The notes under the pieces were generated by a model. It did not search any database. It saw nothing but the letters and a program-made list of their open reading frames with translations, and was not told the DNA's origin. From positions 1-59,648 of the forward strand of contig JAUCGG010000005.1 in NCBI GenBank assembly GCA_030378015.1: 59,648 bases of DNA. The letters run 5' to 3'. The position numbers and the translations under genes are program-made. How positions within the stretch are numbered: position 1 is the stretch's first letter; each line of letters begins with the position of its first letter. Source of the DNA: Desulfococcaceae bacterium HSG8. GTDB taxonomy: Bacteria > Desulfobacterota > Desulfobacteria > Desulfobacterales > 4be13. Positions 1 through 59,648 of the stretch are shown in pieces.

Positions 1-501
1 TTTTCTATACGATCTTTTTCTTGCAATATTGTATGTATCGCAGATATAATAAAATTTGAGACAAATACATGGTCAGACAAGCGACCACTGACATGGGCCG
101 GGACACTTGTTAAAATTGATTCTGCATCTGATTTAGTGTTTTTTGAGTATAAAAACGGGGATAAAATTGAATCATTCAGAGTGCATGTCACACGAATTTA
201 TTCATTAACTATCGACAGTCAAGATCAAGTTAATAGAGCTTTACCAGCAACAAGGCAGGATTTATCCCAACCACTACCAACTAACCCAAGGCAGAAACGC
301 ATCTTAGAATTAACAAATGAAAATTTTGTGGTTGATGATATTCCCAAAAACGTAAGAGTCAGGGAAGGCACTATAATTACTCTCAATGGAAATATTGTTT
401 CGGCAGACATCCAGACAGTTATGTTGAAAGCACGAGCAGCAAATAGAAGTCAGGAATCGTTTGAAATCAGACGTTCTGACCTACTTAAATGGATCCGGTA
501 A
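1..501 (+). CDS. Hypothetical protein, 5' end outside the window
   Basis: This reading frame is open from base 1 to the TAA ending at 501, giving 166 visible residues with no stop. A GTG at 136 could start a 121-residue protein, but the open frame upstream continues as ordinary protein sequence, so a gene truncated by the window edge is more likely. No signal peptide, membrane segment or known motif is visible. The C-terminal half is basic and hydrophilic. I do not recognise the family. It ends 70 bp before the next gene on the same strand. Confidence 0.6.
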   Translation, partial: FSIRSFSCNIVCIADIIKFETNTWSDKRPLTWAGTLVKIDSASDLVFFEYKNGDKIESFRVHVTRIYSLTIDSQDQVNRALPATRQDLSQPLPTNPRQKRILELTNENFVVDDIPKNVRVREGTIITLNGNIVSADIQTVMLKARAANRSQESFEIRRSDLLKWIR

Positions 502-571
502 ATTGCTGTTATGAGGCAACTCACCCGACTATGCCCTTTTTGAATAATAATAATAAAAAAAGTTGCTGAGA

Positions 572-1414
572 ATGAAAAAAATTAAAGAAGCCTTTGCCCA
601 AACAGATCAGAAATATCGGAATATTCTAAATCAAGTCGAACCTTATATGTTGTATTATCCGGGAAATTTCAAATATTTTGATATGGCTCCATGGGGCTAT
701 GAAATTCCAGAAGAAAACCGCTTCTCATGTATAAAAATGAAGAGTGAAAAATTTTGTGAGTTTATCCAAACTTTAGATAGTTTGACATATACAAACGGGC
801 TGTCCATGCAGAAATGGATGCATTTTGACTTTGCTGAAATGCCGGGCGGTATTTTCGGTTTCGGAGTAAAGAGTTCTTCTCTGAATGACTCGCTTTTGAG
901 GCATTATAAAATTACACCTGATTATGAGGGTATCATTCCGATATCCATGCTTAGCCTTAATCCCATGGTTTCAAGAGGCTGCTGGTTTGGACATACCTTT
1001 GCTTCAGTTAATGGAATGATGACAGTTAAGTTGTCGGGACTTGGATTACTGACATTTATTATTGGATTAAAGGTTTTTGGCATCAAAACATCTTTTTTCC
1101 AAATTGAATGGGGTTCAATGGTTTTTAATGTCACTTCGCAGACTGCCGATATGCATATAATCAGCGCTTATACACCAGCCCATACTTTCAAACACTCTCT
1201 GACTTTTAAATCTGATTATACTGATGAGATATTGATTAACGCTCTGAGTGGTGAGCGCAGAGAAGCTGATAGCTGGGATTTTCTGTATCCCTCGGACGAT
1301 GAGAAGTTTTCTGTTGATATTCAGCATCGGATTGAAGAAGGGGAAAAATTTACAATCGCCGGACGACCCATTATCCGAGACGGAAGAACTTTCTATCCGG
1401 TTGTGGAAAAATAA
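572..1414 (+). CDS. Hypothetical protein, 280 aa, upstream of a P-type ATPase
   Basis: I start this gene at the ATG at 572 rather than the in-frame TTG at 563, because it gives the usual MKK-type beginning. The protein is 280 residues. It has a hydrophobic stretch around residues 155-180 rich in G, L, I and F, but no clear signal peptide or multi-span topology. I do not recognise the family. It ends 33 bp before the P-type ATPase gene on the same strand, so the two are probably co-transcribed and the protein may be an accessory to that transporter; this is inference from position only. Confidence 0.65.
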   Translation: MKKIKEAFAQTDQKYRNILNQVEPYMLYYPGNFKYFDMAPWGYEIPEENRFSCIKMKSEKFCEFIQTLDSLTYTNGLSMQKWMHFDFAEMPGGIFGFGVKSSSLNDSLLRHYKITPDYEGIIPISMLSLNPMVSRGCWFGHTFASVNGMMTVKLSGLGLLTFIIGLKVFGIKTSFFQIEWGSMVFNVTSQTADMHIISAYTPAHTFKHSLTFKSDYTDEILINALSGERREADSWDFLYPSDDEKFSVDIQHRIEEGEKFTIAGRPIIRDGRTFYPVVEK

Positions 1415-1447
1415 GCATTTAAAATAAATTGTTAAATCGGGGAGTGT

Positions 1448-3538
1448 ATGTTTATCGAAGTCTGCTTTTTATGTGTCGGGTTGCATGCCGCATCAAAATT
1501 ATACAAAAAAATATCTGAAAAAATTCTGAAATCAGATACGGCATATCAGGATTTTATTCAAAAAAAAATTGATCCCTTTTTCGGGAATATTCGTGATCAG
1601 CAATTGCAGACATTATCTCATACGGAAGTGCTGCCCAAAATCAGTAAAGAAGAAAAGGATGCCAATCGGCGTTTGGGAGTCGCCTCTGTGAATCTGTCGG
1701 GAGCTCTTGTTTGTAAATTGCTTTATCCGCCTCTTCTTATTACAACAATTCCCGTTACTCTCTGGCTTTGCCTGCGTCATTTTAAAAATGCTTATCGTTC
1801 ACTTTTTAAAGAACACAGGATCAGTATAGCTGTACTTGATACAATTTTAGTACTCTGGGGCACATTGGCACACTATTTCTTTGTGGGAGCTTTGAGTATT
1901 TTCTTATTCAGTCTGAGCGAAAAGCTGCTCTCAAAAACAAGAGATAATTCCCGAAAAAAACTCATCAATGTGTTCAGTCAGCATCCCTGTTATGTCTGGA
2001 TACTGGTCGGCGGCTCAGAGGTTGAGATTCCGTTTGAACAGTTAAAGACTGATGATATCGTTGTGGTGAATGCCGGTGAAATTATCCCGGCAGACGGCAC
2101 GATTACAAGCGGTATTGCTTCAATTGATCAACGGGCACTGACGGGCGAATCCCAGCCTGCTGAAAAAGGAACCGGCGAACAGGTTTTTGCTTCGACGATT
2201 GTGTTGTCCGGAAAAATTCATATGCGGGCAGAAAAAACAGGACAGGAAACAGTTGCTGTAAAACTCGGTGAAATTCTCAATCATACCACAGAGTACAAAA
2301 CAACACTTGAGTCAAAGACAGAGCGGATCGTTGACTGGTCAGCCCTTCCGACACTTGTTTTAAGCGGTTTGGCTTATCCCGTCGCAGGAACGAGCGGTTC
2401 ACTGGCAGTTCTTCTGTCCAGTATCGGATATAATATGAGAATTCTTTCTCCGCTGAGTACACTGAACTTTCTCTGTATCACATCTCAGGACGGTATTCTG
2501 ATCAAAGACGGACGTGCCCTGGAAAAATTGGCTAAGATAGATACTGTTGTTTTTGACAAAACAGGGACGCTGACTCTGGAACAGCCTCTTATGAGCAATA
2601 TTTATTCCTTTAACGGACTTTCTGACAATGTGTTGCTCACATACGCTGCCGCTGCTGAATGCAGGCAGGAACATCCCATTTCCAGAGCTATTCTGGTAGC
2701 TGCCGGTGAACGAAAACTGAAATTGCCGAAGATTGATGATAAAAGTTATGAGGTCGGCTACGGAATCAGAGTAATTCTGTCTGATCAGCTTATCAGAGTA
2801 GGAAGCAAGCGTTTTATAGAAATGGAAAATATTCCCATTCCGAGTGAAATGGAAGAGATTGAGGCAAAGTGTGGTAATCAGGGGTATTCTCTTGTTCTGA
2901 TAGCTGTTAATGAGGAACTTGCCGGTGTGATTGAATTACATCCCGCCACACGTCCGGAATCAAAACAGGTCATCAGGCAGCTTCGGGAACGCAATATCAT
3001 GACATATATTATTTCAGGCGATCAGGAAAATCCTACTCAAAATCTGGCCGGGGAGTTGGGAACAGACCGCTATTTTCCCAATACACTCCCCGAACAAAAA
3101 GCAGAAATTGTTGAACAGCTTCAACAGGAAGGTAAAACAGTCTGCTTTGTCGGAGACGGTATCAATGATTCCATCGCATTGAAAAAAGCCGATGTATCCA
3201 TATCTCTGCGCGGAGCTGCGACTGCCGCCACAGACACTGCCCAGATTGTCCTGATGGATGAGAATCTGAAATGTCTCACTCATCTGATTGGTATTGCAGA
3301 AAAATTTGAAAATAACCAAAAAAAGAATCTGATGATAACAGTTGTTCCTAGTATAATTTGCATCGGGGGGGTGTTTTTAATGCATTTCGGCATATATACA
3401 TCAATAATATTATACTATGGCAGTTTGTTTGCCGGTATATTAAATTCGACCAAACCTTTATTAATTAACCCAAAAAAAATTGATAGCCTTGATGAATTCT
3501 CTCAGAATTCATTGAAGAGTAACCGACCTCCCGCATAG
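1448..3538 (+). CDS. P1B-like heavy-metal P-type ATPase lacking the CPC motif
   Basis: A 696-residue P-type ATPase. Seen: actuator TGES at residues 232-235, phosphorylation motif DKTGTLT with Asp370, the P1B-specific His-Pro pair at 409-410, and the hinge GDGIND at 569-574. There is no N-terminal CxxC metal-binding domain. In P1B pumps the CPC (or SPC/TPC) proline lies about 43 residues before the phosphorylated Asp; here that position reads I326-G327-Y328, and the first proline is P335. The general role, ATP-driven metal export through the inner membrane, follows from the family; the metal cannot be predicted without the CPC site. The stop codon lies inside a CTCCCGC/GCGGGAG hairpin. Confidence 0.85.
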   Translation: MFIEVCFLCVGLHAASKLYKKISEKILKSDTAYQDFIQKKIDPFFGNIRDQQLQTLSHTEVLPKISKEEKDANRRLGVASVNLSGALVCKLLYPPLLITTIPVTLWLCLRHFKNAYRSLFKEHRISIAVLDTILVLWGTLAHYFFVGALSIFLFSLSEKLLSKTRDNSRKKLINVFSQHPCYVWILVGGSEVEIPFEQLKTDDIVVVNAGEIIPADGTITSGIASIDQRALTGESQPAEKGTGEQVFASTIVLSGKIHMRAEKTGQETVAVKLGEILNHTTEYKTTLESKTERIVDWSALPTLVLSGLAYPVAGTSGSLAVLLSSIGYNMRILSPLSTLNFLCITSQDGILIKDGRALEKLAKIDTVVFDKTGTLTLEQPLMSNIYSFNGLSDNVLLTYAAAAECRQEHPISRAILVAAGERKLKLPKIDDKSYEVGYGIRVILSDQLIRVGSKRFIEMENIPIPSEMEEIEAKCGNQGYSLVLIAVNEELAGVIELHPATRPESKQVIRQLRERNIMTYIISGDQENPTQNLAGELGTDRYFPNTLPEQKAEIVEQLQQEGKTVCFVGDGINDSIALKKADVSISLRGAATAATDTAQIVLMDENLKCLTHLIGIAEKFENNQKKNLMITVVPSIICIGGVFLMHFGIYTSIILYYGSLFAGILNSTKPLLINPKKIDSLDEFSQNSLKSNRPPA

Positions 3539-3570
3539 CGGGAGACTTCAGGAAGCCCCCCGGAGGGGGC
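3528..3570. other. Two adjacent GC hairpins at the ATPase 3' end
   Basis: CTCCCGC-ATA-GCGGGAG (3528-3544) overlaps the ATPase stop codon and is followed by GCCCCC-CGGA-GGGGGC (3555-3570). Neither is followed by a T run, so they may stabilise the mRNA end rather than act as an intrinsic terminator. The remaining sequence to 3720 shows no gene. Confidence 0.4.
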
Positions 3571-3720
3571 ATCGCACGTCGCAACCGGATTTGTTCCGAT
3601 CAGTTCCCCGGATCAGGAACCTCCGGGGAGTGTTCCCTGCTTTCATACAGAATTGCCCGGAGATTGTCCCGCATTATGCCATGTCAGCGTACGCCGGAAC
3701 GGCAGAGCCTTTTCGGGTCG

Positions 3721-3744
3721 CTCCGCCAGAGGCGGAGGTTTTAT
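3721..3744 (+). terminator. Possible intrinsic terminator
   Basis: CTCCGCC-AGA-GGCGGAG stem with a 3-nt loop followed by GTTTTAT. It lies about 180 bp after the P-type ATPase stop and before the attC-like half site. The T run is short, so the call is tentative. Confidence 0.4.
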
Positions 3745-3819
3745 ATCATAATAATTCAACAAGCGGGGCATGACAGGAACGGGCGCAACAACACACCATT
3801 AACACAACAAGCATAACAA

Positions 3820-3840
3820 GATAACCTGTCGTTTGAACGG
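3820..3840 (+). other. attC-like left half site, intron target
   Basis: The 20 bases from ATAACC to ...ACGG immediately precede the group II intron start at 3841. The same 20-nt spacing from ATAACC (or TAATCC) to the intron start is seen before the introns at 7623, 14582 and about 25449. A second GCATAAC box lies at 3811-3817. The resemblance is to the R''-L'' arm of integron attC sites such as the complete hairpins at 23299 and 23486. Confidence 0.4.
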
Positions 3841-4494
3841 GTGCGATATGAAGTCGCTGATTTGATTGTTAATTCCGTTTCTCATTGAGAAACGGGAGTT
3901 TAACCTGTCGTGTTGCTGACAGTTTCTTACTCCGGCATGCGTCGCCGGTAACGGCGGGGTGTGAGAGCCCGGAGGACAATGTAACCCTCATGCCGCAAGG
4001 CACGGGAGAGAAAACCGTGAGAAATTCTCAATTCTGGCAGCATCGCAAGCCGGGTGGGAACTAAGAAGGACGATATGCGTAACATATGTGAACCGCCGTG
4101 TTTCGGCAGGCTCAAAAACCATAAGCGTCGTGAACGCACGACAAGCCAAAGATGCTGACAGGCTTGAACAAAAAGGTGAGGGGTGAGGTCAGTGCGCTCC
4201 GCTTTCGCACTGCGCAACCTGAGATTCCCTCGAAAGGGTGCAGACTTCCGAGTGGTCTTTCGTCACGAGAAAACCCGGGAACGGCCTGGAAACGGAAGTT
4301 CACAGATTGGGAGCAGCCGTGAATGCTGCTGGCGTGAGCCCGGGCCTCAAAAGAGACTCATGCCGCCTACTGGCGCATATCGTGAGACGCAAGACCGGTT
4401 TCAGGCCGGGTTCCTCACGGAGCCTTCGCAAGGGAAACTCACACGTCCGGTTCTTAGGGGCTGGGGGCTGGCAACAGCCTCCTGGCTACCCGAC
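3841..4494 (+). mobile_element. ORF-less group II intron (copy A)
   Basis: A 654-bp element beginning GTGCG and ending ...CTACCCGAC, as expected for group II introns (GUGYG at the 5' end, AY at the 3' end). A domain V-like hairpin lies near 4414-4453 (GGAGCC...GAAA...GGTTC), followed by a domain VI-like stem ending in CTACCCGAC. No reverse transcriptase is encoded; the short ORFs inside are chance frames. It is closely related to copies C (7623) and D (14582) and would need a maturase in trans to splice. It sits between the ATPase and the DUF362 gene. Confidence 0.75.
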
Positions 4495-4558
4495 TATCTT
4501 TCAAAAGTTGATAGCTGCCAATTGATAATTTACTAAATCATAAGCGGAGAATTGTATA

Positions 4559-6001
4559 ATGATTTCAAGAACTGTTTTCACAAGGAAACTACGGGCATCT
4601 CACCAAACTGAAAGTTTTACAAAATTTCTACCCCTTAATTATGAACTGGTCACAGAGATAAGAAGTGCGGTAAAGGATGTATTCGATGCCATAGGAGGAA
4701 AAAATCTTATCAAGTCAAGCGGGGATGTTTATATCAAGCCCAATGGTATTGATGCCAAGCCATATTGTTTTACAAGACCGGAAGTAGTAAAGGCTGTTAT
4801 TAAGTACTGGTTTGACGCGGGCGCAAAGAATGTATATCTCATGGAAAATTCGACACAGGCCAATTATACGCGTATTGTGTTTGAAGGCAACGGCTATAAG
4901 AAAGTCTGCCGAGAAACCTGCGCCATTCCCATTTATCTTGATGAGGAAAAGACAGAAATATTCAAATTCAAGGGCAAAAAACCGGTTAGCAATGGCAATC
5001 CTGACGGGTATGACCTGATAAGTTTTAAAATGCCGGTCACTGTTGTAAAAAAACTGATCGACAAGGGACATGAAAATCTCTATATCAACTTACCGAAACT
5101 GAAGACCCACTCTATGTCCGGGGTTACCCTGGGAATTAAAAACCAGTGGGGATTGCCCGCGCATACAAGCAGAGGCATGGACCATAACCACAATCTTCAT
5201 TGTAAACTGATTGATGTTCTTTCCTATATTAAACCGGATGTAACGCTCATTGAAGGTGTCGAAGGGAGCATTTATGGTCATTATCCGGCCCTTGCGTTGG
5301 CCGATGATTGCATCAAACCCTTTCGTTTACTTATCGGCAGCAGAAATGTGGTTGCCGCTGATCTTGTCGGAGCCAAAATATTTGGTCTTGAGAAGAAAGA
5401 TGTTCCTCACTTGCGGATAGCCATTGAGCGGGGGTTCAGTGGAGATATAAGAAGTCTTCAGGATATTGATATGGCAGGTGATATAACCAACCCTGACTCA
5501 GTTGATCTTATCGGTGATATGCCAAAAGTGGGATCATACCCAACAGACCTGTATGATTCTTTTCCGGATGATGTGAAAATTATTAAAGGGAAGGAACTGG
5601 CCTGTCGGGAAGGGTGCGTCAACAACCCATTGACATTATTACAGATACTTTATAACGATCATAATGGTAAAGGGGGTTGGACTCTTTTGATGGGTAAGGG
5701 CTTCGATAAGCAAGAGATTCTCAATCTGGAAGGTAAAGTACTCATTGCGGGACACTGTGCTATTGAAGAAGTTTCTCCGCTCCTGATCAGAAAGCTGAAA
5801 AGAAAAAATGTATATCTCAGTGGAGAATGCAATGATCTCTGTTCAACAGCGGAGGCGATGTTTCATCTTATGAAAATCAATCCGATAGATATAGTTCCCA
5901 TAAATCTTGTAACGGCATTGCGTGCCTTAATAACGGCCAAATTAAAAGGTTCCGAATCAAGAGTACCTAATCCTTTATCGCATATATGGAAAAGAGTATA
6001 G
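4559..6001 (+). CDS. DUF362 domain protein
   Basis: A 480-residue protein matching the DUF362 family: an early KPN motif, a central NLPKLKTH segment, then GVTLGIKN, which is the family core. DUF362 proteins are often fused to ferredoxin-type 4Fe-4S domains; no CxxCxxC cluster motif is visible here, so this is a stand-alone version. No signal peptide is visible, so it is probably cytoplasmic. Its function is unknown in general. It begins 64 bp after the 3' end of intron A, so the intron now separates it from whatever lay upstream. A GGAG lies 11 nt before the ATG. Confidence 0.75.
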   Translation: MISRTVFTRKLRASHQTESFTKFLPLNYELVTEIRSAVKDVFDAIGGKNLIKSSGDVYIKPNGIDAKPYCFTRPEVVKAVIKYWFDAGAKNVYLMENSTQANYTRIVFEGNGYKKVCRETCAIPIYLDEEKTEIFKFKGKKPVSNGNPDGYDLISFKMPVTVVKKLIDKGHENLYINLPKLKTHSMSGVTLGIKNQWGLPAHTSRGMDHNHNLHCKLIDVLSYIKPDVTLIEGVEGSIYGHYPALALADDCIKPFRLLIGSRNVVAADLVGAKIFGLEKKDVPHLRIAIERGFSGDIRSLQDIDMAGDITNPDSVDLIGDMPKVGSYPTDLYDSFPDDVKIIKGKELACREGCVNNPLTLLQILYNDHNGKGGWTLLMGKGFDKQEILNLEGKVLIAGHCAIEEVSPLLIRKLKRKNVYLSGECNDLCSTAEAMFHLMKINPIDIVPINLVTALRALITAKLKGSESRVPNPLSHIWKRV

Positions 6002-6301
6002 GTGTCTGATGTTGATAGGACGAGGATTGCTTACGTACCTCGCTCAGTTCCAGCAACCTCTCATTTAGGTCGTTATATCATTTTTTGAAAGGAGGAAATT
6101 TTTACCCTCAAATACTCCTTTTACCCCATAGCTTTATCCTGCGTCTCATGTAATAAGAGGTTATGATTATAGCAGTTAAATAATGATGTTTTTAAGGAGG
6201 GTAAAGCGGGTAAAGCTAATGAAAAAGATGATGTCTTTTGGTTTGTTTCAGAAAAAGGAGAGTGGTGTGACGAACAGAATTCACGTTTTATCTTTAACTT
6301 A

Positions 6302-6391
6302 TTGATTTTGCTTATCGGGCTGGCGATAATTGTTATGAGTGGATGTGCTCCCACAACATTTACAAGAATGAGGTTTAGCTATCAGCCTTAA
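6302..6391 (+). pseudogene. Lipoprotein-signal-like fragment
   Basis: A frame open after about 6175 without an ATG contains a hydrophobic run followed by VMSGC, a lipobox-like motif, then 15 residues and a TAA at 6389-6391. It may be the remnant of a small lipoprotein gene; TTG at 6302 or 6308 would be the only start. The rest of the gap 6002-6400 shows no gene. Confidence 0.2.
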
Positions 6392-6399
6392 TGATGCGG

Positions 6400-6706
6400 A
6401 TAGCGGCTATGCCGTAATCCGAAAGGATGCAAACTTCCGACAGGCGGAGGATCACGGGAAAGATTACGAAAAGTTTTACCGCAGTTTGCACGGACAGACA
6501 CCGTGCCTCCGGACCGACAGGTGACGGCGCTGCGGACGGGCAACCGTAAGCTGAGTAAGAATCCGTACCGTGAAGTCGGCGGAAGACTGTTTTTCGTCGG
6601 CGGGTGCTTCACCGGCGTCTTATCGCTGCGTGAGCCGTGTGCGGGGAAACTTGCACGCACGGTTCTTAGAGGACGGGGGAGTAGTAATACTCCCTTTTTA
6701 CCCAAC
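6400..6706 (+). mobile_element. Group II intron 3' portion (copy B)
   Basis: The sequence GTGAGCCGTGTGCGGG-GAAA-CTTGCACGCACGGTTC near 6622-6664 is a clear domain V hairpin and is followed by a domain VI stem and the 3' end ...TTTACCCAAC at 6706. The 5' half with the GTGCG end is missing, so this is a truncated intron from a different subfamily than copies A, C and D. The short ORFs on both strands here are not genes. Confidence 0.65.
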
Positions 6707-6754
6707 ACCGGCGGGCGCATCGGTTGTGAGGCGTATCGGCAAACCCCGTCCGCC

Positions 6755-6774
6755 GCCGAACTCGGTCGTTAGCC
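6755..6774 (+). other. attC-like right half site
   Basis: GAACTCGGTCGTTAGCC resembles the right arm of the complete attC-like hairpin at 23299-23382 (GAACTTGGTCGTTATTG) and ends in GTTAGCC, a good match to the R' consensus GTTRRRY. It lies 62 nt after the 3' end of intron B and just before the substrate-binding gene at 6811, as expected if the intron had split an attC. Confidence 0.4.
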
Positions 6775-6810
6775 CTTCACATTAAATTAATGAGTCAGAA
6801 AGGAGTATTG

Positions 6811-7569
6811 ATGAAAAAAACAATTTGTCCGATGATAACTGTTGCCATGTTGTTTTTGATTGGTTCTGAACTATGTTTTGCTGACCAGACTCTGAAGGTA
6901 GCCTTCGGAGATGCATTGCCTCCGTGGGTTATTCCTGAAACTGATAACGGGATAGCTATTGATATTATGAAAGAAACTCTTGAGCCGGCAGGTTATGTCA
7001 TAAAACCCGTATATGTTCCGTATGCAAGACGTCTGATATCATACAAATACGGCAAAGTTGATGCAGTTTGTGATGTTAATCCGAATATCATAAGAGATTC
7101 TGAACTTGAAGGTTATTTTTCAGTAATCGCATATGCTTATGAGAATATCGGTGTGTCGCTGAAGAAGAAAGGTTACAGTTTTTCAAAGATAAGTGATCTG
7201 GCTGACTACAGTGTTGTCTCATGGCAGGGAGCAAAAGCGGCAATAGGAGGTGAATATGCCGATATGGCCAATAAAAATAAAAAATACAGAGAACTGGCAA
7301 AGCAGAAGACTCAGATCAAATTGCTGTATATGGGAAGAGAGGATGTGATTCAGCTGGACAGACAGATATTCAGATATTTTCGCAAAAAAGTGTCCGAAGA
7401 AGGCAAAATAGATACGGACCAGCCTGTCGATATTTTCTCGCTGTTTGGAAAAAACAAATGCGGCTTTCTTTTCAGAGATAGAAATGCCCGGAATGCTTTT
7501 GACAAGAACTTCGCCAAATTAAAGGCCAGCGGCAGATATGAGAAACTATTTGAAAAATATACTGAATAA
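6811..7569 (+). CDS. Periplasmic solute-binding protein, family 3
   Basis: A 252-residue protein with an N-terminal signal peptide (MKKT, hydrophobic core to about residue 21, FA-D cleavage) and the fold of amino-acid type solute-binding proteins: LKVAFGDALPPWV at the start of the mature chain, a GIAIDIMKETLE helix and the closing FAKLKASGRYEKLFEKY helix. I chose the ATG at 6811, which has AAAGGAG 7-12 nt upstream, over the ATG at 6790. No permease or ATPase gene lies next to it, so it may feed a distant ABC transporter or a sensor. An attC-like right half lies upstream and intron C starts 53 bp downstream. Confidence 0.8.
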   Translation: MKKTICPMITVAMLFLIGSELCFADQTLKVAFGDALPPWVIPETDNGIAIDIMKETLEPAGYVIKPVYVPYARRLISYKYGKVDAVCDVNPNIIRDSELEGYFSVIAYAYENIGVSLKKKGYSFSKISDLADYSVVSWQGAKAAIGGEYADMANKNKKYRELAKQKTQIKLLYMGREDVIQLDRQIFRYFRKKVSEEGKIDTDQPVDIFSLFGKNKCGFLFRDRNARNAFDKNFAKLKASGRYEKLFEKYTE

Positions 7570-7622
7570 AATGGAATTAAGCGGAAATGCTAACAACAGG
7601 AGCTAATCCGGCAATGCAGCGG

Positions 7623-8230
7623 GTGCAACATGAAGTCGCTGATCTGATTGTCAGTTCCGATTCTCATTAATGAAAATCGGGAGTCTGACCCGTCATGTTG
7701 CTGACGGTTTCTTACTCCGACATGCGTCTCCGGTAACGGAGAGGTGTGAGAGCTCGGAGGACAATGTAGCCCTTGCGTCGCAAGACGCAGAAGAACGAAC
7801 CGTGAGGGGAGATCAACTCTGGCAGCATCATAAGCCGGATGGGAACTGAGAAGGACGATATGCGTAACATATGTGAATCGCCGTGTTTCGGCAGGCTCAA
7901 CAACCATAAGCGTCGTGAACGCACGGACAAGCTAAAGATGCTGATAAGCCTGAACCAAAAGGTGAGGTGAGGGTATGGTCAGGGCAATCCGGTTTTGTCC
8001 TGCGTAACCTGCGATTCCCCCGAAAGGGTGCAGACTTCCGAGTGGTCTTTCGTCACGAGAAAACCCGGGAACGGCGTGGAAACGGGAGTTCACAGATTGG
8101 GAGCAGCCGTGAATGCTGCTGGCGTGAGCCCTGACCTCGAAAGAGACTCATGCCGCCTAATGGCGCATATCGTGAAGGTCTGAGATGCGACGCCGATTTC
8201 AGGCCGGGTTCCTCACGGAGCCTTCGTAAA
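7623..8230 (+). mobile_element. ORF-less group II intron, 3' end broken (copy C)
   Basis: Starts GTGCAACATGAAGTCGCTG, nearly identical to copies A and D, and follows copy A through domain I up to the start of domain V (CACGGAGCCTTCG near 8216). From about 8227 the alignment with copy A breaks and the domain V and VI 3' halves are not recognisable. The preceding 19 bases (TAATCCGGCAATGCAGCGG) match the target seen before copy D. No coding sequence. From 8231 to 8465 I see nothing recognisable. Confidence 0.65.
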
Positions 8231-8465
8231 TGCCTGAGCCGTAGGAACTCTCACACCGCCATGCCTGAAAAGGAGGCGAGAATGCCAGCCTGCGGGAGAG
8301 AGGGCGGAGGCGGCACAGTAGCCGGATGTCTTTCTGTAATGGGAAGGACATGGTGAAGGTCTGCCAGGCTCCGACGGCGGAAAGCCCGGATGTCGCCTTA
8401 AGTATGGGATGCGGACAGACAGCGGCTTCCGAGACCGCTGACGGTCTCATACACAGAAATGTGTG

Positions 8466-8519
8466 GCAAAGCTTGCTTTGCGGGAATCCCGCAGTGGCGC
8501 AAAGCAAGCTTTGCACTCC
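8466..8519. repeat. GCAAAGC palindromic repeat (copy 1)
   Basis: Imperfect inverted repeat GCAAAGCTTGCTTTGC ... GCAAAGCAAGCTTTGC around a GGGA/TCCC loop. It belongs to a family of hairpins bounded by GGAGTGCAAAGC and GCTTTGCACTCC with copies at 8581, 8707, 27815 and 51788. Confidence 0.6.
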
Positions 8520-8530
8520 TCCGTTTTAAT

Positions 8531-8566
8531 CCGGACATTATTTATGAAACAGAGCATAGTGTCCGG
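8531..8566. repeat. GAAACAGAGCA hairpin repeat (copy 1)
   Basis: CCGGACA and TGTCCGG flank a core TTATTTATGAAACAGAGCA. Related copies with different flanking arms occur at 8646, 16383 and 16521. Confidence 0.5.
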
Positions 8567-8580
8567 GTTATAAATTCCGC

Positions 8581-8637
8581 GGAGTGCAAAGCTTGCTTTG
8601 TCTGTCCGGGATTATTGCAAAGCAGGCTTTGCACTCC
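8581..8637. repeat. GCAAAGC palindromic repeat (copy 2)
   Basis: GGAGTGCAAAGCTTGCTTTG and CAAAGCAGGCTTTGCACTCC form the arms of a 57-bp hairpin. Confidence 0.6.
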
Positions 8638-8645
8638 GCAAGCCT

Positions 8646-8689
8646 GACATTATTTATGGAACTGAGCATCCAGTTCCATAAATAATGTC
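8646..8689. repeat. Perfect 19-bp inverted repeat
   Basis: GACATTATTTATGGAACTG, a 6-nt loop AGCATC, then the exact reverse complement. It is a variant of the GAAACAGAGCA hairpin family. Confidence 0.6.
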
Positions 8690-8706
8690 CGGGGTTGAAA
8701 TCCGGC

Positions 8707-8774
8707 GGAGTACAAAGCGAAGCTTTGTCTCACCACGGAAATCAGCACACACAAAGCTTCGCTTTGTACTTTCC
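8707..8774. repeat. GCAAAGC palindromic repeat (copy 3)
   Basis: GGAGTACAAAGCGAAGCTTT and its near-complement, with about 22 nt between the arms. Confidence 0.55.
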
Positions 8775-8860
8775 CGGAAACCGAAACCTGCATACCGGCC
8801 GCCGGTTTATGCCCGCGCACACTCGCCGAATCCCCGGGTCAGGACGGGAACGGACAGCCG

Positions 8861-9088
8861 GGACGTCCGAAATATGAGCTTGCCGACATATTCAGGCTGC
8901 ATAGTATGACAAACGAACAGCTTGCGGCAATGGCCGCTGTGGAAAGCTGCCGAACAGCAGTGTACGGGTTTCACGCGGATATCTGCGATGAGTGCGGCAA
9001 CATCGAAAGGGCTTACAACTCCTGCCGCAACTGTCCGAAGTGTCACCATCAAAGAAATCCCTGGAGAACTGATTTCCGACATTTTTAA
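8861..9088 (+). pseudogene. IS91-family transposase N-terminal remnant
   Basis: The frame ending at the TAA at 9086-9088 reads RPKYELADIFRLH, then an ACRTA-like segment and a zinc-finger region (CDECGN...YNSCRN-CPKC). This matches the N-terminal zinc-binding domain of IS91-type transposases (consensus CDECGH...YNSCRNRHCPKCQ). The RH pair between the cysteines is missing, and the catalytic Y2 domain is absent, so this is a broken fragment. Its 3' end abuts the ribosome-binding site of the SpoIIE gene. Confidence 0.65.
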
Positions 9089-9104
9089 AACAGAGGAAAA
9101 AACA

Positions 9105-12100
9105 ATGAAACAAATCAGTTTTAAAAATCTTTCTTTAAAACACAAAATCAATTTTGTCTATTCGGCAGCGTTTGTTCTGATATTTGCTGTCGGCGGTATG
9201 ATTCTTTTTTCCGTTGTGAAACATACCACTGAAAAACAGATTGAAAACGAACTGAAAAACACCATGTCTGCCATACTGAATATGGTGAACACCTCCGCGC
9301 AGATATCTGTAAAACATTATCTGCGCGGCATTGCTGAAAAAAATCTGGATATCGTGCGGAATCTGCATTCTCGGTATCAGCAGGGAAAACTTACAGAACA
9401 TGAGGCAAAGACCAGAGCCGGCGAAATTCTGCTGAGTCAGACAATAGGAAAAACAGGATATCTTTTTGTCTGGAATACCCTGAAAGGGCCCGCTTCTGTC
9501 ACTTTGGACGTGCATCCGAAAATCCAGGGACAGGACGTGGCTTACGTCGGCTTTGTTCAGGAAGGCATTAAATTAAAAAACGGATATATGGAATATGAAT
9601 GGAAAAATCCGGATGAGAGCATTCCAAGAAAAAAAGCGATGTATCTTGTTTATTTCGAACCCTGGCAATGGATTATCGCTGTTTCGTCTTACCGGGAAGA
9701 ATTCATGGATATGGTCAATGTGAGCAGTTTCCGTGAAAATATCGTATCCCACAGGTTCGGGAAAACCGGATATGCGTTTGTTTTAAGCTATGAAGGAGTT
9801 TTACTGATTCATCCGTATTCGGAGTTTGAAGGCAAAATCGTCCTGGATAAGAAAGACGCTTTCGGAAGAAGATTTGTTGCCGAGATGTGCAGGAGGAAAA
9901 AGGGAAGAATCATTTATCCGTGGAAAAATCCCGGGGAAATATCTTCGCGTGAAAAACTGGCCATATTTGATAATATTCCCGAATTCAGGTGCGTAGTGGG
10001 GACATCTGTTTACCTGGATGAACTATATGAGCCTCTTGATACGTTCAGAAATTTTATTGTTGCAACCATTATTGCCGCCGTCCTGCTGGTGTTTCCCATA
10101 AGCCTTTGGATCAGTTCTGTTATTATCCGTCCGATTCAGTCCCTGATGACGAGTTTCGCCGCGGGCGCAACCGGGGACCTGTCTGTACGCGTGAAAACAG
10201 GTTCGGAAGATGAGATCGGTCAGTTAGGGCGATATTTCAACAGTTTCATGGAACATCTTGAAATTTCTGCAAACAACCTTTCCGAATCTGAAAAAAAATA
10301 CCGGTCCCTGTTTGAAAATGCGGTCGAAGGCATTTTTCAGAGTGTTCCGGGCGGGGGGTACCTGAGCGTCAATCCTGCTTTTGCAAGAATTTTCGGATAT
10401 GATTCGCCGGAGGAGGTGATTGCTTCTGTAACCGACGCCGGGAAACAGCTTTATGTCAATTCGGCGGACAGGGATGAACTGGTCGGGATTACCAGGGAAA
10501 ACGGAAAGGCGGAAGGATTTGAAGCCCCGTTATATCGCAAGGATAAAAGCATCATGTGGGTATCTATCCATGCCCGAAGCGTCTGTGACAATCAGGGAAA
10601 TATGCTGTACTACGAAGGCTCGTTTGTTGATATAACAAAAAGGAAGGAAGCAGAAAATCTTGTACGGATACGCACCGAAGAGCTGAAAGAAAGCGAGGAA
10701 AAATACAGAACACTGTTTGAGGAATCTGATGATGCCATGCTGATTATTGACGCTGGCAAATTTACCGACTGCAATTCGGCTGCTGTAAGAATGCTTAAAT
10801 ACAAACATAAATACGACCTGCTGGAGACCCATCCCTCGGAACTGTCTCCTGAGATGCAGCCTGACGGAATGTTTTCATATGAAAAAGCCGAAACAATGAT
10901 ATCTGCTGCTGTTCAAAAAGGCTGTCACCGTTTCGAGTGGATTCACCAGCGGGCTGACGGGGAGGATTTTCCTGCGGAAGTGCTGCTCACGGTTATTCCT
11001 TTCAGGGGAAAAAAGATTATCCATACAGTCTGGAGGGATATCACACGGCGCAAGGCAGATGAACAGGCTTTGAAAGCCAGTGAAAAAAAATTCCGGGTTC
11101 TGTTCGAATCGGCCGGGGATGCCATCATGCTACTGGATAAGGGGATAGTTACAGACTGCAATCAGAAGACTCTTGAATTATTTCAGACAGCCAGAGAACT
11201 GATCATCGGGAAAGGCCCTTATGAGTTTTCTCCTGCTGCCCAGCCTGACGGCGAAAACTCGGTAAAAAAGGCTTATGAGAAAATGAAAGCTGCCATTTCC
11301 GGCAAACCCCAGTTATTTGAATGGCTGCACACCAAAACAGACGGGACATGTTTCAATGCCGAAGTCAGCCTGAACAGCATGGAACTGAACAACAGAAACT
11401 ACGTTCAGGCAATTATCAGAGATATTACCCTGCGGAAAAAAACAGAAGAGGAGTTGGAAAGATACCGCGGCCATCTTGAGGAAATGGTGGAAAAACGGAC
11501 TGCCGAACTGACAGTGGCAAATGAAAAACTGCAAGGAGAGATTGCTGAACGGATGCGGATTGAAGAAGATCTGAGACAGGCAGGAGATTACCTTGAGAAT
11601 ATATTCCAAAGTTCGGCAGACGCCATCGGCATCACTGACAGACATGGAAAATTCATAAAAACCAACAAAAGGGGAACGGAGCTTTTCGGCTGTGAATGGA
11701 ATGAAATGAAAGGGATGCCTGCTTACGAACTCTATGCAGATAAAGACAGGTACAGAAAAATTGCAGAGACATTGCGAAAGGAAGGTTTTGTCAGACGATG
11801 CGAAGTTGTGATGAGGAAAAAAGACGGAGCAGAATTTCCTGCTGAAACCTCTGTCTCCCTGCTGAAAGACGGCAACGGAAAAATAATGGGAACTATGGGC
11901 GTAACAAGGGATATGAGCGATCTGAAAAAGGCGTTGATTGACCTTGAAACCATAAACAGAAAACTGAATCTGGAAATCGAAGAACGGAAAAGGATTGAGG
12001 TTGAACTCACACAGGCAAACAGTTATCTTGAGAATGTGCTGGAAAATTCCGCTGACCCGGTCGGCATTGCTGACAAAAAGGGAAAAATAATAAGGTGGAA

Positions 12101-13670
12101 CAGGATGGCAGAAGAACTTTTCGGATACACTTTTATGGAAATGAAAGGAAAGTCTGCATTTGGCATGTACTCTGACAAAGATGAACTGAACAGGATGCTG
12201 GATAAAGTTAAAGCCCAGGGTTTTATCACAAGGCATGAAATTTCCATGAAGAAAAAAGACGAAACCGTTTTCCAGGTTGAAATATCAATCGCGTTGCTGA
12301 AAAACGAAAATCAGGAAATAATCGGAAGTGTATCCGTAGGAAGGGACCTGAGTGAAATCAGAAAAGCCTATACCGAGATTGAAAAGGCAAACCGGCAACT
12401 GAACCGGGAAATCGAAGAGCGGATGCGGATTGAGGCGGAACTCAGGCAGACCAATGTCTATCTTGAAAATGTTCTGGAAAATTCGGCGGACGGTATCGGA
12501 CTTGCCGACATTCACGGGAGAATGGTTTCGTGGAACAGAGCAGCAGAGGAACTTTACGGTTACACTTCCGAAGAAATCAGGGGAACATCTTTTGCAGACC
12601 GCTATTCGGATAAAAACCAGCTTGAAAAAATGCTCTCCGAACTCAGGAAAAACGGTTTTGTGAAACATTATGAAATCCTTATGCGGAAAAAAGACGAAAC
12701 TGATTCGTCGTTTGAAGTTTCGATTGCCATGCTCAAAGACTCGGACGAAAAAAATATCGGCAGTATCTGCGTGGCAAGAGACCTGAGCGATATTAAAAAA
12801 GCGCTCACAGAAACCCGTATGGCCCGCGAAGCGGCTGAAAAAGCAAACAAAAGAATCACGGACAGCCTCAATTATGCAAAAAAAATACAGCGTTCCCTGC
12901 TGGCCAATCTTGATGTGGTAAAATCCTATCTTCCGGAGAGTTTTTTTATATGGGAGCCGAAAGATATTGTGGGCGGCGATATTTTCTTCACAGATTCTTC
13001 CGAAGACGGTTTCATTGTTGCTGTGATTGACTGCACCGGACACGGGATTCCCGGGGCTTTTATGACCATGATAGCAATTTCGGCCCTGAACAGAATTGTG
13101 AAAGACGAAGCCTGCCGTGATCCTGCGGAAATCATGAAGCGTCTGAATATCATTGTCAGAACAACACTCCAGCAGGATACGAATTATGCTCTTTCGGATG
13201 ACGGGATGGATGCGGGCATAGCCAGAGTCACCCATATGAATATCGAATCCCCCGCGCTCAGTTTCCAGGCTTCGGAGCTGAGTTTCGCCGGGGCAAAAAT
13301 TCCGCTGTATTATGTCCGGAACGGCGAAATAAATGTCATAAAGGGCGACAGGCGGAGCATCGGATACAGACGCTCAGATCCGGATTTAAGTTTTACCCGC
13401 CATACAGTCAATATCGAAAAAGGCATGAGTTTTTATATGACCACAGACGGCGTTACAGATCAGTTCGGCGGAGAAAACGGAAAGAAATTCGGAGCACCCC
13501 GGCTCAGAAATCTGCTGAAAGAGATCGGCGGACTGCCTTTTGAAAAACAGAGAAACGTGCTGGTCCGGGCCTTTGAGGAATACAGGGAGAAAAAAGAAAG
13601 ATTGGATGATATGACGGTGGTGGGGTTCACGCTCGGAGGAATTCACCCTAACCTCAGACTTGATGTTTGA
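9105..13670 (+). CDS. Membrane Cache-HAMP-PAS(6)-SpoIIE phosphatase
   Basis: A 1521-residue signalling protein. The ATG at 9105 follows AGAGGAAAA; the longer frame upstream is IS91 remnant. Order: membrane helix (about 15-38); two Cache-type periplasmic sensor domains with repeated GKTGY(L/A)FV motifs; membrane helix (about 315-340); HAMP (340-390); six PAS domains beginning near 399, 532, 661, 830, 976 and 1121, the last three being near-duplicates linked by coiled coils with EERxRIE; and a C-terminal SpoIIE/PP2C phosphatase from about 1254 with GGD (1288), DGMDAG (1366), TDGVTDQFG (1446) and DDMTVV (1501). The family dephosphorylates anti-sigma-factor antagonists in response to an external signal. 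No such partner is nearby. The neighbouring solute-binding protein may supply the ligand (inference). Confidence 0.88.
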   Translation: MKQISFKNLSLKHKINFVYSAAFVLIFAVGGMILFSVVKHTTEKQIENELKNTMSAILNMVNTSAQISVKHYLRGIAEKNLDIVRNLHSRYQQGKLTEHEAKTRAGEILLSQTIGKTGYLFVWNTLKGPASVTLDVHPKIQGQDVAYVGFVQEGIKLKNGYMEYEWKNPDESIPRKKAMYLVYFEPWQWIIAVSSYREEFMDMVNVSSFRENIVSHRFGKTGYAFVLSYEGVLLIHPYSEFEGKIVLDKKDAFGRRFVAEMCRRKKGRIIYPWKNPGEISSREKLAIFDNIPEFRCVVGTSVYLDELYEPLDTFRNFIVATIIAAVLLVFPISLWISSVIIRPIQSLMTSFAAGATGDLSVRVKTGSEDEIGQLGRYFNSFMEHLEISANNLSESEKKYRSLFENAVEGIFQSVPGGGYLSVNPAFARIFGYDSPEEVIASVTDAGKQLYVNSADRDELVGITRENGKAEGFEAPLYRKDKSIMWVSIHARSVCDNQGNMLYYEGSFVDITKRKEAENLVRIRTEELKESEEKYRTLFEESDDAMLIIDAGKFTDCNSAAVRMLKYKHKYDLLETHPSELSPEMQPDGMFSYEKAETMISAAVQKGCHRFEWIHQRADGEDFPAEVLLTVIPFRGKKIIHTVWRDITRRKADEQALKASEKKFRVLFESAGDAIMLLDKGIVTDCNQKTLELFQTARELIIGKGPYEFSPAAQPDGENSVKKAYEKMKAAISGKPQLFEWLHTKTDGTCFNAEVSLNSMELNNRNYVQAIIRDITLRKKTEEELERYRGHLEEMVEKRTAELTVANEKLQGEIAERMRIEEDLRQAGDYLENIFQSSADAIGITDRHGKFIKTNKRGTELFGCEWNEMKGMPAYELYADKDRYRKIAETLRKEGFVRRCEVVMRKKDGAEFPAETSVSLLKDGNGKIMGTMGVTRDMSDLKKALIDLETINRKLNLEIEERKRIEVELTQANSYLENVLENSADPVGIADKKGKIIRWNRMAEELFGYTFMEMKGKSAFGMYSDKDELNRMLDKVKAQGFITRHEISMKKKDETVFQVEISIALLKNENQEIIGSVSVGRDLSEIRKAYTEIEKANRQLNREIEERMRIEAELRQTNVYLENVLENSADGIGLADIHGRMVSWNRAAEELYGYTSEEIRGTSFADRYSDKNQLEKMLSELRKNGFVKHYEILMRKKDETDSSFEVSIAMLKDSDEKNIGSICVARDLSDIKKALTETRMAREAAEKANKRITDSLNYAKKIQRSLLANLDVVKSYLPESFFIWEPKDIVGGDIFFTDSSEDGFIVAVIDCTGHGIPGAFMTMIAISALNRIVKDEACRDPAEIMKRLNIIVRTTLQQDTNYALSDDGMDAGIARVTHMNIESPALSFQASELSFAGAKIPLYYVRNGEINVIKGDRRSIGYRRSDPDLSFTRHTVNIEKGMSFYMTTDGVTDQFGGENGKKFGAPRLRNLLKEIGGLPFEKQRNVLVRAFEEYREKKERLDDMTVVGFTLGGIHPNLRLDV

Positions 13671-13700
13671 TGATTTCAACTGCTTGTTTTGAAAGAAAAA

Positions 13701-13778
13701 TATAACCTGACAGTCCAGCGGCAATTGGAGGCTTTCATTTTGTTCCAGCCCCCAATTGCCACTGACTTTTACATTATA
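13701..13778. other. Long imperfect hairpin, attC-like or terminator
   Basis: TATAAC ... GGCAATTGG ... CCAATTGCC ... ATTATA form nested arms over 78 bp between the SpoIIE gene and the next gene. The overall geometry resembles the attC-like sites at 23299 and 23486, but the right box lacks GTT. It could also end transcription of the SpoIIE gene. Confidence 0.35.
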
Positions 13779-13808
13779 ATTTTTTAATTCGAGAGAAAGG
13801 AAACAGAT

Positions 13809-14540
13809 ATGAAAAAATTACTGATAGCTATAAGTGCATTGCTTGTAGCGGTATTCGCCGAAGCCGGGGACATAAAAATCGTAACCGAAGATTTTCCGCC
13901 CTATAATTATGAAGAAAACGGCAAAATCACAGGACTGTCAACGAAGGTCGTCAGGGCTGTCTTAAAGGAACTCGGAATGAATCCCGGAATCAGAATATAT
14001 CCGTGGGCAAGGGCTTATAAAATGGCTTCGGAACAGGAAAATGTTCTCATATATTCGATACTGAGAACCGCCGAAAGGGAAAAACTGTTCAGATGGGTAG
14101 GCAAAATAGCGGTTTCGGAAATGTATCTTTTCAGACTGAATGAACGGAATGACATAAAAATCAATTCTCTCGGCGACGCGAAAAAATATACAGTCGGAGT
14201 TACCAGAGAAACCGCCCCGCATCAGTATCTCTCGGAAAGAGGCTTTGACCTGAAAGAAGTTGTCAGCAGAGATGATCTGAACATAAGAAAACTTGTCAGG
14301 GGGCGGATAGATCTGATGCCTTATTATGAAGCACCTTTTCTTCACAAGGTCAGAAATCTGGGTTACGATCCCGGAAAGTTTGAGAAAGCATATTTCATGA
14401 ACGATGCCTCCGAAGAACTTTACATGGCTTTCAGCAACAATACATCTGATAAGATTGTTGAAAAATTTGCAAAGGCATTGGAGAGGATAAAAACAGACGG
14501 TACCTATGATAAAATAGTGAAAGAATATTTCTCGGATTAA
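13809..14540 (+). CDS. Periplasmic solute-binding protein, family 3
   Basis: A 243-residue protein with a signal peptide ending AEA-GD and a mature chain starting with IKIVTEDFPPYNYEENGKITG, typical of family 3 solute-binding proteins. Other features are the TAEREKLFRWVG segment, GVTRETAPHQYL, and a closing KTDGTYDKIVKEYF helix. GAGAAAGGAAA precedes the ATG. No transporter genes are adjacent. It is the second orphan binding protein in this region, and like the one at 6811 it is followed within 50 bp by a group II intron at an ATAACC-type target. Confidence 0.82.
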   Translation: MKKLLIAISALLVAVFAEAGDIKIVTEDFPPYNYEENGKITGLSTKVVRAVLKELGMNPGIRIYPWARAYKMASEQENVLIYSILRTAEREKLFRWVGKIAVSEMYLFRLNERNDIKINSLGDAKKYTVGVTRETAPHQYLSERGFDLKEVVSRDDLNIRKLVRGRIDLMPYYEAPFLHKVRNLGYDPGKFEKAYFMNDASEELYMAFSNNTSDKIVEKFAKALERIKTDGTYDKIVKEYFSD

Positions 14541-14581
14541 AATTTCCGTGAGAAAAAAATTATAACCCGGCATTGCAGCGG

Positions 14582-15113
14582 GTTCGACATGAAGTCGCTG
14601 ATCTGATTATTAATTCTGTTTCTCATTGATGAAAAACAGAAGTTTCAACCTGTCGTGTTGCCGACAGTTTCTTACTCCGACATGCGTCACCGGTAACGGC
14701 GAGGTGTGAGAGATCGGAGGACAATGCAGCCCTCATGCCGCAAAAACAGACACTGCAAGATGACAGAATTCTTTAAAAAACTGAATGCGAAGCTCCGGGG
14801 ATATTACAATTACTACGGAGCCAGAGGAAACTATAACAGCCTGTCATCATTCTTCTTTCATGCCATGCGGATTCTGTTTAAGTGGCTGAACAGGAGAAGT
14901 CATCGGAAAAGTTACAACCGGAAGGATTCAGAGAACTGCTGAAATATTTCGGCATTGAAAGACCTCGTGTCACGGAGAAAACGGTACGGATTCAGTATAA
15001 GCTGTTCAATGCGGCGTAGTGCGCCAAAGCGGGTAATACTGAAGAACCTTGTGCGGTAGTTCCGCACGCAGGGGGTCTGTGAGGGGGCAGTCGGGTAACT
15101 GGCTGTCCTACCT
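14582..15113 (+). mobile_element. Internally deleted group II intron (copy D)
   Basis: The 5' end GTTCGACATGAAGTCGCTG matches copies A and C (GTGCG changed to GTTCG). After about 160 bp the sequence jumps directly into the C-terminus of the intron reverse transcriptase, then to a degenerate domain V (AGAACCTTGTGCGG...CCGCACG) and a domain VI stem ending ...GTCCTACCTT. Most of domain I and the polymerase are deleted. The 20 bases before it are ATAACCCGGCATTGCAGCGG. Confidence 0.7.
14739..15019 (+). pseudogene. Group II intron reverse transcriptase/maturase C-terminal remnant
   Basis: The frame reads LNAKLRGYYNYYGARGNYN and then RILFKWLNRRSHRKSYN, a clear match to the C-terminal region of group II intron-encoded proteins. 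After SYN the frame is lost by one base (NWKGF expected). In the next frame it continues FRELLKYFGIERPRV to the TAG at 15017. The polymerase domain is missing, so it cannot be active. Confidence 0.75.
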
Positions 15114-15239
15114 TATATTGCCACAAAAGGGAGCTATTCTGATGAATTAAGACAGTTATCAACAGATAGTGTGAATCACCGCAGACTGAAAGATGAACGG
15201 CATAATTTTTTTAACGTACTAAAAAAGAAGGGAATTGCA

Positions 15240-16367
15240 ATGGAGGAAATGAGTTACAGTGATTTGGTTATTGACTTGGCTATTCTGCTAATCAGCCTGC
15301 TGCTTGGAACAATTCTGGCACGAGTTTTTCCGGGGTATGTCAGAAAAGAGAAGATTGCCAGCAGCCGCGTTGAGGAGATCGAAATAAAGCGAAGCCACTT
15401 TCGACTGTTTCGCGCAGGCTACGTAGCCATCATTGCATGGATAATTCACAAGGAAATAGGATTAATTGAGTCCGTTTTTCCCGACTTTATTCCGGCCCAT
15501 TTTGTTCAGGTCGAAGGGAAACTGAGCATATTCTGGTTCCTGTTCTGGTTTGCGCTCCTGCTGATACACGGATTGGAATACAGTCTGCGGTGGGTGGTAC
15601 AAATAAGGAAAAAACTCTCACTCCCCAGCCTCCTGATGAGCATCGTGCGAATTTTTCTGATCATGGGAGCCATCATAGTCATCGGACAAAATGTTCTTGA
15701 TTGGCATCCCACAACCCTGTTGGCCTCCACTGCCATCTTATCTATGGTGTTCGGTCTCGCGTTCAAAAAAACCCTGAGCGATCTTCTGGCGGGCATATCG
15801 CTTAACCTGACCCACGCCATCATCCCCTCCCAGTGGATCAGGATTCCCTCTCCCCGGTTTCCCGATAGCATGATTTCCGGTGAGGTGCTGTCCACCAACT
15901 GGCGCGAAACCCGGGTGAGAACCACGGCCGGGCACGTCTATATAATCCCCAACTCCCAGTTGGCCGGCTCGGTGGTCCATAACATGAGCTGGCCCGACAA
16001 GGTGCGTCGTCATGCCATGGACTTTTTTGTCTGCAATCATGTCCATCCTGATCTGATCAGCGAAGCCCTGCTTTCATGCCTCGGAGGCAACGCTAAAATT
16101 CTGGACAGCTACAAAAAGTCACAAGTGCTTGTCACCGGTTATCAAGAGTTCAGCATTCGCTATACACTGCGCTTCTGGACCGAAACCTATCACGACAGCG
16201 CCGGTTTGGAGGCGGGCATCCGCCGCAAGGTATGGGATGCATTCGAGAAACGCGGTATTCAGCTGCCGGTGGTACCGGAGATACGGATTCACAAGGGAAA
16301 GTCCTTATCAGAAGAAAGACGAGACTGTTCCGCAACGAGGGGAGATCAAGATATAATTGATATTTAA
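15240..16367 (+). CDS. MscS-family mechanosensitive channel
   Basis: A 375-residue inner-membrane protein starting at the ATG at 15240, preceded by GAAGGGA; the GTG at 15171 would add 23 hydrophilic residues. About four membrane segments (residues 8-27, 58-75, 96-115, 135-155) lead into the pore helix region LASTAILSMVFGLAFKKTLS, then the beta domain with GEVLSTNWRETRVRT and YIIPNSQLAGSVVHN, both diagnostic for MscS. The family releases solutes at osmotic downshift. The last 20 residues are low-complexity and unlike the family. Confidence 0.85.
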   Translation: MEEMSYSDLVIDLAILLISLLLGTILARVFPGYVRKEKIASSRVEEIEIKRSHFRLFRAGYVAIIAWIIHKEIGLIESVFPDFIPAHFVQVEGKLSIFWFLFWFALLLIHGLEYSLRWVVQIRKKLSLPSLLMSIVRIFLIMGAIIVIGQNVLDWHPTTLLASTAILSMVFGLAFKKTLSDLLAGISLNLTHAIIPSQWIRIPSPRFPDSMISGEVLSTNWRETRVRTTAGHVYIIPNSQLAGSVVHNMSWPDKVRRHAMDFFVCNHVHPDLISEALLSCLGGNAKILDSYKKSQVLVTGYQEFSIRYTLRFWTETYHDSAGLEAGIRRKVWDAFEKRGIQLPVVPEIRIHKGKSLSEERRDCSATRGDQDIIDI

Positions 16368-16382
16368 GCTAAAAATTTGATA

Positions 16383-16431
16383 ACATAATTATGAAACAGA
16401 GCACTAAGTGCTCCCATTTCAGAAACGATGT
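16383..16431. repeat. GAAACAGAGCA hairpin repeat (inverted pair)
   Basis: ACATAATTATGAAACAGAGC on one arm and a diverged reverse copy ending AACGATGT on the other meet at GAGCACTAAGTGCTC. It lies just after the MscS gene and is related to the repeats at 8531 and 16521. Confidence 0.5.
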
Positions 16432-16520
16432 CCAGGTTTTGCCATTCCGCTCCCGTCGGATTGACAAATCCGGCGGCGGTCCGGATTCGCCAATTCAAGC
16501 CGGGCGGGACGTGTAAATTA

Positions 16521-16554
16521 ACTTGGACATTATTTCTGAAACAGAGCACCAAGT
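16521..16554. repeat. GAAACAGAGCA hairpin repeat
   Basis: ACTTGG ... CCAAGT arms around a core ACATTATTTCTGAAACAGAG. Same family as the repeats at 8531 and 16383. Confidence 0.5.
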
Positions 16555-16562
16555 CATCCGAA

Positions 16563-16721
16563 AGGTATTTATGCGGAACGTGGTAAGCCCGCCTGTCTCC
16601 GTGAAAGCGGAAACCGAATCGTAAGAGGAGGCGACAGGCAGGCGGGTATGGGATTTCGGAGAAAGCGGATGCCGTGCTGTAATCGTGCGGATACGGGCTT
16701 AACATCCCCTGGTTACCCGAC
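16563..16721 (+). mobile_element. Group II intron fragment (copy E)
   Basis: The segment with GAACGTGGTAAGCCCG, GTATGGGATTTCGGAGAAAG and CGTGCGGATACGGGCTT matches the part of domain I to II that normally precedes the intron reverse transcriptase gene. It is joined directly to a 3' end ...GGTTACCCGAC, so everything between is deleted. From 16722 to 17187 I see no further gene. Confidence 0.5.
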
Positions 16722-17187
16722 ATGCCGCGGAACACAGACCGGTTATCGTAATCCCCCGGGCGGAAGCACGGTCTCTGAAAAAAAACCGGCGCGGAAAAAG
16801 TCGGCAGCACGTAAAATCTGCCGTTATTACATAATACTTATCGCTGATTTTCTGCCGAAAATATGGTATCAGTGAGAAGTGTTTCCGAACGATCACTTAT
16901 TTTACTTCACGCACTTCTTACCCGTCCGCCGCTGACGCCGGGCTTGAGAAAGTAAATCGGTGAAAACGAAATATAACAAAAACATAACAAAAAAAATTCA
17001 ATTGATGGCTATTGGAAAAAGCGAAAAATAACGGTTGACTGTGGTTGCACACGGTGATAGGATCATCCGCAAGTCTGTGGAACATAACCAAGCTCTTATA
17101 GCGCAAAAAGTCGTGCAGGAATGGCTTGAGAGTGACTTGAAGTTGTACATTGCATTAATTCGATAACCATTGAAGGAGGAAAACAAA

Positions 17188-18417
17188 ATGATGACAGAAA
17201 CAGGAGGAAAATTTTATTTCCCGAAGGTGACAGCTTTTTTTATGTTGCTGTGCTGGTTGATACTGCCAGTGGAACAAGTTTATGCCGAAGAGAAGGCACC
17301 CGTGCTTAAAATGGCCACAACGACAAGCACTGCCAACACCGGGATTTTGAAAGAGCTTGTACCTGCTTTCAAAAAAGATACGGGAATTCTGCTCAAATAT
17401 ATGGCAGTTGGCACAGGGAAAGCCCTTGATTTGGGTAAAAAATGCAAAGCGGATGTTGTGATGGTTCATGCTCCTGCGGCAGAGAAAAAATATGTGAAAG
17501 ATGGTTTCGGAAAGGATCGGAGGTTGGTAATGCTTAAAAGTTGCTCGAAAATTTGTTTCTAAGCTGTAAATCATTGCCTGGTAAAGGTTCGGGAATCCTC
17601 GTTTATATAAGAGCCGATATTAATTGATTTTTTCGCATAAAAAATATAACATTTTGTAAATATTAATATTTATTCTGAAGAAATATTGAAATATGATGTT
17701 TCCTTGTCCGAAAATATGAAAATACTGCAATCTGCGGTTTTCAGAAATTTATAATGTTATCAGATTGTTAAAAAAATAGCAGATCCGAATGGTTATAAAA
17801 ACAAATTAAAATCGGTTCTTATAAGATGGCGAATCGGTAAACGCCTGCCAGACAAGGGTTTACAGATTAGGATTAAAATTTCGGGCAACATTTAAGTAAT
17901 GTATAATGACTTTGTCATAATCGGTCCTGAAAGTGATCCCGCCAAAGTGAAAGGGCTTTCCGTAACCGAGGCGATGAAAGCAATAGCCGGTGAAAAACAG
18001 ATATTTGTAAGCCGGGGAGATAATTCCGGGACAAACAAAAAGGAAATTTTTCTTTGGAAAGCAGCCGGAATAGCTTTGCCGGAAGATGGAACCTGGTACG
18101 CCCGCACGGGCAGAGGGATGATCATTGTCATCGGAATTGCAGCGGAACGTAAGGGCTATACTCTGACGGATCGCGGTACCTATATCAGATACGAATCCCG
18201 GCAAAAGGGCAAACCTCCCCTTGTCATCCTGACAGAAGGCGATGATATTCTTTTAAACCAGTACAGTGTGATTGCCGTAAATCCGGACAGTTGCGACAAA
18301 ATTCGTAATGACCTTGCCCTCAAATTCATGGATTGGATTGTATCGGAGAATGTTCAGAAATTCATCGGGGACTACAAATTGTTAGGCAAGAAAATTTACA
18401 CGCCTAATGCCAAGTAA
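17188..18417 (+). pseudogene. tupA: Tungstate-binding protein TupA, split by a 364-bp element
   Basis: Two in-frame halves make one TupA-type periplasmic protein of about 286 residues. The first half (17188-17532) has AGGAGG before the ATG, a signal peptide ending VYA-EE, and the family motifs MATTTSTANTG, AVGTGKALDLG and ADVVMVHAPAAEKKYV. The second half (17902-18417) continues with YNDFVIIGP, SRGDNSGTNKKE, YTLTDRGTYI and the FNP/NQY region. Removing the element and one TAATG copy restores the frame (VMYNDF). As it stands, translation would end shortly after the insertion with LKSCSKICF. No tupB or tupC genes follow. The family feeds an ABC importer with tungstate for molybdopterin-type enzymes. 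Confidence 0.85.
17533..17896. mobile_element. 364-bp MITE-like element (family 6, copy 1)
   Basis: Terminal inverted repeats CTTAAAAGTTGCTCGAAAA and, on the other end, CTTAAATGTTGCCCGAAAT (read inwards). Direct TAATG duplications lie at 17528-17532 and 17897-17901. There is no ORF of its own, so it is probably non-autonomous. The second copy, in the opposite orientation, is at 34714-35079. Confidence 0.85.
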
Positions 18418-18432
18418 CCTGAGATCACGTAA

Positions 18433-18545
18433 GGCGATTTCCAATAAAAAACATACCGGATTGAAGTTTGTAGTTCCGCCTTCAGGCGGCATGACCGCCT
18501 GAAGGCGGGACTACAAACTTGGTATATTCTTTTCTGGAAATCACC
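18433..18545. mobile_element. Palindromic MITE family 1 (copy 1)
   Basis: A 113-bp near-perfect palindrome with outer arms GGCGATTTCCAATAAAAAAC and GGAAATCACC and inner arms GTAGTTCCGCCTTCAGGCGG around ATGA. Other copies are at about 25521-25759 (containing a nested element) and 57579-57701. Confidence 0.75.
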
Positions 18546-18678
18546 TCCGAAGATACCATGCCCATTTCTTTCAGTATTGATGGTTTCAGAAGATCACGAA
18601 ACATTTTGACTGATTAGCTAGGTAAAAACGACCAGCTCCTTTACATTTTTGTTTTTTATTATCGGGGAGATGCTGATT

Positions 18679-20118
18679 ATGGGGATTCGTTCAAAATTGC
18701 TGAACAACGCTTTTATTACCATACTGTGTGTACTCGTAGTCGGGGGAAGCGGCTTTTTTTTTACAAACAGAGTGGCAAATGTGTCTTTGTCCTTATTTGA
18801 AACCCAGGCTCTTCCCACTCTGAAGCTTTACGAAGTCGAAAGAAACGTATGGGAAGTTATTTTAAGGCTGATGATTCATATAGGAGAGTCGGATATCGAG
18901 AACATGGAACAATCCGAGAAGGACCTGAGTCATTTTAACAGCAAGCTGCTCTCAAAACTGAACGAATATGAAAAAATAAATGACTCCTTTTCTCAGCATG
19001 GGGGAAAAAATTTCAGAAAAGAATGGGAAAATTTTTCTCGGATCAGCCAGGAAGCGATGGAAAACAGTCGCAGCTTTACCAAAGAATATGCTATGATACT
19101 GTTGATCGGGGACGGGAGAGAGTCCTTTGACAAATCGTTATCCGTGCTTCGCTCGGAGATCGAAAAACACAAAATGCAAATGTCCGCGCTTCGCAATGAA
19201 GCCTTGGAAATCCGCAAAAATTCAGGCGTACTCCTTTCTGTTCTTGTGGCGGCGATTCTGGTCGTCTCACTGTTCGGAAACATGCTGATAGCCCGCTCCG
19301 TCACCCGCCCCATCCTGGTCGTTGCCAATAATTTGTCCGAAAACACCGAACAATTCAGACACATGGCCGGACAAACTTCGTGCTTCAATCAGTCTTTGGC
19401 TGAAAATACTTCGGAACAGGCTGCTGGTTTGGAAGAAATAGTATCTTCACAGAAAGAGATGGCTGTTATGACCCGTCAGAATTCGGAAGGTGCGGATCAG
19501 GCAGATTCTCTGATGAAGAATGTCCGGCAAATTGCAGGTCAGGCCAGCCAGTCTGTGACCGAAATGGCGATTTGTATGAAAGACATCCGGAATGCTATTG
19601 AAAAAAGCCGAATCATTGTCAAAACCATAACGGATATTGCCTTCCAAACCAACCTCCTGGCTTTGAATGCCGCTGTCGAAGCGGCACGGGCAGGTGAATC
19701 CGGCGCCGGTTTTGCGGTAGTGGCTGACGAAGTCAGGAAGCTTGCATTACGTTCTTCCAAAGCTGCCAAAGATACCGACACTCTGATTGAAATCACTATC
19801 GGTAAAGTCAGTAAAGGATATGAACTGGCGGAGAAAGCCGATGATGATTTTTCCAAAGTGTCGGCTACCAGTGTGAAAGCAGGCGAATTGGTCGGGAAGA
19901 TCGCAGTCTCTTCCACTCAGCAATTTCAGGGAAGTTCCATGATCAGCGAATCTATGTATGATATGCAAAAAATAACCCATTCAAATGCCGCCAATGCAGA
20001 GCAAACAGCTTCTGTTTCCGAGGAAATGAACGAGCGCTCGGAACAAATGGAAAAGTTGGTATATCAACTGGCGGTTCTCGTATTCGGCAACAAAGATACA
20101 AAGACCGCCGATCTTTGA
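18679..20118 (+). CDS. Methyl-accepting chemotaxis protein
   Basis: A 479-residue chemoreceptor. I start at the ATG at 18679, which has GGGGAG about 9 nt upstream; upstream in-frame starts at 18649 and 18670 are badly placed. A membrane helix (7-29) is followed by a helical periplasmic domain of the 4HB_MCP type (about 30-185), a second helix (about 188-210), a short or diverged HAMP region, and the signalling domain with the conserved tip [20 protein letters not shown]. The C-terminus lacks a CheR-binding pentapeptide. No che genes are nearby, so it presumably joins arrays encoded elsewhere. Confidence 0.88.
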
Positions 20119-20181
20119 CGATTGCTTAATTCTGTTCACGGACTTCTTACATCACAGATATGAAAAATTAAATATCAAATC

Positions 20182-23100
20182 ATGTCAAAACAAATTATAA
20201 ATCAATATTACAATGAAATTGACCGCTATAAAAGATATGGCGGCACACGCAACGAAAGCTCTGTCCGTCGCGCATTTGCCAATCTTTTGGAAACATATTG
20301 CCGCACTAAAAATCTGGTTTTGGTTGATGAAATCGCATTGAAAACTTCGCAGAAAAGGCCGGACGGAACCGTAAAAGACGCTTTGAGCCTTGATTGGGGC
20401 CATTGGGAAAGCAAAGATGCCAAAGACTGTCTTGATGATGAAATAGATAAAAAATTAGAATTAGGGTACCCGCAATTCAATATTCTTTTTGAAAACACGG
20501 AAGAGATTGTGCTGATACGGCAGGGCAGCCGGATCACGCGGTGTCTGATGAAAGATGCTGACAAACTTGACGCTGTTCTGACCGAATTTGTCTGTTATGT
20601 ACGCCCGGAAATAAAAGAGTTTCATCTTGCTGTTGAGAAATTCAAAGAAGATATACCGGACGTTATCGAAGCGCTGCGCACCATAATCGCCAAACAGGGG
20701 CGCACCAATAAGAAATTTAAAAAAGCGAATACCGAATTTCAGGAACTTTGCCAGGACAGCATCAATCCCGACATCACGGAGAATGACATAAAAGAGATGC
20801 TGATTCAGCATATCCTCACAGCGGAAATATTTGACACGGTTTTCGGAGCAAGCCATTTTCACCGTGAAAACAATATCGCTAAAAAGCTTGAATCCGTTGT
20901 CAATACCTTCTTCACCGGCCGGGTGCGATACAACACGCTTGCACGGATTGACAGTTATTACAAAGCGATCAGGGCCGAAGCCGCCAGAATCGACAATCAT
21001 CACGAAAAGCAGAAATTTTTAAAGGTGATTTATGAAAATTTTTATAAGGCCTATAACCCCAAAGGCGCGGACAGGCTCGGCATTGTTTACACTCCCGGCG
21101 AAATTGTCCGGTTTATGATTGAAAGCACGGACTGTCTGCTTGAAAAACATTTCGGCAAAACGCTTGCTGATAAGAACGTGGAAATCCTTGACCCCGCCAC
21201 CGGTACCGGAACTTTTATCACCGACATCATCGAATATATTCCGAATCAATATCTTGAATACAAATATAAGAACGAAATACACGCGTGCGAACTCGCTATT
21301 TTGCCTTATTATATTGCGAACTTGAATATTGAATTCACCTATCAGCAAAAAACCGGCAGATACTGCCCTTTTGAAAATATTGTTTTTGTCGATACGCTGG
21401 ATAATCTGGGGTTTTCGCACAGTCAAAAGCAATACACTTTTGAAGGCTTTGGCCTGAGTGCGGAAAACCTTAAGCGCATCAAAAAGCAGAATAAACGGAA
21501 AATCTCCGTGATTATCGGGAATCCGCCTTATAATGCAAATCAGATGAATGAGAATGACAATAATAAAAACCGGGAATATCCTGAGATTGATAAACGGATA
21601 AAAAATACTTATGTGAAATATTCAACAGCCCAAAAAACAAAAGTTTATGATATGTATACTCGTTTTCTCCGTTGGGCTACTGATCGCCTGCATGAGGATG
21701 GTGTTATCGCATTTATTACAAATTCATCATTTATTAATTCACGAGGTTTTGATGGTTTTAGAAAATGCATTCAAAATGAGTTTGATTTTGTGTATATTGT
21801 TGATTTGGGGGGAGATGTCCGTTCAAATCCGAAACAATCAAAAGCCAATGTTTTTGGCATTATGACGGGTGTCGCCATCACTTTTTTGATTAAGAGCTTT
21901 GCTAACAACAAACCAGCACGATTATTTCATACACATCTTGATATGGAGACCGCAAAAGCAAAACTCAATTTTCTGGCAAAGAATAAGTTTTCAAACCTGA
22001 CATTTGAACATATCATACCTAATCAACAAAATAATTGGATAAATTTGGGAGATCAAAATTTTGATCAGCTAATACCATTATCAACGAAGGCTTCAAAAAC
22101 AGATAAAAATTCTGTTTTCAGCCTCTTAGCAAATGGTGTTTCCACAAATAGAGATGAATGGGTTTATGATTTTTCTCAAGAAAACATTGTGAACAAATGT
22201 AAATTTTTCATTCATGAGTATAATAGTGAGGTTGACAGATGGGCAGAATATAAAAAAGCAAATAAAATAAAGGAAATACCGAATGAATCAAATCCCATAG
22301 TCGATAAATTTCTTCATGCGAGAAATATTATAAAATGGAGTAGTCGGCTCAAAAGAGATAAATTGAGAAAAGAGAAAAAGGGGGTTTTTAACGATGCAGA
22401 AATCAGAAAGGCTTTTTATCGCCCTTTTACCCCTAAATACCTATATTACGGTTACATTCCTATTGATATCCGGGGACAGCAAGAAAACGCTTTTCCTGAC
22501 AGTGAAAACAAAAATATACTTATCTGTATTACAGCCCACAGGCAAGTTCCTTTTATTGTTCATGCTGTTAATAAAACCGTTGACGCAGGATACGGTTCAA
22601 GAGCAACCCGGTATTTACCGCTTTATCGTTATGATCAATATGGAAATCGGCTTGATAATATCACAGACTGGGGATTGAAAAAATTTCAAAAAAAATATCA
22701 GATAAATCTCACAAAACTTGATATTTTTTACTACACCTATGCCGTGATTCATAATTCTGCATATTGTCAGAAATATAAGCTTAACCTAAAACGGGAATTC
22801 CCCCGACTGCCGTTTTACAATGATTTTGACAAATGGGTAAAATGGGGACTGGAATTGACCGAGCTGCACATCAATTATGAAACTGTCAAACCATACGCAC
22901 TGAAAATCCATAAGACAGCGGAAAAAGAGAATCCCAAACCCAAACTCCGGGCAATTCCTGAAAAGGGCAAAATCATCTTAGATGAAAACACCGCTGTAAC
23001 CGGGATTCCTTCCCGGGCATGGGATTACAAACTCGGCAATCGCTCGGCCCTTCATTGGATACTTGACCAACATAAAGAGAAAAAGCCGAGCGATAAAACC

Positions 23101-23238
23101 ATCGCTGAAAAATTCAACACTTACAGATTTGCGGATTACAAAGAAACGGTTATCAATCTGTTGAAACGGGTGTGCCGCGTATCAGTTATCACCGTTGAAA
23201 TTATGGATAAAATGGCAAAGGAAGAGCCGCATAAATAG
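20182..23238 (+). CDS. Type ISP-like restriction-modification enzyme without helicase
   Basis: A single 1018-residue polypeptide combining cleavage, methylation and specificity. N-terminal PD-(D/E)xK nuclease motif: Asp61 in RPDGT and E76-S-K78 in HWESK. N6-adenine methyltransferase: motif I DPATGTGTF (from Asp337) and motif IV NPPY (447-450). The C-terminal region (about 740 onward; AFYRPFTPKYLYY, GSRATRYLPLYRY) matches the target-recognition domain of type ISP enzymes such as LlaBIII. Known type ISP proteins are about 1,500-1,600 residues because of a helicase domain between nuclease and methyltransferase; no helicase motifs are seen here, so it may behave as a type IIG enzyme. No separate methylase or specificity gene is adjacent. 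Confidence 0.82.
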   Translation: MSKQIINQYYNEIDRYKRYGGTRNESSVRRAFANLLETYCRTKNLVLVDEIALKTSQKRPDGTVKDALSLDWGHWESKDAKDCLDDEIDKKLELGYPQFNILFENTEEIVLIRQGSRITRCLMKDADKLDAVLTEFVCYVRPEIKEFHLAVEKFKEDIPDVIEALRTIIAKQGRTNKKFKKANTEFQELCQDSINPDITENDIKEMLIQHILTAEIFDTVFGASHFHRENNIAKKLESVVNTFFTGRVRYNTLARIDSYYKAIRAEAARIDNHHEKQKFLKVIYENFYKAYNPKGADRLGIVYTPGEIVRFMIESTDCLLEKHFGKTLADKNVEILDPATGTGTFITDIIEYIPNQYLEYKYKNEIHACELAILPYYIANLNIEFTYQQKTGRYCPFENIVFVDTLDNLGFSHSQKQYTFEGFGLSAENLKRIKKQNKRKISVIIGNPPYNANQMNENDNNKNREYPEIDKRIKNTYVKYSTAQKTKVYDMYTRFLRWATDRLHEDGVIAFITNSSFINSRGFDGFRKCIQNEFDFVYIVDLGGDVRSNPKQSKANVFGIMTGVAITFLIKSFANNKPARLFHTHLDMETAKAKLNFLAKNKFSNLTFEHIIPNQQNNWINLGDQNFDQLIPLSTKASKTDKNSVFSLLANGVSTNRDEWVYDFSQENIVNKCKFFIHEYNSEVDRWAEYKKANKIKEIPNESNPIVDKFLHARNIIKWSSRLKRDKLRKEKKGVFNDAEIRKAFYRPFTPKYLYYGYIPIDIRGQQENAFPDSENKNILICITAHRQVPFIVHAVNKTVDAGYGSRATRYLPLYRYDQYGNRLDNITDWGLKKFQKKYQINLTKLDIFYYTYAVIHNSAYCQKYKLNLKREFPRLPFYNDFDKWVKWGLELTELHINYETVKPYALKIHKTAEKENPKPKLRAIPEKGKIILDENTAVTGIPSRAWDYKLGNRSALHWILDQHKEKKPSDKTIAEKFNTYRFADYKETVINLLKRVCRVSVITVEIMDKMAKEEPHK

Positions 23239-23298
23239 CTGCCCCATAACCCCAAAACGCTTCACCGGACGGAAAGGACGCCCGCCGCAGTTGTGGCG

Positions 23299-23382
23299 GC
23301 ATAACCCGGCGTTTCAGGGACGGCTACTCAACGCTCAATTAAATTCTGTAGTAAATCTGCGCCCTGAACTTGGTCGTTATTG
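23299..23382 (+). other. attC-like recombination site 1
   Basis: GCATAAC...GGCGTTTCAGGG on the left pairs with CCCTGAACTTGGTCGTTAT on the right, with about 42 nt between the inner arms. GCATAAC and GTTATTG take the place of the R'' and R' boxes. This is the geometry of an integron cassette recombination site; the R' box is only a partial match to GTTRRRY. Confidence 0.45.
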
Positions 23383-23485
23383 TGCCCGACAACAAGAGCG
23401 TCTTCAGGCAGTCAGCGAACCTGAAAGGTCGGAGGCTGAACCTGAGTTCAGCAGCGGCTTTGTCTGAATTTATAGTGAAATCAAG

Positions 23486-23541
23486 GCATAACAAGGCGAT
23501 TCACCTGACGGCTTGGCCGCAGGTGAGCTTCATCGTTATCC
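23486..23541 (+). other. attC-like recombination site 2
   Basis: A 56-bp imperfect hairpin: GCATAAC ... TTCACCTG, loop ACGGCTTGGCCG, CAGGTGAGC ... GTTATC. The length and unpaired bases in one arm fit the classical 59-base element. It lies 90 bp before the next gene. No integrase is visible in the window. Confidence 0.5.
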
Positions 23542-23630
23542 GGACAAGCCGGATAACTTTGAAGATGGAGCGGACACCCTGAAGGGTGCCGCCCATCTTC
23601 GATGATTAAAATTAAACAAGGAGCAGAAAT

Positions 23631-25352
23631 ATGAAAAAAAAATATTTCCTTATAGCTGCGTTGTCTTTTATTTTTTCGGTATCAGCAGCTCAGGCCTTTG
23701 TGGGTGATATAAACGATGACGGGGCAGTTGATCTGAAAGATACAATTCTCGCCGTTCAGATTTGTTCCGGATCTTCACCAGCAGGCGTATATGAGGAAGC
23801 CTATGAAAAAGCTGATGTGAACGAGGATGGCAGGATCGGAGTGGGGGAGGCTGTATATACACTTCAGATAATATCAAGATTACGAATGTCGAATGTAATT
23901 TCAGATGACAGAATGCTTCTGGTTCTGTCCGCGCCTTCTGTTGACGACACTTATTACGAGTCCGCGTTTCAGTTGATAGTTGATTTTCAGATCAGCTATG
24001 CAAAAGCAATCATCGGACACGATAATGTGGTCGTAATCGTAAACGCGGACACAAAGTCCTACTATGAAAATGAACTGCCCGAAGATGTGTTGATCACAGC
24101 GGATGTTTATGATATATGGATGAGAGACTTTACAACTGTGAATCCGTCAGATCCTGTTCAGTTCCGATATACCTGGGCCTCAATGACTCAGCAGGAAAGT
24201 GTTGAGGTGCAAGGCAGTTTTAAGACATTTGCCGACAAATATGGAATTCAGAGAGACACGACAGAACTGCTGTTAGACGGCGGCAACATAGTGGACAATT
24301 ATGACGGAAAAGTCATCACCACCACAAGATTCATGGAAGACAACACCCTTGCAGATTCAGATGCCAGACAGCAGCTAAAGACATTGCTGAACGCGACTGA
24401 AGTGGCCATTCTTGAACCTGATGAGGAAGTTCTGGCACATTCCGACGGTATGGTGATGTGGTCAGATAAAGACACTCTGCTGGTAAATGATTATTCAGAC
24501 GATGCAGATTTCAGGACATCGGTGATGAATGAACTGGAAACTTCATTCACAGATACGGCAATCATCGAAGTTCCCGTGCAATACTCTGAGAATGCGCCCG
24601 GACAATGGGAGGGATTTGAATCGGCCTGCGGCGTGAACCTGAACTCGGTTCTGACCTTCAGGAACATTTATGTGCCGGTCTTCGGCATGTCCCACGATCA
24701 GGATGCAGTTGACATCATCCGGCAAAACACAGACAGAAATGTCATAACCGTGAATGCGGAAAACGTCTGTCCGATGGGCGGCAGTGTGAGATGCCTGACC
24801 TGGCAACTGACAGGACAAAACGCTGAAAAACTGATAAGTGCGGCAAGGGAGGAAGGAGATGATGAATTTACTCTATCAAGCATAGCAATATCTGATGGGG
24901 AAATTTCAGATGCATACAAATGCGAAACCAAAGTAAACGGAGTTGAAGATTCAATACCGTTATCATGGTCAAATGTGCCTGATTCAACAGGTTCATTAGC
25001 TGTGATCATGCATTCCTATCCGCATCCTGACGACACATCATCCGTAAATTCATACCTGTTGCTCTGGGACATTGATCCGTCTGTTACCGGTATGGCACAC
25101 GGTGAGGCAGATGATGGCAGTTGGTTTATGGGAGCCAATAAAGACGGGGTTGCTGTCTCCTATACGTCACCATGTTCTCCGGGCGCCGGAACCCATGAAT
25201 ACACAATAACCCTTTATGCCTTGTCACAAACACCGGAGTCTCTGCCTGATGAAAGCACCGCGGATGTTGATTATTCCGTTCTCAAAGCTGCAATTGATAC
25301 TGTGACAACTCTCGGTACTGCAACCTTGACATTCACTGATGTAACCGAGTAA
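23631..25352 (+). CDS. Secreted dockerin-like / agmatine deiminase-like / PEBP fusion
   Basis: A 573-residue exported protein with a signal peptide ending AQA. Residues 24-80 hold two dockerin-like calcium-binding segments (GDINDDGAVDLKDT and ADVNEDGRIGVGEA). Residues 90-400 resemble the agmatine/peptidyl-arginine deiminase family: DIWMRDF (161-167), LLDGGNI, HSDG (270-273) and GGSVRCLTWQ with the putative catalytic Cys388. Residues 410-573 match the YbhB-type phosphatidylethanolamine-binding fold (PLSWSNVPD, PHPDD, YLLWDI-like segments). The first module may anchor it to a cohesin-like partner; none is seen here. The gene lies between attC-like site 2 and an attC-like half site at 25428. Confidence 0.75.
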   Translation: MKKKYFLIAALSFIFSVSAAQAFVGDINDDGAVDLKDTILAVQICSGSSPAGVYEEAYEKADVNEDGRIGVGEAVYTLQIISRLRMSNVISDDRMLLVLSAPSVDDTYYESAFQLIVDFQISYAKAIIGHDNVVVIVNADTKSYYENELPEDVLITADVYDIWMRDFTTVNPSDPVQFRYTWASMTQQESVEVQGSFKTFADKYGIQRDTTELLLDGGNIVDNYDGKVITTTRFMEDNTLADSDARQQLKTLLNATEVAILEPDEEVLAHSDGMVMWSDKDTLLVNDYSDDADFRTSVMNELETSFTDTAIIEVPVQYSENAPGQWEGFESACGVNLNSVLTFRNIYVPVFGMSHDQDAVDIIRQNTDRNVITVNAENVCPMGGSVRCLTWQLTGQNAEKLISAAREEGDDEFTLSSIAISDGEISDAYKCETKVNGVEDSIPLSWSNVPDSTGSLAVIMHSYPHPDDTSSVNSYLLLWDIDPSVTGMAHGEADDGSWFMGANKDGVAVSYTSPCSPGAGTHEYTITLYALSQTPESLPDESTADVDYSVLKAAIDTVTTLGTATLTFTDVTE

Positions 25353-25427
25353 AATGTATTCGGGATCAATGCCGCGTGTGACAGGACTCATACGGAATAC
25401 AGAGTAAATCAGGTTGGATAAAAACGG

Positions 25428-25485
25428 GCATAACCCGGTGATCCGGCGGTTGCGACGTAAAAGTCACTGATTTATATCAGTGAAC
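25428..25485 (+). mobile_element. attC-like half site plus group II intron 5' stub
   Basis: GCATAACCCGGTGATCCGGC is followed by GTTGCGACGTAAAAGTCACT, a diverged version of the intron start GTGCGACATGAAGTCGCTG. The similarity ends after about 35 bp, so only the 5' stub of an intron remains. Confidence 0.4.
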
Positions 25486-25520
25486 ATCTGAAAAAAGAGG
25501 CTCTGAAAATAGCTAAGGTA

Positions 25521-25759
25521 ATATACCAATCGAAGTTTGTAGTTCCGCCTTCAGGCGGCTTCATGCCGCCTGAAGGCGGAACTACTACACCACTTTGTAA
25601 ATTCGTCCCCCCTTTTTTAAAGGGGGCCGGGGGATTTCTGCCGCAACAGCCTTTTTTAGTAACGTAAAATCCCCCCAGGCCCTTTAAAAAAGGGGGCGAG
25701 CTTAAAAAGTGTTGTACTACAAACTTCAACTCTGGTATGTTCTTTATTGGAAATCGCCT
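25521..25759. mobile_element. MITE family 1 (copy 2) with nested family 2 element
   Basis: The arms GTTTGTAGTTCCGCCTTCAGG and their complement match copy 1 at 18433. The right arm is interrupted at CTAC by a 130-bp family 2 element (25586-25715; ends TACACCACTTT / AAAGTGTTGTA) flanked by CTAC duplications. The nested element has a long AAAGGGGGCC / CCTTTAAAAAAGGGGG stem. Confidence 0.7.
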
Positions 25760-25847
25760 AAAGAATAAAGCCAACCCCTCCGCTCGCTCCAGCCTAGCTT
25801 GTCGTTTGAGGAAGCCTTCGGCAGGGAACTGACGCGGATGATCGAAG

Positions 25848-26070
25848 GGGCGTATTTACAAGTTAGGGGAGTGATTTTCAGTCCCGTAGGGACGACTGAA
25901 AACAGCCCGGCAATTCATTGCCGGGTGATTATTCCGGATCATCACGTCCCGTAGGGACGACTGAAAAGTTTTTCAGTCGGACTGAAAAAACGGGGACATT
26001 CGCCCCGGCAATAAATTGCCGGGCTGTTTTCAGTCATCCCTCCGGGACTCCCCCAAATGTAAATGCGCCC
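25848..26070. mobile_element. MITE family 4 (copy 1)
   Basis: Starts GGGCGTATTTACAAGTTAGG and ends CCCCCAAATGTAAATGCGCC. The inside has repeated GTCCCGTAGGGACGACTGAA and CCCGGCAAT...ATTGCCGGG hairpins. Two more copies lie in tandem at 57005-57465. Confidence 0.7.
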
Positions 26071-26168
26071 TGATCGAAGAAAACAGAGAACTGTTTAACT
26101 CCGCGTTAGCAACCTCACAGAAAATGTGAGACATGGAAAGTTTATTAAAATCAGAAAGGATGCTGATA

Positions 26169-26624
26169 ATGCTTAGTAAAAGAAGTATAAAACTTTATCC
26201 TTATATATTCATCCTGACAATACTGTTCATGCTTTCTGCCAGCATTGCCCGGGCAGATCGCCTTTCTGTCAAAGCTTCTATAGCAAATATCCGTTCCGGT
26301 CCCGGGACAAAATACGAAATCCTGTGGAAAGTAGAAAAATATTATCCTCTCAAGATTCTGAAAAAATCCGGCAAATGGTATCGTTTCGTTGATTTTGAAG
26401 GAGACAGGGGCTGGATATACAGATCCCTTGTTGGTAAGACACCAACTGTGATTGTAAAAAAAGAGAACTGCAATGTCCGGTCGGGACCCGGCAAAAAATT
26501 TTCCGTCGCGTTCAGAGCCGTCAAGGGTGTTGTTTTCAAAGTGTTAAAACGAAAAGGAAATTGGATTCATGTCCAACACGCGGACGGGGATAAAGGATGG
26601 ATAGCGAAGTCCCTGGTTTGGTAG
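26169..26624 (+). CDS. Secreted protein with two bacterial SH3 domains
   Basis: A 151-residue protein starting at the ATG at 26169, which has AAGGA 9 nt upstream. A signal peptide ends ARA-DR. Two SH3b repeats follow: ASIANIRSGPGTKYE...WIYRSLV and ENCNVRSGPGKKFS...WIAKSLVW, the typical SH3_3 pattern. Such domains bind peptidoglycan peptides or other envelope partners. There is no catalytic domain. A 17-bp inverted repeat hairpin follows at 26681. Confidence 0.82.
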   Translation: MLSKRSIKLYPYIFILTILFMLSASIARADRLSVKASIANIRSGPGTKYEILWKVEKYYPLKILKKSGKWYRFVDFEGDRGWIYRSLVGKTPTVIVKKENCNVRSGPGKKFSVAFRAVKGVVFKVLKRKGNWIHVQHADGDKGWIAKSLVW

Positions 26625-26680
26625 TTTTTAATTCTGCGGCTATAATAAGGGCATCAACGGGAGCATTCACAATTTCTTGA

Positions 26681-26729
26681 AACCACGAATCACACGGATA
26701 ATAATATTTTTTTCGTGTGATTCGTGGTT
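26681..26729. repeat. Hairpin AACCACGAATCACACG / CGTGTGATTCGTGGTT
   Basis: A near-perfect 16-bp inverted repeat with a 17-nt loop containing a T run. It lies between convergent genes, so it could terminate transcription in either direction. Confidence 0.5.
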
Positions 26730-26783
26730 ACGACGTTTCATGAATTCATGAATGCTCACGACATCAACTCATTCAACCGTCTC

Positions 26784-27416
26784 TTATTTCTCTAAAAATA
26801 AATCCCGAAAATGTTTCAAAATGCGAAGGACGTGGTACAGGTCATTGCCCGGATTCCGAAGCTCGAAGACTTGTGACAGGGCATACTGAGGCTGCTCTCC
26901 TCCCACCAGTTTGACAAACGCAAAACTTCCTCCGGTTGTGATCAGTCCGATATTCAACTGATCCGGATGCGGATTGGCCAGCATATACGAGAGTAACCGG
27001 GCCAATCCTGCTTCAACAGAAAAAGAGGCATGCTTTGATTCAATCACGACAACCCGCAAGTGATCATGTAAGAGCAAAAAATCAATCCTGCCTTCAATCG
27101 TGATATCCTCATCCATGTCTGACACACTGACGGAGACCTCGGATTGTATATGAAACGGGGGCAGATAAAAGTCTGCCAGATAAAGCAGGGGGGCGACTAT
27201 CGTCATCTGCACCGTGTTTTCCAACATCGGAGGATATCTGATGAGATTCATATACCCTGCTCTGACTTTATCCAACAACTGCTGCTCCTGATCTGTGATT
27301 TGCGGCAATGAGGTACGCCATTCGGGGAAGAAGTTTTTATCTTCCACAAGTTCAAGAGAAAAGCTGGCCTCCAGTTCATGTAATGTAACATTTTTGGCGG
27401 AAACAGTATCAGACAT
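26784..27416 (-). CDS. PD-(D/E)xK nuclease-like protein (HsdR N-terminal type)
   Basis: A 210-residue protein. The true start is the ATG at 27416, preceded by AAGGAAAAAGCA; the frame upstream of it is repeat sequence. Residues 110-150 contain IEGRIDFLLL followed by RVVVIESKHASFSVEAGLA, which is the Asp...E-x-K core of PD-(D/E)xK nucleases and resembles the N-terminal domain of type I restriction subunit R. There is no helicase domain or partner gene. Its cellular role is unknown. Confidence 0.6.
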   Translation of the reverse strand: MSDTVSAKNVTLHELEASFSLELVEDKNFFPEWRTSLPQITDQEQQLLDKVRAGYMNLIRYPPMLENTVQMTIVAPLLYLADFYLPPFHIQSEVSVSVSDMDEDITIEGRIDFLLLHDHLRVVVIESKHASFSVEAGLARLLSYMLANPHPDQLNIGLITTGGSFAFVKLVGGEQPQYALSQVFELRNPGNDLYHVLRILKHFRDLFLEK

Positions 27417-27450
27417 TGCTTTTTCCTTACAATCTTTGAAATTGGAACTG

Positions 27451-27731
27451 TAGCGTAATCTTTCAGATTGCGCCGGAGGAAAGCAGACTCGGAGGCGCAT
27501 TCTGAAAGAATCAGTAGATCGAAAAGTTTCCGGTAAACCGCTGTAAACGGTGGATTCCGGGTTAAAATTAAAAAACATCCGTTTTTTAATTTTCCCCGGA
27601 ATGACAATCTGATATACAATTTAACATACTGTCATTCCGGGGAAAATCGGAAAACGGATGTTTTCCGATTTTAACCCGGAATCCACTGCTTGCGAAAGTT
27701 TTCGATCTACTGAGAATACGCTACCTAGCGG
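27451..27731. mobile_element. Family 6b palindrome split by a MITE family 5 element
   Basis: A TAGCGTAATCTTTCAGATTGC...TTCTGAAAGAATACGCTA palindrome is interrupted at GAAT by a 202-bp element (27512-27713) with ends CAGTAGATCGAAAAG and CTTTCGATCTACTG. GAAT is duplicated on both sides (27508-27511 and 27714-27717). The inserted element carries two ATTCCGGGTTAAAATT-type stems. Another palindrome copy follows at 27735-27795. Confidence 0.7.
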
Positions 27732-27734
27732 ATT

Positions 27735-27795
27735 GTAGCGTAATCTTTCAGATTGCGTCGGAGGGGAGCAGACGCATTCTGAAAGAATACGCTAC
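27735..27795. repeat. TAGCGTAATCTTTCAGATTG palindrome
   Basis: Intact copy of the palindrome family split at 27451. Another copy is at 47528-47595. Confidence 0.6.
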
Positions 27796-27814
27796 ATTGT
27801 TGAAAAGATTGTCC

Positions 27815-27885
27815 GGAGTGCAAAGCTTGCTTTGTGTGCCTGCCGGGCGGAAACAAGACTTCGCACAAAGCAGGCTTTGCACTCC
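27815..27885. repeat. GCAAAGC palindromic repeat (copy 4)
   Basis: GGAGTGCAAAGCTTGCTTTG ... CAAAGCAGGCTTTGCACTCC, same family as 8581. Confidence 0.6.
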
Positions 27886-27906
27886 ATGCGGTAAAAAAAC
27901 TTCCCG

Positions 27907-28860
27907 TCACGGCGCAAGAATTTCTTTATAAGGCTGAAGTCCGTCGCAGAAGCCGAACAATGTTATTTCCCCGTTTCCATCCAGGGGAACCTCCAGTTCA
28001 TATTTCCCGTCCCCTGCACATGAAAACATATGTTCGCCGTTTGCCAGCACCATAGCGCAAAGAGGAGTCCCGTTCTCATCAGAAACCTCTCCGCTGATTT
28101 TCACCCATCCGGGATTCACAACCGCTGTGCCGGTTTCCGAGGTGATTGTCATTTCTTTGCTGTCCGGTGAGGCAGATTCCATATTAATATCAATATCCGT
28201 TCCTGCTTCTCCTTCTGTCATGACCTGTCTGAAAGGCGCAAGACCGTCGCAAAACGCGAACAGTGTTATCTCCCCCTTATCATCCAGGGGAACCTCCAAG
28301 TCATACTCCCCGCCGCCTTCACAGGAAAACATATACTGACCGTTTGCCAGCACCATTGCACACAGGGAAGTCCCTTCTTCATTCATAACGCTTCCCCCCA
28401 GGCTTACCCATCCTGTATCTCCGCCGTTATCGCCGCGCCTTACTCCTTCTCCTATGTTGGCACAGATTCCTGATGTGACACTGACAGCGCCCCATTCTAT
28501 GTCAAAGCTTTTGTTATCCTCTGAAAAGTTTAAAAGAATATCATCAAAAACAGTGGGCGATGATTCATCATGGTAAGAAATTTCTTTGCCATCAATGTTT
28601 ATTGAGACCTTATGGGTGGTTCCTTCGTTATCTTCATACGTGAATTCGTGAGCATAGCCGGACTCCGGGATAATCATCTGCAAACAGCCTCCGCATTCCG
28701 GACTGCTTTCCTTGCCTATCATGATGGTAATGTTTTTATCATCGCAAACGGTACTGGACAACGTAACATCAAATGTTCCGTAAAACACCGAGTTGTCTGC
28801 CGACGCCGCACCTGATATCACGAAAAGTGCGAGGAATACAGAATAAAATACTTTTTTCAT
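27907..28860 (-). CDS. Secreted repeat protein with regulatory-like domains
   Basis: A 317-residue exported protein starting at the ATG at 28860 (GAAAGGAGAAAACAA upstream), with a signal peptide ending ASA-DN. After an N-terminal beta-rich domain with paired cysteines come two 65-residue repeats, each W-V-(S/K)-(L/I)-x-G-x-V...LCAMVLANG-x-x-MFSC...YxLEVPLD-x-x-GEITLF-x-FCDGL. The repeats resemble carboxypeptidase regulatory-like (Ig-fold) domains, and each carries conserved cysteines. It is probably a surface or periplasmic protein. Function unknown. Confidence 0.7.
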   Translation of the reverse strand: MKKVFYSVFLALFVISGAASADNSVFYGTFDVTLSSTVCDDKNITIMIGKESSPECGGCLQMIIPESGYAHEFTYEDNEGTTHKVSINIDGKEISYHDESSPTVFDDILLNFSEDNKSFDIEWGAVSVTSGICANIGEGVRRGDNGGDTGWVSLGGSVMNEEGTSLCAMVLANGQYMFSCEGGGEYDLEVPLDDKGEITLFAFCDGLAPFRQVMTEGEAGTDIDINMESASPDSKEMTITSETGTAVVNPGWVKISGEVSDENGTPLCAMVLANGEHMFSCAGDGKYELEVPLDGNGEITLFGFCDGLQPYKEILAP

Positions 28861-28930
28861 TTGTTTTCTCCTTTCGATAATAAATTGTAAATTTCCAAAT
28901 CTCAAATCCCAAGGGATTTCCCAAGAAATA

Positions 28931-28998
28931 AAATACCCGCCTGCTCGCGGGGGATTGACAAATCCCCCTGCGGGTTCGGATTTGTCAATCCGAACCGG
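28931..28998. repeat. GATTTGTCAATCC hairpins
   Basis: GGGGGATTGACAAATCCCCC and TTCGGATTTGTCAATCCGAA form two short hairpins. Related GATTGGCAAATCC/GGATTTGTCAATCC hairpins lie at 32155-32205 and 59495-59545. Confidence 0.5.
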
Positions 28999-29132
28999 GC
29001 AGGAGAGATGACCCATTTCCCCGAACCGGGTATATTATTTATTCGGAGTTCCCCAAATAAATCCCAAATCCCAAATCCCAATTGGCCGAACTTTTGATTT
29101 TGGTATTTGTAATTTGTTATTTTTATTTACAC

Positions 29133-29301
29133 CTCGTGAGTCGTAAGTTATCATAAATAGCTGAAATAACTCACCGGGAAACTCCCCCCTTTTTTAAAGG
29201 GGGCCGGGGGGGGATTTCCCGACCTACTGAAATCCCCCTGAATCCACCTTTAAAAAAGGGGGACTCAGAACAGCGGCTTCAGAGAACTTATGACTGTCGA
29301 G
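29133..29301. mobile_element. MITE family 3 (copy 1)
   Basis: Ends CTCGTGAGTCGTAAGTTATC and AACTTATGACTGTCGAG, flanked by TTACAC on both sides. The interior has a CCCCCTTTTTTAAAGGGGG-type stem. The second copy is at 34183-34344. Confidence 0.7.
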
Positions 29302-29314
29302 TTACACTAATACA

Positions 29315-31540
29315 CTAATATTTAAGACGTGCATAATAAGTCTTCTGAGAAGCAAAGCGGGCTTCTTTTAATGTGTGTATCCCTTTCTTTGCCAGAAGCG
29401 GAATCAGCTTCAGAAAAATTTCCCCGGTGACAATGGCATCCCCCAGTGCGGTATGCCTGCCCACGATGCTTACGCCCAGACGGGCTGCAATCGCCTCCAT
29501 GCTGTGAGCTTCCTGGGTCGGATGGACAACCGCAGAAAGGAGCAGGGTGTCCACTACCGGATTGGTGAATTTTATCCCCGTAACCTCCTCTTTCATCTGA
29601 AGCATCCGCATATCAAATGCCGCATTATGCCCGACAAAAATGGTATCTTCTGCAAACTTTTGAAATAATGGAAGAATTTTTTCGATAACAGGCTGGCCTT
29701 CCAGCATTTCTGGATGTATCCCGTGAATCTTAGTAGATTCCGGAGGCACAGACCGCCGCGGGTCAATCAGTTGATCAAAAGACTCTTCACGCAAAAGACG
29801 GCAGTTTACAATTCGGACACATCCTATAGAGATGATTTCATCTCCGCCCTTCGGGTCAAGTCCTGTTGTCTCTGTATCAAAAACCGTATAAGCCAGTTCG
29901 GTCAGGGGACGATTATCAAATTCAGAGCTTTGATCAGCCTGATCGAACAGGTCAAAATCGTAAAATTCGGGCCGGCTTTCCGGCATGATCATAATGTTCC
30001 TGATTCCGTCCGGATCGGAAATTTCCACAATCGGTAGCAGGAGACGGAGATATGCCCTGCTTTCATCAGATCGTTTGAAAATGCGAAAATAGGATTTTCC
30101 TTCTGATGCCTTGCATGAATGTGACCATATCTCTGCCTCATGATGTCCGAGAACTTCTTTTAATGTCAGGGAAATCCCCTCATTTTCAACTGTCAGCCGC
30201 TGGTTATCCCATTCGCGAAGGGTCTCAATTTTTACAGGACTGCCCTTCCAGAGCAGGTCCAAATTCAAAAAACGTCCCTCTTTTTCAAAAAGGCAGGTAA
30301 ATTTTTCGGTTCCGGCCAAGCCCTTCAGTCTGTCAATGACAAAGAGCATAGCTGAAACCATTGAATAGCTGTCTGCTTTTATCCGATTTTCCTCATCAGA
30401 TGATGATTCGATCTTTATCTTCACACCCAGTTTTTCTTCAGCCCGCCTTCTGATCATTTCAGCCAGTTCCCTGTCAGACATCTGGACAAGAGGCCACTGG
30501 GTTTTAATCTCACAGGAATAATCCCCTTCGGCTTTGTCCAGGAAATTACTCATATTTACAGATTCATTGTATATGATATTGCTGAATACGTTCAGTTGGC
30601 CGCTGTCCATGCCGGGGTATTCCAGAACCGCTTCAATAGCAGACCGGATACTTGCCAGGGAAGAGCGTATCCCTCTTGTGAAGGACTCCATAAGACAGCC
30701 GATCCGGTTATCTGCCTCAAGCTGACGGGTGATATCGTGGAGAATGAGGATAAATCCTGTGAACTGCTTTTTCTGGCTGAGAACGGGAACCGCTTCTGCC
30801 CGCAGGAACCTGTCCCCCATGCCTGCGACAACAAAGTATGATGCTGCATGTGCCTCTTCGCGTTCCAGTTTATCAGCTATTTCATCCAAGGCATGGACAA
30901 TAAGATTTTTTTCGACCACGCCGAATATGGAGCGTCCCAAGCCGATAAACTGACCTGCTTTATCAATCTCTGACGATGTTTCATCCTCGCACACAGCCTC
31001 CGATATTCCGCATTCAAGGTATTGTTTGGCCTGCCTGTTGTAGAGGAGGATCTGTCCCTCTGAATTGCAGATAACAACGCCATCGGGCAATTCAGCCATA
31101 AACGACGCCAGGATATTTTTCTCTTCCTCTGCTTCGGCTTTTGCGGTCCGGATTTTCTGTTCCACATTTCTCTGCAATACCTCGTAACTGTCCGCTCCGT
31201 CGTTGATAATCTGAGCAAGGCGCATACTGTCCCTGCTCCCCTCGAAGTTAATCCGGTGGGACGGATTGACTGAATTGATCAGGGTTGCTTCCTCAACCAG
31301 TTTATGCATCGGGATAATATAGTTGTGAACAATGCCGTCCAGGCCGAACCCTAGGGCGGCCAGCATGAGAAAGACAGCCGTGAAGATGTACCCGAAGTTC
31401 GACTTGATCACATCTGCTACAATATTTTGCTCTTCCGGGGAAAGCTGCTTCCAGAAAAGAATCGCAATGGCGCCGATAATGACGAAGGTGAAAGCAATCG
31501 AAGTCCCTGCAAACCACCAGAATTTATTTTTAGGATTCAT
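29315..31540 (-). CDS. Membrane PAS / kinase-like / DnaQ exonuclease fusion
   Basis: A 741-residue protein. Two membrane helices (about 10-30 and 48-70), a linker, and a PAS domain (about 150-275, DGVVICNSEGQILLYN) lead to a kinase-like dimerisation segment (FTRGIRSSLASIRSAIE) in which the phospho-acceptor His is not present, and a degenerate ATPase-like region. Residues 549-730 are a DEDDh 3'-5' exonuclease: FDTETTG (Asp555, Glu557), HNAAFD and HTALGDA. The exonuclease core resembles the DNA polymerase III epsilon family. It is probably a membrane-tethered, sensor-controlled nuclease (inference). It stands alone on this strand. Confidence 0.8.
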   Translation of the reverse strand: MNPKNKFWWFAGTSIAFTFVIIGAIAILFWKQLSPEEQNIVADVIKSNFGYIFTAVFLMLAALGFGLDGIVHNYIIPMHKLVEEATLINSVNPSHRINFEGSRDSMRLAQIINDGADSYEVLQRNVEQKIRTAKAEAEEEKNILASFMAELPDGVVICNSEGQILLYNRQAKQYLECGISEAVCEDETSSEIDKAGQFIGLGRSIFGVVEKNLIVHALDEIADKLEREEAHAASYFVVAGMGDRFLRAEAVPVLSQKKQFTGFILILHDITRQLEADNRIGCLMESFTRGIRSSLASIRSAIEAVLEYPGMDSGQLNVFSNIIYNESVNMSNFLDKAEGDYSCEIKTQWPLVQMSDRELAEMIRRRAEEKLGVKIKIESSSDEENRIKADSYSMVSAMLFVIDRLKGLAGTEKFTCLFEKEGRFLNLDLLWKGSPVKIETLREWDNQRLTVENEGISLTLKEVLGHHEAEIWSHSCKASEGKSYFRIFKRSDESRAYLRLLLPIVEISDPDGIRNIMIMPESRPEFYDFDLFDQADQSSEFDNRPLTELAYTVFDTETTGLDPKGGDEIISIGCVRIVNCRLLREESFDQLIDPRRSVPPESTKIHGIHPEMLEGQPVIEKILPLFQKFAEDTIFVGHNAAFDMRMLQMKEEVTGIKFTNPVVDTLLLSAVVHPTQEAHSMEAIAARLGVSIVGRHTALGDAIVTGEIFLKLIPLLAKKGIHTLKEARFASQKTYYARLKY

Positions 31541-31903
31541 ATTTAAAAGCTTTATTACCCCGCTGTTTTCAGGACACGGATGAACACGGATTATTTCCGG
31601 TAATGGCGTCAGCGTCTGTCCATGCCGGATTTAGGCTTATTTTTCCTATCACCGGGCACGGTGACGGATACACATGGAAATATGTCATATCACAATTTCG
31701 TCATCATGTCATCAGAAAATCTTGCCGGACAAGCCAGAAATAGCGCATTTTTCAGATGGCGCCCGCGGGGGAGCCTGGACGCAATCTGAAAAATGCATTA
31801 CAATCAATCACATAACTATAGGTTAAAAAAGATAAGATATGCAGGAATATTTCCAAAAAGCAGGCCGGTTTTACATTAAAACACGAGGCAGAGCCTCCCA
31901 AAT

Positions 31904-32055
31904 GGCATTCCCAGGCAGAGCCTCACTGCCATTAAGTTAAGAGAAACTCCCCCTTTGAAGGGGAATTCAGGGGGATGTTTTTTCAACACGTTACACCCTC
32001 AAGGGAGGAATTGATTCCTTAACTTAATGGCAGTGAGGCAGAGCCTGGGAACGAG
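31904..32055. mobile_element. Inverted-repeat element with 33-bp arms
   Basis: Arms containing AGGCAGAGCCTCACTGCCAT and ATGGCAGTGAGGCAGAGCCT extend to TTAAGTTAAG/CTTAACTTAA inside. A CCCCCTTTGAAGGGG stem lies between them. No ORF. The rest of 31541-32569 holds short palindromes (about 31740-31800, 32155-32205, 32478-32503) and no gene I can support. Confidence 0.6.
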
Positions 32056-32477
32056 AACTCCTACTTTTTAGGAATGCGCCCGCAGATAGAAGTCCCCGAT
32101 CCGCTCCCGGCGGCTTCGGCGTGAGACTTCGGCGAGCTCAGTCGAACCGTCGAACGATTGGCAAATCCGCTTCGAATGCTTGGGATTTGTCAATCCCAAG
32201 CGAGCTTTTGAGGAACAAGAAGAACAGAATTTTTGCAATCAATAACGGATATTGAAGAAGAATTCTGAGAGATTTCGGAAACCAGATTTAAAAAAAACAT
32301 ACAGGCAGAAGACCAATGCATGACGATAAAATATGGCCAGTCGAAGAAATCCGAACCCGCTGCAAGGGATTTGTCAATCCCCGCGAGCAACAGATGGGTA
32401 TTTTATTTTCCGGGAAATTCCTTACTGAGAACACACTTTGCTTTGAAGCTTGGGAATTGGGTTCTTTACCCTCACTG

Positions 32478-32503
32478 CCCTTTTCGCCGGAAAAGGCGAA
32501 AAG
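32478..32503. other. Perfect hairpin downstream of phaR
   Basis: CCTTTTCGCC-GGAAAA-GGCGAAAAGG lies about 70 bp past the end of the phaR gene on its downstream side. It lacks a T run in the minus direction, so a terminator role is uncertain. Confidence 0.4.
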
Positions 32504-32569
32504 GAAATGAGGGTAAAGGTTCAAAAAGGAGGGAATGAACACTGAACTAACATGGCATTATCGCGGTTA

Positions 32570-33187
32570 TTATCCGGCCGCGACCCCCGGATTTTCAGAA
32601 TTTCCTTCCGTTTCTGTCTGCTCAGAATCACGCGCCGCTGCTTTCTGCTGAAGCTTCTCCACGGTATCTGTCAGCTCTTCGATTTTGGCTGTCAGCGCTA
32701 GCACCTGCTCTTTTGTAGCGAAGTTCATTTTTCCCATCACTTCATTGACGCGCTGATCAATCTTGTTGCTGATCCATTTTTTGAAATTTTCAGCATACCC
32801 CATCATTTCCTTCTTCAGCCTGCTGCCTTCGGATTCGGTAATCTCCTTATTTTTTATCAGCAGATTAACCAGCTTATCCACTTCATCCTCAGCCATGGTC
32901 AGCGCGTTCTGCCACAGGGCGGTATATTTTTTCGCGTAGCTGATAACAGTTCCCCCGCCCTTTCGGAGCAATTCAACCAGAACCCCGGATGTATCATCGC
33001 TCCCGTTCTTTTCCCGTGACAGAAGCTGGGAGACAACCGATGAGGTGATGTCCTCACCGGTTTCGTTGTCCTCGATAGACACTTCTTCCCCTGCTTTGAT
33101 CATATCTGAGAGTTCATCCAGTGAAACGTATTTTTTTTCCGAGGTATCATAGAGCTTGCGATTTGCATATTTTTTTATCTTGCGCAT
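32570..33187 (-). CDS. phaR: PHA accumulation regulator, PhaR type
   Basis: A 205-residue protein whose first 60 residues (IKKYANRKLYDTSEKKYVSL...DNETGEDITSSVVSQLL) match the PHB_acc N-terminal DNA- and polymer-binding domain of PhaR. The remainder is predicted helical and coiled-coil, ending in a Gly/Ala-rich tail. PhaR represses phasin genes and is released when it binds nascent polyhydroxyalkanoate. It is encoded 15 bp downstream of a phasin-like gene, as in typical phaP-phaR operons, and a repeated palindrome that could be its operator overlaps the promoter upstream. Confidence 0.85.
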   Translation of the reverse strand: MRKIKKYANRKLYDTSEKKYVSLDELSDMIKAGEEVSIEDNETGEDITSSVVSQLLSREKNGSDDTSGVLVELLRKGGGTVISYAKKYTALWQNALTMAEDEVDKLVNLLIKNKEITESEGSRLKKEMMGYAENFKKWISNKIDQRVNEVMGKMNFATKEQVLALTAKIEELTDTVEKLQQKAAARDSEQTETEGNSENPGVAAG

Positions 33188-33202
33188 AAGAAAGCTCCTG
33201 TT

Positions 33203-33628
33203 TTACATCGAGTATTTTTTATTCAGGGTATCCACTTTGGTGTTCAGGGCATCCATAGCAGCGGTCAGATTTTCAATATCTTTCCTGCTGGGCAGGTTGA
33301 CCTTCTCTGCAACAGCATTGAAACCGCTGGTAATCTTCTTCTCCACAGCTTTTGTGTCGGGCATCAGACTTTTTCCCTTTTCCACAGCACGTTCCACCAG
33401 TTTGGTCCCGGGGATTTCAGGCTTCAGTTTTTTCCCTTTTTCAACAACGCGCTCTGCCAGCATCCGGGCATCCTTTTTAACGCCCTCACTGAAATCTTTC
33501 CCCTTCTTTACAACATCTCCGATATATTTTTCATTGTAATCCTTAACTGCCTGGGTACAGGTGTCTTTGGCCTGCCGGATTGTTTTTACGATAAAAAACT
33601 GGGATTCTTTTGTGGTTTCTGCGGTCAT
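33203..33628 (-). CDS. Phasin-like PHA granule protein
   Basis: A 141-residue amphipathic, Lys-rich helical protein with a C-terminal heptad region (RKDIENLTAAMDALNTKVDTL), the pattern of PhaF/PhaI-type granule proteins. AAAGGAGG lies 7 nt before the ATG. It coats polyhydroxyalkanoate granules in the cytoplasm, by family. It is the first gene of an operon with phaR. Confidence 0.7.
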   Translation of the reverse strand: MTAETTKESQFFIVKTIRQAKDTCTQAVKDYNEKYIGDVVKKGKDFSEGVKKDARMLAERVVEKGKKLKPEIPGTKLVERAVEKGKSLMPDTKAVEKKITSGFNAVAEKVNLPSRKDIENLTAAMDALNTKVDTLNKKYSM

Positions 33629-33715
33629 GGTGTAACCTCCTTTTTAATTTAAGGCATCTTTAAAATGCCGTTGTGAAATCTTATGTAATCGTTGTGATCC
33701 GAAAAACTTGCGTCG

Positions 33716-33768
33716 TATGACGCATTGCGTTATGAACGTAATATGACGCATTGCGTTATGGATGTCAA
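33716..33768 (-). promoter_or_regulatory. Phasin operon promoter with overlapping operators
   Basis: On the minus strand TTGACA (33768-33763) and CATATT (33745-33740) are separated by 17 bp, a good sigma70-type promoter about 110 nt before the phasin start. Two 19-bp direct repeats TATGACGCATTGCGTTATG (33716-33734 and 33742-33760), each an imperfect palindrome TGACGCA-T-TGCGTTA, lie in the spacer and just past the -10. This placement fits repression by the PhaR encoded in the same operon. Confidence 0.65.
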
Positions 33769-33869
33769 GATATTTTTTTTGCTTTTTTTAAAAATTATCT
33801 ACAACTGTAAGAAATAAAACAACAAATTGTAAATTACAAACAAAGTGACTCGGGAGCATTCCATAAAAG

Positions 33870-34013
33870 TAGTACATCAACTTGTAAGTTCCTCCCCCCT
33901 TTTTTAAAGGGGGGCCGGGAGGGATTTCTGCCGCAACACCCTTTTTTGTAACATAAAATCCCCTCGGCCCCCTTTAAAAAAGGGGGGGACGAACTTAAAA
34001 AGTGGTGTAGTAG
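33870..34013. mobile_element. MITE family 2 (copy 2)
   Basis: Ends TACATCAACTTGTAAGTTCC and GAACTTAAAAAGTGGTGTA between GTAG duplications, with the same AAAGGGGGG stem as the copy nested at 25586. Confidence 0.7.
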
Positions 34014-34029
34014 GCTGTGTATATATATT

Positions 34030-34127
34030 CAGCAGATCGAAAAGTTTCCGGTAAACCGTTGCAGGCAGCGGATTCCGGGTTAAAATTAAAAAAACATCCG
34101 TCTTTTAATTTTCCCCCGGAATGACAT
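34030..34127. mobile_element. MITE family 5 fragment
   Basis: Starts AGATCGAAAAGTTTCCGGTA and runs into ATTCCGGGTTAAAATT and CATCCGTCTTTTAATT stems like the full copy at 27512, but lacks the right end. Confidence 0.55.
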
Positions 34128-34182
34128 CTTAACGTATATGCCTGAGATGCTCCCGTCAAATTTGGGGTAGTATTGATGAAAT

Positions 34183-34344
34183 CTCGTGAGTCGTAAGTTC
34201 TCATAAATAGCTGAAATAACTCACCGGGAAACTCCCCCCTTTTTTAAAGGGGGGATTTCCCCCGACCTGCTGAAATCCCCCTGAATCCCCCTTTAAAAAA
34301 GGGGAACTCAGAACAGCGGCTTCAGAGAACTTATGACTGTCGAG
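34183..34344. mobile_element. MITE family 3 (copy 2)
   Basis: Same ends as copy 1 at 29133 (CTCGTGAGTCGTAAGTT and AACTTATGACTGTCGAG), here flanked by ATGAAAT on both sides. Confidence 0.7.
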
Positions 34345-34432
34345 ATGAAATATTTTGGAAATAAAATTTTGAATGTCTTCGGGAGGTTCTTTTTTTAATT
34401 CACAATCATCTAAAAAGCAGGCTGAACCATAG

Positions 34433-34465
34433 TACTACACCACTTTTTAAGTTCGTGACCCCTCC
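34433..34465. mobile_element. MITE family 2 fragment
   Basis: CTACACCACTTTTTAAGTTC matches the end of family 2 elements; the rest is missing. Confidence 0.45.
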
Positions 34466-34512
34466 GGCTCTTAATAACTTGAGGTTAGATTTTATTCCCG
34501 GCTTTATTTTCA

Positions 34513-36837
34513 TCAAAAATCAACCACCACATTTTGGTTGGCCTGTATCGTTGCTGACAGGTTATTATCATTGAAAACAACGGTATAAATTCCCGGGAAC
34601 AGTTCAATGTCTTTTGTGCCGGAAGTGTGAAGCAGCTTATTCCCGTCCGAGTCATAAACATCATAATAACTCGTTCCCGTTCCTGATACAGTCAATGTTC
34701 CTGATGCTAATACCTTAAATGTTGCCCGAAATTTTAATCCTAATCCGGGAATCCTTGTCTGGAAAGCGTTTACTGATTCGCCGTCTTGTAAGAGCCGGTT
34801 TTAATTTGTTTTTATAACAATTCAGATTTATTATTTTTTTAATGATCTGATAACATTGCAAATTTCTGCAAATCGCAGATTGTCTGCATTTCCATATTTC
34901 CGAACAAAGGATCATCATATTTCAATATTTCTTCGGAATAAATATTAATATTTACAGCATATTAAATTCATTATGCAAAAAAAACCAATTAATATCGGCT
35001 GTTATATAAACGAGGATTCCCGAACCTTTGCCAGACAATGATTTACAGCTTAGAAACAAATTTTCGAGCAACTTTTAAGTAATACTGTATCTTCGCCGGC
35101 CTGAATCACTGCGGTCTGCTCGCCCTCATTCAGAGTTACGGTATAGGTGCCCGGGAATAATTCAATTTCCTTATTGGTTGAAGTATAGCCCAACTTATTC
35201 CATGCGGCGTCATATACATAAAACGTAGCATTTCCGGTTTTTGAAATGCTAGACACGCTCAGAGTTCCTGCCTTCAAAACTGTCTTTTCCCCGGTCTGAA
35301 CAGTTACATTTTGATAAACAGTACGCAATGATACCATATAATTACCGGGATATAGGTCAAATTCTTTATTAACAGAGGCATAGCCCAGTTTATCGCCGTC
35401 TGAATTATAGACATAAAAACTGGTATTAGCTGATGTGCTTGTTACGCTTATAATTCCTGCAACCAATTCTGTCTCTTCACCAGCCTGAACAGTGGCATTC
35501 TGTGCAGTATCATTTAAATAGACTGTATAATTGCCCGGAAATAATTCAGTTTCCCGATTAACAGCGGCGTAGCACAATTTATTTCCGCTCAGATCATAGA
35601 CATAATAAGTGGATGGGATAGTTGTAGCAGCGCTTAAAACACTGAGTCGGCCGGCGGTCAGCATTGTTTTTTCTCCGGCTCGAACGGTTGCGGTCTGTTT
35701 TGTATCATTTAAAAAAACATTATAATTACCGGGAAATACCTCAACTTCTCCGTTGGTATGAGCAGAATCCAGTTTTTTCCCCTCGGTGTCATAGACATAA
35801 AAATCATCGGTATCTGTTCCGGATACGCTGATGCTCCCTGCTGTCAGGACAGTTTTCTCACCGCTTTCAACGGTTGCGGACTGAGATGTTCTGTTTACAG
35901 AAACAGTATAGGTTCCTGAAAAAAGTTCAATCTCTTGATTCGTATCCGCATAATCCAGCCTGTTTCCTGCGCCGTCATAGACATAGAAATCATCTTTCCC
36001 GTTTCCGGATACGCTTACCACTCCCGCTGTCAGTACCGTCTTTTCTCCGGATTCAACTTCTGCCAGCTCTCTGGTATCGTTCATAGATATAATATAGCTT
36101 CCCGGAAGTATTTCTATATCCTGATTCGTCTTTGCATAAGCCAGATAATTGCCGCTCAGATCATCCTCGTAAATATAAAAAGTGTCCGCTCTTATGCCGG
36201 CAACACTCACGGCCCCGGCTGTTGCCACTGCTTTTTCGCCGGCTTCAACAGTGATGTGCTGCCTGGACTTATTTAAGGACAAGGTATAAGTGTCAGGAAA
36301 TAATTCGATTTCCTCATTGAGTTTTGCATAAGTCAGATAATCTCCGGTTCCTGTTTCGTCATACACATAAAATGTGTCATTTCCGATTCCGGCAATACTC
36401 ACAATTCCGGCTTCCAGAATCTCTTTCTTTCCTGCCTGAACAACTGCGTTCTGAACAGATTTGTTTAAGGATACGATATATTCGCCGGGCGGCAGAGGAA
36501 CAGCTTCATTGGTTTTGGCAGATTCCAGAACACCTCCGGTTCCTGTTGAATCATAAACCTTGTATATGCCCTTGCCTGTTCCGGATACGCTGACGGTGCC
36601 CATTTCTGCATCGGGATGAGATATGTCTTCCTGAATTCCGGCAATCACCTGCAAGGCGTGGATCGCTTCCCCCACGCCGATCTTACCGTCTTCTTTTACG
36701 TCCCATTTGCGCCTTTCTGCGGCCGCAGCTTCATCCAGTTGTTCCTGTGTAAAACACTGGGCATACACGATACCGCTGAATGCAAAGAGTATCGCAACAG
36801 CCGTAACCCAGCAAAGATTTAACTTTGTCTGCTTCAT
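34513..36837 (-). pseudogene. Secreted nine-repeat protein split by a 366-bp element
   Basis: The start is the ATG at 36837, followed by a signal peptide ending VYA-QC. A single dockerin-like segment (WDVKEDGKIGVGEAIHALQVI) follows, then eight repeats of 57-60 residues with the pattern G-x-(V/I)-S-V...YxVYD...L-x-Y-A-x-x-N-x-E-I-E-L-F-P-G-x-Y-x-V-x-L-N...A-x-V-x-A-G-E-x-x-x-L. The ninth repeat (34513-34707) lies past the inserted element and is in frame once the element and one TAATAC copy are removed (DTVL-ASGTL). At present translation stops after LKSCSKICF. The repeats look like an all-beta surface protein. Role unknown. Confidence 0.75.
34714..35079. mobile_element. 366-bp MITE-like element (family 6, copy 2)
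   Basis: Same element as 17533-17896 in the opposite orientation, with TAATAC on both sides (34708-34713 and 35080-35085). The ends are CTTAAATGTTGCCCGAAAT and CTTAAAAGTTGCTCGAAAA read inwards. No own ORF. Confidence 0.85.
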
Positions 36838-36900
36838 CTGATCTCCTTTATTTAATAGAAATAATGAGTTATAATTTTTTGGAATTAGCCCTGATATCAA

Positions 36901-36978
36901 AGCCCCTGCATCAATATCAGCTATTATACAGTGCGCTTTAGCGTACTTCAGCTTTCAGCCGGGAGATTGATCTCCCGG
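36901..36978. repeat. Direct repeat flanking the ATPase-nuclease pair (copy 1)
   Basis: Shares CATCAAT..C, then TATTATACAGTGCG and AGCCGGGAGATTGAT, with the sequence at 38703-38793. The two copies face the same way on either side of the two-gene module. Confidence 0.55.
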
Positions 36979-36994
36979 CACTGGCGTTTGAAAC

Positions 36995-37552
36995 TCAGCA
37001 TACTTCAACCATGGGATTTGGCAACCTCGGATCAATCAATGCTTTTTTACCTCTGAATTCAAAGGGCTTCAGAGAAAGAAACGCTTCATATTTTGTGCCG
37101 AGTATCTTTTTTCTGTAAGCTTCCTGAGTGATGCCCCGAAATTTTTTCTTTATGCGGCAGGCGTCAGAGACGAAATAAAGCCTGAATTTATTCAGGCAAT
37201 ACGTGGGATTTGAAAATATATGCCCGAATCTGTTTTTCAGAAAATCTTCAATGACCGTGGCAAACTTCTGTCTGATGTTCTCAATTTCAAATCCGCTCGG
37301 AGAACTGATATCTTTCATTTCAATGAGATAGAAATCATAGCAAGGAGTTGTTTCGCATTCAACAACAATCAGACAGTCCAAAGACGGGGGCGGGTTGTGC
37401 ATTCTTGACGAACTGTAGTATGCGTCAGTTTTCAGGATCAGAAACCTGTCTTCTGCCAGCAGTTCGTCAAATTCTATGCAGATATCGTTTTCAAAACATT
37501 CTCCTCTGCATAAAGCAAACAGTTCCGTATCCTGCAATATCTCGTCAAGCAT
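36995..37552 (-). CDS. PD-(D/E)xK-like nuclease, partner of the ATPase
   Basis: A 185-residue cytoplasmic protein with SLDCLIVVE (Asp59) followed by YDFYLIEMKD (Glu78-Met-Lys80). The spacing and the hydrophobic strands fit the D...E-x-K core of PD-(D/E)xK nucleases. The rest is not a family I recognise by name. Its ATG lies 3 nt after the stop of the ATPase gene, so the two are almost certainly co-translated and likely act together. An AAGGA is provided by the end of the ATPase gene. Nuclease activity is inferred from the motif only. Confidence 0.6.
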   Translation of the reverse strand: MLDEILQDTELFALCRGECFENDICIEFDELLAEDRFLILKTDAYYSSSRMHNPPPSLDCLIVVECETTPCYDFYLIEMKDISSPSGFEIENIRQKFATVIEDFLKNRFGHIFSNPTYCLNKFRLYFVSDACRIKKKFRGITQEAYRKKILGTKYEAFLSLKPFEFRGKKALIDPRLPNPMVEVC

Positions 37553-37555
37553 CGC

Positions 37556-38683
37556 TCATTCCTTTATCCCGCCGCTATTGAGTTTTTCTATCAGTTCAAG
37601 TTTTTCGCTGAAGAGCTTTTCTGTAACCTCAAGAAAATTTTCATCATCGGCCCCGAGTTCGTCTGTGGAAATATATGTTCCGACCCCGCCCTCATCCGTC
37701 TCTTTGAAAACAACCGTGCCAGTGGTGTCGGGATCAATCTTTTTGTCCAATATCAGATTATTCATTTTGTTGAACATATGGCTGCTGTGAGAGGTCAGCA
37801 CGATTCTGACATTTGCGGTGACCAGTTTGGCAAATATTTCCATCAGTCGGATTTGGGCTTCGGGATGCAGATGGGATTCGGGTTCTTCAATAAATATAAG
37901 GGATATCCCGTCCGCAAACGCTACAAGATATTTCAGGTAGGAGATCACCGGGGAAAGCTCGGAAACCATTGATGAGGTCAGAGACATGTCCAGACGCAGA
38001 CCGGTTTGCCGGGGCAGGAAAACCATTCGCTTTGTTTCTTCATCGAACAGAACCTCGCCTTTTAATATGTTTTTTTCCGTTTCTCTCACAATGCACAGGA
38101 TTTCATTGTCGGTGCCCGGCGCTCGCGTCCTGATGGCAGACAGTCCTAGGAAATAATCACTGACAGGCTCCGGGATGCTGGGTATATCAATCTTCTTTTT
38201 CAGAATCCCCCTGCTTCTTGAGAGTTCGGCAAAAATTTGGGAGAACGCGCTTAATGCCTGATAAAGCCCTGACCGCGAGGCAGGCAGGTAATGAATATGC
38301 CTGATATCCGGATGTGTTGTTGTTTTATTGGCTGGTACGGAATTCTTATGGAGCAAAAGATTTTTTCCGTGGGATTCTATGGCAATTTCAAAGGGATCTG
38401 TGCATAGGAAAAGTTTCATTCCCTTTTCGGAAAACCTGCTTCTCAGATTTCCGAGGTCTTCATACGTGGCATAAAAAGATTCCCGGAGGCTCTCCCCGAA
38501 TTCCGTGAGACTGGCATCAAGATTTTCATATCCGATTTTCAGAAGGTTCTTCAAAATCAGATATGCAGCAGAAGTCGCGTAGGATTTTCCGATGTTGTTC
38601 TTTCCGAAGATAAGCGTGAATTTTTTATTCAGATCAAGGTCTAATGATTTTATCGGACCGAAATTTTTTATCCTGATTTGCAT
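37556..38683 (-). CDS. AAA ATPase of the OLD/AAA_15-21 type
   Basis: A 375-residue soluble ATPase. Walker A is GKNNIGKS (27-34). The signature region is around residues 240-255, and Walker B is LIFIEEPESHLHPEAQ, the glutamate-rich form found in OLD-type and SMC-like ATPases of phage-defence operons; a later LTSHSSHMF gives the switch His. I start at the ATG at 38683 (GGAG 10 nt upstream) because the longer frame runs into a repeat. It pairs with the nuclease-like gene 3 nt downstream. ATPase-nuclease pairs of this layout include Gabija, PARIS and Septu, but neither partner clearly belongs to those. Confidence 0.75.
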   Translation of the reverse strand: MQIRIKNFGPIKSLDLDLNKKFTLIFGKNNIGKSYATSAAYLILKNLLKIGYENLDASLTEFGESLRESFYATYEDLGNLRSRFSEKGMKLFLCTDPFEIAIESHGKNLLLHKNSVPANKTTTHPDIRHIHYLPASRSGLYQALSAFSQIFAELSRSRGILKKKIDIPSIPEPVSDYFLGLSAIRTRAPGTDNEILCIVRETEKNILKGEVLFDEETKRMVFLPRQTGLRLDMSLTSSMVSELSPVISYLKYLVAFADGISLIFIEEPESHLHPEAQIRLMEIFAKLVTANVRIVLTSHSSHMFNKMNNLILDKKIDPDTTGTVVFKETDEGGVGTYISTDELGADDENFLEVTEKLFSEKLELIEKLNSGGIKE

Positions 38684-38702
38684 TGTCTGGTCTCCGGTCT
38701 TC

Positions 38703-38793
38703 AGCCCCGACATCAATGTCGGGACTGTGAAAGTGGAAGCAGGCTAAAGCCAGTTATTATACAGTGCGTTTTTAGCCGGGAGATTGATTTCAG
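38703..38793. repeat. Direct repeat flanking the ATPase-nuclease pair (copy 2)
   Basis: See 36901-36978. The copies are diverged; copy 1 has an extra 15 bp between the two conserved blocks. Confidence 0.5.
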
Positions 38794-38798
38794 CGTGC

Positions 38799-39878
38799 CT
38801 ATTTCTCGGCGGCCTTCGGGTATCTGCTGCAAATTTTTCCGAACCACGAAATGACATCTTTCAGGGCATATATAAGCGAGTTGACTGTATCAGAAGTTGG
38901 TTGATAGCCGGATGGCTTGTCTTTGCTGAGTTCTTCGTGCGGGGTTCCGAAATCACTGCCAATTTGGTAAACGCTGTAAAAGAAATTCTGTAGCAGGCTG
39001 TTTGTATCAAATTTATAGATTTTTTCTTTGGTTGCCTCATCATGAGTCAGCCACCAGAAAAAGTTTCTCGTTATAAGCTCATCTCCCCTCCGACATGATT
39101 CAGGGGCGTTAAAACGAATCCCTGCCTCTGCTGAAATGTTTGCTAAAATATTTCTCAGATTTCCTAAATTTCCAGCAATATCTGCCGGATTATCTGAATC
39201 CTTCCTGTATAGGACATGAAGAAATCTTTTGGCAGCTTTCTCACCGATATTTTTGTTCAGAATATTCAGACAATCCCTGTTTTCATGGATCAGGTTTATC
39301 ACCTCATTATTATCAACAATCCCTTTTAGCCTCTCAAAATCCTCCTCTTTCCCTTTTTCAATGAAATTTTTTTCCGTGAACTGATCCATCAGGATGAAAT
39401 TCTCAATATTCTCGGAATCACGGAGTTCGTCTTTTGCAGAATAGGCGGTCAGAAAAAAGAATTTCTTCTCCACATCTGCTTTGTGAACCAGTATCAGATA
39501 ATTCAGGAGATAGTCGCCTTCACGGTTGGATTTGCTGAACTTCTCATATTTCTCATCGGTGTAAGCGCTGTCAATCTTTCTCACCTCTTCATGTTCATAT
39601 CTGCCTTTGGTCAGATTCCGGTCAATGATGAACAGGGTGTATTTTTCGTGATCATGGACAACTTTGCGCAAGGCATCCGGAAAGCGGTATTCAACTTCTA
39701 TAAGATTTGTTTCCTCAACGATATCTTTGATTTCATCAGGAGTAGCCCCGTAACCGCTTTCATCTTCTTCTAATTCTTTCAACCGCCTGATTATTTCCTT
39801 TCCCATATATTTTTGAAATAATTTAGGAATGCGCGAAATATTTTTGGACAACTCATCTTCTACATACAAAATTTTCAT
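38799..39878 (-). CDS. Response regulator with unusual C-terminal domain (RR2)
   Basis: A 359-residue protein. N-terminal receiver: YVEDE (Glu7-Asp8), phospho-acceptor Asp86 in LFIIDRN, LTAYS and a later Lys in TEKNF. A 60-residue insertion separates the first strands. The C-terminal 180 residues are helical and end SVYQIGSDFGTPHEEL...TSDTVNSLIYALKDVISWFG, which closely parallels the end of RR1 (41519-42949). No DNA-binding helix-turn-helix is visible. The ATG overlaps the stop of the kinase gene by 4 bp (ATGA), so kinase and regulator are coupled. Confidence 0.7.
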   Translation of the reverse strand: MKILYVEDELSKNISRIPKLFQKYMGKEIIRRLKELEEDESGYGATPDEIKDIVEETNLIEVEYRFPDALRKVVHDHEKYTLFIIDRNLTKGRYEHEEVRKIDSAYTDEKYEKFSKSNREGDYLLNYLILVHKADVEKKFFFLTAYSAKDELRDSENIENFILMDQFTEKNFIEKGKEEDFERLKGIVDNNEVINLIHENRDCLNILNKNIGEKAAKRFLHVLYRKDSDNPADIAGNLGNLRNILANISAEAGIRFNAPESCRRGDELITRNFFWWLTHDEATKEKIYKFDTNSLLQNFFYSVYQIGSDFGTPHEELSKDKPSGYQPTSDTVNSLIYALKDVISWFGKICSRYPKAAEK

Positions 39879-41332
39879 TTATTTTGCTCCTTCCAAAAAT
39901 CGGCGAATCTTATTTCGACAGAATAGCTGCCTTCTTCTACTTTTATAATCGGCTTTGTATTCAACAGGCTGGCAAAATTATTAATAATCACATGGCCGAT
40001 ACCCTTTGTTACCACTTTTATTTCTATCTTGCCCAGTTCTGCAGGCATTACTGTAATAGTTCGCGTTTCACAGGAATTTTCTATTTTAATAAATATTTGG
40101 TCTCTATTTTCGGCAAAACGAATACCTAAAAAGCGTTCTTTTTTATCCACAAAAGCGCCATTTTTGAAAGCATTTAAAATGATTTCCTGAAACATAATAA
40201 GTAACTTAATTGCCGAACCTTTTTCATTTCCAATGACAAAATTTCCCGCATTGCCAAAAGTGATATCGGTTTCAAAAAAATATTTTTGCAAAAATGACTG
40301 AATGTCTGAATATCCAAGCTGAGAAACCTTTGTCCATTCTGCTTTGGCTTCGAGATATATTTCCTTTGTAGGGAAATATTCTATCATAGAATTATTAAAA
40401 TATTTGCCGTCAAACATGTTGCCAGCGGAATATTTCAGAGATTCAATGAGAATAGCCCGCAAATCTAAACTGTTCTTTCTGGTATTATATTTAGCGTCAT
40501 AATAAAAATCGTCAATAGTGCCTTTAAATGAAAGACTCATGGTGTTTACAACTTCCCGAATCAGATTTGCGCCCTTTAAAGCGTTTTCAATTACCCTGGG
40601 CTTGATATCATTCTCCAGTTTTAAATTCTCAAGGGGATCAATGATCGTACTGATTAAGTTTTTAATGTGATGGGAAAAATCTTGAATGACTTTGTTTCTT
40701 TCATCAAGTCTTATCTGAGCTTTATTTTCTTCTTTTTTCTCAATTAGTTCAATGTGTTTCTGTTGGAGATATTTATCAATGACAAAATATGAAAAAGCAA
40801 ATTCAGCTTGTTGATAAAATAGTTCTTCCGTTTTTTCTTTTTTTGAAATTTCCTTATTAAACTGACAGAAAATATCAGCCAATATGCTTAATTTTGATCG
40901 AATAAGAAATAATTTTTCGCCATCTCTTTCTAAAACTTCCGATAAGGAATCTTTAAAGTCAGGGTAATTCGAAAATATGCGAAAAATAAATTCTTTTATA
41001 TCTACCGGAATATTATCTTCGCTGAAACAAAGTTCATTCAGGAAAGCTGCCAGCTTCAAGTAATCTCTATTATCATTATAGAAATTCAATTTTTTCAGAC
41101 CAAGAAAGGCTTCTGTTTTTAATATGAAATTTACGACACAGTCTATTGCCATAATTTCCAAATAATCTTTAGCGTATTCAGGCTCAAGTTCAATGGCTTT
41201 GGTAAAATTTTTTACAGCGTTGTCATCATCCAGATTAAATGAGTAAAAAGCAGCGCGTTTTGAATACAGCCCCGCATTCCCAGGCTCAATATCACTTTTT
41301 ATCTGATCAATGAATTTTTTGTCTTGGCTCAT
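39875..41332 (-). CDS. Cytosolic TPR histidine kinase (HK2)
   Basis: A 485-residue protein without membrane segments. A short N-terminal TPR (residues 20-58, AVKNFTKAIELEPEYAKDYLE) is followed by a helical region, a coiled coil (about 190-215) and an H-box DFSHHIKNLISTI with His221/222. The ATP-binding part has an N-box-like EIILNAFKNGA and a G-box KGIGHVIIN. The layout is that of a soluble sensor kinase whose input is probably protein-protein contact. Translation is coupled to RR2 downstream. GGAAGGAAC precedes the ATG. A 186-bp gap with two inverted repeats separates it from RR1. Confidence 0.72.
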   Translation of the reverse strand: MSQDKKFIDQIKSDIEPGNAGLYSKRAAFYSFNLDDDNAVKNFTKAIELEPEYAKDYLEIMAIDCVVNFILKTEAFLGLKKLNFYNDNRDYLKLAAFLNELCFSEDNIPVDIKEFIFRIFSNYPDFKDSLSEVLERDGEKLFLIRSKLSILADIFCQFNKEISKKEKTEELFYQQAEFAFSYFVIDKYLQQKHIELIEKKEENKAQIRLDERNKVIQDFSHHIKNLISTIIDPLENLKLENDIKPRVIENALKGANLIREVVNTMSLSFKGTIDDFYYDAKYNTRKNSLDLRAILIESLKYSAGNMFDGKYFNNSMIEYFPTKEIYLEAKAEWTKVSQLGYSDIQSFLQKYFFETDITFGNAGNFVIGNEKGSAIKLLIMFQEIILNAFKNGAFVDKKERFLGIRFAENRDQIFIKIENSCETRTITVMPAELGKIEIKVVTKGIGHVIINNFASLLNTKPIIKVEEGSYSVEIRFADFWKEQNK

Positions 41333-41350
41333 TGTAGTTCCTTCCAGTTA

Positions 41351-41504
41351 GAAGGTGTTTGAAACATAGCAGTTAAACATCTTTTTTCCGTAGGGGCAAA
41401 ATTTTCAAACACCCTCTACTGCTTCGTCAATATTGACAATTACAATTATGAGTTGAGAATATCATATGCTCTGCTCTGAAATCAGATATCAACTCATAAA
41501 ATCG
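41351..41504. other. Two hairpins between RR1 and HK2
   Basis: GGTGTTTGAAA pairs with TTTTCAAACACC (41351-41413), and TTATGAGTTGA...TATC pairs with GATATCAACTCATAA (about 41450-41501). This is the only intercistronic gap of more than 120 bp inside the cluster, so it may hold an internal promoter, terminator or attenuator. Confidence 0.4.
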
Positions 41505-41518
41505 AACTTGACAAAGCA

Positions 41519-42949
41519 TTAAGAGCGTTCACAAAGTTCTCCAAATCTCAGAATAACGCACTTCATTGCATAAATCATGGAATACAGAACCTCCTGCTGT
41601 TTAATCGCAGCCCCGTGTGCTGCCTCGCTTCCAATTGCATGAATACTCAAAGCCAGATGGTAATGCACATCGTCAAAATACGTTTCTCTCTTCCGGATGG
41701 CTTGGGACAGCACTCGGTCAATGAGGAAGCGGTTCATTCTTTTATATTCGCTGTCGCTCACGTAGTAGAACTTTTTGTTCAGAATCCAGTTTATTTTTCT
41801 GTACTCGTCTTTCTTATCTTCTTCGGGGATTAAGTTTCGGGAAAAGAAATCTTTCCGATCAATGAGCGCATTAATATTTTTTAGGACAAAACCCTTTAAC
41901 TCTTTAATATCCTGATCATTGATCCAGTCTGAAACTCTTTTTTGCGAGCGGTAATGCAAAAAATCATAGATCCGTTTGGAAATAATATCAGACTGATTCT
42001 TCAGAACACCAAACAAAGCATCCCAGTCCCTGACATCTTCCTGCCTGATGTAAAACGAATCAGGATTATCATTCAGCCATCTCAGCGCCCCTCTTACGTT
42101 CATCTTGCCGTCTTTCAGGTGCTTGTTTCCCATACCGTGAAATGCTCTTACGTCATTGGCAAGTTTCTCTATCATTTTCTCCTGTATAATTCTGAGACTG
42201 TGGAGGTTTTCCCCAATCCGAGCTTCATCATCCTGAGTCTGGAACACTCTTGCAAAACGCTCCTTTTCTGTTTCGCCGAGATACTTCTCGAGGGTATCAA
42301 GATAGGGGTCTTTTTCGATAAAGGCTTTGACTCTGGCCAGCCCTTCGTCATTTTTGTTCCAGAAGTTAGGCTCCGCTTCTTTGACATAATTGCCGATTTG
42401 AGGATTCCATTTCAGGACATCATATTTTGCCAGGAGATCTCCGGGACGTTTCGAATGTGCTGAAAGAAAGCACACTTTTGTTTTTATGTCAGAAACATTC
42501 CAGATTCCTTTCTGTTTTTCATAATGCAGACATATCACGTAAAACAGAAGCAGTCCGCCATATTCCTGATTGCTCAGTATTTCACTGAATATCGTTTCAA
42601 TCTCAGACCGCTGTTCGTCGGACAGATGGAAGGCGTTTACAAACAAATTTTTGGCTTCCTCAACAGCTTGTTTTTCTTCGGTACTAATCCCCGGTTCTGT
42701 AGAAAATTTAACATCTAAGACGATGCTATCAAAATTTTCTTCAAATATCCGCTTGCAAGCCCCTGAAAATCCCTCTTCGATGAAGATGTTTTTCGTTTCC
42801 AAAAACGGTTTTATTTCAAACTCAAAATCATCTTCTCGTGTCTGCATATCAGAGAGATGTTTCAGATCCGAATCAGACAAATTTATTTGAAAAAGTTCCC
42901 AGTTGCGGGCCGAATCGGCGTTATCTTCAACCCATAATATTTTTTTCAT
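41519..42949 (-). CDS. Response regulator with unusual C-terminal domain (RR1)
   Basis: A 476-residue protein. Receiver residues: Glu8-Asp9 in ILWVEDN, phospho-acceptor Asp79 in IVLDVKF, and FLSAHS, with a long insertion after the acceptor strand. The C-terminal 250 residues are helical. The last 50, SIHAIGSEAAHGAAI...VLYSMIYAMKCVILRFGEL, match RR2's end and recall HEPN-type Abi C-terminal domains (Gly-x(3)-His-Gly then a hydrophobic helix); that relationship is inference. AGGAGG lies 6 nt before the ATG, and the gene starts 9 bp after the kinase HK1 stop. Confidence 0.7.
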   Translation of the reverse strand: MKKILWVEDNADSARNWELFQINLSDSDLKHLSDMQTREDDFEFEIKPFLETKNIFIEEGFSGACKRIFEENFDSIVLDVKFSTEPGISTEEKQAVEEAKNLFVNAFHLSDEQRSEIETIFSEILSNQEYGGLLLFYVICLHYEKQKGIWNVSDIKTKVCFLSAHSKRPGDLLAKYDVLKWNPQIGNYVKEAEPNFWNKNDEGLARVKAFIEKDPYLDTLEKYLGETEKERFARVFQTQDDEARIGENLHSLRIIQEKMIEKLANDVRAFHGMGNKHLKDGKMNVRGALRWLNDNPDSFYIRQEDVRDWDALFGVLKNQSDIISKRIYDFLHYRSQKRVSDWINDQDIKELKGFVLKNINALIDRKDFFSRNLIPEEDKKDEYRKINWILNKKFYYVSDSEYKRMNRFLIDRVLSQAIRKRETYFDDVHYHLALSIHAIGSEAAHGAAIKQQEVLYSMIYAMKCVILRFGELCERS

Positions 42950-42958
42950 ACTTCCTCC

Positions 42959-45943
42959 TTATTTAGCAGTTTCCTGACCCTCCGGTCTTTTGATAAACAG
43001 CCTTGCGGCAAATTCGAGGAGTTCCGAATCTTCCATATCTTTTTCGCTCTGCTCGAATTTGCCTACAACCTTTGAAAATTCCTGAATCATAGCCAGCCCT
43101 TTCAGTGTGCTTTCTTTGAGATTCAGTCTGGATTTCCGGCAGGCATTCGCCAAGGTAAGAACGATATAATCCCCCTCGGTTTCACTTTTTACGATGAACC
43201 TTCTGGCTGTCCGGTCCTCGATTGTGCCGTAGCGAATCATGTTTTTTGTCAGTTCCAAAAGAATGATAAACAGGACAGAAAAGGTATAGGAATTCTTTTT
43301 GACATAAAGGTTTCCGAGTTCTTCAATTTCAATGTCAAAAAAGCGGTGAATCGGCTCAAACTGGTCGCTCCGAAAAACATTTACAAATCCGGCTATCTGC
43401 TCTTCTGACAACTCGGAAATTGAGAAATGGGGAGATTTCCGCATCTCCTTGAGCACAGCCAGTTTCTCTCTGACATCCTTTTTATCGTATCTGTTAATAG
43501 AAAAAAATATATTTCTTATGGTTGCCCAGGCTTCTTCACCTTCGCCGACCACAAGATAATAGAGATTGATATTCAGGCAGAACCAGAGCAGGTCATGCAG
43601 GCTGATTCCGTCACTGATCTTCTCACAAAATAACTCATCCTGCGCCCGTGAAAGAACAATATCCTGGTTGCTGAAAGCCAGTTTGATAGCGTTCATGGTG
43701 GAGAGAACCAGATCATTCAGAAGCTCAAGACGGTTGACATCGTTCATGGAACTTGTGCCGCTCTTGATCCTTTTAGTGATGGCTTTGTTCGCAAGCATGA
43801 TGTTGCTTATGGTGTGGCTGACCGCCTGAAAGATTTTGGTCTTTAGTTCGCTTTTTTCCTGCTCCTTTTGTTTTTCCAGCAAAGATAATTCTCGTTCTTT
43901 CCCTTTGCCATCTAAGTAATTATATAGAAGGATGAAATTTATTCGTTGATTTTCAGATATGGGTTTATGGCCTTTTACTGCCCATTCGCAAATTTTATCT
44001 TCTCTTGGGGAAGCAGGAGATTTCTCCTCTACATCTTTTTCCTTTACAGTACTTAAAAAAGAAAAATCATAGGAAATCTTATCTTTTATTGGCATTGGAG
44101 ATTTTTTCTCTGCATCCTTAAATACTGGTAAAAGAAGTTTTAAAAGAGACAATTTCACAAAAAAGAAAAAAGAATCCTTTCCGTCTCTGTTTGATAAATA
44201 CTCTAAAGATTTTTCATGGTTTGGATAGCTAAAAAATATTTGGGAAAGCAAATCCTCGAATCTCTTATTATAAGAAGGAAAAAAGTAATTACCAGAATCG
44301 TCATAAACCATAAGTCCTCTCTTATGATATTTTATTTCTTTCCAATCTAGCTTATCCAAAAATCCGGATAGCCTGAACAATTCAAGATATATATGAATGC
44401 TGAACATACTGGAAATTGATACTAACATCCTTTTAATTGAAAAATTTTTCGCAATAAATATTAGAAAGTTGCTGTAGTCCAATTTATTAAAAAGTGATGA
44501 AAAATTAGCCAGTGAGAAATATACTGCACGAAAATCCATATTAAAATTACAAGGATTCATAAAAAAGTTACCATCGGCAACTTGATTAAAATCCTCATTT
44601 GCTTTTTCGCTTTTACCAATTTTATCATTGCAAATGCCACGAAGAAAATATATGGATTCAATACAGATGCCAAAAATAAAACCTTTATATAATTCAATAG
44701 ATATGCTAAAATCTGTAATCGCATCTTTGTAGTTATTCAGTTCCATATAATAAATGCCGCGACACAGATACATTTCAAACGATTTAGGATACAACTCAAC
44801 ACTGACATTATAGAGTATTTTTTTAGAAAGTTCAATAATCCTATATTTATTTCCATTAGTTATCACCTCATCCACCTGGGCTCGGCATAGACTTTCAATA
44901 TACGATAAACACTCATCAATGACATAGGGTTCTCCATCTCCATCTCTATCTCTATTCGATAAAGACTCTGTAGTGATATAGTGTCTTCCGCTTTTAATAA
45001 AAGATTTAATATCCTGTGATGCTTTTGTATAATCTTCTTTTTTAAGATGAATTTGGAAAAGAATCATATGAAAAGACACAGCTTCAGGATTAAGTTTCTT
45101 TACTTTAATATAATTCTTTTCAGCTTCATCATTAAGCCCTTTTAATTGATAAATATCATCAAGTCCAAGATAAAATTCGGGATTGGAAGGATCAAGCTTA
45201 ATTGCTTCGGTATAGTCCCGAATGGCATTATCAAATTGAGAATTCAAATCGTAAGAATAGGCCCGTTCTGAATATAATTGAGGGTTCTTGGGGTCAAGTC
45301 TGATGGCTTCAGTGTGACTTTTTTCTGCTTCCCTGGATTTTTTCTTTTCACAAAGATTTTTTGCATTCATACGGTAACAAATTGAAAGCAGGGGAATGAT
45401 AACGTCGTTATATAAGGAATCAAACTTGATAGCCTGATTAAAATCATTAATAGCTTTGCTATATATTTCAGTTCTGAAATATATAATTCCGCGATTTATA
45501 TACGCCTCTGCATTCTCAGGATCAAGTTTGATTGCTTGCCTGAAATCACATATTAATTCAATATGGTCTGCTATATCCATATAATCACCAAACATAGCCG
45601 GATATGATAAATAACTTACATAGCGAAGTGTTTTACTACATTCAGCATAATCTTTTATAGCTTCGTCATATTTTTCCATATTAAAAAAATAGTGGTCTGC
45701 GCGGTTCAGATAATGTTTTATTTTCGAGCACAGCATAGGTTCGGCGGATTTATTGAGAAGTTCAACGCACTTATTGAAATCATTCAGAGCGTTAACATCA
45801 TTACCTAACCTTTGATACATGAGCCCTCGCTGGTTAAAGTAAAATTCTTGGTTAACAGATTCTGCTATCCATTTGCTGGCTTTTTGTATCTTTCGTTCAA
45901 TTTCCATTCTCTCTGCTTTATCATATTCCGTCACTTCAATCAT
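42959..45943 (-). CDS. Large cytosolic TPR histidine kinase-like protein (HK1)
   Basis: A 994-residue soluble protein. The first ~450 residues contain many TPR repeats, for instance FDNAIRDYTEAIKLDPSNPE and YSKAINDFNQAIKFD. After a spacer come a coiled coil (about 690-705), an H-box-like IFQAVSHTISNIM with His710, a helical spacer, and an ATPase-like end with an N-box ELTKNMIRYG and KGLAMIQEFSKVVGK in place of the G-box. It is the larger paralogue of HK2 and pairs with RR1 9 bp downstream. AGGAAAAG precedes the ATG. TPR arrays usually bind partner proteins, so input may come from the neighbouring gene products. Confidence 0.7.
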   Translation of the reverse strand: MIEVTEYDKAERMEIERKIQKASKWIAESVNQEFYFNQRGLMYQRLGNDVNALNDFNKCVELLNKSAEPMLCSKIKHYLNRADHYFFNMEKYDEAIKDYAECSKTLRYVSYLSYPAMFGDYMDIADHIELICDFRQAIKLDPENAEAYINRGIIYFRTEIYSKAINDFNQAIKFDSLYNDVIIPLLSICYRMNAKNLCEKKKSREAEKSHTEAIRLDPKNPQLYSERAYSYDLNSQFDNAIRDYTEAIKLDPSNPEFYLGLDDIYQLKGLNDEAEKNYIKVKKLNPEAVSFHMILFQIHLKKEDYTKASQDIKSFIKSGRHYITTESLSNRDRDGDGEPYVIDECLSYIESLCRAQVDEVITNGNKYRIIELSKKILYNVSVELYPKSFEMYLCRGIYYMELNNYKDAITDFSISIELYKGFIFGICIESIYFLRGICNDKIGKSEKANEDFNQVADGNFFMNPCNFNMDFRAVYFSLANFSSLFNKLDYSNFLIFIAKNFSIKRMLVSISSMFSIHIYLELFRLSGFLDKLDWKEIKYHKRGLMVYDDSGNYFFPSYNKRFEDLLSQIFFSYPNHEKSLEYLSNRDGKDSFFFFVKLSLLKLLLPVFKDAEKKSPMPIKDKISYDFSFLSTVKEKDVEEKSPASPREDKICEWAVKGHKPISENQRINFILLYNYLDGKGKERELSLLEKQKEQEKSELKTKIFQAVSHTISNIMLANKAITKRIKSGTSSMNDVNRLELLNDLVLSTMNAIKLAFSNQDIVLSRAQDELFCEKISDGISLHDLLWFCLNINLYYLVVGEGEEAWATIRNIFFSINRYDKKDVREKLAVLKEMRKSPHFSISELSEEQIAGFVNVFRSDQFEPIHRFFDIEIEELGNLYVKKNSYTFSVLFIILLELTKNMIRYGTIEDRTARRFIVKSETEGDYIVLTLANACRKSRLNLKESTLKGLAMIQEFSKVVGKFEQSEKDMEDSELLEFAARLFIKRPEGQETAK

Positions 45944-45980
45944 CGTATCTTTTCCTAATTATTAAATTTTAAGTTCATCC

Positions 45981-47222
45981 TCATATTTTCGCATTAGGAT
46001 TTAATCCTTCCGCCAATTTCCGCATCCTATACCACTCATCTTCACCAAACGTATCACTTCTCACCACAACCGGAATACCGAATTTCCCCATCCGCTTTTC
46101 TCTGAATCCCCATTTTTTCCTCTCCGCATACAATTCAGTCCTTTTAAGCAGCATCAGCGGATATGCGGTAAGATTCCCACAGCCGTTGCTCTTTAGAAAA
46201 TCAACACTGCGCCTGAACGAATCAAAGGTCTGATTCGGCAGGCCGTAAATCAGGCTGACTTCATACGAAATATCCCTGTCATTCAGTTCTTTCATCAGTG
46301 ATTTTATCATCCTGACATTATTCGGTCTTCTTATGGCTTTGTATTCATCTTCCATAATCGTCTGAACGCCGAACTCCAAGCGGACGTTCAACTCCGCGCA
46401 CAAGTCCAGAAACGCTTTGCCGTTTTCCCCTTTTATGGCTTCGAATCTTGTTTGCAGAGCGACCTCCGAAGTCAGCCCGATCCGTCTGATTTCTTCCAGG
46501 ATATCCAAATAATCCTGCCCCGCATTGAATACCGGATCAAGAACATTGATCTTCCGGACTGATCTGCTTTTGAACAGGGAAAGTTCCTCATATACCCTGT
46601 CTTTGGGATACGCCTGAACCCTGTTGCCGTTCAGGTCCCTGTGAGCGCAAAAACTGCAACGATAAGGACAGCCCCGCTTTGTTTCAAATCTTACCATCTT
46701 CTGCCCGTGCGTGACGGGGATTTCTCCGGTCTTATAAACAGACGGAACAGCATTCAGATCGGTATTGTTCTTAAAAACCAGAGGCGTATTGATCGCTTCC
46801 GAATACAGGACAGCATCCAGTAACGCCTGTTCAGCATATCCGCTTATGAATATCTGACAATCCGGGTATTCTTCAGCAACATGATCCGAGTATGAAATCT
46901 GGGGCCCGCCCAGTATAATTCTGTTCCTGAACCCCGTCTCTCGAAGCTTTGCTGTCAGGGGATTTATCAGATGCTCAGACCAGACATAACAGGATATGGC
47001 AACAGCGTCAAATTTTTCAATGTTGAAAACAGATAAAAATGATTCGATCTCACTTATGCTGTTACCGAATTTAAAAACATTAAGCGGCAAATGGTGAACG
47101 AAAAAATCAGAACCGTATCTTTCATCATTTTTGAGAAATGCCAGAAGGGACGCTATTGACAATGACTTTTCCGGTTCCCCCGGCCTGATTAAATCGAATG
47201 AAATGATCAGAACATTTTTCAA
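45981..47222 (-). CDS. B12-binding-type radical SAM protein
   Basis: A 413-residue protein. Residues 1-140 have the layout of a cobalamin-binding (Rossmann) domain of the radical SAM/B12 class (ILGGPQISYSD, FISGYAEQALLDAV). The radical SAM motif is C185-x3-C189-x2-C192 in GCPYRCSFCAH. The remainder, with DPVFNAGQDYL and SLIYGLPNQT, is the radical SAM barrel. Such enzymes methylate or rearrange carbon centres of RNA, peptides or lipids; the substrate here is unknown. The start is TTG at 47222. It is the first gene after a sigma54 promoter and lies 37 bp from HK1, so it appears to head the cluster. Confidence 0.8.
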   Translation of the reverse strand: MKNVLIISFDLIRPGEPEKSLSIASLLAFLKNDERYGSDFFVHHLPLNVFKFGNSISEIESFLSVFNIEKFDAVAISCYVWSEHLINPLTAKLRETGFRNRIILGGPQISYSDHVAEEYPDCQIFISGYAEQALLDAVLYSEAINTPLVFKNNTDLNAVPSVYKTGEIPVTHGQKMVRFETKRGCPYRCSFCAHRDLNGNRVQAYPKDRVYEELSLFKSRSVRKINVLDPVFNAGQDYLDILEEIRRIGLTSEVALQTRFEAIKGENGKAFLDLCAELNVRLEFGVQTIMEDEYKAIRRPNNVRMIKSLMKELNDRDISYEVSLIYGLPNQTFDSFRRSVDFLKSNGCGNLTAYPLMLLKRTELYAERKKWGFREKRMGKFGIPVVVRSDTFGEDEWYRMRKLAEGLNPNAKI

Positions 47223-47272
47223 TTCAGAATTCCCCTGTGGAAATAAAATTTAAGGCTGCCACCAACACATAA

Positions 47273-47288
47273 AGCAAGATCAATGCCA
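47273..47288 (-). promoter_or_regulatory. Sigma54 (-24/-12) promoter
   Basis: The minus strand reads TGGCATTGATCTTGCT: GG and GC are exactly 10 bp apart, and 14 of 16 positions fit TGGCACGNNNNTTGCW. The start codon of the radical SAM gene lies about 50 nt downstream of the -12 element. The sigma54 activator encoded at 48279-49751 is the obvious candidate regulator. Confidence 0.7.
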
Positions 47289-47365
47289 GCTATCTTAATA
47301 TCAGGGAATTCTGATTAATATCAAATTTTTATTTAAGAGTTAATTTTTTAGCTTTCTGAAATTTG

Positions 47366-47379
47366 GTAAAAATTTTTAC
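47366..47379. promoter_or_regulatory. Perfect palindrome, possible activator-binding site
   Basis: GTAAAAATTTTTAC is a perfect 14-bp palindrome, 78 bp upstream of the -24 element, at the usual distance of an enhancer site for a sigma54 activator. It is AT-rich, so chance is possible. Confidence 0.35.
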
Positions 47380-47401
47380 TTTCAGGCATCAATATTTTTA
47401 C

Positions 47402-47701
47402 GGTTTTGATCTTCGTTCGGCCATTTGTCTGAACCACGATTTTCAGAATTAAAGGATTTACAGGATTAAAGGATTTACAGGATAAAATGCTGCAAATCCT
47501 GTCTGTCCTTTACCGTGAAAATACATGTAGCGTAATCTTTCAGATTGCGCCGGAAAGAACATATCCGGTGAGGCGCAATCTGAAAGATTACGCTATGTTA
47601 CCGTAAAATACATTTTCATGACCGGGGTGACCGCCCAGATCATGAGCGTTTAATCCTGCAAATCCGGGTTCAGACAAATGGCCGAAACGGAGATCAAAGC
47701 C
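47402..47701. mobile_element. 300-bp MITE (family 7) with a nested palindrome
   Basis: Ends GGTTTTGATCTTCGTTCGGC and GGCTTTGATCTCCGTTTCGG read inwards. ATTTTTAC is duplicated on both sides (47394-47401 and 47702-47709). A TAGCGTAATCTTTCAGATTG palindrome (47528-47595) lies inside. It sits upstream of the possible activator site for the sigma54 promoter. Confidence 0.75.
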
Positions 47702-47800
47702 ATTTTTACTTTCAAGCGACTTCAGTCTGTATTGCTTCCTTTTTCAGAATCAGGGATATTTTCTGATGGAAATATTGCAATTTCTAAATCTTTGTATTAT

Positions 47801-47948
47801 CAGTAGATTGAAAATTTCTGCAACAGTGGATTCCGGGTTAAAATCGGAAAACATCCGTTTTCCGATTTTCCCCGGAATGACAGTATGTTAATTTTAACCC
47901 GGAATCCGCTGTTCGCAAAGGGTTACCGGAAAGTTTTCGATCTACTGA
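47801..47948. mobile_element. MITE family 5 (copy 2)
   Basis: Ends CAGTAGATTGAAAATTTC and TTTCGATCTACTGA, flanked by TTAT. It contains the same ATTCCGGGTTAAAAT and CATCCGTTTTCCGATT stems as the copy at 27512. Confidence 0.65.
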
Positions 47949-47990
47949 TTATGTTACATCTGAAACAACCACAAAGTAAGGAGTCCCGTT

Positions 47991-48218
47991 ATGGCTACAG
48001 GTGTAAATATATCGGATGAACTGGTAATGCAAGCCAGAATCAGGGGGGAAGTTTTTAAGCGCATCGCTGACGAACAAACAGAATACTGGGCCAAAATCGG
48101 TCAGCTTGCGGAAGAAAATCCCGACCTTCCCATGCCGTTTATCCAGGATATTCTGACAGGTAAAGAACAGATCAGAAGCGGATTAGGAACACCCTATGTT
48201 TTCGGCGAGGGCAAATGA
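47991..48218 (+). CDS. ParD-like antitoxin
   Basis: A 75-residue protein matching the ParD_like family: VNISDELVMQARI, then an AEYWAKIGQLAEENPDLP-type helix and a C-terminal TPYVFGEG. These are antitoxins that bind DNA through a ribbon-helix-helix and neutralise RelE/ParE toxins. AAGTAAGGAG lies 8 nt before the ATG. Its stop overlaps the ATG of a toxin remnant (ATGA), the arrangement of a functional pair. It lies on the opposite strand from its neighbours. Confidence 0.65.
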   Translation: MATGVNISDELVMQARIRGEVFKRIADEQTEYWAKIGQLAEENPDLPMPFIQDILTGKEQIRSGLGTPYVFGEGK

Positions 48219-48298
48219 ACGGCATACAACAGATTATTCAATCCCCGCTGTTCGCCAGACAGAAAAAGCCCCTCCTTCTCAATGTTTGCGGACTATAA
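48215..48298 (+). pseudogene. Truncated RelE/ParE-type toxin fragment
   Basis: A 27-residue frame starting at the ATGA overlap with the antitoxin begins MNGIQQIIQSPLFARQKK, which resembles the start of RelE/ParE toxins, then runs into unrelated residues and a TAA inside the 3' end of the opposite-strand CARF-sigma54 gene. The toxin is therefore missing its catalytic body. Confidence 0.4.
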
Positions 48299-49751
48299 AA
48301 TCACTTTTCAGCTTCTTCAACCTCGCCCTGAAGGTATGAGGCTCCAACCCCAGCAGTCTTGCGGCCTGTCCTGCATTCCCACCCGTCTTTTCCAACGCAG
48401 CTTCATAATATTTCGGCAATATCTCGTTATTCAGATCCACCCCTTCATCCGGGATCACAACGCGGTTTGAAGCTGGCTCAATTTCAATGATATTCATGTT
48501 CTCCGCGAGAATTTTATTACCAGGAAATATATAAGCGATTTCAAGCGCGCTGTTCAATTGCCGGACATTTCCGGGCCAATGATATTTCAATATCAGGTCT
48601 GCCGCGGATTTGTCCAGGGATTTCTTTTTATCATTTTTTCTATTCAACCGCTCCACAATATGCTGTGCGATCAACACGCTGTCATTTCCCCTGTTCCGCA
48701 ATGGCGGGAGTGTGATTTCCGTGTGGACCAACCGGTAAAACAGGTCATCCCGGAACAATCCGTCCCTGACCATCTTGCGGAGGTCTCCGTTGGTGGCGGA
48801 GATGATTCTGACATCGGTTTTTTCCTCTTTTAAGCCGCCTACCCGCGTAAAGCTTCCGTTCTCCAGTACCCGCAACAGCTTCACCTGCATGGATTTTGGC
48901 AGATCGGCAATTTCGTCCAAGAAAACGGTTCCGCGGTCTGCCAGTCTGAAATAACCGGGCTTGTCCGAGATCGCGCCCGTAAACGCACCTTTTTTATGTC
49001 CGAAGAACTCGCTTTCAAAGAGTTCCTGCGGAATCGCACCGCAGTTTACCTGAACCAGCCGTTTCTTTTTTCTCGAACTGTTGTAGTGAATCGCCTCTGC
49101 CACAAGTTCTTTTCCCGTTCCGCTCTCACCCCGGATGAATATCGGGATATCTGTATCTGCAAAAAGCTGAATCTGTTCCCGGACTTTCAGAATATCAGGA
49201 CATTCGCCGATGATGTTATCATGCGTGAGCTTCAACTGCTTTTTCAGGTTCTTGTTTTCCCGGGCCAGCCTTGTCATCTCGACCTTTATCTCAGGAACTT
49301 GCTGAACTTTCGGGAAATCATCCAGTTCAAACGTGACTTCGGAAATCTCCGATTCCCTGGAAACCTGGATCAGCCTTGCATCAATGACGCGGCCCTGGCG
49401 GAGAAAAATCCAGCACGCATGCATGGCGGGTGTCCCCGAAGTTAAGGAAATCGTATATTCCGCATTCCCGTATGACTTCAGGACTTCTTTTACTGCCTTG
49501 TACATTGCCGGATAAACCGTATTGTAATCTGTCGGATTATCGGCCAAAGCTCCTTTGCGGATGACTTCCAGCCCGGGAAAATGTTTTTCGCAATAACGCA
49601 TGATTGCATCAGCAGGTTTTAAGTATCTGTCATGATTATAAAACAGACAGACCTTATCAAATTTTTCCTGAAGAAGAATTGAAAGAATTGCCCCGGGGTT
49701 TTCATTCGGATAGCAATCATTATCGCCGATGAAGGTGAGAAGGATTTTCAA
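48279..49751 (-). CDS. CARF-domain sigma54-dependent activator, RtcR-like
   Basis: A 490-residue transcription activator. Residues 1-145 form a CARF-type Rossmann domain, with the ligand-loop signature SLTSGTPAMHA near 102-112. Residues 178-415 are a sigma54-interacting AAA+ module: Walker A GESGTGKE (208-215), GAFTGA (255-260) for sigma54 contact, and Walker B VFLDEIADLP. The last 50 residues hold a Fis-type helix-turn-helix (GNAGQAARLLGLEPHTFRARL). RtcR is the named member of this class and controls RNA repair genes; rtcA/rtcB are absent here. CARF domains usually sense cyclic oligonucleotides or RNA-derived ligands. The start is TTG overlapping the preceding small ORF. Confidence 0.85.
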   Translation of the reverse strand: MKILLTFIGDNDCYPNENPGAILSILLQEKFDKVCLFYNHDRYLKPADAIMRYCEKHFPGLEVIRKGALADNPTDYNTVYPAMYKAVKEVLKSYGNAEYTISLTSGTPAMHACWIFLRQGRVIDARLIQVSRESEISEVTFELDDFPKVQQVPEIKVEMTRLARENKNLKKQLKLTHDNIIGECPDILKVREQIQLFADTDIPIFIRGESGTGKELVAEAIHYNSSRKKKRLVQVNCGAIPQELFESEFFGHKKGAFTGAISDKPGYFRLADRGTVFLDEIADLPKSMQVKLLRVLENGSFTRVGGLKEEKTDVRIISATNGDLRKMVRDGLFRDDLFYRLVHTEITLPPLRNRGNDSVLIAQHIVERLNRKNDKKKSLDKSAADLILKYHWPGNVRQLNSALEIAYIFPGNKILAENMNIIEIEPASNRVVIPDEGVDLNNEILPKYYEAALEKTGGNAGQAARLLGLEPHTFRARLKKLKSDFIVRKH

Positions 49752-49876
49752 TTCCAGTCCTCCGGATCAATTTTATCAAATTCTTCAACAGAGCGACAAA
49801 ATTCACGAACATCGCTTTCTGACCAGACATACAAAATATCCGGCCAGTCTGCTCTCATGATCTCCGCTTTGTGCAT
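49748..49876 (-). CDS. 42-residue ORF coupled to the CARF activator
   Basis: ATG at 49876 with GGAGG 8-9 nt upstream, ending with a TGA that overlaps the TTG start of the activator (TTGA). The product is acidic and Trp-rich (ADWPDILYVWSE, DKIDPEDWN) with no signal peptide. The strong ribosome-binding site and overlap suggest it is translated and couples translation to the activator. It is not a family I recognise; it could be a leader peptide or a modulator of the activator. Confidence 0.55.
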   Translation of the reverse strand: MHKAEIMRADWPDILYVWSESDVREFCRSVEEFDKIDPEDWN

Positions 49877-49928
49877 GGTTTTTATCCTCCGAACAAATCA
49901 CGTTTCACGTTTCACAAAATTCATGATC

Positions 49929-50579
49929 CTAATTGCATTTTTTTCTCAGTTCCTGAAAGGAGCGCCGCCAGGACTCGGAAAGCGCGGGGACTGCAAGAAC
50001 AGTCTCAATACCTTTGCAATTCCTGCGATCATTATGAAGTATCTGATTCGCAAAAGTGACAGACACCTCACGGGGATCTCTTTCCCTGGGAATCAGAGAG
50101 ACGCCTGTTTCTGCCATCCCCTCTTCCAGAACCCTGAAATATAAGCCGGTAAAGCCTGAATCAACCACAAGCTTCACAAAATCATTTCTGCCATATCGGG
50201 AGGCAAGTGTCTTGCAGGGCTGCCGCGGCTGACTGACCTGCACAAGGGCTGTTCCAAGCTGAAAAATGTCACCGATGCAGATATCATCCTCCCTCAGATC
50301 AGACACAGACAGATTCTCGCCAAATGCGGCAGGAGGCAGCTTCCTTCCCAAAACCTCTTCCCAGTAAGAATAATAATCCTGACTGTAGGCGCAGACCGCT
50401 TTGTCCTGCCCTCCGTGATGCTTCAGATCAGCAACACCGTCACCCCTGAAACCGCATTTCCCGAGATGAAGTGAATGCGTGACCGGGGTTTTGGCGATGC
50501 CGGTTGTGATTTCCTTATTATTGAATATCTCTTTTTTAGGCAGACCGATATTAAGCGATCTCACCACCATCTCAGGCAT
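49929..50579 (-). CDS. MOSC domain protein, YiiM type
   Basis: A 216-residue cytoplasmic protein with GDGVADLKHHGGQDKAV, AAFGENL, and QVSQPRQPCKTLA carrying the conserved Cys122, all diagnostic of YiiM-type MOSC proteins. These molybdenum-cofactor-binding enzymes reduce N-hydroxylated or related substrates. The C-terminal region is shorter than in YiiM proteins that end in a three-helix domain. It lies 52 bp upstream of the small ORF and CARF activator on the same strand, so a shared transcript is possible. Confidence 0.82.
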   Translation of the reverse strand: MPEMVVRSLNIGLPKKEIFNNKEITTGIAKTPVTHSLHLGKCGFRGDGVADLKHHGGQDKAVCAYSQDYYSYWEEVLGRKLPPAAFGENLSVSDLREDDICIGDIFQLGTALVQVSQPRQPCKTLASRYGRNDFVKLVVDSGFTGLYFRVLEEGMAETGVSLIPRERDPREVSVTFANQILHNDRRNCKGIETVLAVPALSESWRRSFQELRKKCN

Positions 50580-50605
50580 AAGTGACTCCTTTTCTGGATT
50601 TTAAG

Positions 50606-50746
50606 GTAAACATCCGTTTTTTAATTTTTTCCGGAATGACAGCATGTTATCCTGGAGAATACCCGTCATTCCGGGGAAAATAGGAAAACGGATGTTTTCC
50701 TATTTTAACCCGGAATCCACTGTTAAACGGAAGTTTCCGATCTACT
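50606..50746. mobile_element. MITE family 5 (copy 3)
   Basis: ACATCCGTTTTTTAATTTTT...ATTTTAACCCGGAATCCACTG and TTTCCGATCTACT match the copies at 27512 and 47801; the left tip is lost. Its right tip supplies the stop codon of the serine acetyltransferase gene. Confidence 0.6.
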
Positions 50747-51710
50747 TAAGGTGATTTCCAATATAGACCAGTTCAGGCCGCTTCAGCACGACTTTGGTAT
50801 CCCGGGGGACACTTTCGGTTATCCAGACATTTCCGCCGATGACCGCTCCGGCTCCGATAACTGTGCCGCCTCCCAGGATGGTTGCATTGGAATAAATGAT
50901 CACCCTGTCCTCAACAGTGGGATGCCGCTTTCTGTTTTTCAGACTGGTCCCGGCATCCCTGGGAAGAGAGAGCGCACCCAGTGTCACCCCCTGGTACAGT
51001 CTGACATGGTTCCCGATTTCAGTGGTTTCGCCCACCACCACACCTGTTCCGTGGTCAATGAAAAAGTATTCCCCGATTTCCGCACCCGGATGGATATCAA
51101 TCCCCGTAAGGCTGTGCGCGTATTCCGTCATAATGCGGGGGAGGATGGGAACCTCCAGTTTGTACAGCCTGTGCGCCATGCGATATACAGTGACGGCAAA
51201 CAGCCCGGGATAGGAAAAAATGATTTCATCATAACTGCCGGCCGCGGGGTCTCCCTCGAGCGCGGCCCGGACATCTGTGCCAAGTATTGCCCTCACTTCG
51301 GGCAGTTCCCGGATAAAGCGGAGTGCCAGTTCATGACCGCGTTCGGTACACAGTGTGCAAGGCTGATCATACCGCCGGCATTCATGCCGGATGGACAGGG
51401 TTATCTGTTGGGCAAGGCTGTCGAAAAGTCCTGTCATTTCCTGACCCAGCCAGTATTCCAAATTGACCGGGGCGATCCGGGTTCGTGAAAAATACCCGGG
51501 AAAGATAATACGTCTGACCTGCCTGATGATATCAATGACCGATTCCCTTGAAGGAATCGGCGCGGGACTTACATGATCAAAACAGTCCTCCGTGTTGCAT
51601 GTGCCCGCAAGTTCCTGCACAACCGAAGGAATGGCTTCATAAAAACGGGTTGTGTCTTCACCATTGTAATTTATTATACACTGACCGGGTCTGACTGTCT
51701 CATCTGTCAT
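50742..51710 (-). CDS. cysE: Serine O-acetyltransferase
   Basis: A 322-residue enzyme. An N-terminal helical domain (to about 195) precedes the left-handed beta helix with TGIDIHPGAEIGEYFFIDHG, GVVVGETTEIGNHVRLYQGVTLG and RHPTVEDRVIIYSNATILGG, the serine acetyltransferase signature. It makes O-acetylserine for cysteine synthesis. The length fits the longer EpsC/SatA-type group. The final codons and stop lie within a MITE family 5 end, so the native C-terminus may have been altered slightly. No cysK is adjacent. Confidence 0.88.
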   Translation of the reverse strand: MTDETVRPGQCIINYNGEDTTRFYEAIPSVVQELAGTCNTEDCFDHVSPAPIPSRESVIDIIRQVRRIIFPGYFSRTRIAPVNLEYWLGQEMTGLFDSLAQQITLSIRHECRRYDQPCTLCTERGHELALRFIRELPEVRAILGTDVRAALEGDPAAGSYDEIIFSYPGLFAVTVYRMAHRLYKLEVPILPRIMTEYAHSLTGIDIHPGAEIGEYFFIDHGTGVVVGETTEIGNHVRLYQGVTLGALSLPRDAGTSLKNRKRHPTVEDRVIIYSNATILGGGTVIGAGAVIGGNVWITESVPRDTKVVLKRPELVYIGNHLK

Positions 51711-51787
51711 CGTTCCCCTCCTTTCCTATTATATTATAAAATGCCATAAGCGGTATGTAGAGCTTTTAACATAATGTTTGTCAATGC

Positions 51788-51858
51788 GGAGTGCAAAGCT
51801 TTGCTTTGTTAGCCGCCCGGATTTACGGTTCCGGACACAAAGCATAGCTTTGCACTCC
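51788..51858. repeat. GCAAAGC palindromic repeat (copy 5)
   Basis: GGAGTGCAAAGCTTTGCTTTG ... CAAAGCATAGCTTTGCACTCC, trimmed arms of about 20 bp each. Confidence 0.55.
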
Positions 51859-51907
51859 GGACAATCTTTTTGTTAAAAGCTAAGTACCTAAGTGGTTATT
51901 TGCGCCG

Positions 51908-51950
51908 CATCAAAAAATGCAAAAAACCGCTTCGCTCTATTTTTGCACTC
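51908..51950. repeat. TGCAAAAATAGAGCGAAGCGG repeat, partner at 54374
   Basis: TGCAAAAAACCGCTTCGCTC and ATTTTTGCACTCC here match, in reverse, GGAGTGCAAAAATAGAGCGA and GCGGTTTTTTGCAC at 54374-54405. The stem is short; it is a dispersed palindrome. Confidence 0.5.
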
Positions 51951-51956
51951 CTGCCA

Positions 51957-52394
51957 TTATTCATTCCCGCCCACCATGACATAAGGCGACCACACCGCGG
52001 GATTCCTATATTTTTCTTCAGGGTGACTGATGAAATACAGGCGGGTCCGGTGCAATGCCTCGGCAGGGTAGGGCTGTCCGGGGAGGAAAGCCAGATGTCG
52101 TAGAATTTTGTGAAACACACCGCCTACAGCCACCAGTATGTCCGAAGAGGTCGTGGGAGAAGATGCGAGAATATTGCGGCCCGTATGCAAACGGCTGACC
52201 TGCTGGCGTTGTGCCAGGTATCTGCCGTCCGGGAGCAACCATGCAACCTGCCTGTAATCCGCCGACAACCAGCAACAAAACTGCCGCATCAGCACTTCCG
52301 AGACATGGCGACGGGAATCTATGCCGTATGCTTTCGTGATAAAGTATCTCTTTTCTCCGTTCTCATCTGTATAATACCCCTCACATGTGATCAC
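51957..52394 (-). CDS. Hypothetical protein, 145 aa
   Basis: A GTG-start frame beginning ITCEGYYTDENGEKRYFITK with a hydrophilic, protein-like first half. The second half is less convincing, and no RBS is clear. No motif or membrane segment was recognised. It lies in a 1.2-kb stretch between cysE and a glycosyltransferase and may be a decayed gene. Confidence 0.3.
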   Translation of the reverse strand: MITCEGYYTDENGEKRYFITKAYGIDSRRHVSEVLMRQFCCWLSADYRQVAWLLPDGRYLAQRQQVSRLHTGRNILASSPTTSSDILVAVGGVFHKILRHLAFLPGQPYPAEALHRTRLYFISHPEEKYRNPAVWSPYVMVGGNE

Positions 52395-52754
52395 CCGGTA
52401 TAAGATCGGTCATTACAGACAGCTCAGTTCCTGTGCTTCAAAGCTGCAAAGTATGGCTATATGTATCAGAGACATGGCTGAGAATCCCCTGAAATTTTGT
52501 TCCGAAAGTAAGTCATTATTCAGTTTGTGTCAACATCATTATTATTTATTTACTAAAGTTTCGCACCCTTATGAATAGCTATATATCAAGGGTTTTCGCA
52601 GATAATTGGTATCGGAAATTTGGTTTTTTTCGTTTTTTTGGCAACCTGAAATCAGGTAGTTACAATGCGAATAAAAATTGAATTCGACAAATCTCTTTTT
52701 GATATAACCTTATGTATTTGTTTAATAAGATAGGTACGAAACTTGAGTTATTTA

Positions 52755-52853
52755 TTTATGCAAGATCAACTGATGGGGAGGTGGGACACACCCTTTAAAA
52801 AGCGGCTCTGCCTCTCCGTAACTGCCCTGCTTATAGTACAAATATTCAGAAGC
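52755..52853 (-). pseudogene. TPR protein fragment
   Basis: About 33 residues containing YLYYKQGSYGEAEPLFKGCV, which matches one tetratricopeptide repeat of the kinesin-light-chain type, with no other repeats around it. It looks like the remnant of a larger TPR gene. Between 52395 and 52750 nothing is recognised. Confidence 0.35.
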
Positions 52854-52991
52854 CGTCTGAATATCTCTCCGTTGTACGCAAAAAAGGACGATCAGATCAG
52901 AGGAATAACCCGTCTCGTTCACTGAATTCATGTGAAAAATATACCTCGAACTCAAATGAAACACGCTTTAACTCAGAAAAATATTATACTG

Positions 52992-54170
52992 TCATTTCTC
53001 ACGGTTCAATGCATCTTCTTCCCGTCTCGGCACACGCTTCCACAAGACAGTCTGCTGTTTCGTCAGAAACCGGTACAGGCCCATCAGTGCGGCGATATTG
53101 CTGTTTACCAGGAATGTCGGCAGATAAAGAAGTTTGCCGAAAGCATCGGAGGTTTTTACAAAATTTCCGATTAATGCTGCCGCGTAAAAAATGAACTGGA
53201 AATATAACAGTATTTCATATATTTTCGGAGCCTCCGGTTTCGCGGCGATCAGCAGGTTGCTCAGAAGCGCGCCGATCATGAACAGGGGAACCAAAGGGCG
53301 CATAAATTTATGGGAAATTATCTGCCAGGCCACCAGGGGGCGATCCGGGGGCAGTAATTTGTGAGCCATAAATATGGCCTGATAACGTCCTGCTACAATT
53401 CTGGCACGGCGTTCCTTTTCGTATTTTGCAGATATGGAAACCCGCTCGTAAGACGGTACTTTCGGTGCGTGGATCACCCGGTATCCTCTTCTGATGACTC
53501 GCATAGCCATATGGAAATCTTCGGTAAAAACGTCGGTGTCCCCTGCATCATATATTTCGCGCCGGATCGCCATAGAGTCCCCGCTAGCGGCAGTACAGCA
53601 TCCCAGCCGGTTTTCCTGTCTCAGGATGAATGATTCATACTTCCAGTAAAACCCTTCGGATGCCCCCATCGCGCCATCTCCCTGGATGATGGATTTTGCT
53701 CCGGTGACAACACCCACCGAGGGGTCGGCAAATGGCAAAACAAGCTCCTGAATCGCATTTGGTTCAAAAAAATTCGTGGCATCCGTAAAAACGATAATCT
53801 CTCCCCGCACCAGAGGAATTGCCCGCTGAATTGCTCCCATTTTTCCCAGGCGTTCATCACTGTGACTGAGTTCTATCCCCTGATCAGCATACCCGAGGAC
53901 GATATCCGCGGTTCGGTCGTCAGAACCGTCGCTGATCACTATAACCTGGAATTTTTCATCCGGGTAGTCAAGATTCAGACTGTTCTCAACCTTCTGGGTA
54001 ATAACCGCTTCTTCGTTGTAAGCCGGAACGAGCAAAGTGACAGAGGGTATTAATCGGGGAAATGGTTCCGGTTCGGGGCGGAGACGGGCCAGCAATGTCA
54101 GTAAAGCCGGGTAGCCGAAATAAGTGTAAAGGATCGCAAGGATGAACAGCCATAACAGTACAATAATCAT
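52992..54170 (-). CDS. Membrane family 2 glycosyltransferase
   Basis: A 392-residue inner-membrane enzyme. One N-terminal helix (2-20) is followed by the GT2 domain: SVTLLVPAYNEEAVI, IVISDGSDDRT, the metal-binding VFTDATNFF, and TEDFHMAMRVIRRGY with an ERRARIVAGRY in the place of QxxRW. Three or four C-terminal helices (about 295-380) complete the processive-synthase layout. It probably polymerises or transfers a sugar for an exopolysaccharide. There are no other polysaccharide genes nearby. It starts at the ATG at 54170. Confidence 0.82.
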   Translation of the reverse strand: MIIVLLWLFILAILYTYFGYPALLTLLARLRPEPEPFPRLIPSVTLLVPAYNEEAVITQKVENSLNLDYPDEKFQVIVISDGSDDRTADIVLGYADQGIELSHSDERLGKMGAIQRAIPLVRGEIIVFTDATNFFEPNAIQELVLPFADPSVGVVTGAKSIIQGDGAMGASEGFYWKYESFILRQENRLGCCTAASGDSMAIRREIYDAGDTDVFTEDFHMAMRVIRRGYRVIHAPKVPSYERVSISAKYEKERRARIVAGRYQAIFMAHKLLPPDRPLVAWQIISHKFMRPLVPLFMIGALLSNLLIAAKPEAPKIYEILLYFQFIFYAAALIGNFVKTSDAFGKLLYLPTFLVNSNIAALMGLYRFLTKQQTVLWKRVPRREEDALNREK

Positions 54171-54373
54171 TTATCACCTCTTATAAAACATGTTTTATGA
54201 CGAATCACGAAAGTTTTCACAAAAAAACTTATCCTACTGTCATGTCACGTTTCAACTCCTCAAAATTCAGCAGTTCCATGTTGCCTTCCCCCGACTCCCA
54301 TAGTATAACCCCTGTTCCGTGTCAGGTACAGAAAAATTTATGGCCAAGTACTTCCCGACAGGCTTCGGGAAGG

Positions 54374-54405
54374 AGTGCAAAAATAGAGCGAAGCGGTTTT
54401 TTGCA
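54374..54405. repeat. TGCAAAAATAGAGCGAAGCGG repeat
   Basis: GGAGTGCAAAAATAGAGCGA...GCGGTTTTTTGCAC; partner of 51908-51950. Confidence 0.5.
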
Positions 54406-54472
54406 CTTTGCAGAGCCTTGCCGAATGCATTCCCAGGCGGAGCCTGGGAACGAATAACATATTGAATTTATC

Positions 54473-54688
54473 CTGATTATAACGGATTTAGGGGATGCCC
54501 CGGTTCCGGGAGTCTGCCCGCGGCTTTCCGTTTTTACAAGGCCTGACGGGCATTCCCCGGAAACGGCAGCTTCCGAAGAAAAAATATGCAGGCCATCCGG
54601 TCCGCAATGTTCTGGAACGGACAGATCTGCCGTTTTGCTGTTTAATAATTTCAGGATGTTGTGCCCTCCCTAAATCCGTTATAATCAG
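54473..54688. mobile_element. 216-bp MITE with perfect 21-bp ends and 8-bp duplication
   Basis: Both ends begin CTGATTATAACGGATTTAGG (21 bp identical when read inwards). AATTTATC is duplicated at 54465-54472 and 54689-54696. The interior is GC-rich with a CCCCGG...CCGGGG-type structure and no ORF. The identical ends and duplication suggest a recent insertion. Confidence 0.85.
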
Positions 54689-54821
54689 AATTTATCATAT
54701 GTGATATGCAACCTACTTTTGGGGAATGCTCCCAAGCAAGGGCGATATTCTGAAATATGAAATACATTTAAATTTAAAAATATAGCGAGAAAATAAAGGC
54801 TGACGAAAGCCGGTATCGTCC

Positions 54822-56708
54822 TCATCCGCCCTGGATATTCAGAACATATCCGATCTTTCTCAGCCCTTTCCGGAACTGTTTTTCCTTGTCTTTGGGAACC
54901 ACAATATAATTTTTTCCGGCCAGGAAACAGAGCTTTTTCAAGCCGCTGTCATTGGCGATCAGTTGGGCGATACTGCTGTCAGCGCATTTGATCAGGCGGG
55001 CGTCGCCCATATCCTGCACCATACGGATACGCCGGGCAGTATCATCAAGAAAGGCTTCTACCGGCTGGGGCAGCGCTCCTTTGTTCCGCTCATTCAGAAA
55101 AGTGATGATACCGCTGATATCCACTCCTTCCTCCACAGCCTGAAGGAGCTTCGGAAGCGAGAGATGCCAGACCCTTTCGGATTTTCGCATACAGAACCGA
55201 TCTAAGAAAAGTTCATCCGAGGATGAGCCGGACGCCAGGGAGGTGATGTCCATATTGGGAAGGACCCGCAATGATGCCTCATCATGAAATGTCGGTGTGT
55301 ATTCATCCTTCTGACCGAGAATCCATGCGCCCAGGGAATTGAGACGCAGGGCATACAATCCGTCATATCGGCTCAGGCAGGAATAATCATCCGCGCCCCA
55401 GAGATCCAGATGGTCGCTGACAGCTCCCCAGGGCGGAATCAGGGCAACATCAATGAGACCAAGGGTTGCCGCATATTCCAGGAGAAAGGCACGGCCAAAC
55501 CGGGCATCCACATGATCCCATTTCACATGGTTGTATCCGAGACTGCCGTAATTGGGATCGCCGATATATAAATGCCAGTATTCCCGCACCACATCAAAGC
55601 GATGGCCTTTGGCTATCAGGAAGTCGAAGAAATCCCCTGTTTTCATCCAGACCCCTTCTTCCGTTTCATACAGGGCATCGGCAATATTCTCCCGACTGGG
55701 TGCGGCAACGTATAAAGGGCGTTTCCGGGATTTCTGCCCCTTGAATATATCTATCCGGCTCATCTCATGAAAATTTTTGTTTTTCAGCCATCGTTCCCAC
55801 AGGGTTTTAAGAACTTCCAGAGCGGGCTTTTTCATGGCTGCCCGCCCGGTGCGGCCGAGTTCCAGTTTTGTACCGTTTATTTTGACCAGATTTGCGGCCT
55901 GCAGGAGCATTGTCCAGGCAAAAGGGCGTATGCCGGCATCGCCCATCCGGATATCATATTCACTTTTTGCTTCTGCATCATCCGGGTAAAAATCCCCGCC
56001 GGAAAGAGCGTTTCGGATGTTTTTGCAGGCAGTTTTCGTGGGACGTCCGGTTTTTGCACTTACACTGATTTTTCCCATATCCGCGAGCTGCAAAATTATC
56101 ATCAGATCATTTATGGCCGCCTGTTCGGTGGAATGTTGCACCAGCGTCGCTTCCCCGTATTTTTTCCACCCGGTAAGTATTGTGACGGTTTCGGGCAATT
56201 CCTCCACGGACAGAACCTCGACTTCCCCGGGTTCGGGCACAAATGACTTTATCCTATTCAGCATGTCCAGCGGCATACCATGTGATACCATGAACAATGC
56301 CAGGGGAGGAAATATAAAAGGCTCCTTGTTTCTTCCCCACCCGTAATCATAGGTTGACCAGGTGAGCCGAGGGAACTCTCCGTATTTTGCCCGGAACCGG
56401 TCCCGATGAATGGTCCCGTCCCCGTGAACCACCTCCTGAATAGCGGCCTGTTCCAGGTCGGTCATCTTTTTTTCATAGATAAATTTCAGGAAAGACTTGT
56501 CCCTGAGACAGGTAAGGATCCATTGCACCCGGTCTGCTTTTTTGGATGGCAGCCCCCCGGCTTTGGACGGAATATCCAGTCCGGCAGGTTTGATCCGGCT
56601 CTCTTTCAGCGCATTTAAAAGGTATGCGCCGATCCTTTTTAAATCATCCACAACATATGCGCTCATCATCAGGTTTAATGATTTTGCCTGTTTATCTGAA
56701 TGTCTCAT
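54822..56708 (-). CDS. Helicase-associated protein, partner of XPB-type helicase
   Basis: A 628-residue cytoplasmic protein. It resembles the helicase-associated proteins encoded with bacterial XPB-type helicases: a conserved helical N-terminal half with winged-helix-like segments (around 225-290, the LELGRTGRAAMKKPALEVL segment) and a C-terminal segment (about 445-620, LRVLPNMDITSLASG...FCMRKSERVWHLSLPKLLQAV) similar to the XPB/Ssl2 N-terminal domain family. It has no ATPase motifs of its own. The helicase gene is on the same strand 1.0 kb upstream, with several mobile elements now between them. Role in DNA repair is inferred from that pairing. Confidence 0.7.
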   Translation of the reverse strand: MRHSDKQAKSLNLMMSAYVVDDLKRIGAYLLNALKESRIKPAGLDIPSKAGGLPSKKADRVQWILTCLRDKSFLKFIYEKKMTDLEQAAIQEVVHGDGTIHRDRFRAKYGEFPRLTWSTYDYGWGRNKEPFIFPPLALFMVSHGMPLDMLNRIKSFVPEPGEVEVLSVEELPETVTILTGWKKYGEATLVQHSTEQAAINDLMIILQLADMGKISVSAKTGRPTKTACKNIRNALSGGDFYPDDAEAKSEYDIRMGDAGIRPFAWTMLLQAANLVKINGTKLELGRTGRAAMKKPALEVLKTLWERWLKNKNFHEMSRIDIFKGQKSRKRPLYVAAPSRENIADALYETEEGVWMKTGDFFDFLIAKGHRFDVVREYWHLYIGDPNYGSLGYNHVKWDHVDARFGRAFLLEYAATLGLIDVALIPPWGAVSDHLDLWGADDYSCLSRYDGLYALRLNSLGAWILGQKDEYTPTFHDEASLRVLPNMDITSLASGSSSDELFLDRFCMRKSERVWHLSLPKLLQAVEEGVDISGIITFLNERNKGALPQPVEAFLDDTARRIRMVQDMGDARLIKCADSSIAQLIANDSGLKKLCFLAGKNYIVVPKDKEKQFRKGLRKIGYVLNIQGG

Positions 56709-56856
56709 TTTATCTCCTTAAATTAAATCTTGCTCTCCAAATAAATAACGGCATCCTTCACTTGTCAGTTTACTGTAGAACGATTTTTCAAATCGTTCCG
56801 AACGATTTGAAAAGTTCTGTAGTCAGAAAAAGTGTGTAAAGATGCTTAAATAATAT

Positions 56857-56962
56857 CAGTAGTACATCAACTTGTAAATTCTCCCCCCTTTAAAAAGGGG
56901 GCGAACTTAAAAAGTGGTGTAGTAGATCGAAAAACTTTCTGTCTGACAGTGGATTCCGGTTT
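56857..56962. mobile_element. MITE family 5 fragment split by a minimal family 2 element
   Basis: CAGTAG...GTAGATCGAAAAACTTTC, the family 5 end, is interrupted by a 59-bp family 2 element (56863-56921; TACATCAACTTGTAAATTC...GAACTTAAAAAGTGGTGTA) with GTAG on both sides. The family 5 part is then cut by the element starting at 56958. Confidence 0.65.
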
Positions 56963-57513
56963 TTATATGAAAGCCCGTAGCAATGCCAAACTATAAGTTT
57001 GCACGGGCGCATTTACAACTTGGGGGAGCAGTCCCGTAGGGACGACTGAAAATAGCCCGGCAATTTATTGCCGGGGCGGATGTCCCCGTTTTTCAGTCCC
57101 GCAGGGACGACTGAAAAGCTTTCAGTCGTCCCTGCGGAACCTGATAATCCGGGGGACCTCACCCGGCAATGAATTGCCGGGCTGTTTTCAGAAGTCCCTC
57201 CGGGACTGAAAGTTACTCCCCCAACTATAAATACGGGCGCATTTACAACTTGGGGGAGTCCCGGAGGGACGACTGAAAACAGCCCGGCAATTTATTGCCG
57301 GGGCGGATGTCCCCGTTTTTCAGTCCCGGAGGGACGACTGAAAAGCTTTCAGTCGTCCTACGGGACCTGATAATCCGGGGGACCTCACCCGGCAATGAAT
57401 TGCCGGGCTGTTTTCAGAAGTCCCTCCGGGACTGAAAGTTACTCCCCCAACTTATAAATACGCCCGTTTGGCACTCTGTTGTCCGCTGGCTTTCATATAA
57501 ACCTTCATGATCT
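56958..57513. mobile_element. Element with GGTTTATATGAAAGCC ends holding two family 4 copies
   Basis: TTTATATGAAAGCC (left) and GGCTTTCATATAAA (right) are inverted ends, with GCCAAAC / GTTTGGC just inside. Between them are two family 4 MITEs in tandem at 57005-57234 and 57235-57465, each GGGCGCATTTACAACTTGG...CCCCCAACT-ATAAATAC with GTCCCG..CGGGAC stems. The pair is nearly identical. Confidence 0.6.
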
Positions 57514-57578
57514 GACGGTCACAACGAAACATGAAAGTCGGAGCAGATGGCCACCCACCCTGCATTTTCGGGTGTTTT

Positions 57579-57701
57579 AGGTGATTTCCAGAAAAGAATA
57601 TACCAAGTACAGTTTGTAGTTCCGCGTTCAGGCGGTGTCATGCCGCCTGAACGCGGAACTGCAAACTTCAATCCGGTATGTTTTTTATTGGAAATCGCCT
57701 T
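57579..57701. mobile_element. MITE family 1 (copy 3)
   Basis: GGTGATTTCCAGAAAAGAAT ... TTTATTGGAAATCGCC, with a GTAGTTCCGCGTTCAGGCGG stem; TTA on both sides. It lies directly downstream of the XPB helicase stop. Confidence 0.7.
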
Positions 57702-57726
57702 ATTTTTGAGGAAATCCCTTATGAAT

Positions 57727-59400
57727 TTATGAAAAATTAAGTTCATAAGAGTATCCCTGTTCTGTTAAAAACAATTGGCGGTTCCGGGCATATTCCTCCT
57801 CCCGTGTATGTTGGGAAACCAGGGTGTAAAACCGGGCCTGATGCCCGTCTTTTTTGGGCCGCAGAATCCGTCCCAGGCGTTGAGCCTCTTCCTGGCGGGA
57901 ACCGAATATCCCTGAGACTTGGATGAGTACATCCGCGTCCGGCAGATCCAGGGCAAAATTGCCTACCCGGGACAGGATGAGGTGTCTGATCTGTCCATCC
58001 CGGAACTGACCGTAAAGCTCTTCACGTTTTTTAGGCGGGGTTTTACCATTGATCAGGGGATAGCTCAATGCTTTGGCAATACTGTTAAGCTGGCTGAGAT
58101 ATTCACCGATGATCAGGACCCGTGCATCCGGATGAGCGGCCACGATCTCACGCGCTGTTTCAAGCTTTCCGAGGTTCTCCGCGGCAATCCTGAACTGGCT
58201 CCGCCGGGGAGCCAGGGCATATTCCATTCGGAGTGATTCGGACATGGGAACACGGATCTCCGTACATACAGCGTCTGCAATCCAGCCCCCGGCTTCCAAA
58301 ACCCGCCAGGGCACATCATAGCGTTTGGGACCGATCAGGGCAAAGACATCTTCCTCCCGACCGTCCTCCCGGATCAGGGTAGCTGTCATCCCCAGACGCC
58401 GCCGAGCCTGGAGTTCTGCGGTAATGCGAAAGACCGGGGCCGGGAGGAGATGAACTTCGTCATAGATGATCAGTCCCCAGGATCGGGCATGGAACAGGCT
58501 GAAATGGGGGAAATCCGAATCCCTGTTGTGACGCCATGTCAGTATCTGATATGTGGACAGGGTGATGGGCCCGATATTCTTATGCTCCCCGGTATATTCT
58601 GCGATCATTTCATCGCTGATATCGGTTTTATCCAAAAGTTCCCGGTGCCATTGTTTTACAGAGGTAAGGTTCGTGGTCAGAATCAGGGCGGTCTGCTTCA
58701 GCCTTGCGATGGCGCTGATTCCGACAATGGTCTTGCCTGCTCCGCATGGAAGACAGATCACGCCGCTTCCGCCGAGATTACTGCCGGACTGATAAAAAGC
58801 TTCAAGGGCATCCTGCTGGTAGTCCCTGACAGAAAAGGCATCACCACCTGACCGGGCGGTCCTGGCCAGGCTGATGGAAATAGCCTCGCCGTCCGTAAAA
58901 CCGGCGCGGTCATCTGCGGGATAGCCGGCCTCCACCAATGCCTGCTTTAACACTCCCCGGTGAGCCGGGGAGATTCTGAAGCTGAGAGGTTCCGTCCGTT
59001 TTTCAAGCCAGGGAGATACATTTTTGTCCCGTGAAAGCAGTTCGGCAGTCGGCAGGTCCCTTACTGAAAGCTTCAGCGAATTGCCATCCTGCTCCAGGAT
59101 CACACACCCGTAGCGGTCTGCCAGATCCCGAATATCCGACAGGATAAATTCAGGCGGGGGATATTTGGCAAAGTTTGTGAGAGCGTCTGCCATTTCATCT
59201 GCGGCCATGCCGGCAGCACAGGCATTCCAGACAGAAAGCGGGGTCAGGCGGTAGGTGTGAACATGCTCAGGGCTTTTGACAAGTTCTGAGAAACGAGCCA
59301 ACTGCTCCCGAGCCGCATCCGCGTGCGGGGAATGGACATCCAGAAGTATCGTCCGGTCACTTTGGACGATCAGGGGATTCTCAAAAGGATTTTCCGACAT
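57727..59400 (-). CDS. XPB-type DNA helicase (SF2)
   Basis: A 557-residue DNA helicase. The first ~185 residues contain the helicase-associated/damage-recognition-like region typical of bacterial XPB. Motor motifs: Walker A PCGAGKT (220-224 for GAGKT), motif II DEVH (315-318), motif III TATLIRED and motif VI QRLGRILRP. XPB unwinds or remodels DNA at damaged sites. The ATG at 59400 is preceded by AAGGAGATAAA. The next gene on the strand, 1 kb away, is its helicase-associated partner. Confidence 0.87.
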   Translation of the reverse strand: MSENPFENPLIVQSDRTILLDVHSPHADAAREQLARFSELVKSPEHVHTYRLTPLSVWNACAAGMAADEMADALTNFAKYPPPEFILSDIRDLADRYGCVILEQDGNSLKLSVRDLPTAELLSRDKNVSPWLEKRTEPLSFRISPAHRGVLKQALVEAGYPADDRAGFTDGEAISISLARTARSGGDAFSVRDYQQDALEAFYQSGSNLGGSGVICLPCGAGKTIVGISAIARLKQTALILTTNLTSVKQWHRELLDKTDISDEMIAEYTGEHKNIGPITLSTYQILTWRHNRDSDFPHFSLFHARSWGLIIYDEVHLLPAPVFRITAELQARRRLGMTATLIREDGREEDVFALIGPKRYDVPWRVLEAGGWIADAVCTEIRVPMSESLRMEYALAPRRSQFRIAAENLGKLETAREIVAAHPDARVLIIGEYLSQLNSIAKALSYPLINGKTPPKKREELYGQFRDGQIRHLILSRVGNFALDLPDADVLIQVSGIFGSRQEEAQRLGRILRPKKDGHQARFYTLVSQHTREEEYARNRQLFLTEQGYSYELNFS

Positions 59401-59494
59401 TGATCGTTTTTTATCTCCTTGTAAAGCTGAAAATTTATATCAATAGCAATCAATCAGATATGAAAGAGCGGAAATTTTTGTTCCCGCTCGTCCG

Positions 59495-59545
59495 GGATTG
59501 GCAAATCCCGGGCATTTCCGGCTGATTTGCCAATCCGTCTGAAGC
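59495..59545. repeat. GATTGGCAAATCC hairpin
   Basis: GGGATTGGCAAATCCCGGGC and GATTTGCCAATCC form a short hairpin, same family as 28931 and 32155. Confidence 0.45.
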
Positions 59546-59617
59546 GTTTCCGATCTGCTGATAATTCAAACCTTGATTACCTTTGCGCGGTATCTTTGAA
59601 TTTATCCGTCCGGGCTA

Positions 59618-59648
59618 GTACAACAACTTGGAAATTCGTCACCCCTCT
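59618..59648. mobile_element. MITE family 2, cut by window end
   Basis: CTAG then TACAACAACTTGGAAATTCG matches the left end of family 2 elements; the rest is outside the window. Confidence 0.5.

Follow-up and report, generated by a model that had tools for sequence, protein, structure and literature searches.

This locus raises the question of what two response regulators, RR1 and RR2, act upon when both end in the same domain and that domain belongs to no described family. The original prediction held that the domain is helical, lacks a DNA-binding motif and recalls HEPN/Abi C-terminal RNases, which would make each regulator an effector directly controlled by phosphorylation. We followed this up across the window, by which we mean the whole analyzed stretch of 59,648 nucleotides from Desulfococcaceae bacterium HSG8. 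Both open reading frames lie at the predicted positions, and the C-terminal pattern quoted for them is correct (SVYQIGSDFGTPH...SLIYALKDVISWFGKIC in RR1 and SIHAIGSEAAHG...SMIYAMKCVILRFGELC in RR2). The two genes and their domain segments are as follows.

38799..39878, minus strand: RR1, a receiver (phospho-acceptor D86) and a C-terminal, plausibly HEPN-like bundle; open reading frame confirmed
38799..39311, minus strand: shared C-terminal domain of RR1, residues ~190-359; AF2 pLDDT 91, profile common to RR2
41519..42949, minus strand: RR2, a receiver (D79) and the same C-terminal domain with an insertion of ~120 amino acids; open reading frame confirmed
42065..42316, minus strand: shared C-terminal domain of RR2, first piece, residues 212-295; profile match
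41519..41689, minus strand: shared C-terminal domain of RR2, second piece, SIHAIGSEAAHG...SMIYAMKCVILRFG; profile match

The receivers of both proteins are intact by their active-site residues, although Pfam missed them. D86 of RR1 and D79 of RR2 are the phospho-acceptor aspartates, and the acidic pair, the phospho-acceptor Asp, the Thr/Ser and the Lys are kept in family members with a complete receiver (the Thr/Ser column could not be read in G540 and G740, the two most distant members). Scans of both regulators against Pfam, NCBIfam and PADLOC gave no meaningful match, nor did PDB sequence searches with the single proteins or the family profile, nor a fold search of viral structures. Relatives were absent from phage records (searched with RR1), viral contigs (RR1 family) and plasmids (RR2).

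We conclude that RR1 and RR2 have the same helical domain, so far undescribed, as their output. A profile made from RR1 relatives, with the hybrid member L019 excluded, matches RR2 stripped of its first 200 residues and hence of its receiver (E = 4.5e-14), and the best of 4000 shuffled versions of RR2 reached 0.023 against the same profile. The match falls in two pieces, residues ~212-295 and ~421-475, and we therefore place an insertion of about 120 residues inside the domain of RR2. L019, which comes from another genome and is the same gene as L007, joins an RR2-like receiver to an RR1-like C-terminus, so the domain behaves as a module. In the confident AF2 model of RR1 (pLDDT 91), the receiver is followed by an all-helical bundle, as had been predicted, and the sole low-confidence stretch is residues 314-320. 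The model of RR2 is poor (mean pLDDT 65, C-terminus not modelled) and readable for the receiver alone. The C-terminal domain matches no Pfam or NCBIfam family, DNA-binding families included, which bears out the predicted lack of a DNA-binding motif.

The cluster to which the regulators belong consists of a radical SAM gene, HK1, RR2, HK2, RR1, an AAA ATPase and a PD-(D/E)xK-like protein, with these further members.

45981..47222, minus strand: radical SAM protein with a weak B12-binding match; first gene downstream of the sigma54 promoter
42959..45943, minus strand: HK1, TPR-histidine kinase-like, partner of RR2, with an SHTISN H-box; ATPase part recognized by eye
39875..41332, minus strand: HK2, TPR-histidine kinase, partner of RR1, with an SHHIKN H-box; weak HisKA and GHKL ATPase matches
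37556..38716, minus strand: AAA_15/AAA_21 ATPase; domain matches
36995..37552, minus strand: P0006, a small protein with a PD-(D/E)xK-like pattern, D59...E77-M-K79; no family match

Upstream of each regulator stands one TPR-histidine kinase gene, giving the pairs HK1-RR2 and HK2-RR1. HK2 overlaps RR1 by 4 nt and sits between the two regulators, within the interval that the original prediction covered; HK1, for which Pfam reported no HATPase match, lies just outside it. The HK2-RR1 pair is found alone in other genomes and the HK1-RR2 pair is conserved, so that the pairing holds whether a single pair stands alone or two pairs share a cluster. It recurs in most loci, and the regulators of the distant relatives G540 and G740 are likewise paired with a histidine kinase; some copies, such as L040, have no adjacent kinase.

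The genes carried with these pairs vary. The radical SAM gene is conserved in G001, G002 and G035, and the full set of radical SAM protein, ATPase and P0006 occurs in the window, G002 and G035. Three small proteins accompany the module in G003, G004 and G118, neither set was found beside it in G078, G048 or G234, and the ATPase/P0006 pair is absent from several loci. The ATPase is similar to AAA proteins known from defence, those of PD-T4-4, AriA and GajA among them. P0006 adjoins the ATPase gene in 3/3 genomes, has no relatives on plasmids and keeps D59...E77xK79 in its close homologues (n=3 only); it is a possible PD-(D/E)xK nuclease.

Between the cluster and a neighbouring activator gene lie a promoter and a palindromic site that suggest how the cluster is controlled.

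47273..47288, minus strand: sigma54 -24/-12 promoter, TGGCATTGATCTTGCT; the only perfect TGGCA-N6-TTGCW match in the window
47366..47401, minus strand: tandem palindromic enhancer-like site, GTAAAAATATTGATG..GTAAAAATTTTTAC; found once in the 6.0 Mb genome
48279..49751, minus strand: P0007, RtcR-like CARF-sigma54 activator with a Fis-type HTH; domain matches

P0007 exceeds the cut-offs for RtcR (6.8e-9), Sigma54_activat (7e-67) and HTH_8 (1.8e-8), with Cas_Csm6_CARF (1.1e-5) just below its own. It adjoins the cluster and is the only RtcR match in the genome. Neither rtcA nor rtcB was found among the neighbouring open reading frames scanned, and P0007 is thus not placed like RtcR proper, beside rtcBA. 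The CARF domain of RtcR binds tRNA fragments that end in 2',3'-cyclic phosphate (PMC7790460), and a sensor of this kind, one that detects damaged RNA, seems to turn the cluster on. P0007 would bind the tandem palindrome, which in the window is separated by 78 bp from the -24 element downstream of it. The palindrome core occurs a second time inside HK2 (41202-41215).

The association of activator, promoter and palindrome with the module recurs in other genomes. A close RtcR-like activator (at least 61% identity) is present in 9 of 389 genomes, and all nine also carry the RR family (hypergeometric 1.4e-15, phylogeny ignored). In 7/9 loci the best-scoring sigma54 site immediately precedes the lead gene of the module, and in seven loci, those of the window and six other Desulfobacterales, the tandem palindrome stands 76-90 bp upstream of the sigma54 promoter. 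The cluster of G035 has promoter and palindrome, and its fragmented assembly yielded no close RtcR homologue; G234 has a divergent activator and a promoter without the palindrome.

Based on these features, the reading that we favor, at a probability of about 0.5, is an RNA-damage-inducible two-component module in which the response regulators would be adaptors switched by phosphorylation rather than RNases or transcription factors. RR1 and RR2 would serve two cognate TPR-histidine kinase/receiver pairs in an inducible operon of the stress or defence type. The RtcR-like CARF protein would sense an RNA-derived signal, probably 2',3'-cyclic phosphate RNA ends, assemble on the tandem palindrome and fire the sigma54 promoter, whose DNA elements are in place, so that the whole cluster is expressed. 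The newly made TPR kinases would then phosphorylate the receivers, as their domains and the receiver active-site residues suggest. Phosphorylation may in turn change the oligomeric state of the C-terminal domain or cause it to dock, and the domain would thereby switch the variable neighbour genes, here the AAA ATPase and the possible PD-(D/E)xK nuclease. A defence function of the cluster may be supposed. It would be a long shot to close the circuit on itself, so that it amplifies its own signal. The phosphorylated bundles, or a nuclease that they switch on, would then cut RNA and produce the 2',3'-cyclic phosphate ends that the adjacent CARF-sigma54 activator takes as its ligand; two-component system and RNA-damage sensor would together make an immune loop with positive feedback and exchangeable effectors.

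The predicted HEPN likeness is weakly supported. HEPN folds are among the weak Foldseek matches of the RR1 model (AF0298, 2hsb, TMt 0.64; ST0689, 1wol, 0.55; sacsin, 3o10, 0.54/0.49), each with E>1; the first-ranked match is a de novo designed protein. No profile match is significant: the hit of one family member to the HEPN family DUF4145 (E=0.018) falls short of the cut-off, and when the two profiles are compared, DUF4145 outscores 60 shuffles at an hhalign probability of only 2.4%, with a reversed control scoring higher still. Like the HEPN superfamily (DUF4145, HEPN-T), the domain is an all-helical bundle, and its S(D/E)xG..H motif resembles, in its position before the last long helix, the (R)xxGNxxxH of DUF4145. 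The Abi_C likeness fell away, with no match and a profile comparison at shuffle level. Nor did the directly phospho-controlled RNase hold up, as Rx4-6H is absent at the His motif in 24/24 sequences, none of which has an Arg 4-6 residues before the motif His, and the His itself is missing from the RR1-family members L033 and L040. For these two reasons a HEPN/Abi_C RNase was rejected as the leading idea. The domain is plausibly HEPN-like, as far as such weak matches suggest, and probably represents a degenerate helical bundle of that kind, lacking the catalytic Arg/His pair. An active HEPN-type RNase gated by receiver phosphorylation would need a noncanonical active site centred on the conserved His, with further polar residues. 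Most members do have the His, including the distant G540 and G740, HEPN families that have H without R, possibly with substitute basic residues, are known (PMC3710099), and CARF/RtcR-like control beside HEPN RNases is known in CoCoNuTs (PMC11090510). However, L033 and L040 lack the His and are otherwise well conserved, and H314 of RR1 begins the low-confidence loop; we regard such an enzyme as unlikely.

Less improbable, but still doubtful, is partner switching without a defence role, in which a phosphorylated regulator works as PhyR does, sequestering or freeing a regulatory protein, and tunes a general RNA-damage or stress response. The domain has no DNA-binding or catalytic signature, RR2 is well conserved (61-82% identity within one family), unlike a fast-turnover defence gene, and PhyR structures are among the Foldseek matches to RR1 (prob 0.44-0.72). 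Yet these matches have a TMt of only ~0.3 and perhaps reflect the receiver, a NepR-like partner did not turn up, and the carried genes of the module are swapped and include the defence-like ATPase. Most response regulators are transcription factors, and a second palindrome core lies within HK2; both points would fit RR1 and RR2 with an unrecognised DNA-binding output. That they are ordinary transcriptional regulators is nonetheless highly improbable, as neither Pfam nor NCBIfam reports an HTH, winged-helix or LytTR family, the RR1 model shows a helical bundle, and the operon comes with a sigma54 activator of its own. It is very unlikely that the regulators are themselves toxic effectors of an unrecognised, non-HEPN chemistry, as in a Detocs-like defence system; a TPR kinase with a receiver-fused C-terminal domain fits that layout, and among its predictions DefensePredictor lists a system in which TPR, HATPase and REC domains occur together (PMC13092281), but the C-terminal domain has no conserved catalytic-looking residue set, PADLOC matches neither regulators nor kinases, and two regulator pairs stand beside separate candidate effector genes.

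The locus differs in several ways from the systems that it resembles. Detocs, a defensive two-component system, likewise combines a TPR-bearing histidine kinase with a receiver-fused C-terminal domain. In contrast to Detocs (summarised in PMC11249213), the regulators here have no PNP or other recognised effector family, there is no receiver-only third gene, PADLOC matches are lacking (its library may lack a Detocs model), the candidate effectors are separate neighbour genes and control of the operon probably falls to CARF-sigma54. With PorX and PhyR the regulators share a receiver joined to a non-DNA-binding output domain, but TM-scores to both are low and no PglZ or sigma-like family was found. 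RtcR-controlled operons offer a parallel in regulation, with an adjoining activator of CARF, sigma54 AAA+ and Fis-HTH parts and a sigma54 promoter with upstream palindromes. RtcR-like proteins have been linked to restriction systems (PMC4012209) and CoCoNuT superoperons (PMC11090510), whereas the activator here accompanies TPR-histidine kinase/receiver pairs with a new output domain instead of RtcAB, R-M or McrBC, a combination found in no paper in the literature searched. Because promoter, genome-unique palindromic site and single-copy activator occur together, the regulatory half is directly testable by a simple reporter, and searching downstream of RtcR-like genes for TPR kinases and receivers offers a route to more such modules. 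Sensing of RNA-derived signals by CARF, acting through sigma54 transcription, and phosphotransfer from histidine kinase to receiver are two signalling logics that are usually kept apart; here one locus joins them, with a receiver output domain that stands outside all the families compared.

RR1 and RR2, found where the original prediction placed them, belong to a minus-strand cluster that runs activator, radical SAM, HK1, RR2, HK2, RR1, AAA_15 ATPase, P0006, with intergenic gaps of at most 186 bp from the radical SAM gene onward.

Features of the cluster, in minus-strand order
48279-49751 (-), RtcR-like activator P0007: RtcR/CARF N-domain, sigma54 AAA+, and Fis HTH
47366-47401 (-), tandem palindrome GTAAA-N4-TTTAC, single occurrence in the 6.0-Mb genome
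47273-47288 (-), predicted sigma54 promoter, the radical SAM gene starting ~50 bp downstream
45981-47222 (-), radical SAM protein, weak B12-binding match, first gene of the operon
42959-45943 (-), HK1, TPR-histidine kinase, upstream of RR2
41519-42949 (-), RR2, response regulator, phospho-acceptor D79
39875-41332 (-), HK2, TPR-histidine kinase, between RR1 and RR2
38799-39878 (-), RR1, response regulator, phospho-acceptor D86
37556-38716 (-), AAA_15 ATPase, after RR1
36995-37552 (-), P0006, after the AAA_15 ATPase, without family match

Directly downstream of P0006 lies a 616-aa protein of repeated ~65-residue units (35050-36900, -); a comparable repeat protein stands after P0006 in G002, and after RR1 in G004. 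Upstream of the cluster are an XPB/ERCC3-type helicase and a second Helicase_C_3 protein (54822-59400, -).

The activator probably drives the cluster via the sigma54 promoter and the palindromic site. P0007 is the sole RtcR match in its genome; close homologues (61 to 77% identity) occur in eight further sampled genomes, and all nine carry the RR family (hypergeometric, 1.4e-15, phylogeny ignored). The activator is on the module's contig, adjoining or within ~11 kb, in five genomes (G002, G003, G048, G078, and G118); the contigs of G001 and G025 do not connect it with an RR. The G004 copy is followed by a TPR-kinase gene truncated at the end of the stretch read. TGGCA-N6-TTGCW has one perfect match in 59.6 kb, at the promoter; with one mismatch there are 10 matches in the window, which is the chance level, so it is the position of the promoter that constitutes the evidence. 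In 7/9 loci, the best-scoring sigma54 site immediately precedes the lead gene; in G118 and G003, additional small genes follow it. The tandem palindrome stands 76 to 90 bp upstream of this site in seven loci whose lead genes differ; G004 shares the promoter, its palindrome being more degenerate, and G234 has the promoter without a palindrome. A second perfect GTAAA-N4-TTTAC occurs within HK2, near its start (41202-41215, +; 0.07 expected per window).

The receivers of RR1 and RR2 were not recognized by a Pfam scan. In an alignment, the acidic pair, phospho-acceptor Asp (D86/D79), Thr/Ser, and Lys are conserved across relatives with a complete receiver, the Thr/Ser column not being placed in the two most distant. 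The proposed common C-terminal domain is real: a profile of RR1 relatives only, leaving out the hybrid L019 (an RR2-type receiver joined to an RR1-type C terminus), matched RR2 without its receiver at E=4.5e-14, versus 0.023 for the best of 4000 shuffles. The RR2 copy is interrupted by ~120 residues. No family for this output domain was found in the libraries searched.

The original prediction further suggested that this domain might be a HEPN/Abi-like RNase controlled by phosphorylation. An AlphaFold2 model of RR1 (alignment of 16 relatives; mean pLDDT 91.1, pTM 0.84) has the receiver followed by helices 192-199, 201-210, 213-224, 231-255, 270-278, 294-310, and 329-352, with pLDDT of <50 only within 314-320, a stretch that starts at motif His 314; the RR2 model was poor. 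Foldseek with the RR1 model returned receivers plus three HEPN proteins, all at E>1 (2hsb, TMt 0.64; 1wol, 0.55; 3o10, 0.54/0.49), and its top match was a de novo designed protein. One family member matched DUF4145 at E=0.018, below the family cut-off, and hhalign against DUF4145 scored above 60 shuffles, yet with a probability of 2.4% and below a reversed control against Hpt. Given the Foldseek E values, the subthreshold DUF4145 match, and the hhalign probability, a HEPN-like fold is our best guess and is not proven. The catalytic part of the claim is not supported: Rx4-6H, the active site of HEPN RNases (PMC3710099), is present at the motif in 0/24 family sequences. L033 and L040 lack even the motif His. 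Where DUF4145 has its Arg, K/R aligns in only about half of the RR1 relatives, and every RR2 sequence has His at that place. For these reasons, we do not class the domain as a HEPN RNase.

The RR family is rare, with a long match in 13/389 sampled genomes of the class, plus G063 fragments and marginal matches. The relatives with names belong to the Desulfobacterales, Desulfonema magnum among them. Two distant members, G540 and G740, come from other families of the phylum; they keep both receiver and C-terminal domain, each beside a histidine kinase. Searches of phage records with RR1, viral contigs with the RR1 family, and plasmids with RR2 found no relatives. A degenerate remnant of the C-terminal domain lies elsewhere in the window's genome (L060:6445-6591, G000:C147), with TAA within the matched stretch; G063 and G078 hold similar fragments. 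Desulfonema magnum has RR1 broken into two overlapping ORFs (L053:3730-4756), and its kinases, RR2, AAA, and P0006 appear intact despite the split. In G003, two truncated HK2-like ORFs in tandem adjoin the cluster (L052:6286-7871).

Cargo varies. In the window, G002, and G035, the module comes with radical SAM, AAA, and P0006 genes; the radical SAM gene (weak B12-binding match) heads the operon in four genomes. In G003, G004, and G118, the promoter is instead separated from HK2 by genes for three small proteins, possibly alternative effectors, with no clear Pfam family; these are ~75 to 154 aa, some with hydrophobic N termini (L120:3100-4100, -; L125:4800-5923, +; L059:3696-4606, +). Neither set was found in G078, G048, or G234; G048 has an ARPP-1 gene downstream. 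P0006, which adjoins the AAA_15 ATPase in 3/3 genomes having it, may be PD-(D/E)xK-like, judging from the residue pattern D59, E77, K79. The AAA protein resembles those of several defense systems in PADLOC, a broad likeness.

The analysis shows how the DNA elements and the protein domains are arranged and which genes co-occur; the ligand, phosphotransfer, partner, and role in defense that enter the following proposal are inferred. RNA damage or infection would activate P0007, which would fire the sigma54 operon; the TPR kinases would then phosphorylate both RRs, and the degenerate bundles of RR1 and RR2 would serve the cargo of each locus as phospho-switched adaptors.

In the literature searched, we found no paper joining CARF-sigma54 control to TPR-kinase/receiver modules. 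Each half is of a known kind: P0007 belongs with the RtcR-like activators, which have also been linked to CoCoNuT systems (PMC11090510), and the kinase/RR pairs are like those of Detocs, a TPR-kinase/receiver system. DefensePredictor also predicts a system with TPR, HATPase, and REC domains (PMC13092281), which may or may not be this module.
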